This document shows, piece after piece, positions 1-32,179 of a stretch of DNA of 32,179 nt. Source of the stretch: Planctomycetaceae bacterium (GTDB lineage: Bacteria > Planctomycetota > Planctomycetia > Pirellulales > Pirellulaceae); NCBI GenBank assembly GCA_002724245.1, contig PBOG01000073.1, positions 17,249-49,427 on the forward strand, read 5' to 3'. The stretch's first letter is position 1. Every line of letters begins with the position of its first letter. The notes beneath the pieces are model-generated. The model did not search any database, was not told the DNA's origin, and was given only the letters and a program-made list of their open reading frames with translations. The position numbers and the translations under genes were made by a program.

Positions 1-1
1 C

Positions 2-877
2 GCAGAGGATTTGTCGCTGGAAATCGCACCTTATTTTGAGGACCTGTTGCAGCGTCTTGCGGTTGGCGATCCGTTGGCCTCGGTCGCGTTTGGTCGCCAC
101 GTACATTGGGGCTACTGGCCGGATCCGGTTTGTGCCGTTGGTTCCCCGGAAGATTATGCAGCCGCAGCAGAGTTGCTTTGCCGGCGGATGTGTGACGTGG
201 CGGGGATTGCTGATGGAATGCGTGTACTCGACGTCGGCTGTGGTATTGGGGGAACACTTGCCAGTCTCAACGAACGTTTTGAGGCCGTGGAATTAGTCGG
301 GTTGAACCTCGACAACCGGCAATTAGAGCGGGCAGCAGCGACGATCCATCCCAGGCAGGGGAACCGCATCCAGTGGGTTCAAGGTGATGCCTGTCAGATG
401 GAGTTTGGGTCGGCTCCGTTTGACGTGGTTCTGGCGGTGGAGTGCATTTTTCACTTCCGCAGCCGTGAGGCCTTCTTTCAACGCGCAGCGGCTGCCCTGA
501 AACCGGGTGGTAGACTGACGCTGTCCGATTTTGTCCCACGTCCGTTGTCACCGGACGAGTTACGGCAGTTCGAGATCCTGTCACGTGCGGCGGCGCAACA
601 CACGTTTGGACGAGTGGGCCTCGATTTTCCAGTCGCCCGGTATCGTGAGTTGGCTCAGCAACACCGCCTGGCGTTGCGAACAATCGACAACATTACTCGG
701 CAGACCATGCCGACCTATCCTTTTTTGCGAGCGGATGTCAGGGCTCGTCGTGATGTGGTTGGAGCACGGCACCATTTGAAAGCCATTTCCCGATTGGAAT
801 CTGCCTGCCAGCGGGGCTTGCTCGAGTACGCGATCCTCTCTTTTTCTTCTGCCGCAGACGACCGCAACCGGCTCTGA
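2..877 (+). CDS. Class I SAM-dependent methyltransferase, 5' end probably cut by window edge
   Basis: A cytoplasmic methyltransferase that would transfer a methyl group from S-adenosylmethionine to an unknown small-molecule acceptor. Counting from the TTG codon at 11, the SAM-binding motif I (VLDVGCGIGG) lies near residues 72-81. An acidic residue follows at the end of the next strand (NLDNRQ), then FDVVLAVECIFHF as motif II/post II and LKPGGRLTLSDF as motif III. The N-terminal FGRHVHWGYWP stretch is typical of natural-product and quinone-type methyltransferases of about 280 residues. The frame is open upstream to base 2 with no stop, so the TTG is only the first available start inside the window; the real start is probably a few codons further upstream. 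The stop is at 875-877. The next gene converges on it, and the 203 bases between hold nothing I recognise. The family assignment is firm; the substrate cannot be read from sequence. Confidence 0.85.
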   Translation, partial: AEDLSLEIAPYFEDLLQRLAVGDPLASVAFGRHVHWGYWPDPVCAVGSPEDYAAAAELLCRRMCDVAGIADGMRVLDVGCGIGGTLASLNERFEAVELVGLNLDNRQLERAAATIHPRQGNRIQWVQGDACQMEFGSAPFDVVLAVECIFHFRSREAFFQRAAAALKPGGRLTLSDFVPRPLSPDELRQFEILSRAAAQHTFGRVGLDFPVARYRELAQQHRLALRTIDNITRQTMPTYPFLRADVRARRDVVGARHHLKAISRLESACQRGLLEYAILSFSSAADDRNRL

Positions 878-1080
878 CCATCGGCACGGCTTTTACGTGC
901 GGAATTCCAAGCACCCATCCCGCATCCTTACCATACCTTGCATGACGGGTGCGAGCCGAGAGGTGCGCTGCTTCTGCTAATCCGGTTTGTTGAATTGCTC
1001 GCTGTCGATGATTGTCCGAGGTACAACGGAGAAGTGTGGGTTGAGAGCGCGGCGGTACAGTTGTGCGCCAATGACGCCGG

Positions 1081-2325
1081 TTAAGTGACCGTAAATTCGA
1101 CCTGCTCAATGGTGGCGTGTCCGGACTTGGCGTAGGGCCGTGGCAGCGGTTGCGCGTTTCCTTTTTCATCAATGGTTCGTGACCGCAGCGTGTACTCTCC
1201 CGGTGGCAAACCGGGATGTAAGATTGCCCAGTGGGCTTTCGTCAATCGCATTGGCCAGGTTTGAGGATCCCCTTTGTCAAATCCCAGTGTATTCGCGGGA
1301 ATCCGGTCTCCCTCAATGTCTCCTCCCCAGGCCTGCGGCGGTGGCAAGATTTGCGCATCGCGCCAGGGTGCCTGGGAGTAATAGCGATCGCCTGCGGGCA
1401 GCTTGTCTTTGCTGTTGTGGATCCAAACCTGCACGCGGCTGAGGCCCGAGACACCGACTTGTGCGTATCCCGTGATTGGAATGGGTTGCCGGGCAGGCGT
1501 GTTGCCCGGTGCGAGCAGTGTGGCACAGAACGTCTTCAGAGGACTGTCGACATCGTTATTTCCATTGGCATACGTGTCATTGGCGCTCGCCAGGTTTGAA
1601 AGAAACATGTGGGTTAGCCACTTGATGTTCTTGAACCCATAGGCTTCTGGAATGACGACCCGCACCGGACCACCCCGTTCCGGGGAAAGCCATTGACCGT
1701 TCAGTTTGTAGCAGAGAATAACGGGCGGCAAGTCGTAGAGGTCTTCCAGAACTCGGCCAATCGGTAACGAACTTTGAAATAGCTGCTTGGGGTCGTCGTT
1801 ATGGTAGCCATAGTAGTGGATGCGTCGAAAGTTCTTGGTGGGTTGAGTGAGCCAGACAATTTTCCGTAGTGGGACACCTTCCCAGATTCCGTTACCCAGT
1901 GGGCAGCCAATGTTCAGACATGTCATCACTTTGGGAAAACGTACCGTTTCCTGCTCAGCGATTTTCATCAATCCAGCGAAGTCTAACGCAGTGTTTTTGT
2001 CTTTGGTTAGTGGGGTTCGTAGTCGCGCGGGGTGGTCTGGATCGCTGGCCACCTCCAATTTCCACGTATCCCGAGTCAGGCCAACCTCTTGGCGTTTTTC
2101 CAGCGGCAGTGTGTGGGGGACCGGGGTACCGCGTGAGACATCCCGAAAATCAGCGGGTTTGGTCAGCCAGGACTCGATGTTTCCAATGGCTTCCTGGAGG
2201 CTTGCTGCGTCACGAGCGTCGTCTGCCAATACCGGAAGTGATTTCAAGGCCACGATACCGATGGAACCCAGACCGAAGAAGAACCTGCGAGTGACTACCA
2301 TATGATCGTCAAGAAACGTGCTCAT
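1081..2325 (-). CDS. Exported sulfite-oxidase-like molybdopterin oxidoreductase (SoxC/SorA type)
   Basis: Predicted periplasmic molybdenum-cofactor enzyme of the sulfite oxidase superfamily, likely to oxidise sulfite or a related sulfur compound or to reduce an oxide substrate. With the ATG at 2325 the protein has 414 residues and starts with a Tat-like signal (TRRFFFGLGSIGIVAL). The oxidoreductase molybdopterin-binding domain follows. The candidate Mo-ligand cysteine is Cys136 in VMTCLNIGCPLGNGIW, and LNGQWLSPERGGPVRVVIP and YGFKNIKWL are family hallmarks. The C-terminal part (ITGYAQVGVSGLSRVQVWI through PPGEYTLRSRTIDEKGN) matches the Mo-co dimerisation domain. There is no heme domain. An earlier in-frame start at 2406 would put 27 polar residues before the Tat signal, so I prefer 2325, which has GGGAG upstream. 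It is divergent from the sialidase-like gene; no cytochrome partner lies directly beside it. The exact substrate is not determinable. Confidence 0.88.
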   Translation of the reverse strand: MSTFLDDHMVVTRRFFFGLGSIGIVALKSLPVLADDARDAASLQEAIGNIESWLTKPADFRDVSRGTPVPHTLPLEKRQEVGLTRDTWKLEVASDPDHPARLRTPLTKDKNTALDFAGLMKIAEQETVRFPKVMTCLNIGCPLGNGIWEGVPLRKIVWLTQPTKNFRRIHYYGYHNDDPKQLFQSSLPIGRVLEDLYDLPPVILCYKLNGQWLSPERGGPVRVVIPEAYGFKNIKWLTHMFLSNLASANDTYANGNNDVDSPLKTFCATLLAPGNTPARQPIPITGYAQVGVSGLSRVQVWIHNSKDKLPAGDRYYSQAPWRDAQILPPPQAWGGDIEGDRIPANTLGFDKGDPQTWPMRLTKAHWAILHPGLPPGEYTLRSRTIDEKGNAQPLPRPYAKSGHATIEQVEFTVT

Positions 2326-2551
2326 GGGCCGCATCTCCCAGTTGTTTGGCTCAGGGTCTTTTGCGAATACCGTCGATTGTACGCGATGGAGTACAGAAGA
2401 CCACACGTTGGCACCTGAGGATCGTCAAGAGCGTCGAAAGCAGGGTTGCCAGCTTGAGCAAATCGATTTAATTACGTGGAATACGTCCCGGTTTCCGCTA
2501 CGGTAGATTCTCCGTAAGGCAATTATTCCCACAGAACAGGACCGTTCTACG

Positions 2552-3661
2552 ATGCAGATTGTTGCCAGAGGACTCGTGTTCGATCCAGCCCGAGTCGAGG
2601 ATGCGTTGCAGGTTTGTTCATTTACATCACTCTTGCAGCTGCGCGATGGTACGTTCCTGGTGTCGTTTCGTCGCGGTACCGCCAAAGATTCAGCGGACGG
2701 TAATACGGCGATCTTCCAATCAACCGATCAGGGTGCGACCTGGTCAGAAATCAGCAGCGGTTTCGAAACACACTTTGAGGGTATTCCAGGAGAAGTCAGG
2801 TCAGCGGAGTTGGCGGAGTTGGACGACGGACGCTTGCTTGCCGTGCTGGGATGGGTTGATCGTGCCGGAGGGGATGGCGTGTTGCGTGATTCGGAGTCTG
2901 ACACACTGCCAGCGATGCACTTGTTGCAGGAGTATTCGAGTGATGGTGGCCAGAGTTGGTCAGGCCGTCGAGTCTTGCAACGTCACTCGGTATTGAGTGG
3001 CCCCATTGTCCGGCTTGACGACCGCGGTTGGCTGGTCACCAGTGAATACAGTCATGGCGCGAATGAGGCGACTCCGAGATGCCATGCTGCCTACGCTCAC
3101 TTCAGTCGGGATGGCGAGGTGTTTGAACCTGCGGTTGATGTGGTACCGGGTAATTCACAGATATTTTATTACGACCAGAGGCAAAGCTGTTGTCCGCATT
3201 CCGGGCGGTTAGTCTCCATGTTTTGGACATACGACATTCATGCGGAAGCAGACATCGAAATGCACATGGCTTGGGGTGATCCCAAGTCTTTGGTTTGGTC
3301 GCCGCCGACATCGATGGGTGTGCAGGGGCAGATTGCGATGCCGATTCCACTTTCTGACGGTCGCTTGTTGGCGTTTTACGTTCACCGCCACGCGCCCGGT
3401 TCACTTCGGCTGATGGTTTCGACGGACCAGGGTGTGACATGGAATCGTAAAACGGAGCTGATTGTTTACGAAAGTACCGGCACTGTTGAACAGGGAACAG
3501 GGGCGCAAACAACGTACGACGAGTTCTGGGACGCGATGGGTACCTGGAGTTTCGGGCATCCGTCAGCAGCGGTACTGGAAGACGGATCGCTCTTGCTGGT
3601 GTTTTACGCTGGCCCGCATGAATCTTCCCTGAGTGTGCATTGGGCGCGTGTCGAACTCTAG
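2552..3661 (+). CDS. Sialidase/neuraminidase-like BNR-repeat protein
   Basis: A 369-residue six-bladed beta-propeller protein of the sialidase superfamily, potentially hydrolysing or binding sialic-acid-like sugars. Three Asp-box (S-x-D-x-G-x-T/S-W) motifs are visible: STDQGATW near 57-64, SSDGGQSW near 129-136 and STDQGVTW near 290-297. Each sits between repeated strand patterns such as LRDGTFLVSFR, LDDGRLLAVLG, LSDGRLLAFYV and LEDGSLLLVFY. There is no signal peptide or membrane segment, so the protein appears cytoplasmic unless it starts upstream, and no upstream in-frame start is convincing. An AGGA lies about a dozen bases before the ATG. Planctomycete genomes carry many such sialidase-like proteins, and most are uncharacterised. 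True exo-sialidase activity would need the arginine triad and the Tyr/Glu pair, which I cannot confirm by eye, so the functional call is family-level only. Confidence 0.82.
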   Translation: MQIVARGLVFDPARVEDALQVCSFTSLLQLRDGTFLVSFRRGTAKDSADGNTAIFQSTDQGATWSEISSGFETHFEGIPGEVRSAELAELDDGRLLAVLGWVDRAGGDGVLRDSESDTLPAMHLLQEYSSDGGQSWSGRRVLQRHSVLSGPIVRLDDRGWLVTSEYSHGANEATPRCHAAYAHFSRDGEVFEPAVDVVPGNSQIFYYDQRQSCCPHSGRLVSMFWTYDIHAEADIEMHMAWGDPKSLVWSPPTSMGVQGQIAMPIPLSDGRLLAFYVHRHAPGSLRLMVSTDQGVTWNRKTELIVYESTGTVEQGTGAQTTYDEFWDAMGTWSFGHPSAAVLEDGSLLLVFYAGPHESSLSVHWARVEL

Positions 3662-3980
3662 TGTGTCTGGTGCCGGGCCCTGGACCCCGGCTGCCGGCCA
3701 AAATAGCGAGCGGTTTGGCGGGGGCACCATGCCCCCATGATTTATGGGAGTTGTTCTTGCGTTTGGCGACAGGCTGCCAACCGTACAGGATGAGACGTGT
3801 TGTTGGTGACACATAGAAACCGGACTGATAGGATGAATATGGTGGTACTTTTGAACGCCCAATGAACACGGAGTGGTATTTCAAGGCGCTGCTTTAGGAC
3901 ACACGTTTATGTTCTGGAGGCAGCTGCTGGTTGGGAGTGGTTGCCATTCGCAGTGCCTTTCTGAACTACGGATTTGAAGT
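3662..3980. other. Intergenic region with a cluster of small hairpins
   Basis: The 319 bases between the sialidase-like gene and the first cytochrome gene contain no supported gene. They hold several short perfect inverted repeats in a row: gccggg/cccggc at 3672-3691, gggggca/tgccccc at 3720-3736 with a three-base loop, cccat/atggg at 3734-3748 and ttggc/gccaa at 3763-3780. None is followed by a T-run, so a classical terminator is not supported. They may be an RNA end structure for the upstream gene or a leader structure. The promoter of the following operon must lie here, but I see no clear -35/-10 pair. Confidence 0.45.
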
Positions 3981-6900
3981 ATGCTTCGATTTTTCCGGTG
4001 CTGCCCTTGCGTTTGGTTGGCTGCAGCTATTTTGTGTTTGATTGGCTTGCCGGTGGAGCAGGTCACCGCGGCAGATGACGATTTGTTTGAACTACGCGTA
4101 CGTCCGTTGTTGGTCAAACACTGCCTGAATTGCCATGGGCCCAGGAAGCAAGAAGGTGGGCTGCGTTTGGATTCACGCACCGGATGGCAGCGTGGTGGCA
4201 GTCGTGGTGCGGCGATCCAGCCAGGTGAGGCTGGCAAGAGCTTGTTAATCCGAGCGGTCCACTACAACGATCCAGAACTTCAAATGCCACCTGGCGACAA
4301 GCTTAGCGCCCGTGAAATAGCGGACCTTGAAAAATGGGTGACCGGCGGTGCTATCGATCCAAGAGAGCTGGCGGACGACAGTTCCAGCGACAAACTCACG
4401 CTGGCCAAGGCAGCTGAATTCTGGTCGTTTCGACCTGTTTTCAGACCCGCACTTCCGGCCGAGAAATCAACAGATGTGTGGAGTTGGACGCCGATCGATC
4501 GATTCATCAAGGCACGGTTGGACGAACATCACTTAGTGCCTGTTCAAGATGCCGACAAACGCACACTGATACGGCGCGCGACATTTGATCTCACGGGGCT
4601 TCCACCAACACCGCAAGAAATCAGCCAGTTTCTCGCGGATGATGACCCGGCTGCTTTCCCGCAACTAGTAGATCGACTGCTCGAGACGAAGGCCTATGGT
4701 GAACGCTGGGGACGCCATTGGCTTGACGTCGCGCGGTATGCCGATACCGCAGGTGATGGATCAGATTATCCAGTCCGTGAGGCGGTAAAATATCGCGATT
4801 GGGTGATTAACGCTTTTAGTGTAGACCAGCCTTATGACGAATTCTTGAGAGAACAGATCGCCGGTGACATCATAGCTGTGAACGGACCGCGGTCGCTTTA
4901 TGCGTCGCGGGTTACGGCGACAGGTTTTCTGGCGATTGGCAAACGGTATGGTTACCAACCTTCGCCGGCTTTCCAGCACCTGGATTTTGCCGATGTAATT
5001 GACTCCGTCGGTCGCTCACTGCTTGGTCTTTCACTGGGCTGTGCACGCTGTCACGACCACAAATACGATCCAATTTCTGCTGCCGATTATTACGGGCTGT
5101 ACGGGATCTTGCAGAGTACAAGATGGGCTTTTCCCGGAGGAGAGGAACAAAAACGACCCTCTGATTTTCCACTTCTCGTGCCGCCGAAAGAGGCAGCACA
5201 ACTGAAACAACAACAAGCAGAATCTTTAGCTTCCATTGACCGCCAGTTGGCACAACTCCGTGCAGAGCGTATTCGGAAGGACACCAACTGGCAGGCTGGT
5301 GGATTAGATCTGGGGATGGAATCGCAAGTCCTTGGAAAGCCGCTATCCGAACCCTGGGTTTGCGCAGGGCCGATCGAAGTCGTGGCGAAAGCACAGAGTC
5401 CATTCGCACATGTGCACCCACCCGGCACACGCGGTGTCCGCATGGGGAGTGGTGCCAGGACAGACGGAATCCGTTATGTCTTCAAGGAGGGATTGCAGGC
5501 CAGCTCCGGGAAAAAGATGTATTTCAATATCGACTTTCGCACAGCGGCCGGAGCAGATCAGAAAGGGGCCTATCGCTTTTATCTGGGACAGGGTGTTGTC
5601 GCTTCATTGGCCATTGAATGCAGCATCACGCCGGAAGCATTTGTCATTCGCAATGGCACCCGTTGGGAAGTGTTGCGCAAGCTGCAAACCGGCAAGTGGT
5701 ACACCCTGCAAATCACGATAGATCCGGCAAAGAAAACTTATTCGGGGCTGGTTGGTGCGATCGGCGACCTGACTGAATTTGCTGGGAAACAAGTTGCGCC
5801 CAACTGGAATGGAATTGCTGATTGTTTTATTTGTGATGCGACGGGGCATGTCGCGGGTCCGGCCAGCGAACGAGACATTGATAATCTTGGTTTACAAGCG
5901 ACTCCGTTTCCACTGCCTGGCAGCAAACCTGTTTTGCCACGAATGGAAACTCCAGCAGATCGAGTTCGCGTCGCTGAAATTCAAGTTGTCCAGGACAGTT
6001 TGAAGAAACGTCGCAAAGAGCTCTCAGACCATCCTGTGTATGAAGTTGCCTATGGAGTGAGTGAAGGAACGCCAGTCAATGCACGCATTCAGCTGCGAGG
6101 AGATCCAGCTAAACCAGGCGACGAGGTACCGCGTCGCTTCCTCAGAGTGCTTGGAGGCGATGCGGTTGGTGCCGATTCGACAGGCAGCGGGCGGCTGCAA
6201 CTGGCCTCCTGGCTCACTCGTGATTCGAATCCGCTTACCGCTCGAGTATTCGTGAACCGTGTCTGGCAATGGCACTTTGGCCGGGGAATTGTTTCGACCG
6301 CCAGCGATTTTGGGTCTCGAGGTGCGGCGCCGACCCACCCTGCCTTGCTTGATTGGCTCGCGGCTGAGTTTATGGACTCCGGATGGTCGGTGAAAACGTT
6401 GCATCGACACATGATGCGATCTCGAACGTACCAGTTGGCGAGTAGGGACCATCCAGGTAATTTGGCTGCGGATCCCACGAACCAATGGCTGTGGAGATAT
6501 ACGCGTCGGCCGCTGGACGCGGAGTCGATTCGTGACGCAATTCTCGTGGTTAGTGGAGCTTTGAATCGTGGCCAACCAGGTCCGCACCCGTTTCCCGCTG
6601 TCCACACCTGGGGTTTCACGATTCACCATCCGTTTCACGCGGTTTATGATTCCAACCACCGTAGTGTTTATTTGATGACACAGCGGAATCGCCGCCACCC
6701 TTATCTGGCCCTGTTCGATTCTGCAGACCCAAATCTCAGTATTGGATCTCGGCAACCGACGACGACTCCAACGCAGGCTCTCTACCTGATGAACTCAGAG
6801 TTTGTCCATGCGCAGGCCAGGAGTTTTGCCGAGCGACTGTTTCGCTCAAGTGGTACCAGACAGGAGCGAGTTCGATTGGCGTTTGAGTTGGGGCATGGTC

Positions 6901-7064
6901 GTCAGCCACCGGAAGCGGAATTTCAGGCTGCGGTGGATTTCCTGTCGAGCTATACCGATGAATTAGCGGATGCAAATCAGAAGCAAACGGACCGTCGGCT
7001 GGCCGCATGGGCCGCCTTGGCCCGGGTGATTTTGACCAGCAACGCTTTCTTGTTTGTTGATTAA
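3981..7064 (+). CDS. Secreted cytochrome c/DUF1549/DUF1553 protein with LamG-like insert (pair 1, first gene)
   Basis: A 1027-residue exported planctomycete protein. Residues 1-30 form a Sec signal peptide ending VTA. A PSCyt1-type cytochrome c domain follows, with CLNCH at 48-52 as the heme site and the distal MPP methionine near 102. DUF1549 (PSCyt2) spans roughly 145-385 (TPIDRFIKARL, RRATFDLTGLPPTP, YGERWGRHWLDVARYADT) and contains a second CXXCH, CARCHDHKYDPI at 354-358. A predicted beta-rich LamG/concanavalin-like insert occupies about 435-640. DUF1553 (PSD1) occupies about 685-1027 (VFVNRVWQWHFGRGIVST, PTHPALLDWLAAEF, DAESIRDAIL) and ends NAFLFVD. The DUF1501 gene starts 22 bases downstream, so the two are almost certainly co-transcribed. 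Domain content is well supported. The biochemical role is unknown; proposals of periplasmic electron transfer or glycan processing are inference. Confidence 0.93.
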   Translation: MLRFFRCCPCVWLAAAILCLIGLPVEQVTAADDDLFELRVRPLLVKHCLNCHGPRKQEGGLRLDSRTGWQRGGSRGAAIQPGEAGKSLLIRAVHYNDPELQMPPGDKLSAREIADLEKWVTGGAIDPRELADDSSSDKLTLAKAAEFWSFRPVFRPALPAEKSTDVWSWTPIDRFIKARLDEHHLVPVQDADKRTLIRRATFDLTGLPPTPQEISQFLADDDPAAFPQLVDRLLETKAYGERWGRHWLDVARYADTAGDGSDYPVREAVKYRDWVINAFSVDQPYDEFLREQIAGDIIAVNGPRSLYASRVTATGFLAIGKRYGYQPSPAFQHLDFADVIDSVGRSLLGLSLGCARCHDHKYDPISAADYYGLYGILQSTRWAFPGGEEQKRPSDFPLLVPPKEAAQLKQQQAESLASIDRQLAQLRAERIRKDTNWQAGGLDLGMESQVLGKPLSEPWVCAGPIEVVAKAQSPFAHVHPPGTRGVRMGSGARTDGIRYVFKEGLQASSGKKMYFNIDFRTAAGADQKGAYRFYLGQGVVASLAIECSITPEAFVIRNGTRWEVLRKLQTGKWYTLQITIDPAKKTYSGLVGAIGDLTEFAGKQVAPNWNGIADCFICDATGHVAGPASERDIDNLGLQATPFPLPGSKPVLPRMETPADRVRVAEIQVVQDSLKKRRKELSDHPVYEVAYGVSEGTPVNARIQLRGDPAKPGDEVPRRFLRVLGGDAVGADSTGSGRLQLASWLTRDSNPLTARVFVNRVWQWHFGRGIVSTASDFGSRGAAPTHPALLDWLAAEFMDSGWSVKTLHRHMMRSRTYQLASRDHPGNLAADPTNQWLWRYTRRPLDAESIRDAILVVSGALNRGQPGPHPFPAVHTWGFTIHHPFHAVYDSNHRSVYLMTQRNRRHPYLALFDSADPNLSIGSRQPTTTPTQALYLMNSEFVHAQARSFAERLFRSSGTRQERVRLAFELGHGRQPPEAEFQAAVDFLSSYTDELADANQKQTDRRLAAWAALARVILTSNAFLFVD

Positions 7065-7086
7065 CTGCAACATTTGAATCACAGCA

Positions 7087-8484
7087 ATGTCATATCTTAT
7101 CAAGCCAACGCGTCGCCAATTTCTAGAGACCGCTTCTGGTGGCTTCGCGGCTACGGCATTGGCCGGTATCTGCAGCGATGTTCAAGCGGCCTCAAGAGAC
7201 CCCTTGGCGGCACGCTCTGGTCACTACGTCCCACAGGCAGATCGTGTGATTTTTGTGTATGCGACTGGCGGAGTGTCGCATGTCGATACGTTCGATTACA
7301 AACCTCAGTTGACGGTCGACCATGGGAAATCGATTACCGCATCCCGTTGGTTGAACAAGTCTGGAGAGTTCAAGCGGTACCTTATCCAATCGCGGTGGGG
7401 CTTTAACCGGTATGGACAGAACGGTGTCTGGGTAAGTGGGCTGTTTCCACACCTCGCGCAGATGATCGATGATGTCTGTGTGCTCAATGCAGTGCATTGT
7501 GACAGTGATGGTCATGACAAAGGCACACTCGCCGCACACACCGGGTCGGCCCAGTTTGCACGTCCCAGCGTTGGTGCCTGGGTCAGTTACGGACTGGGTA
7601 CCGAGAATCGGAATTTACCTTCTTTTATGGTCCTGGCACCCGCTGCTCCCTACGCGGGTGCCCAGACCTGGGCCAGTGATTTTCTTCCCGGTTGTCATCA
7701 AGGCACCCACGTGATTCCAGGCAATGAACCCGTACCGCATGTGAAACCGCGAGTAGCTTCACATGCACTGCAGGAAATGGAGCGGAAACTGCGAAACCGG
7801 TTGAATCAGGTTCATCAAGAACGGCGACAAGCGGACCTGACGATTGATGCCCGTATCCGCTCCTTTGAAACAGCGTTTGGGATGCAACGCGCTGCCCCTG
7901 AAGCGTTTGACCTGAGTCGTGAGAGCGAACGGACGCTGGAGATGTACGGGATAAAACGTGGAGATACAAACGGTTTTGGATGGCAGTGCCTGATGGCACG
8001 GCGTTTGTCAGAACGTGGAGTACGTTTTATTGAGCTGATTGATGTCGGATCCAACAATAACTGGGATTCGCATGGGAATATGGGCGATCATGAACGGTTA
8101 GCCCGTAACATCGACAAGCCACTGGCTGGGTTGCTGGCGGACTTGAAACAACGCGGCATGTTGGAGCGAACGTTGGTAGTTTGGACATCGGAATTTGGAC
8201 GGACCCCGTTTAATACCAGTGCTTCGCATGCCGGGCGCGAACATCACAATTTCTGTTTTTCTTCATGGATGGCGGGCGGCGGCGTCAAAGGCGGAATGGT
8301 TCATGGAAAATCTGATGAACATGGCATCCTGCCTGTCCAGGACAGCGTGCATACTCATGACTTGCACGCCACGATGTTGCATTTACTTGGCATCGATCAC
8401 GAACGCCTTACCTATCGTCACGCGGGTCGCGATTTTCGGCTGACTGATGTAGCGGGGCGTATCGTTACGGAAATCCTGGTATGA
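7087..8484 (+). CDS. Tat-exported DUF1501 protein (pair 1, second gene)
   Basis: A 465-residue protein of the alkaline phosphatase/sulfatase-like superfamily. It begins with a clear Tat signal, TRRQFLETASGGFAATALAG at residues 8-27, followed by a cleavable region ending near VQAAS. Family landmarks in order are the metal-site-like ATGGVSHVDTFDYKP (59-73), the NNWDSHGNMGDH motif, SEFGRTPFN, a histidine-rich GREHHN just before the conserved MAGGGVKGG, and DLHATMLHLLGIDHERLTY before the end, RLTDVAGRIVTEILV. Such histidines and aspartates resemble metal ligands of the superfamily, but the usual sulfatase Cys/Ser-x-Pro-x-Arg signature is not evident, so sulfatase activity should not be assumed. 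It follows the cytochrome gene directly, as in three other places in this window. It converges on the acyltransferase gene. Confidence 0.93.
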   Translation: MSYLIKPTRRQFLETASGGFAATALAGICSDVQAASRDPLAARSGHYVPQADRVIFVYATGGVSHVDTFDYKPQLTVDHGKSITASRWLNKSGEFKRYLIQSRWGFNRYGQNGVWVSGLFPHLAQMIDDVCVLNAVHCDSDGHDKGTLAAHTGSAQFARPSVGAWVSYGLGTENRNLPSFMVLAPAAPYAGAQTWASDFLPGCHQGTHVIPGNEPVPHVKPRVASHALQEMERKLRNRLNQVHQERRQADLTIDARIRSFETAFGMQRAAPEAFDLSRESERTLEMYGIKRGDTNGFGWQCLMARRLSERGVRFIELIDVGSNNNWDSHGNMGDHERLARNIDKPLAGLLADLKQRGMLERTLVVWTSEFGRTPFNTSASHAGREHHNFCFSSWMAGGGVKGGMVHGKSDEHGILPVQDSVHTHDLHATMLHLLGIDHERLTYRHAGRDFRLTDVAGRIVTEILV

Positions 8485-8578
8485 CAGTGAAGCGTAGCGC
8501 GGCTGTGGGCACACGGGAACTGTCGCCAACTACGGATGCTCAAGCTGTAATGTCTGATGCGGATCTGGAACGCTCAGC

Positions 8579-8615
8579 CTGACGCCCGGTTTGACGTATG
8601 GATCGTAAGCGTCAG
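8579..8615. repeat. Inverted repeat between convergent genes
   Basis: A seven-base perfect inverted repeat, ctgacgc at 8579-8585 and gcgtcag at 8609-8615, separated by 23 bases. It lies in the 142-base gap between the convergent DUF1501 gene and the acyltransferase gene. It could form a bidirectional transcript end, but the loop is long and there is no adjacent T-run, so this is a weak suggestion. Confidence 0.2.
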
Positions 8616-8626
8616 TAGATCGCTCG

Positions 8627-9793
8627 CTACACGCGCAAGAAAGCTCCTTGACGGTACAGTGACCGGCAGAGCAACATCGCGAACAAGAGTCCCAGAACGG
8701 AAACAGAGAGTGGTCCGTACGGCTCAATTTGCTCCACCATCTGGGGAGGGATCACGCCTTGGGCGATGGTCCAGGCAGGACTCGCGCGGTACACGAGGCT
8801 CGAGAAACCGCCCACGAAATTCTGCAGCATGTAGATCGTAATACAGTTGGTCCCAATCCATACAAATGGCTGGGCCCAGAAGCGAATTTTCCAGACATCG
8901 ATTACCAGGTAGAACACGGCCAACAGCAGGAAGCTCCAGCCACCTGCCAGGAGTACATAGGATGAAGTCCAGAGCTTTTTGATAATCGGAAAGTGCATTC
9001 CCCAGAAATGACCACCGGCCAGGCACAATCCTCCCAACACAAGCAGATAAAACAACTTCTTCCATGCTGCCGAGCTTTCGTTTTGAATGACCAGCCCGGC
9101 TAGCATCCCCAACAGTCCTGTGGCGATAGCGGGCAAGGTGCTCAACAGGCCTTCGGGGTCCCAGTCGCCGTCCCACTTGTATCCTGGGAGATAGTGTTGG
9201 TCGATGTAATTCGCTAGATTCATGCCTTCCTGGAAGTTGCCTCTCCCGTGTTCGGGGACATCAATAAAGGTCATGGCGGCCCAATAGCCACCGAGTAGCA
9301 CGGCACTGATTGCCAGCAATCCCCGGAACCGAAAATGAATGAACAACAGGCCGCTAAACAGGTAGCAAATTGCGATTCTCTGCAGGACCCCGACATAACG
9401 GAACGACTCAGGATCGCCACGGCCGCCATAGTAGATCAAACCCAGGACATAGAGTGCAAGTGAACGAAACAGAACGCGCCGGTAGGCAGCCACTTTTCCC
9501 CGCTGGGTAATCACTTTCGTTAACGAAAAGACAGCCGATGTTCCCATCAGGAACACAAACAGCGGGAAAATCAGGTCCCAGAAGTGGAAGCCCTCCCAGG
9601 CGACATGCGTCAGCTGTTCGGCGATCAGTTCCAGCCTTTGCGGATCGATTCCTTGCAGTTTTTCGGACTTTGCGAGTTCCTGGATTCCGTGTACCAGGCT
9701 ACTTGCGCCCATAATCCAGAACATGTCGAACCCGCGCAAGGCGTCGATCGATACGATACGGCGTAAAGCGGGCGACTCTTGCATGGTGGCCAT
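8627..9793 (-). CDS. HGSNAT/NagX-like multi-pass membrane acyltransferase (DUF5009/DUF1624 type)
   Basis: A 388-residue integral membrane protein resembling heparan-alpha-glucosaminide N-acetyltransferase. In that family an acetyl group is carried across the membrane onto an amino sugar. The hallmark N-terminal IVSIDALRGFDMFWIMG is at about 13-29, followed by WEGFHFWDLIFPLFVFLMG. The family motifs LLSTLPAIATGLLGMLAG and KKLWTSSYVLLAGGWS come later, along with about ten hydrophobic segments and WIGTNCITIYMLQN near the C-terminus. The ATG at 9793 is preceded by AGGA eight or nine bases upstream, within a tandemly duplicated 16-mer. An internal Met at codon 4 is an alternative start. The upstream neighbour on the same strand is the deiminase-like gene, 428 bases away, so co-transcription is uncertain. 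Family membership is strong; the acceptor sugar is unknown. Confidence 0.88.
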   Translation of the reverse strand: MATMQESPALRRIVSIDALRGFDMFWIMGASSLVHGIQELAKSEKLQGIDPQRLELIAEQLTHVAWEGFHFWDLIFPLFVFLMGTSAVFSLTKVITQRGKVAAYRRVLFRSLALYVLGLIYYGGRGDPESFRYVGVLQRIAICYLFSGLLFIHFRFRGLLAISAVLLGGYWAAMTFIDVPEHGRGNFQEGMNLANYIDQHYLPGYKWDGDWDPEGLLSTLPAIATGLLGMLAGLVIQNESSAAWKKLFYLLVLGGLCLAGGHFWGMHFPIIKKLWTSSYVLLAGGWSFLLLAVFYLVIDVWKIRFWAQPFVWIGTNCITIYMLQNFVGGFSSLVYRASPAWTIAQGVIPPQMVEQIEPYGPLSVSVLGLLFAMLLCRSLYRQGAFLRV

Positions 9794-9796
9794 GGT

Positions 9797-9828
9797 GAAG
9801 TCCTGTCGAAATGAAGTCCTGTCGAAAT
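9797..9828. repeat. Perfect tandem duplication of a 16-mer
   Basis: The unit gaagtcctgtcgaaat occurs twice head to tail at 9797-9812 and 9813-9828, just upstream of the minus-strand acyltransferase start. On the coding strand each unit contains CAGGACTTC, so the duplication doubles the candidate ribosome-binding sequence AGGA. Confidence 0.9.
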
Positions 9829-10221
9829 TACGCCACAGCCCAGCCGCGATTACAGAGCCGTTCCGCAGTTCATATTACAGTTCATATTAATCCGACAGGG
9901 GCCTTAAAGACGAGCTTTCTTTTTTCTGGCAACAAATTATCTGTTAGCCGGATCGCCGTAGAGCCGCTGCCGTACGGTTGTTTCATTGAATCGTCCAGAC
10001 CAAACCGCAGGGTATAAAACGCACTGCGGTAACCGGTCCGATTTCCGGTCGCCAGGTACAGCGCGGAGTGTTCTGGTGCGAATGACCAGCGGTTTGGCCG
10101 GTGGGGATTTCCTGTTCTTGAATTCAGGGCGCTGTATTCTGGAAGCCCGAAGTGCTCCGGGTCACCGGATCGTCTTCTGATCGCTTTGTGTGTGCGCAGA
10201 GAAATCACTCGCGCTCGACTA
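9829..10221. other. Intergenic region; unsupported 108-codon minus-strand reading frame
   Basis: No recognised gene lies here. A minus-strand reading frame (10208 down to 9882, 108 codons) shows fair codon texture and an internal near-repeat, PEYSALNSRTGNPHRPNR against PEHSALYLATGNRTGYR, but I know no family it matches. On the DNA level, ccaaaccgc at 10000-10008 and gcggtttgg at 10089-10097 form a nine-base inverted repeat flanking an inner accgg/ccggt pair. A small structured RNA or a decayed short repeat element is as likely as a gene. Confidence 0.3.
9866..9889. repeat. Perfect tandem duplication of a 12-mer
   Basis: The unit cagttcatatta is present twice in direct succession at 9866-9877 and 9878-9889, only 37 bases beyond the duplicated 16-mer and still in the upstream region of the minus-strand acyltransferase gene. 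It is AT-rich and could overlap the promoter. Confidence 0.9.
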
Positions 10222-11622
10222 TTAGTGTCGTTCTAATGGCATCGTCAGGCAATGTGGGCCGCCGTTGGCACGCATGAGTTCTGTAGCAGCGAAGGTATCT
10301 ACCTGGATTCCAGCTGACCGCAAATTGGAGTTGGTATGGGGGTTGCCAGCATAACTTACCAGATGCGCCGGGCGCAGCGCGACGACGTTGGCTGCCATGA
10401 AGCGGGCCTCTCGAATCACGCGTTCGGTGGTGTACCTGAGAGAATTGCCATGGGGTGGCAGCTGGCCACCAACGTAATTCACTTCGTAACCCTGAGCTTT
10501 CAGGTAGTCGAGAAGTTTTACTCTTCCGAGGGTTCGGTCTGGTTTGCCAGAGCCGGCCTGGAACCGGGTAATCCAGCCGACATTTTGAACTTCGTTGAGC
10601 ATTGCAATCCGTTCCGGTCGCGACAGCCGCTCGATTCTGGAAAGCCCTATCAGGATTTCTAGAAGTGGATTGTTACGGGCGTGTTGTTGTTCCAGCAGAT
10701 AGGGAATTGCCAGCACTCGTTTGTGGTCCACGAAATTAAGCAGGCAGTCGAGATGGTAGAAGATGGATTGCAGGCCACTCCATTCACCCGGCCATTGTTC
10801 AACGCTTGGCATTTGTACCGCAATGACATCCATCTCAAGAACCTTGGCAAGACGTATGGCCGCTTCTTGCTGTGTTGCGTTTCCGATGCCGACCAACAGT
10901 GTCTTTTTGTCGGCAAGCAGGACGTCGCCACCTTCTACGTAGACTTGCTCGGTGATGGCGTCGAATACAATTGGGTATTTGTCCAGTGTTGTGGCATTCC
11001 GAAATATGAACCGGGTGAGCGCGGACTCGAATGCGCGACGATCATGATTGAAATTACAGATGACCACACCACGAGGTGTCATTACCGCAAGGTCTCTCGT
11101 GAAAAAGAGTGTTGTTGTGGGACTTGTCGCCGGGTTTAGCAGGCCAGAATCGTCTCGCTGATAAACAAACCGATCGTCAATTCCTAGTAGAGATTGCGCC
11201 GTGACATGGGCTTCGTGCTTCACGAGCCGTGGGGCATTGTTTTGCAGCCATGCAGTAAATGCACCGTTTGCACGACAACGCTTGATGGACTCCTCGAGGA
11301 GCTGTTCAAAGTATAAAACTTCGATGCCGTGACGGGTTAGTTGCGCCACGAAATGCTTGTGTTGGATCGCCGCTTCTGGCCGCAGTAACTCCCACGTCAA
11401 CATCGAATGCTGTCCACTGAACATGGGGAAGGTCCGCAGGGTTTCCGGACCGGGTGGATGTACAAGTACTCGCTTTAGAGGGGCTATTTCCGACGAGACG
11501 AAATGCGGGTTTGATCCATCCGCGTTTTCTGACTGAGGTAGCTGGGACGCTTGCGGACCGGCCGTCAAACGACTGGCTGTGGTGGCGGTCAGGGCGGTGA
11601 TGAGAAAGTTACGGCGGTGCAT
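10222..11622 (-). CDS. Exported arginine deiminase / amidinotransferase-superfamily protein
   Basis: A 466-residue guanidine-modifying (pentein fold) enzyme, most like arginine deiminase, which hydrolyses arginine to citrulline and ammonia. From the ATG at 11622 it starts with a twin-arginine-type signal (HRRNFLITALTATTASRLTA). Catalytic landmarks are Asp177 in FFTRDLAV, Glu230 in VEGGDVLL, His290 and Asp292 in FYHLDCLLNF, and the nucleophile Cys458 in NGGPHCLTMPLER. The full deiminase set is therefore present. MRANGG is also in the usual place before the cysteine. AGG and GGGA lie just upstream of 11622. A longer frame from 11709 would bury the signal peptide behind 29 residues, so I reject it. 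Bacterial arginine deiminases are normally cytoplasmic and about 410 residues, so the signal sequence is unusual. No arcB/arcC/arcD-like genes are nearby. A peptidyl or other guanidino substrate is possible. Confidence 0.85.
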   Translation of the reverse strand: MHRRNFLITALTATTASRLTAGPQASQLPQSENADGSNPHFVSSEIAPLKRVLVHPPGPETLRTFPMFSGQHSMLTWELLRPEAAIQHKHFVAQLTRHGIEVLYFEQLLEESIKRCRANGAFTAWLQNNAPRLVKHEAHVTAQSLLGIDDRFVYQRDDSGLLNPATSPTTTLFFTRDLAVMTPRGVVICNFNHDRRAFESALTRFIFRNATTLDKYPIVFDAITEQVYVEGGDVLLADKKTLLVGIGNATQQEAAIRLAKVLEMDVIAVQMPSVEQWPGEWSGLQSIFYHLDCLLNFVDHKRVLAIPYLLEQQHARNNPLLEILIGLSRIERLSRPERIAMLNEVQNVGWITRFQAGSGKPDRTLGRVKLLDYLKAQGYEVNYVGGQLPPHGNSLRYTTERVIREARFMAANVVALRPAHLVSYAGNPHTNSNLRSAGIQVDTFAATELMRANGGPHCLTMPLERH

Positions 11623-11935
11623 TCGTTTCCCTGCCTGTACCGGATTTGGGCGATTCTGGTCTACTGCCCCCGAAAGCATAGCTTGCAGTGGCCACACTGA
11701 GGGTAACAAAAAGGCCAGTTTTCCTGGAGACAGCGCGGTTGGTGGCCTGTGGCTCTTCCTGCATGGGCGCAGGAGTTTTTATGAGATTCACTTGCGTCGA
11801 GGGCGCCACAGTGCTGGCAGTCCGCGGCGAATCACTGATTTGTCCGTCGACCGGCCATTCCAGTCCGTTGGTCCAGTTGGAGTTGATTTGAATTCCTGGA
11901 CTGGGACAATAGCGGCTTGGGTTGTATTTTGTGCT
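11609..11935 (-). CDS. Possible small gene overlapping the deiminase start (uncertain)
   Basis: On the minus strand a frame runs from about 11935 to a TAA at 11609-11611, overlapping the first codons of the deiminase-like gene by 14 bases, as operonic genes often do. It encodes about 108 residues including YNPSRYCPSPGIQINSNW and NGLEWPVDGQ, then a Ser/Thr/Pro-rich stretch and a short hydrophobic segment (GLFVTLSVATASYAFGG) near the C-terminus. Codon texture looks plausible, but the only upstream ATG codons fall inside the divergent DUF1549 gene. No convincing start or known family is seen. I list it as a candidate only; it would otherwise leave a 336-base divergent promoter region. Confidence 0.22.
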   Translation of the reverse strand, partial: STKYNPSRYCPSPGIQINSNWTNGLEWPVDGQISDSPRTASTVAPSTQVNLIKTPAPMQEEPQATNRAVSRKTGLFVTLSVATASYAFGGSRPESPKSGTGRETNAPP

Positions 11936-11958
11936 CGCCGGATTTCTTGGAGATTTCC

Positions 11959-13635
11959 ATGCTCTCAGCATTCTTCCGGATCGCATGGTTGTGGTGTGTT
12001 GTGCCGTTAATCTGGACGGACGGGTTGTTGGCATCCGATGCGTTGGAGATTGCACAACGCATTGATGCGTCGATCGATGCCAAATTGCGGACAGAAAAAA
12101 TCGCTACCGCGGTTCCCGCGGGCGAAGCCGAGTTCTTGCGCAGGGTCTATCTCGATTTGACGGGGCGGATTCCCACGGCCGACCAGGCTGCCCGATATCT
12201 CGACCGTTCTCATGCCAGTCAACGTACGCAGTTGATTGACGAATTGCTGGCATCGCCAAAGTATGGCGAGCATTTCGGTCGCGTTTGGCGCGATTGGATT
12301 GCTCCCGCCGAACTTCCTTCCGAAGGAAACGGTGGCAATCAGCCGATCGCAGCAACGCGAAAACTGGGTGTGTGGTTTGGAGAGCAATTCAATCAGAACG
12401 AATCCTGGGATCGTCTGGTCTATTCTGTGCTCACCGTAGATGGCGAACTGGCGGATCATCCACAGGCCTTGTTCTACTCGTTAGTCGGCACGGATACGGG
12501 AATTCCTCAACCGGCGGGCGCAACACGCGCTGTGGGAACATTGTTCCTGGGATTGCAACTCCAGTGCGCTGAATGCCATGACGATCCGTTTCGTACCTGG
12601 AAGCAAAGCGACTTTTGGGGTGCTGCTGCCTTTTTCCGTAACACCGAAGCGACTTTCGATGGCCGCTACTTTGCCAGTGTGACTGAAACGTTTGGTAAAG
12701 AAACTTCTGCGAAAGGCAAACGTTCGAGCAAGAAGACGACGCGCAATGACCGAGCACCGAACGGGTCGATTACCATTCCTTCGGCTTCTTTCACCAATAG
12801 TGGAACGGTGATTTCGGGAAAATTTCCTGCAGGCGAGGCCTTGGCGGCCGAAGCTCGCCAACCGCTACGTCCAATACTGGCGGAGTGGATTGTTTCGCCG
12901 GAAAATCCCTACTTCAGTCGAGCCTTTGTGAACCGGATGTGGTCGTATTTTTTCGTGCGTGGGATCGTTAATCCGATCGATGATTTTCGGCCAGATAACC
13001 CGCCCACGCACCCTGAAATACTGGACTTGTTGGCCGCCGAATTTCGGTCGTCTGGTTTCGATGTCAAACATCTGATCCGCTGTATTCTCAATGCGCGTGT
13101 TTATCAGCGCGGCAACGGTAGCGATCCCAAATCTGCCCCACAGCAATTGGCGAAGCAGGCCGATTGGTTTGCCCGCTACCCACTGAAACTGATCTCCACA
13201 GACATGTTATTTGAGTCACTTAAGTTGGCGCTCGAGGACCCGGGACTCGACCTGCGGACTGTCGACCCAGCACTCTCGAGTAAATTCGGCGAAAGTACGC
13301 CGATCGGTGATGCCTATCAGGAATTCACGCGTCTGTTTGAGACCAACGAAAATGATCCCACAGATTTTCGACACGGTATTCCACAATTTCTGGCGTTAAT
13401 GAATCATCCTCGGATTGGTGATGGTGGGAAAAAGGTAGAGCGATTACTGAAAGCGAAGTTGGAATCGACGGCCATTATTGAGCAACTCTATCTAGGGACG
13501 TTGTCGCGACGGCCTGCAAGTGAAGAAACAGACGAGGCGATACGCTTTGTCCAGGCAAGTTCAACTCCGCGGGTTGGCTACAACGGGCTGTTATGGATGC
13601 TGATCAATCGCAGCGAATTTCTTTTGATCCGCTGA
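11959..13635 (+). CDS. Secreted DUF1549/DUF1553 protein, short form without PSCyt1 (pair 2, first gene)
   Basis: A 558-residue exported protein starting at the ATG at 11959, which has GGAG nine bases upstream. A Sec signal peptide covers about residues 1-26. DUF1549 follows directly (FLRRVYLDLTGRIPTADQA, LLASPKYGEHFGRVWRDW), and its CXXCH is CAECHDDPF at 203-207. A lysine-rich linker (KGKRSSKKTTRN) precedes DUF1553 (AFVNRMWSYFFVRGIVNP, PTHPEILDLLAAEF, HLIRCILNARVYQ). Unlike the other three homologues in the window, it has no N-terminal PSCyt1 cytochrome and no LamG-like insert, so it retains a single heme-type motif, with CHDD replacing CHDH. It is followed after 40 bases by a DUF1501 gene of a divergent subtype. 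An in-frame start at 11917 would add 14 residues ahead of the signal and is less likely. Confidence 0.9.
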   Translation: MLSAFFRIAWLWCVVPLIWTDGLLASDALEIAQRIDASIDAKLRTEKIATAVPAGEAEFLRRVYLDLTGRIPTADQAARYLDRSHASQRTQLIDELLASPKYGEHFGRVWRDWIAPAELPSEGNGGNQPIAATRKLGVWFGEQFNQNESWDRLVYSVLTVDGELADHPQALFYSLVGTDTGIPQPAGATRAVGTLFLGLQLQCAECHDDPFRTWKQSDFWGAAAFFRNTEATFDGRYFASVTETFGKETSAKGKRSSKKTTRNDRAPNGSITIPSASFTNSGTVISGKFPAGEALAAEARQPLRPILAEWIVSPENPYFSRAFVNRMWSYFFVRGIVNPIDDFRPDNPPTHPEILDLLAAEFRSSGFDVKHLIRCILNARVYQRGNGSDPKSAPQQLAKQADWFARYPLKLISTDMLFESLKLALEDPGLDLRTVDPALSSKFGESTPIGDAYQEFTRLFETNENDPTDFRHGIPQFLALMNHPRIGDGGKKVERLLKAKLESTAIIEQLYLGTLSRRPASEETDEAIRFVQASSTPRVGYNGLLWMLINRSEFLLIR

Positions 13636-13675
13636 ATTGTGTCGCACAGGATCTTGCGAAAAAGGGAACCGAATT

Positions 13676-14956
13676 ATGATGAAAGCCAGCTGGCAACCGT
13701 GTCGCCGTGACGTGTTAAAGCTTTCTTCGGCAGGTTTGTTGACGAACGCTTCGGTGCCGTGGTTTGAAGCACTGGCAACGGATGCACAACAACAAAGTGG
13801 CCGGGCTCCCAAGGCTTGTATTTTACTGTGGATGGATGGTGGTCCGAGCCAGCAGCACACATTTGATCCCAAGCCGCGCGGTGAATTTGGATCGATCTCG
13901 ACATCGGTGCCGGGGATCCACATATGTGAGCACTTGCCGCAGATGTCCCAGGTGATGGATGAAGTTGCTCTGATTCGATCGATGAGCACGGGCGAGGGTG
14001 ACCACTATCGGGCGAAATATTACTTGCATACAGGATTCCAGAGAGTTGGTGGGTTTGAACATCCCGCGATTGGGTGTATTGCGTCACACGAAAACGGAGA
14101 TCCTGCCAATGACCTGCCGAGTTTTGTGACGATTGACGCAGGATACGATAAAGGCAATGGCGGGCGGTTGTATCGGTCTGTTCCCAGCTATCTTGGTGCG
14201 CGTCATGCGCCGCTGGCCGTGAGGCACCCTGACACGGGGCTTGAGAATCAACCTGCGGATGCGGGCGATGTCGAATTGTCGAGGCGATTGGCCTTACTTG
14301 CACGCGGCGAGCAGCGGTTTGCGCAGCAGTACGCCAACCCACTTGTCCGCCAGAAACAGACGGCCTTTGACCGCGCTGTTTCGTTGATGCGGTCCAGTGC
14401 GGTAACCGCCTTTGACGTGGATGATGAATCTCCAGCACTCCGTGCTGCGTATGGCTCGCATCGATTTGGCAAGGCGTGTTTGATGGCGCGAAGGTTGGTT
14501 GAGCGCGGTGCTTCTTTTATTGAAATTTTCCATCGCGGTTGGGACGACCACGAAGGGGCTGCACAACGTGTTAAACCACGGATGGGATGGATGGATCCCG
14601 CCATGGCGACACTCATTACTGACCTGAAAAGTCGTGGTTTACTCGAACGGACCTTGATTATCTGGATGGGTGAGTTCGGTCGCGGTCCTGTTAATGGCAA
14701 GGATCACTACGCACGAGCCTGGACAACAATGTTGGCTGGTGCAGGACTCAAGACGGGCCAGGTGGTTGGTCGGACGGATGAAAAGACCCGGCATACCGGT
14801 GGTACGGTCGTTGACCGTCCGGTAAGCGTCCCTGATTTCTTCGCGACCATTTGCCAGGCACTAGATGTCGATCCGGCGAAAGAGTTTCACGCACCCGGCA
14901 ATCGGCCGATGCCGATTGTTGATCCTGATGGCTCTGCCATCACGGAGCTTTTTTGA
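13676..14956 (+). CDS. DUF1501 protein, divergent subtype (pair 2, second gene)
   Basis: A 426-residue exported protein of the DUF1501 family. ATG codons at 13676 and 13679 both follow AGGGA. The N-terminus has a Tat-like signal, CRRDVLKLSSAGLLTNASVP. Landmarks are WMDGGPSQQHTFDPKP, RGWDDHEG, GEFGRGPVNGKDHYARAW, MLAGAGLKTG and the C-terminal VSVPDFFATICQALDVDP. Compared with the other DUF1501 proteins here, the HxDxFD-type motif reads QQHTFD, the histidine cluster is reduced to KDHYA, and the C-terminal end lacks the RLTDV segment. It belongs to the subtype that accompanies short DUF1549/DUF1553 proteins. It ends 135 bases from the convergent pair 3. Confidence 0.92.
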   Translation: MMKASWQPCRRDVLKLSSAGLLTNASVPWFEALATDAQQQSGRAPKACILLWMDGGPSQQHTFDPKPRGEFGSISTSVPGIHICEHLPQMSQVMDEVALIRSMSTGEGDHYRAKYYLHTGFQRVGGFEHPAIGCIASHENGDPANDLPSFVTIDAGYDKGNGGRLYRSVPSYLGARHAPLAVRHPDTGLENQPADAGDVELSRRLALLARGEQRFAQQYANPLVRQKQTAFDRAVSLMRSSAVTAFDVDDESPALRAAYGSHRFGKACLMARRLVERGASFIEIFHRGWDDHEGAAQRVKPRMGWMDPAMATLITDLKSRGLLERTLIIWMGEFGRGPVNGKDHYARAWTTMLAGAGLKTGQVVGRTDEKTRHTGGTVVDRPVSVPDFFATICQALDVDPAKEFHAPGNRPMPIVDPDGSAITELF

Positions 14957-15091
14957 CGCATTTGGGGGTACTCGGCAGAGCCAGTGGGTTGCGGAGATTG
15001 TGCGCTTGAAATGATGTACTTGCGGGCTCTGGTGCGAAACTCGATGGGCCCCAAGAGGTTCGCTCATTTTGATTTATCCGTCGGTCGCACT

Positions 15092-16543
15092 TCAAATCAA
15101 GATGTCGCTTAGTACCTGGCCGTGCACATCGGTGAGGCGGAAATCGCGCCCCGCATAGTGGTAAGTAAGTTCCTCATGATCCAGGCCGAGAATGTGCAGA
15201 ATTGTTGCGTGCAAGTCGTGGACATGGACCGGGTTTTCGACAACCAGATTGCCGTATTCGTCGCTTTGGCCGTACAGTGTGCCCCCGCGTATACCGCCTC
15301 CCGCGAGCAGACAAGTAAACGCTGAGTTATGGTGATTGCGTCCCTTTTCGTTTTTTGTGCCAGCTGGTGCACGTCCGAATTCGGTACAAATGGCTACCAG
15401 TGTTTCGTCGAACATGCCACGGAGCTTGAGATCCTGGATTAATGCCGCCAGCGGCTGATCGATTTGCCTGGCTAGATTCCGGTGGTGCGCCATATCACCG
15501 TGCGAGTCCCAGTTGCCACCGGATCCTGTGTGGACGACTTCGACTACACGCACCCCATGTTCTACCATTCGCCTGGCGGCGAGCAGTTGCCAGGCAATCG
15601 ATTGTTTGTCACCAGCTTGAATGCCGTACCGGCTTCTGGCACCGTTGGTTTCGCTTTCCAAATCAAGTACCTGGGGAGCGACCTTCATCATGCCCGCTGC
15701 GGTGTTAAATGTTGCAATTCTCGCGTCCAGCTGTGGATCGTTCTGTCGTTCAATCAAATGTTTACGGTTTAGTTTTTGCAGCATCTCTTGTTCCAGCTCA
15801 CGCAGGGACAGTGATGGCAACGGGCTTTTCAAATGTGGGACCGGGTCGTTACCTGGAATGAGACGAGTTCCCGTGTGATAAGCAGGAAGAAAACTTGCGT
15901 CCCAGACCTGGCTTCCCATATAGGGCAGGGCCGACGCCAGGACAACAAAGGGAGGTAGATTGAGATTGTGCGTCCCCAGCCCGTAACTGATCCAGGAACC
16001 GATACTGGGCATCGGTATCGTGGTCAAACCGCAGTGCATGGCCAGTGTTGCCTGGCCATGACTGATATGATCGGTGACCATGGAGCGGATGACCGCCATG
16101 TCGTCGATGGTGCTCCCCAGCATGGGGAACAGCTCACTGACCATCAGGCCTGCATTGCCTTTTGGAGAAAAACGAAACGGAGAAGCGTTCAGATAAAACG
16201 GCCTGCCTCGCCAGTCCATTACTTTTCCGTGGTCTGCTTGCAATCGAGGTTTATAGTCAAACGAGTCAATGTGCGACAAACCACCCGTCAAGTTAACCAG
16301 AATCAAGTTTTTTGCGCGGGCTGGAAAATGTGAAGGTCTTGGTGCCAGTGGGTGTGCCCCTTCCTGGCGGGCAGCCTGGACAAGTTGCGGTCGCAATATC
16401 CGTTGGTCGAATAACGCGACTGCTGAACCACTAGTGAGGGTGCGCATGAATTCACGACGCGAACGGTGGCGTTGATAGTCTGGCGCAGATCCGTCCGTTG
16501 TAGTGGTCGAGGGATGGTGACCGCCGTGACTTTTGTCTGTCAT
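15092..16543 (-). CDS. Tat-exported DUF1501 protein (pair 3, second gene)
   Basis: A 483-residue member of the DUF1501 family. A longer N-region, rich in His, Ser and Thr, precedes the Tat motif SRREFMRTLTSGSAVALF. Landmarks are LTGGLSHIDSFDYKP, GNWDSHGDMAHH, TEFGRAPAGTKNEKGRNHHN, LLAGGGIRGGTLYGQSDEYG, DLHATILHILGLDHEELTYHYAGRDFRLTDV and the end, VLSDILI. It begins only six bases after the stop of its cytochrome partner, so the two are tightly coupled. It is very similar in plan to the pair 1 protein, suggesting duplication of the whole unit. Confidence 0.93.
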   Translation of the reverse strand: MTDKSHGGHHPSTTTTDGSAPDYQRHRSRREFMRTLTSGSAVALFDQRILRPQLVQAARQEGAHPLAPRPSHFPARAKNLILVNLTGGLSHIDSFDYKPRLQADHGKVMDWRGRPFYLNASPFRFSPKGNAGLMVSELFPMLGSTIDDMAVIRSMVTDHISHGQATLAMHCGLTTIPMPSIGSWISYGLGTHNLNLPPFVVLASALPYMGSQVWDASFLPAYHTGTRLIPGNDPVPHLKSPLPSLSLRELEQEMLQKLNRKHLIERQNDPQLDARIATFNTAAGMMKVAPQVLDLESETNGARSRYGIQAGDKQSIAWQLLAARRMVEHGVRVVEVVHTGSGGNWDSHGDMAHHRNLARQIDQPLAALIQDLKLRGMFDETLVAICTEFGRAPAGTKNEKGRNHHNSAFTCLLAGGGIRGGTLYGQSDEYGNLVVENPVHVHDLHATILHILGLDHEELTYHYAGRDFRLTDVHGQVLSDILI

Positions 16544-16549
16544 TGCCTG

Positions 16550-19500
16550 CTAATCCACGTAAAGAAATTCGTTTGCCGTCAACACTAATCGACTGTAACT
16601 GGCCCAGGCGGCCAACTCGATTTGCCGAGGTGCCATCCGTTTTCGATATCGCTCCGGAATACCACGATAGACACGCAGTTCATCGATTTCACCAAGGAAA
16701 CTCCGTTCGACTATGGAGATACCCAGTCCGACACGAAAGGTGAGTGGACTGGGTTGTACTGTTTCCGTTAAGAGAACTTCGGAGGCCAGTTGTTTGTTAA
16801 CAAACAGACGCATGGTCGTTGGCGAACGAACGAGCGCGATGTGCTGCCATTTGCCGGTTTCCAGTTGGACTGGGTTGCTGAGTATCCACCTGTTTTGGCC
16901 CACACCGAACGACCCCCGAAACTGGTTGGTTGCAGTACCCTGTTGCTGAAGTACGAAACCCCGGCCACCCCCCAGGTGGTTCCCGAAAATATCGGCGTAA
17001 TTGGCCTGTTCGGGTCCTGGCCGGACCCAGCACTCTACGGTGAACGCGTTTCCCAGGTGGTTCATTGTGGTGCCACTATCGACGTAATCGCCAGCTCCAT
17101 CCAGTGAGATACATTGCCCGCGGTACCCTGGGAGAAATTGTGGATCGCCGATCAATGTTCCGTGTTGTGTTGCGCCGGAAGTGTCGCTGGCATCGCCTTC
17201 GAATTGATATTCCAACAAGAGCTGGGGCGCGGCTTGCTCGGGCGCCGTGTTGCCTGCAAATTTCATGTTCTCAGCAAATGTGGCGATGTAGTTCAATGCC
17301 TGGTCGATTTCACTTGGAGTTGGTTCTCTCGACCAGGCACTTTGTATTGCCCTGATAATTCGTTGTCGCGGGGCAGAGTACGTGTTCAGCAACCGTTGTG
17401 CCAGTTTTTCCGATTGCTGGTGAATAAAAGGACTATTGCGGAGATAGAGTGCCTGCAGCGCGACAGCGGTGTTTTTTCTTTGTGACGTGACACGGCTGGG
17501 ATCTGCGCCATCAAACAACGCCAGGAACGGATGGCGTTGGATACGTTGTGTCATTAGATAGACGCTACGGTGTGGTGAATCGTAGATTGCCTTGAAGGGA
17601 CCATGCTGACTGAACTGCCAGCCTGATTCCGGGGGAAACGGGTGCGCGCCAGGACGGTCTGTGTTGAGTACACCGGATGTTTGCAGAATTCCGTCGCGAA
17701 TGGACTCGGCGTCCAGCCGTCTTCGGTCGAATCGCCAGTACCAGCGGTTTGTGGGATCGACCGTTAGGTTGGATGAATCTGCGGTACTGGCTAACTGGTA
17801 GGTGTTGGACAGGAGAATCTGACGATGTAGATGTTTGACTGACCAGCCGTTGTCGATGAACTCCCGGGCCAGCCAATCCAACAGTTGCGGATGTGTAGGT
17901 AGTGCACCACCGAGTCCGAAATTGTCCACGGTACTGACGATTCCCTTGCCGAAGTGAAATCGCCAAATGTAATTGGCAGCGACCCGGGGAGTGAGTGGAT
18001 TGTCTGGGCTGCTGAGCCAGCGCGCGAATTGGAGCCGGCCACTTTGACCGGCGGGGATCTGGAATGCTTGTCTGCCTGCCAATCGCTGGAGAACTCCTCG
18101 TTGTACCACCTTCCCTTCGTCGAACGGATCCCCTCCGATTTGTACAGGCACATCGTGCGGTGTACCCTCGCGCATCGCGTAAGCCCGTTGAATATCGGCC
18201 CCACGTTCCACGGATTTCAGCTCATCCCACAGTTTGCGGACGCTGGTGTCGAGTTTCGCAACCACCTCGCGAATGCGGATGTCCTGGTCGTCGATGCTCG
18301 TTCGCAGAGCGACGTCACTGAGGCCTTGGCGACGGAGTTGATGATACCGAGCCACATCGCGATTGAGCCGTTTTCGTTTGGCTTGCAACTCTTTTTGCGC
18401 CGGATGGTCTGCACGCTGTTGCTGGATTTGAGCCCGTAGCTGCTCAATGCGAGTTCGCTGCTCGGGATCCAGTTCCGACCATTGACTGCGCGAGATTAAT
18501 GGTACGGTTTCACCGGCAGAAAAGGTGGGCAATTCTGATCCGCTGAAGGGGTACCTGCTACTGGCGAAGATACCGTAAATACGATAGTAGTCCGCAGTAG
18601 AAATCGGCTCGACCTTGTGGTCATGGCATCGCGCACAGCGAATACTCAAGCCCAGAATTGACTTGCCAATGGTATCGATGGTGTCTTCGATGATCAGTTC
18701 CGGGTGGTAATGCTTGAAGATTCCATTGCGTAGTGAGAGTCCGACGAATCCAGTGGCGATGATCGCCTCAGAGGAATTGTCCTCCGGATTGCTGGCAGCT
18801 ATCAGATCTCCGGCGATTTGTTCTCGGATGAACAGATCGTAGGGCTTGTCGCTGCGAAATGAATCAATGACGTAATCTCGGTACAAATAGGCCTGTGGAA
18901 CAGGGCAATCGACACTGCCGCCCTGGGTATCGGAATAGCGGGCTAAATCCAACCAGTGGCGGCCCCAACGTTCGCCGTATTGTGCTGAATTCAGTAGCCG
19001 ATTGACGATCTGTTTCCAGGCCGCTGGAGACGGATCTTGCACAAAGGACTGGACCTCTTGCCAAGGCGGTGGCAGACCGACCAGATCGAAATAGACACGA
19101 CGGATAAGGGTGCGTGCATCGGCTTGTTGCCCCAGGGCGAGTCCCTGTTGGCGCAGATTGTCAACAATAAATGCGTCAATGGGATTGGCCGACCATCCCG
19201 TGTTATCCGCCGGAGGTTCGACGTGACCAAGCGGAGCAAAAGACCAGTGGTTCTCTGTATTGTCGCGAGGTGGTGTGCCAGTCGATGTGGGCCATGGCGC
19301 GCCAGCGGCGATCCATTCTTCCAGCAGCTCGATTTCTTCGTTGGGAAGTTTTCCGGTGGGTGGCATCTGCGGGCCGTCCTGTTCGTAACGCACTGCTTGA
19401 ATCAGGAGGCTGCGGTTCACGTTTCCAGGGACAATCGCCGGACCGTTCTTGCCACCGGCCAGTAATGCCAGACGCGAATCGATGCGGAGTTCATGGCCCC

Positions 19501-19678
19501 TTTTGTTTTCTCCATGACAGCGTATGCAGCGCCGTAGTAGTAGCGGGCGAATCCGTTGTTCGAAGAAGTCTGGCCCCTTGTCATTTGTGTTGCCGCCACC
19601 AAGAGTAGCGGCGTTCGTCAGCAACGTTGCCGCGGCGAAAGGGACGATCAGTCGGAGCAGGTTAAAAGAATATTGCAT
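16550..19678 (-). CDS. Secreted cytochrome c/DUF1549/DUF1553 protein with C-terminal LamG insert (pair 3, first gene)
   Basis: A 1042-residue exported protein, taking the ATG at 19678 (a TTG at 19702 would add eight residues). The order is a signal peptide (LLRLIVPFAAATLLTNA), PSCyt1 cytochrome c with CIRCH near 51-55 and distal MPP, and DUF1549 (NPIDAFIVDNLRQQ, RRVYFDLVGLPPPW, YGERWGRHWLDLARYSDT) with CARCHDHKVEPI near 345. A coiled, Arg/Gln/Glu-rich stretch and DUF1553 (VAANYIWRFHFGKGIVST, PTHPQLLDWLAREF, DAESIRDGIL) follow. A LamG domain then appears near 820-1012 (YQFEGDAS, FTVECWVRPG, GKWQHIALVRS, GEIDELRVYRG). The last 25 residues return to the DUF1553 end (AAWASYSRLVLTANEFLYVD), so LamG is inserted inside DUF1553 and not appended. 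The DUF1501 partner starts six bases later. Confidence 0.93.
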   Translation of the reverse strand: MQYSFNLLRLIVPFAAATLLTNAATLGGGNTNDKGPDFFEQRIRPLLLRRCIRCHGENKRGHELRIDSRLALLAGGKNGPAIVPGNVNRSLLIQAVRYEQDGPQMPPTGKLPNEEIELLEEWIAAGAPWPTSTGTPPRDNTENHWSFAPLGHVEPPADNTGWSANPIDAFIVDNLRQQGLALGQQADARTLIRRVYFDLVGLPPPWQEVQSFVQDPSPAAWKQIVNRLLNSAQYGERWGRHWLDLARYSDTQGGSVDCPVPQAYLYRDYVIDSFRSDKPYDLFIREQIAGDLIAASNPEDNSSEAIIATGFVGLSLRNGIFKHYHPELIIEDTIDTIGKSILGLSIRCARCHDHKVEPISTADYYRIYGIFASSRYPFSGSELPTFSAGETVPLISRSQWSELDPEQRTRIEQLRAQIQQQRADHPAQKELQAKRKRLNRDVARYHQLRRQGLSDVALRTSIDDQDIRIREVVAKLDTSVRKLWDELKSVERGADIQRAYAMREGTPHDVPVQIGGDPFDEGKVVQRGVLQRLAGRQAFQIPAGQSGRLQFARWLSSPDNPLTPRVAANYIWRFHFGKGIVSTVDNFGLGGALPTHPQLLDWLAREFIDNGWSVKHLHRQILLSNTYQLASTADSSNLTVDPTNRWYWRFDRRRLDAESIRDGILQTSGVLNTDRPGAHPFPPESGWQFSQHGPFKAIYDSPHRSVYLMTQRIQRHPFLALFDGADPSRVTSQRKNTAVALQALYLRNSPFIHQQSEKLAQRLLNTYSAPRQRIIRAIQSAWSREPTPSEIDQALNYIATFAENMKFAGNTAPEQAAPQLLLEYQFEGDASDTSGATQHGTLIGDPQFLPGYRGQCISLDGAGDYVDSGTTMNHLGNAFTVECWVRPGPEQANYADIFGNHLGGGRGFVLQQQGTATNQFRGSFGVGQNRWILSNPVQLETGKWQHIALVRSPTTMRLFVNKQLASEVLLTETVQPSPLTFRVGLGISIVERSFLGEIDELRVYRGIPERYRKRMAPRQIELAAWASYSRLVLTANEFLYVD

Positions 19679-20084
19679 GGAGAAGCCAGGCGGAGAGTCC
19701 AAAAGGAGTGACTGTCTGCTAATTGTACCCTGCTGAATAGGCGCCTTGGCAAGTCTGTTGGAAGTGGGCGAATCGTCTTTCGCTGAGCAATTCGCATGCC
19801 GTCAAGTGATCTGTGAAAAAGGGCCAGTTTTTGCGTGCTGGTTGTGACTGGAAGAACGCCCGTGCCGCGCCAATACAGAATCTCGTGTCAGGTGCGTGAG
19901 GCCGGCCGGTCGTGGTAGGATGACAGTCCTGTCGGTTTGGAAAGGCGGCGCCCAGTGTTTTGTCCGTCTGCGTTTTGTCCGTCTGCAAACCGCAGTGGGT
20001 ATCTCCCCACCCGTTGCGAAGCGGCTTGCTTTCGCAGCGATGCTCTGGAACGTTTATGAGTTCACGATTTGATGAGGCAGATTC
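19679..20084. other. Divergent promoter region between pairs 3 and 4
   Basis: These 406 bases separate two divergent units and should contain promoters for both. I cannot pick a convincing -35/-10 pair. The only clear structure is a perfect tandem 15-mer at 19957-19986. A minus-strand reading frame runs through the region and into the start of pair 4, but it resembles no known family and I do not call it. Confidence 0.5.
19957..19986. repeat. Perfect tandem duplication of a 15-mer in the divergent promoter region
   Basis: The unit gttttgtccgtctgc occurs twice without spacing, at 19957-19971 and 19972-19986. It lies about 100 bases upstream of the pair 4 start and about 280 bases upstream of the pair 3 start. 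It could be a duplicated operator or a replication-slippage product. Confidence 0.9.
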
Positions 20085-23000
20085 GTGGAGATTTATCGAA
20101 GGTTCTCGATGTGCGTCACGGTGTGCGCTCTGATCCTGGTTGCGGTCGGCTCTCTGACGGCAGGACAGCCAGTGGACAGCGACTTGGAATTTTTTGAGAA
20201 GCAGGTTCGCCCCTTGTTGAATCGGCGTTGCTACCGCTGCCACAGTAGCACTGCCAGATCGCTGAAAGGGGGCCTGCGTTTGGATAGTCGGGTGGGTGTC
20301 CAACGCGGTGGCGACAGTGGGCCGATTCTGGTGCCCGGGCAGCCTGATGCGAGCCGTTTGATTCACGTCATTCGATATCAGGGTGGTGTTGAGATGCCAC
20401 CGGACAGCAAACTGCCAAAGGAAGAGATTGCAATTCTAGTCCGCTGGGTGCAAATCGGTGCGCCCTGGCCGGCAGACCGCTCCGAGAGAATGGTGCCAGA
20501 ACCAGATGCTGGATTCCCACTTCAGCAACGACGGCGCGATCAGTGGTGCTGGCAACCGATAGATAATCCACGACTCCCGTTACTGAAAGACGACTGGTCG
20601 GTTTCTGCGATCGACCGGTTTGTGTATGCGCGGATGCGTGAACACAATCTGCAGCCCGCCGCGCCAGCTGACCGCTCGACCTGGCTACGTCGCGTTACGT
20701 TCGACCTGACTGGTCTACCGCCTTCGCCAGCAGAGGTTGTTGCGTTTGCGACGGATGCAACACCACACGCCCATGAACGTGTCGTCGAACGGCTACTTGG
20801 TTCACCTCGATTTGGAGAACATTGGGCGCGACGCTGGATGGATCTGGTTCGTTACGCCGAAACCAAGGCTTTTGAAAGTGATTACACAATGCCGTACGTG
20901 TACCGTTACCGTGACTATTTGATACGGGCTTTCAACTGTGACGTTCCCTACGATCAATTTGTGCGTGAACACATCGCGGGTGACTTGTTGCAGCAACCGC
21001 GATGTAATCCTGTAGATGGGGCACTCGAATCACCTCTTGGAGCCGGATACTGGTATCTCAATGACGGACACCATGGTCCGACGGATGTACACGCGGACGA
21101 AGTACGAGTGTTCGAGAACATGATCGACGTGACCGGCAAGGTGTTTCTAGCACAGACGATTGCCTGCGCACGATGTCATGATCATAAATTCGATCCTATT
21201 ACGGCAGGCGATTATTATTCGCTCTACGGAATATTGGCCAGTTCACGATTTGATTATGTCAATACGGTTTCACCCAAGGTCTTAGCTTTACACCGGGCAA
21301 ATCTTCAGCAGCAACGCGATCAGATTGAGCATGAGCTGCTGCGGATCTGGAAAAGCGACTTGCGCACACTGCGCCAACAACTTGCCAAGGCTCAATCGCT
21401 GGATCCATTGAAACACCAGCCTGCGTGGCGCCGCCTACTGGATTCGAGTGTTCGAGTTGAGTCGAAATCTGCTAGCCAACGTACTGAAATTCTCACAGCT
21501 CCGTTGCGTCCGGCTGCCGAGATACTCACCAGTGCCGATGCACAGCGAATCGCCGCCTGGCAAAAACAGTCCCAGAGTGAACCATCGACTCCACTCGCGC
21601 GGCTGGGCCGCATACAGGGGCAAACGTTTGGCGATTGGCGGACCAGTGGAGAAGGTTTTGGACGCCGTCCGGTTCGTCCCGGTACGTTTGTCCTCGCCCA
21701 TACCGGAGAACAGGTATTTCAGGCAATGGTACGTGGCCCAGCAGCCGGGCAGTTAACGTCTCGGTTTGGCGGCTCGATCAAGTCCCCAACATTCGAGTTG
21801 GGGACCGCCCTTTCGGTACGGGTCAAGGGGCGGCACGCGCGGGTGCGTTTGTTCGTACAGCATTACGAATTGGTTGGGCAGGGAGTGACGACACGTTCAC
21901 TCGATCAAAAGGTGAACAGCGACGTCTGGCAGTGGATAACCATCAACACAGAGCTTTGGAAGGGTCTACGGGCGTATGTTGAAGTGTTGCATAACGGTGA
22001 CGAGATGCAGGTGGTCACACTCGAGCAGCATGCGCCGACGCACGCCGACGATGGTTATGTGGCACTCGACGATGTCACGGTCGGCGGTCCACGGCAATTG
22101 TTGGGTGTCAACGACTATGCGCGCGCGTGGCGCATCGTCGGTCCGGCTCCAAATTCGCGAGTGCAGGCCGCGCTAGTAATTCTGGATCGAATCGACGGTT
22201 TGTTGAAGTGTTGGGAACGGAATGAACTCACCGCGGCAGAGTCAGACATTCTCGACGCGCTCACGCAACCAGGTGGGATCCTGGCTGCGACGGTAGACCG
22301 CTCTGCGATGCTGGAGTCCCTGGTTCGCACCTTTCGCGAGCAGAGACAACGCGTCCCTGAACCGATTTACGGCAGGAGTCTGACAGATGGTCATGGACGC
22401 GATGAACCAGTCTATTTACGTGGCGATCATCAGAACATGGCCACGAAACCGGTTCCGCGACACTTTCTGGCAGCCTTGGATGCGCGTCCACTTGCGACCA
22501 CGGGAAGTGGTCGACTGGAGTGGGCTACACAGGTTGTTGATCCCGCCAACCCGATCGCTGCCCGGGTTATTGTGAATCGGATTTGGAGTTACCTGACAGG
22601 ACGCGGTATTGTTGCCAGCGTCGACAACTTTGGCGCTATGGGAACGCTTCCTACCCATCCAGAGTTATTGGATCATCTGGCTTACCGTTTCAGACAGGAT
22701 GAGTGGTCACTGAAGAAATTGATTCGCAAGATCACACTTTCGAGTACCTACCGGCTTTCGACACGGCCTTCTCCAACCGCACAGCGCTCGGATCCCACCA
22801 ATCTATGGTTGTCTCATATGTCGTTGCGCCGTTTGCCTGCCGAGTCGATTCGTGATGCAATCCTGATGGCTAGCGGCCGTTTGCGGGAACAGATGTTTGG
22901 TCCCAGCGTGCCGGTTAATTTGCAACAGACCATTCCGAGTCGTTCCAAGCCGAAGCAAGAAGGGCCGTTGGATGGAGCAGGACGCCGGAGTATCTACATA

Positions 23001-23411
23001 GAAATGCGACGCAACTATTTGCCGAATTTTCTGCGTGCATTTGATCTGCCCAATTCCTCTGTTACCTGTGGGCGGCGAGGCGTTACGAATGTTCCGATTC
23101 AAGCACTGACACTGATGAACGATCCTTTTGTTACCGAACAGGCTCGCGTCTGGGCGGAGCAAATTATCGCCAGTTCGAATTCTTTCCGAGATCGGATTGA
23201 CGGTCTGCACTACACCGCGTTTGCCCGGTCGGCAACGGAGCAAGAACAAATACGCTGTCGCAATTTGTTTATTGAACTGGCAAAACAATTTGATATTGAA
23301 GACGCCAATGCCAAAGACAACGTGCAACTATGGACGGAGTTGTGCCATTTGATGATCAATCGGAAAGAATTTATCTTCCTTGTGGGGCCCGCGTTACTCT
23401 CCAACAACTAG
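20085..23411 (+). CDS. Secreted cytochrome c/DUF1549/DUF1553 protein with jelly-roll-like insert (pair 4, first gene)
   Basis: A 1108-residue exported protein with a GTG start at 20085 preceded by GAGG. An ATG at 20109 is an alternative. After the signal peptide (CVTVCALILVAVGSLTAG), PSCyt1 has CYRCH at 49-53 and a distal MPP. DUF1549 (SAIDRFVYARMREH, RRVTFDLTGLPPSP, FGEHWARRWMDLVRYAET) contains CARCHDHKFDPI at 361-365. Residues of about 510-670 form a beta-rich segment of carbohydrate-binding jelly-roll type (FGDWRTSGEGFG, SPTFELGTALSVRVKG, GYVALDDVTVGG). DUF1553 fills about 760-1100 (VIVNRIWSYLTGRGIVAS, PTHPELLDHLAYRF, PAESIRDAILMASG). The end, MINRKEFIFL, is followed by a short tail. The next gene begins immediately after the stop (TAGATG), indicating translational coupling. 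Confidence 0.93.
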   Translation: MEIYRRFSMCVTVCALILVAVGSLTAGQPVDSDLEFFEKQVRPLLNRRCYRCHSSTARSLKGGLRLDSRVGVQRGGDSGPILVPGQPDASRLIHVIRYQGGVEMPPDSKLPKEEIAILVRWVQIGAPWPADRSERMVPEPDAGFPLQQRRRDQWCWQPIDNPRLPLLKDDWSVSAIDRFVYARMREHNLQPAAPADRSTWLRRVTFDLTGLPPSPAEVVAFATDATPHAHERVVERLLGSPRFGEHWARRWMDLVRYAETKAFESDYTMPYVYRYRDYLIRAFNCDVPYDQFVREHIAGDLLQQPRCNPVDGALESPLGAGYWYLNDGHHGPTDVHADEVRVFENMIDVTGKVFLAQTIACARCHDHKFDPITAGDYYSLYGILASSRFDYVNTVSPKVLALHRANLQQQRDQIEHELLRIWKSDLRTLRQQLAKAQSLDPLKHQPAWRRLLDSSVRVESKSASQRTEILTAPLRPAAEILTSADAQRIAAWQKQSQSEPSTPLARLGRIQGQTFGDWRTSGEGFGRRPVRPGTFVLAHTGEQVFQAMVRGPAAGQLTSRFGGSIKSPTFELGTALSVRVKGRHARVRLFVQHYELVGQGVTTRSLDQKVNSDVWQWITINTELWKGLRAYVEVLHNGDEMQVVTLEQHAPTHADDGYVALDDVTVGGPRQLLGVNDYARAWRIVGPAPNSRVQAALVILDRIDGLLKCWERNELTAAESDILDALTQPGGILAATVDRSAMLESLVRTFREQRQRVPEPIYGRSLTDGHGRDEPVYLRGDHQNMATKPVPRHFLAALDARPLATTGSGRLEWATQVVDPANPIAARVIVNRIWSYLTGRGIVASVDNFGAMGTLPTHPELLDHLAYRFRQDEWSLKKLIRKITLSSTYRLSTRPSPTAQRSDPTNLWLSHMSLRRLPAESIRDAILMASGRLREQMFGPSVPVNLQQTIPSRSKPKQEGPLDGAGRRSIYIEMRRNYLPNFLRAFDLPNSSVTCGRRGVTNVPIQALTLMNDPFVTEQARVWAEQIIASSNSFRDRIDGLHYTAFARSATEQEQIRCRNLFIELAKQFDIEDANAKDNVQLWTELCHLMINRKEFIFLVGPALLSNN

Positions 23412-24908
23412 ATGCCTGTACAAATCGCTTTCATGAAACGCTTGCCTATGTCATACCGCCACCTCTCAAACCAAAGACGGCGATCTTCCACGAATCAGGT
23501 TTGCCGCGCGATTACGACACGGCGGCAGATTCTCGAGCAGACTTCGTTGGGATTCGGAGCCTTGGCCGCGCGCGCACTGTTTGCTGAGGAGCCGGGTGGG
23601 AGGGCGAGACTCGATGACCCGCTTGCGCCGAAACGTCCGCATCTGCCACCGCGTGCAAAGAGCGTCATTTTTATGTACATGGATGGTGGTATTTCGCAAG
23701 TTGACAGTTTTGACCCGAAGCCGCGACTGGGTTCAGAAAATGGACGAGCCAGGCCGTTTGCAATCGATGCCACTGTCTTCAACCAAAACGGAAACTTGTT
23801 GGCCAGCCCGTGGCGTTTCAAGCGGTGCGGCCAAAGTGGTATTCCGATCAGTGATTTGTTTCCACACCTTCGTTCGGTGGCCGACGAATTGTGCGTGATC
23901 CGGTCGATGACGGCATTTTCAGCGAACCACCCCAACGCGACTTACGCATTGCATTCTGGCCATGCCCGGCTGGGACGACCCAGTATGGGTGCCTGGGTCA
24001 CCTATGGATTAGGTACCCAAAGCCAGAATTTCCCTGGATTTGTCGTGGTGCATGGTGGCCAGATGTTTTCCGGTGGAATGTCGAATATCGGTAGTGGATT
24101 CTTGCCGGCGAACTACCAGGGTTCAATGATGCTACCGAGTGCGCCGCACTTGCCTAATCTACTTCGACAGGATGCCAGAGCCGATGTGCAAAACGCCAAA
24201 CAGCGCGTGTTGCGCGAACTTGATCACGATCTATCAAGTAGTGCGGGAACGAATTCAGTGATTGAGGCGGCAATTGCGAACCACGAACTGGCGTTTCGAA
24301 TGCAGTCCGCAGCTCCTGAACTGTTTGATTTGTCACAGGAAACGACCCGCACCAAGAGACAGTATGGGTTGGAAGCGGAATACGCCAACACACGCAAATA
24401 TGGATCCCAGTGCTTGATTGCTCGGCGTCTGGTGGAGCGTGGTGTGCGATTCATCGAGTTAACGATTAATCCTGGCAATTCGGATCGATGGGATCAACAC
24501 AGCGATCTGAAAAACGGGCATTCGCGTAATGCGCTGGCTGTCGACCAGCCGGTCACAGCGTTGATCCGGGACCTGAAGGCACGCGGGCTCCTGGATTCAA
24601 CGTTGATTGTGTGCACCAGTGAATTCGGACGCACGCCATTTGCCCAGGGGACCAACGGCCGTGACCACAACCCGCAAGGTTTCAGTATGTGGATGGCTGG
24701 AGGTGGAATTCGCGGCGGCACGGTTTACGGTGCCACGGATGAATATGGGTACAGGGCGATTGAAAACAAGCTGACGGTCCACGATTTACATGCCAACATG
24801 TTGCATCTACTGGGGATCGATCACACTCGCTTGACATTTCGTTTCGGTGGACGTGACGTGCGTTTGACAGATGTCCACGGGCGGATTGTGGACGAGTTGA
24901 TCGCATAA
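23412..24908 (+). CDS. Tat-exported DUF1501 protein (pair 4, second gene)
   Basis: A 498-residue DUF1501 protein whose ATG abuts the stop codon of its partner. The Tat motif is TTRRQILEQTSLGFGALAARALFA, with the arginines near residue 37. ATG codons at 23433 and 23448 would shorten the long basic N-region and are plausible alternative starts. Landmarks are MDGGISQVDSFDPKP, SDRWDQHSDLKNGH, SEFGRTPFAQGTNGRDHNPQ, WMAGGGIRGGTVYGATDEYG, DLHANMLHLLGIDHTRLTFRFGGRD and the end, RIVDELIA. It belongs to the same subtype as the pair 1 and pair 3 proteins. The gene converges on the CorA-like gene 57 bases away. Confidence 0.92.
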   Translation: MPVQIAFMKRLPMSYRHLSNQRRRSSTNQVCRAITTRRQILEQTSLGFGALAARALFAEEPGGRARLDDPLAPKRPHLPPRAKSVIFMYMDGGISQVDSFDPKPRLGSENGRARPFAIDATVFNQNGNLLASPWRFKRCGQSGIPISDLFPHLRSVADELCVIRSMTAFSANHPNATYALHSGHARLGRPSMGAWVTYGLGTQSQNFPGFVVVHGGQMFSGGMSNIGSGFLPANYQGSMMLPSAPHLPNLLRQDARADVQNAKQRVLRELDHDLSSSAGTNSVIEAAIANHELAFRMQSAAPELFDLSQETTRTKRQYGLEAEYANTRKYGSQCLIARRLVERGVRFIELTINPGNSDRWDQHSDLKNGHSRNALAVDQPVTALIRDLKARGLLDSTLIVCTSEFGRTPFAQGTNGRDHNPQGFSMWMAGGGIRGGTVYGATDEYGYRAIENKLTVHDLHANMLHLLGIDHTRLTFRFGGRDVRLTDVHGRIVDELIA

Positions 24909-24915
24909 GCACACC

Positions 24916-24939
24916 GCCCGGCAGTTCTTTTCTGTGGGC
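24916..24939. terminator. Weak hairpin between convergent genes
   Basis: The sequence can pair gccc with gggc and cag with ctg around a ttctttt loop, with a bulge between the two helices. It sits eight bases after the pair 4 DUF1501 stop and before the convergent CorA-like stop. No T-run follows on either strand, so the terminator call is tentative. Confidence 0.22.
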
Positions 24940-24965
24940 AGAGATTTGTTGTCGAGAGTATCTGG

Positions 24966-25748
24966 TCAGTTCCGTTTGGCCGACGAGACTTTGTTCGAGA
25001 TAAAGCGTGTCAGGAAGCCGCCGAGTACGACGCCAACCAGCACCATGGCGATGAACGGGAATGAAGGAGTGGGTGCCGAGGTAATCTCTGAGAGATTTTG
25101 AATTGTCTCTAATCCGTGCTTCAAGTTGACTCCAAACAAAGCACATAGTGTTGCCATCGGAAAGAAGAATGCGGCCAGGAGGTTCAGTCGATGTGCAGCA
25201 ATGGCCATTTGTTCGCTGTTTTCCGCGTGCTCTTCTGTGCGTTTGGCAATCAGGAAATCGAGTGAGGTCTTTGCGTCGTTGCTTAACAGGTCGGCGGCGC
25301 GTTCGATTTGATAAGCGCGGTCTCGGAAATTGATCAGGTCACGATCATCGGGGCACATTTCACGGGCTTGTTGCAAGGCCTGGTGCATGTTTCTGGTTGA
25401 ACGTCGAATCGGCGCGAGGCCGTGGAGGACCGTGAAATAGTCCGTGGCGCTCTCTGCGGCCAGGTCTTGTTCTTCGAAGCGATTGATCAGTTCTTGGAAG
25501 GCATCCAGGTGCTGTTCGAGTGCCTGCGGTCCCCCTCCCAGTTTGCTCGAAGACCATGTGCCATTCGGTTGACGCCAGAAAAATTGACCGTCGCGTTCAC
25601 TTTCGTCTGGTGCTGGCGGGTCATGCAGAATCAACAACAGATGGTCGTCGCATTTCATCGCACGCTGTCGGCCGACCTGGTCGCCCAGGCGGTCGCGAAA
25701 TTCCGCAGGTACTTCCCAAACGGGTGGCAGAATCCCAGTTGATGCCAT
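24966..25748 (-). CDS. CorA-like divalent metal transporter-family protein
   Basis: A 260-residue protein with the plan of the CorA family: a cytoplasmic helical N-terminal domain and two membrane segments at the C-terminus (about 188-208 and 230-247), then a short basic tail. The residues before the first segment form a long helix (RDRAYQIERAADLLSND, KRTEEHAENSEQMAIAAHRLNLLAAFFFP), as in CorA. At the end of the first segment, where CorA carries the Gly-Met-Asn filter signature, this protein has GVN (FGVNLKHG at 205-212). The family is about 310-320 residues, so this is a shortened member. The ATG has GGAG upstream. A role in Mg2+, Zn2+ or Co2+ movement is likely by family, but the altered signature leaves ion choice open. 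The loop between the segments is polar and longer than usual. Confidence 0.8.
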   Translation of the reverse strand: MASTGILPPVWEVPAEFRDRLGDQVGRQRAMKCDDHLLLILHDPPAPDESERDGQFFWRQPNGTWSSSKLGGGPQALEQHLDAFQELINRFEEQDLAAESATDYFTVLHGLAPIRRSTRNMHQALQQAREMCPDDRDLINFRDRAYQIERAADLLSNDAKTSLDFLIAKRTEEHAENSEQMAIAAHRLNLLAAFFFPMATLCALFGVNLKHGLETIQNLSEITSAPTPSFPFIAMVLVGVVLGGFLTRFISNKVSSAKRN

Positions 25749-25766
25749 GCTAGATACTCCAAATAG

Positions 25767-26450
25767 TTGGTGAAGGTGAGCGAAACTCTCGTACCACAGT
25801 GTGAGTTGGGGTGCAACCTGCGAACCGTTGTCACTCTGCTCGATTGGCGTCTACGGTTCCAGCCGGCAGATGCCGAGCAATGTGACGCCTGCACAACGCC
25901 GTTGCTACTCGATTTGAACGGTCGACGCCAGCTCATCATTATGGGGGCGAATCAACTCGATGGATATGATCTGGCGACAGGAAAGCAGCTCTGGTGTCTG
26001 CCAGGATTGACCGGAGGGCGGACAGGGCCCTCACCAACCGCAGCTGGGGGCTGTTGTATGCGGTCCGTGGGTTGCGTGGCGCGCTCATCTGTGTTGCGGT
26101 GGGTGGCAGAGGGCAGAGTTGTCTGCAGACCGAATTGTCTGGCAGTATCGACAAAACACACCGGATACGTGCTGTCCGGTTGTTTACCGCGGGTTGTTGT
26201 TTACGGTGAGCGACGAGCGTATCGCGAATGCCTGGATGCCAGGACTGGAGAAGACTCGCCCAGCTCACTTGGTCGCTGACTTGATCTCAGCTGGATTTGG
26301 TAGACTGGCGTTCTCCTCTCTGACGGCGCCTGCAAGGTATTCGTCGCCGTTGCTCGCGTACGCTGCAAAAATGGACAACAAGACATCACGCGTTCACGTC
26401 GGATTGAATCCCGGTTCGTGTGCCAGACGGTACCTCGAGGTTGGTTCGCG
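25767..26450 (+). pseudogene. Decayed PQQ-type beta-propeller protein gene
   Basis: Fragments of one propeller protein appear in order but in different frames. First (about 25860-26051) comes DAEQ...TTPLLLDLNGRRQLIIMGAN and LDGYDLATGKQLW...GLTGGRT. Next, in another frame at 26045-26116, comes GLLYAVRGLRGALICVAVGGRG. The third frame, 26107-26235, gives LSADRIVWQYRQNTPDTCCP and VVYRGLLFTVSD. A return to the first frame gives CLDARTGE (26229-26252) and later LLSDGACKVFVAVARV (from 26310). These match successive blades of PQQ-binding-like propellers (about 400 residues in the intact family). At least three frame changes, an absent N-terminal half and no signal peptide show it is broken. The neighbouring genes have long intact frames, so sequencing error is the less likely explanation. 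It is divergent from the CorA-like gene. Confidence 0.72.
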
Positions 26451-26517
26451 AGTTTTTCAGGCGCCTTGTCGTCGTGATAAGCTTTTGTTTTCAGCCTCAG
26501 GGTGCGGAGAGACACGA

Positions 26518-27123
26518 ATGGGACGAATATTTCCTGGTTGGATTCTGGTTGCCCTCACAGGCTGTATTCCTGAGGACAACGTTGACAACGTGGTTGATCC
26601 AGAGGTAATCCCGAAAGGTCGACCCGCGGCACAATCACCCAGGGATAAACAGCGTCTGAGTGCTGTCAACCTGAATGAATCAAGTTGGAACATCGTTCGT
26701 TCCCCCAAGGCATCCCCTGAGCGTTACCGGCAAGCCCTCGATTGGGCGCGGCAGGCGTGTGAAATGAATCGCCGCAATGCCAATTTGCTCAATACGCTGG
26801 GAGTTGCCCAATATCGTATCGGGGACTACCAGGCTGCCGAAAAAACGCTCCAACAGGCAATGGCGCTGCGTCCAGATTCTGATGCCAATAAGGATTCCGC
26901 CTGGGACCGTGTATTCCTGGCAATGACATGGCAGCAGTTAGGGAAGATCCAGCAGGCTCAAAGAGTGCTGGAGCAAGTACGCGATTTGATCAGTCTTCAC
27001 CAGCTCGAACGCAATCGCGAATTGCAGGGCTTCATGCGTGAGGCCCAGCGACTCATCCCACTTCGCAGTCAGCGGAACTTGAATTCGGATGAGACTTCAC
27101 AGACAAGCAGTGGGCAGAAATAG
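26518..27123 (+). CDS. Small TPR lipoprotein
   Basis: A 201-residue predicted lipoprotein. From the ATG at 26518 (GGAGAG upstream) the N-terminus MGRIFPGWILVALTGC has the lipobox ALTGC with Cys16. Two or three tetratricopeptide-like helical pairs follow: RYRQALDWARQACEMNRRNA, LLNTLGVAQYRIGDYQAAEK and DRVFLAMTWQQLGKIQQAQR. The motif NTLGVAQYRIGDYQAAE closely resembles TPR units found near the C-terminus of large planctomycete Ser/Thr kinases and WD40 proteins, so this may be a free-standing scaffold derived from one. The reading frame is open further upstream through the pseudogene, which is coincidental; the signal peptide defines the true start. It ends four bases from the convergent DUF1592-family gene. 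Confidence 0.75.
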   Translation: MGRIFPGWILVALTGCIPEDNVDNVVDPEVIPKGRPAAQSPRDKQRLSAVNLNESSWNIVRSPKASPERYRQALDWARQACEMNRRNANLLNTLGVAQYRIGDYQAAEKTLQQAMALRPDSDANKDSAWDRVFLAMTWQQLGKIQQAQRVLEQVRDLISLHQLERNRELQGFMREAQRLIPLRSQRNLNSDETSQTSSGQK

Positions 27124-27127
27124 CAGG

Positions 27128-30100
27128 TCAACGATTTTCAACCTGCTCAGGGCGTGTTGCTTGTAGCCCGCGGTGGTAGCGAAATTGTCGGCTGCGAATC
27201 AGCGTTTCCACGGCGGACCAGATACGGTAATCGTTCGCGGCGAGCTGGTCGTGCATTTCGTCCATGAGCGGTTTATCGGATAGCTGTACGGATCGTCCTA
27301 GGGAAAATCCAATCAGTTTTTTGCAGAACTGGCGCACAAAATCATCACGTCGTTGGGTCAACAGATAGCGGCGCAGCCCGTCAAGGCCCGTGAATTCCGT
27401 TCCATCTGGCAACCGAACATGCGTATCGACCGATTTGCCAGTCAGGTCTTTTTCACGCAATCGGCCTATCGCGTCAAACGATTCGAGGGCAAAACCAAAC
27501 GGATCGATCCGTAGGTGGCAATGGGCACAGGTTGGATCACTAACGTGTCTCTCGGTGCTTTCTCGGACGGTCAGGCCGTTGCGATTGACGGCGTCAGGTA
27601 GTTCGGGAACGGTGGCCGGTGGATCCGGTAATTTTTCGCCCAGCAACGTTTCTACGATCCAATTACCCCGTAATACCGGGCTCGTTCGGGTTGCCCCGGA
27701 TTGTTTGGAGAGCACAGCGGCCATTGCAATCACTCCTCCACGAGAGTAACGGCGGATTCCGTTCCACTGCCGCCAGCCCTTGCCAGTGAATTCACGCCAG
27801 CCGTAATGTTTTGCCAGGGAGGCATTCACAAAGGTGTGGTCGCTGTCAAGAATTTCGAGTAGCGAACCGTTGCGCCGAAACAGATCTTGAAAAAACTGCA
27901 CCACTTCCTCGTACATATCCGCACGGAGATCGACAAACATGGGGTACTGTGCTTCGCTCTTGGCGTTGTAGCTGGAAAAGTCGTGTAAATCGAGCCACTG
28001 GCAGGCAAATTCGGTAGCCAGCCCGCGAACCCGGTGGTCTCGTAACATCCGGCGTGCTTGCCGAACGAGCTCTTCACTGGCTGGATCTTTCAGATTCTGG
28101 TGCTCATTCCATTCGTGATCTGTACCCAGACGATCCGCTGAGTTATTCAAGGGCGTGTCTGGTATCGAAGACCACAGGAAAAAACTCAGGCGAGATGCCA
28201 GTTCCCACGGTGTCAGCGGGGCATCCTGATTACCTTCTTGCGTTTGTTCGATCCGATAAAGGAAGTGTGGTGATATCAGAATACGTGATAGCACGATCCG
28301 CACTGCTGCTTCATGGGACACCGCGTCGGCGCGTAACGCTTCGTAAAACTTCCTGAGAGCTTTGCTTTCAGCCGTTTTGATGGGGCGCCGCCAGGCCTGT
28401 CGGGCGAACTTCAGTAGCGACTTCCAGTGATGAGGCTCGCTGTCCAGTAACCGTTGTTCAAAGGTTTCGGCCCGCTGGCGAATCGGCTCACGAAACGCCT
28501 CAAACTGGGCGGTCTGCTCTTTACTTACCTGGGTTGTGAATCCAAGAAACACGTCAAAGCTCTCGTGTTCACGCCGGGCATCCTTGCCGATGTAATGCAG
28601 TTCTTCCCATGTGCGATTGAGGCGTGTTCGCTCTTCCGGAGAGAGCATCAAGCGATCCAGCCATTCGTCTTCACGATAGTAAACACGCAGCGTAATCTGC
28701 CCTGGATTCAGTGGCGTAATGGCGTCAAAACACAAGCCGCGTGGGAACACTTCACGAAACTCCCGCTGCTGGCGGTCAAATTCCTGATAGCGTCGGCTGG
28801 CTGGTGCGCCGATCAGGGGTGGCAGACTGGTTGGCGCCAACGAAGGGGTATAGCGTTCGGCCGGGACAAACCGATCGGCGCTGAACCAGAGTGCGGGTGG
28901 AGCAGGCGTTCCGTTTGTTTCAGGCGGTGTTACCTGGTCGTCAGCTGAGACGACAGCAATCCTGTATTTGCGTCCTAACGCCGATTCAAATGCGGTGCGA
29001 CGACTGGTGTTGACTCCCGGAAACACAGCGACTTCGGCAATGTCTCCTTCAAAATCCTGGCCAAATTCTCGTAGTGCTCCGATGGCCGCTTTGGTGCCGG
29101 TGCCGTAGTCGAGACCTTTGCTTTTTCCGGCAGCGATGAGCTTTCCGTTGGCGTAGATTTTTTTGTCGTGAGGTGTATAGGTTGCGGTGATGATGTGAAA
29201 ACCGGGGCGCAGCCGTTCCGTAGAATAGAGTTGTCCATAAGACTCAGGCGTTCCCGCAGTGGTAAAAAAATAGACGGTTCCATTGTCCATTAATTGCAGT
29301 GAAACCCCTTTGCCCCAGTTGATCGGATTGTCGTAATTGTTATAGATCGACCGCGCGGGTCCGCCGTGGCCGCCGACATACTTGATAACTGCAGTGATGG
29401 TAAACGTGGCGAGCCGCAGTTGTGCGGAGTCTCCGAGCAGCATGTAGGCGTTCTTCGCAAAGTGGATAGCCGGTCGATTATGAATCGCATTGGCAATGAC
29501 CTGCGGTTTTCCGTGAAACTTGACGGCACGAGGATACGCGCTGTCCTCCCAGTGTGCTGTTCGTGCTTCAACACGAGCGTGGATGAGTTCAGAGTCAACG
29601 TTGTTTTCTGCCAACGTGGCATCAACGACGAAATCGTATCCTGCTACCTGGGCTGCGGGTAAATTCAGTTCGATACGAGAAGGTGCAGCCGTTTCGAGAT
29701 CGCATTGGTCTGCGCCCGTGTAGTTCAGTTTGGGGAGCACTTCGCGTAGCAAGATGGTCGGTTTGCCGGACTGCTCAAATCGTGGCTGCTGCCACCGCAC
29801 CCGTGTGGTTGTCTGCTGCTGGCCAGGTGTGCAGATCAGGAACAGTGTCGTATCGCCTTTCTGGTTTCGCATTTTCCAACGGATCGTTTGACGTGATAGT
29901 AGAGTAGGTCTGGCAGTTTGCCAGCGACCATACCAGCTGATTGTCAGCGGATCGATCGACCACATCTGATCTCTCCAGCGATTAACCCAACTGAGTAGTT
30001 CTCCATAATCAGAACACGTTGCCTGCTGCCACTTGAGACGCAATTGATCCATCAGATAGACCGCGTTGGGACCTTTGTTTGCGTCAGGTCGTCGCGGTTT

Positions 30101-31009
30101 GTTTTCCGCCGGCGAGGATACCGCAGGAACATTCAGGGTCGTCCATAATCGCTGCAAGTAACGGGGACTTAAACCGAGCTGTTTGGCGAAATCGTGAAGT
30201 GAACTTTGCTGGTCATTGGCCTTCTCACGCCAGCGCAACGTTGCTGCGAGATACGGTTCCAGGGCCAGCAGGCCCCCGGGGCTCGTATAGCGTTGGTAAA
30301 TCTGTTGGATTTTCTGGAAACGCTCTTGCTCCCAGTCACGGGCATGAGGTGACTGGGAAAAGTGAATGCGATCGGGTAGCAATACTGCGTGTGCGGAGAT
30401 CTTTCGCATTGCCGCAGCATATTTATCGAACAAGGCCGGCGACATGACCATGGCTTCCCCAGCGTTCGTGAAACCTTCCCCGGCGGCATTGTCAGCAGGA
30501 AACTGGCGGGTTGGTTGCAGATCGAAACCCGTCAGGTCCCGTAATGTGTTTTCCAACTCGGCGCGACTCAAACGTCGCATTACTACTGGACCCGGGTCAC
30601 CCGCATTGGCATGGGCTTCGGCATTGAGATAGTGTTGGATCCAGGATCGGAGCGACTTGGCTTCGTGCGACGAGAGCTGGTCACTTTTCGGTGGTGGCAT
30701 CTGCTTGTTGTCGAGCATGAAAAGTACATCTTGCCAGAGTCGCGGATTGCGGCGCACATCGCTGATCCTTTTGATCTTCTCAATGTTGACATCTCCTTTC
30801 GGTTGGTCGCCTGCGTGACAGTCCACGCAATAACGCCGAAGCAATGGGAGGATTGATGTTTCAAGTTGCTGTTGTAACGCTGGGAAAGAATGTGGTTGTT
30901 TCCCGGCTGCTTCCTGGAATAGTGTGAGTAGGACAGCAAGCACAAAGACGGCAGGGAGTCGTAGCAACCTGGTCCGGCTCAACGGTGTGCCAAGCGGGTT
31001 GATATGCAT
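27128..31009 (-). CDS. Giant secreted cytochrome c/DUF1592-family protein with LamG-like insert
   Basis: A 1293-residue exported protein, taking the ATG at 31009; an upstream TTG at 31057 is possible. After a signal peptide (LLRLPAVFVLAVLLTLFQEAAG) comes a cytochrome c domain with CVDCH near 61-65 and distal MPP. DUF1587 is near 144-210 (MRRLSRAELENTLRDLTGF). A LamG/concanavalin-like segment is near 495-680 (FTITAVIKYVGG, GFHIITATYTP, GDIAEVAVFPG). DUF1595 lies near 865-915 (RQAWRRPIKTAESKALRKF), DUF1592 from about 930 (LTPWELASRLSFFLWSSIPD) and DUF1588 near 1090-1190 (VLSKQSGATRTSPVLRG), with a second CXXCH, CAHCHLRIDPFGFALE. DUF1585 is at the C-terminus (KKLIGFSLGRSVQLSDKPL). The family is usually followed by a DUF1552 gene; here the downstream gene is a convergent TPR lipoprotein. 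Role unknown, probably periplasmic or envelope-associated. Confidence 0.92.
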   Translation of the reverse strand: MHINPLGTPLSRTRLLRLPAVFVLAVLLTLFQEAAGKQPHSFPALQQQLETSILPLLRRYCVDCHAGDQPKGDVNIEKIKRISDVRRNPRLWQDVLFMLDNKQMPPPKSDQLSSHEAKSLRSWIQHYLNAEAHANAGDPGPVVMRRLSRAELENTLRDLTGFDLQPTRQFPADNAAGEGFTNAGEAMVMSPALFDKYAAAMRKISAHAVLLPDRIHFSQSPHARDWEQERFQKIQQIYQRYTSPGGLLALEPYLAATLRWREKANDQQSSLHDFAKQLGLSPRYLQRLWTTLNVPAVSSPAENKPRRPDANKGPNAVYLMDQLRLKWQQATCSDYGELLSWVNRWRDQMWSIDPLTISWYGRWQTARPTLLSRQTIRWKMRNQKGDTTLFLICTPGQQQTTTRVRWQQPRFEQSGKPTILLREVLPKLNYTGADQCDLETAAPSRIELNLPAAQVAGYDFVVDATLAENNVDSELIHARVEARTAHWEDSAYPRAVKFHGKPQVIANAIHNRPAIHFAKNAYMLLGDSAQLRLATFTITAVIKYVGGHGGPARSIYNNYDNPINWGKGVSLQLMDNGTVYFFTTAGTPESYGQLYSTERLRPGFHIITATYTPHDKKIYANGKLIAAGKSKGLDYGTGTKAAIGALREFGQDFEGDIAEVAVFPGVNTSRRTAFESALGRKYRIAVVSADDQVTPPETNGTPAPPALWFSADRFVPAERYTPSLAPTSLPPLIGAPASRRYQEFDRQQREFREVFPRGLCFDAITPLNPGQITLRVYYREDEWLDRLMLSPEERTRLNRTWEELHYIGKDARREHESFDVFLGFTTQVSKEQTAQFEAFREPIRQRAETFEQRLLDSEPHHWKSLLKFARQAWRRPIKTAESKALRKFYEALRADAVSHEAAVRIVLSRILISPHFLYRIEQTQEGNQDAPLTPWELASRLSFFLWSSIPDTPLNNSADRLGTDHEWNEHQNLKDPASEELVRQARRMLRDHRVRGLATEFACQWLDLHDFSSYNAKSEAQYPMFVDLRADMYEEVVQFFQDLFRRNGSLLEILDSDHTFVNASLAKHYGWREFTGKGWRQWNGIRRYSRGGVIAMAAVLSKQSGATRTSPVLRGNWIVETLLGEKLPDPPATVPELPDAVNRNGLTVRESTERHVSDPTCAHCHLRIDPFGFALESFDAIGRLREKDLTGKSVDTHVRLPDGTEFTGLDGLRRYLLTQRRDDFVRQFCKKLIGFSLGRSVQLSDKPLMDEMHDQLAANDYRIWSAVETLIRSRQFRYHRGLQATRPEQVENR

Positions 31010-31615
31010 GAAGGCTGGAAACAATGAGCACCTCGGTTTGGCGAGTAAATAAGGCAAGAGCTACACATGTCAACATACATTGAATGCTTGCGCGAAACGA
31101 ACCCAGGAAGGTAGCAGGTTCGTTCGGGCCGAGGTGACCGAGTGGACAATGTTGCTAGCAACCGTCTCGATTGACCAATGTGTCAGGGGTTCTAGCACGT
31201 ATCTGTTGGGAATCCACTGCCGTTGCACCAAAGCTGATATTGTGCCGGCAGGTGGATAATCATTGAACGCCGGTCCGAGCGTTTTGGCATCGCACTGTGA
31301 GGGCATCTCTACCAGGCAGGTGTTTGTGTCTTGCGAGTCAGAGACGGTTGTTGATTGGCTGCTAGTTGTGCACGGTTTGCCAAGGGTAGTGAACGCACAT
31401 GGTCGCTTGTTGCCTTACGGTCCAGCGCTGTCGTGTACGTGTGGCTAAGCACCGGTAGGTCGGGCGTACGTGTCGCGGAATACCTGTTTGCCGCGTGTTC
31501 GAGGTGACTGGAAATTGGCTTCCCATATTGTTTATTTATCCCAGGTTAACTTCAGTGGGCCGCTGGTTGGGATTTTGCCTTGGAGATATGGCAATTTTGA
31601 GTTGAGCCGGGATCG
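31010..31615. other. Gene-free stretch
   Basis: About 600 bases upstream of the giant DUF1592-family gene with no coding frame that resembles a protein, no tRNA-like structure and no repeat that I can see. It should contain the promoter of that gene. The stretch just before 31616 is locally AT-rich (around 31520-31545), which could hold a promoter for the small plus-strand frame that follows. Confidence 0.5.
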
Positions 31616-31729
31616 ATGTTGATTGGTGGAATCGCCGCAATCGGCATGGCCTGGGGTTCCGTGCGAAGACGCAGACGACGTCAGGGAGCAGGCGAATCGG
31701 CAGAAGAGTTGGCCGAGCCGATTGTTTGA
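31616..31729 (+). CDS. Possible 37-residue single-pass membrane peptide
   Basis: A short plus-strand frame with ATG at 31616 and TGA at 31727-31729. It encodes a glycine/alanine-rich hydrophobic stretch (MLIGGIAAIGMAWGSV), a run of six arginines and an acidic tail (ESAEELAEPIV). This is the layout of a small single-span membrane peptide with a positive-inside stop, and it also resembles a C-terminal sorting tail (PEP-CTERM-like, hydrophobic segment plus Arg cluster). An in-frame TGA lies shortly upstream, so if it is a tail its parent gene is broken. A perfect intrinsic terminator starts 48 bases downstream on the same strand, which supports a transcribed unit. There is no family match and the ribosome-binding site is weak. 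Confidence 0.35.
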   Translation: MLIGGIAAIGMAWGSVRRRRRRQGAGESAEELAEPIV

Positions 31730-31769
31730 GTTGGCCGCCCGGCCTTGCCTGCTGGTTTTCAATTGATGT

Positions 31770-32080
31770 TCAGTCGCGGACGACCCCAGCGGTCGTCCGT
31801 TTTTTCTGCGCGGGCCAATGATAGAAGATGCAGACCTTGCGTCTGGTCAGGATCGCATGAGTCACTTGTGCGCCAGTCCCAGGGGAAGCGGTCACTGTCT
31901 CAGTGCGGCCTGCCTGCTGGTAAGTCAATTCATCATGGTCGACCCCTAATTGATGCAGCCAGGTGACGTGCAGCTCCGACACACTCACTCGATTGTCTAC
32001 GGCCTTATAGCCTGCTTCGTCTGTCGCGCCGTGGCCGTACCCCCTCCTTTGAAGCCACCCTTTGCCAAGAACAGTGGGCA
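31770..32080 (-). pseudogene. Truncated, frameshifted DUF1501 remnant
   Basis: On the minus strand the C-terminal part of a DUF1501 protein is recognisable. KGGFKGG (32051-32069) is in one frame, then GYGHGATDEAGYKAVDNRVSV and SELHVTWLHQLGVDHDELTY in another (about 32040 down to 31920). The frame change falls at a run of five G residues near 32040-32047. The typical DUF1501 end (GRDFRLTDV) is replaced by unrelated sequence, and the plus-strand terminator overlaps this tail. Everything N-terminal to the glycine-rich motif is missing, because an unrelated coding end begins at 32087. No DUF1549/DUF1553 partner is visible. Confidence 0.75.
31777..31805 (+). terminator. Strong intrinsic terminator, plus strand
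   Basis: A perfect nine-base-pair GC-rich stem (cggacgacc / ggtcgtccg) with a five-base loop (ccagc), followed immediately by six T residues. It reads in the plus direction, 48 bases after the possible 37-codon gene, and is the clearest terminator in the window. Confidence 0.85.
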
Positions 32081-32086
32081 GGGAAC

Positions 32087-32179
32087 TCAGTCCTGGAAAG
32101 CTTCCGTTGTCAACTGAAACTCTCCTGCCACGGTACCGCCGATTTTGTTGTCGAACTGTTTGATGTCAAAAGTGCCGGT
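32087..32179 (-). CDS. C-terminal 30 codons of an unidentified protein, cut by window edge
   Basis: An open minus-strand frame enters from the window edge and stops at a TGA at 32087-32089. It encodes TGTFDIKQFDNKIGGTVAGE and then FQLTTEAFQD. The alternation of polar and hydrophobic residues suggests beta strands at the end of a secreted or envelope protein. The family cannot be identified from 30 residues. It lies directly upstream of the DUF1501 remnant on the same strand. Confidence 0.4.
   Translation of the reverse strand, partial: TGTFDIKQFDNKIGGTVAGEFQLTTEAFQD

Follow-up and report, generated by a model that had tools for sequence, protein, structure and literature searches.

The window, by which is meant the whole stretch of 32,179 nucleotides of planctomycete DNA analysed here, carries on its minus strand a gene for a protein resembling arginine deiminases (ADIs). 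The gene runs from an ATG at 11622 to a stop codon ending at 10222 and encodes 466 residues without an internal stop (Table 1). A first-pass annotation had called an ADI-like open reading frame at this place without stating its strand; the frame is real, and its match to ADIs lies far beyond chance. Comparison with the counterpart in a same-genus relative (L002 in genome G033, 83% identical) gave an overall dN/dS of 0.155, indicating purifying selection. A longer frame starting from a TTG at 11709 was rejected, since several insertions and deletions are needed to align the upstream DNA with that of L002. A promoter and terminator scan yielded no signal above that of shuffled sequences.

Table 1. 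Features of the window, with coordinates counted from its first nucleotide; residues are numbered in the ADI-like protein.
Feature	Position	Strand	Basis or conservation
ADI-like protein gene (P0001)	10222..11622	-	466 aa; Pfam, PDB profile search, predicted model, dN/dS
Tat-type leader, about residues 1-22 (cleavage point guessed)	11557..11622	-	RRx[FW][LF] in 8/8; modelled helix
T171, position of the substrate-binding Asn of ADIs	11110..11112	-	T/S/F/W in 9/9 clade members
D177, putative guanidinium-binding Asp (FTRD)	11092..11094	-	Kept in 9/9 clade members
R196, sole carboxylate-binding Arg kept	11035..11037	-	9/9 clade members and 34/34 other rows (including the doubtful L037)
E230, putative catalytic Glu (EGGD)	10933..10935	-	Gln in 6/9 clade members
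A249, position of the second carboxylate-binding Arg of ADIs	10876..10878	-	Ala/Leu in 9/9 clade members; Arg in 33/33 alignable non-clade rows
H290, putative catalytic His	10753..10755	-	Kept in 9/9 clade members
D292, putative second guanidinium-binding Asp	10747..10749	-	Kept in 9/9 clade members
C458, putative nucleophile	10249..10251	-	Kept in 9/9 clade members
108-aa open reading frame	9882..10208		No Pfam match
NagX-like membrane protein	8627..9793	-	NF046061, 256.9 bits against a cut-off of 480
Four DUF1549/DUF1553 genes, each with an adjoining DUF1501 gene	3981..8484 and 11917..24908		Expanded planctomycete family
Further cytochrome-type DUF1592 protein	27128..31057		Expanded planctomycete family
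Molybdopterin oxidoreductase-domain protein	1081..2406	-	Far under the cut-offs of named sulfite dehydrogenases

Most of the Pfam matches among the other open reading frames of the window are to PSCyt/DUF1501 proteins. The NagX-like gene lies downstream of the ADI-like gene on the same strand, and follows it in the same-genus relative too. None of the 18 other open reading frames in the window belongs to an arginine-pathway family (Pfam; the first nine also against NCBIfam), so that arcB, arcC and arcD are absent from the neighbourhood, as had been remarked at first pass. In the genome as a whole, the best candidate for arcC reached 29.4 bits where the cut-off is 358.25, a value passed in 2 of 14 control genomes; no ADI energy pathway is therefore evident. 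The gene order around the ADI-like gene matches that in the same-genus relative, in which the NagX-like and DUF1549 neighbours were confirmed by phmmer. On the other hand, 10 flanking open reading frames picked mechanically at six more distant loci (L056-L060, L062) have no family in common and encode no arginine enzyme, and the idea of a conserved operon partner was rejected. The 108-residue open reading frame was also rejected as a partner gene; the open reading frame at the matching place in L002 is unrelated by eye. In a third member of the genus (G085, 81% complete), the searched region contains a DUF1549 protein of 45% identity and has neither the NagX-like nor the ADI-like gene, which is of little weight as a sign of an empty site.

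The protein matches the Pfam ADI family PF02274 at 3e-40 (138.9 bits; cut-off 22.8), and a three-sequence profile matched solved ADIs in the PDB at E 1.4e-32. It scores 148.8 bits against the NCBIfam arcA equivalog (ArcA, EC 3.5.3.6), below the cut-off of 489.1, a shortfall to be read with caution because TIGR01078 was passed by 2 and NF002381 by 4 of the 8 ADI-type controls scanned, and four planctomycete ADI-type controls pass neither. A structure predicted from a nine-sequence alignment (mean pLDDT 79.3, pTM 0.80) has the solved entry 1lxy as its best match (Z 38.2, rmsd 2.5 A, 348 residues aligned; Foldseek 6e-27). All eight ADI entries listed score Z 35.0 to 38.2 against the model, followed as the next family by NnhA (9azg, Z 27.5). 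In the ADI rows the structural alignment begins at residues 37 to 39 and runs to residue 466; the pocket lid region (residues 63-79) is modelled with pLDDT below 50. Sequence and predicted structure together place the protein in the guanidino-group-modifying superfamily, on the ADI branch, with its five-bladed alpha/beta propeller and ADI layout.

Within this branch the protein belongs to a clade of nine members, which come from two families of one planctomycete class and diverge to only about 37% identity. A match at E 0.001 is present in 3 of the 149 genomes of its own family, one of them the window's, and the same-family relative is 53% identical. A class-wide profile draw returned 7 of 397, again including the window; the six new ones are all in one other family, and a scan of that family recovered the same 6 among 45 genomes. 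The window's own genome has no second match to the protein at E 0.001 or better and no other ADI match. When 296 genomes of the order and 392 genomes of the phylum were scanned, nothing but distant ADI relatives appeared apart from the window, and a single genome-contig search for wider kin brought up just the record of the same-genus relative. One scan of viral contigs gave four pattern matches and no relative, and in a plasmid search all places were below 60% identity, the 20 listed being 25 to 29% identical and the annotated ones mostly named arginine deiminase; a mobile or viral origin of the gene was rejected on these results. In a tree, the nine clade members form one group and nine ADI-type proteins another, each with a support of 100/99, and the sister relation of the two groups is weaker (82/79); the tree and the 26-row table were chosen by eye and omit other distant matches. 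The residue counts given here were made on every distinct match among the loci collected, 43 rows in all (9 clade members and 34 others). One non-clade row, L037, has no aligned catalytic residues and is probably in the wrong frame; it was excluded, leaving 33 non-clade rows counted.

The active-site residues of ADIs map without gaps within blocks onto T171, R196, A249, F174, Y289, C458/H290/E230 and D177/D292. The five catalytic positions named in the first-pass annotation (D177, E230, H290, D292, C458) proved correct on alignment to solved ADIs and to the nine ADI-type proteins, and the window protein has the complete ArcA set of Cys, His, Glu and two Asp. The set is not conserved throughout the clade, E230 being replaced by Gln in six of the nine members; Glu stands at this position in 32 of the 33 readable non-clade rows. 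All six second-family members (L045-L050) have Gln for the Glu of EGGD and keep the Cys, the His and both Asp. The replacement is paired with another at position 249: three members combine Glu230 with Ala249 and six combine Gln230 with Leu249. N412 is kept in all nine.

The loss of the catalytic Glu in most members, together with an altered substrate end of the pocket, would be expected of an exported pseudoenzyme or binding protein, in which the ADI-like fold is no longer catalytic. Such a role is improbable, because the invariance of Asp177, His290, Asp292 and Cys458 in all nine members at about 37% identity is hard to explain without catalysis, and the window protein itself retains Glu230. 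From its residues, the window protein is likely to be catalytically active; the activity of the Gln-bearing half of the clade is less certain because of the replacement at position 230. A citrullinase of the CtlX type, in which both substrate Asp are reported to be Asn (PMC9007349), was rejected, as the Asp of FTRD and that of HLD are both kept in the window protein. Their retention argues for a guanidino substrate.

At the other end of the substrate, the pocket departs from that of ADIs. In Mycoplasma penetrans ADI, Asn198, Arg223 and Arg276 are reported as contacts of the substrate's amino and carboxylate groups, and the Arg equivalent to R196 serves in carboxylate binding (PMC3474736). These three residues align without gaps to T171, R196 and A249, so one of the three is kept in the window protein. 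Asn at position 171 is found in 23 of the 33 alignable non-clade rows, in all nine ADI-type rows and in none of the nine clade members; 24 non-clade rows have Asp at 292, and 23 of these also have Asn171. The branch of six members has Leu at both 249 and 289. Loss of Arg249 is specific to the clade, since all other relatives that could be read, even the types of only 300 residues, retain the Arg. However, when the 58 columns that never vary in the nine ADI-type rows are followed into the clade, 25 are conserved in all its members, 14 have changed in every one and 19 are variable; judged by these columns, the divergence of the clade is general, and the two pocket losses are not exceptional in themselves.

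These residues bear on whether the protein is an ordinary but exported arginine deiminase, which would convert external L-arginine to citrulline and ammonia and serve in nitrogen scavenging or a local rise in pH. The full ADI fold including both of its ends, the five catalytic residues of the window protein and the retained R196 are all in keeping with such an enzyme. In Porphyromonas gingivalis PPAD, an Ala mutant of one carboxylate Arg is reported to retain about 30% activity (PMC4487231), so an arginine carboxylate may still be bound after the loss of one Arg. Nevertheless, an ordinary exported ADI is rather unlikely: Arg249 and Asn171 are both lost in 9/9 clade members, while the Arg is kept in 33/33 alignable non-clade relatives; both residues are still present in the leader-bearing planctomycete proteins L029, L033 and L039; and the genome has no arcC above the cut-off.

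A more radical change of substrate is exemplified by NnhA, a derivative in the same superfamily that is reported to lack the residues binding the carboxylate and amino groups of arginine (PMC11659421). By analogy, the window protein could be an exported hydrolase of a non-guanidine that arose after loss of the arginine-binding residues, and the Leu at 249 and 289 in the six-member branch as well as the structural rank of NnhA directly after the ADIs would suit this idea. It is, however, very improbable, because the first guanidinium Asp is lost in NnhA (W149 in the same source, PMC11659421) and D177 is kept in all nine clade members. The Z of NnhA is moreover within 1 of those of other superfamily members.

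Tat leaders are characterized by RRxFL, a weakly hydrophobic core and a basic residue close to the end of the core. The leader of the window protein, MHRRNFLITALTATTASRLTAG, has RRxFL, a weakly hydrophobic core and a basic residue near the core's end, and it contains no Cys, by which a lipoprotein was rejected. The motif RRx[FW][LF], together with a weakly hydrophobic stretch, opens all eight clade proteins for which an N-terminus is available, amid leader residues that otherwise vary; the ninth member, L050, is cut by a contig end, and the start codons chosen for L045 and L048 (TTG or GTG) are uncertain. The twin-arginine-type signal proposed at first pass thus fits the pattern and is kept in the relatives, and a search within the clade for homologues that keep it, suggested at the same time, found none starting after the signal region. 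By inspection of the first 45 residues, the leader is absent from all nine ADI-type rows, one of which (L027) starts with MPRRPML without a hydrophobic stretch. In the model, residues 3-19 form a helix and residues 17-38, the linker, have pLDDT below 50; a leader and linker ahead of the ADI fold would be expected to be modelled in this way. TatC is encoded in the genome. With the twin-arginine pattern in 8/8 proteins and TatC present, export of the window protein is highly probable on sequence grounds.

It could be supposed that the leader is non-functional and that the enzyme remains in the cytoplasm, since the window protein has a weak hydrophobic core and its leader has changed faster than the rest of the chain (dN/dS against L002 of 0.50 for residues 1-40 and 0.126 for the mature part beyond). 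Faster evolution is usual for leaders. The persistence of the motif and hydrophobic stretch in 8/8 proteins amid variable residues, and an ADI fold that begins only at residue 38 of the model, make a cytoplasmic location most improbable.

Taking sequence and model together, we give about an even chance to the reading that the window protein is a Tat-exported hydrolase of the ADI branch acting on a guanidino compound, probably other than free L-arginine. The protein would fold in the cytoplasm and be carried folded across the inner membrane by the Tat translocon, after which the leader would be cut off. Asp177 and Asp292 would hold the guanidinium group, Cys458 would attack the guanidinium carbon with departure of ammonia (or an amine), and His290 would activate water for release of a ureido product. 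With the second carboxylate-binding Arg and the substrate-binding Asn gone, the main substrate is somewhat more probably something other than free L-arginine; the other carboxylate Arg, R196, is retained in all nine members, which speaks against this. Candidate substrates are those without a free amino-acid head, such as arginine within a peptide or protein and agmatine-like molecules. The first-pass proposal is supported in part: an exported ADI-like enzyme is well backed by the conserved leader, the ADI fold and the retained catalytic residues, and action on something other than free arginine, one of the options it named, gains from the loss of Arg and Asn in 9/9 members; host guanidines, which it also named, find no support in the material analysed.

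More tentatively, the clade may represent a planctomycete lineage in which an ADI became an exported enzyme with a new substrate, such as arginine in proteins or peptides, a Tat leader being added and the amino-acid clamp dismantled while the chemistry was kept, with one branch going on to use Gln for the catalytic Glu. If so, the clade would offer a series made by nature (Arg to Ala to Leu, and Glu to Gln) for testing the residues that determine substrate choice in the superfamily, and the name 'arginine deiminase', likely given to the clade proteins by automatic annotation, would be corrected. Already known are the family and its fold, and also the export of a deiminase by Tat, from Agu2A' (PMC6085387); among the matches listed from open-licence papers, no description was found of a clade on the ADI branch in which a Tat leader is conserved and the clamp altered.

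Among known systems, ArcA (TIGR01078, NF002381; 1lxy, 4e4j, 4bof, 1rxx/2a9g) shares with the window protein the fold, the domain layout, one carboxylate Arg, the Cys/His/Glu and both Asp. Unlike ArcA, the window protein has a leader, has lost the second carboxylate Arg and the substrate Asn, and is encoded outside an arc operon. There are precedents for exported deiminases. One is Agu2A' of Pseudomonas aeruginosa PA14, which is tabulated among Tat substrates (PMC6085387) and likewise has a Tat-type leader on a guanidino-group-modifying enzyme; compared by its description, it is named peptidyl-arginine deiminase / agmatine deiminase and is not of the ADI branch. The others are more distant relatives in the same phylum, where L029, L033 and L039 have a PF02274 domain behind a leader that by eye is Sec-like in L029/L033 and Tat/lipobox-like in L039. 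They are on separate tree branches and keep the Asn and Arg lost in the clade. L029 and L033 (each at 1174-2475 of its locus, minus strand; PF02274 9.4e-48 and 5e-46) are 434-residue ADI-family proteins from another family of the class that have all ADI substrate residues and are possibly exported true arginine deiminases. L039 (59-1069, minus strand) is a 337-residue ADI/DDAH-like protein with the leader MTRRQF...LAGC. NnhA (2-nitroimidazole nitrohydrolase) resembles the clade as a superfamily member without the residues holding the amino-acid head of arginine, but it has lost the first guanidinium Asp, has no ADI helical domain and has no leader reported in the available part of its description (PMC11659421). 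PPAD is, like the predicted form of the window protein, a secreted bacterial deiminase of the superfamily, with Cys/His/Asn and the guanidinium Asp pair; it is reported to differ in being closer to agmatine deiminases, in an extra immunoglobulin-like domain and in keeping two carboxylate-binding Arg (PMC4487231). If the clade does act on arginine in proteins or peptides, bacteria would have acquired extracytoplasmic citrullination along a second path, with the ADI branch as its source and not the agmatine-deiminase branch that led to PPAD.
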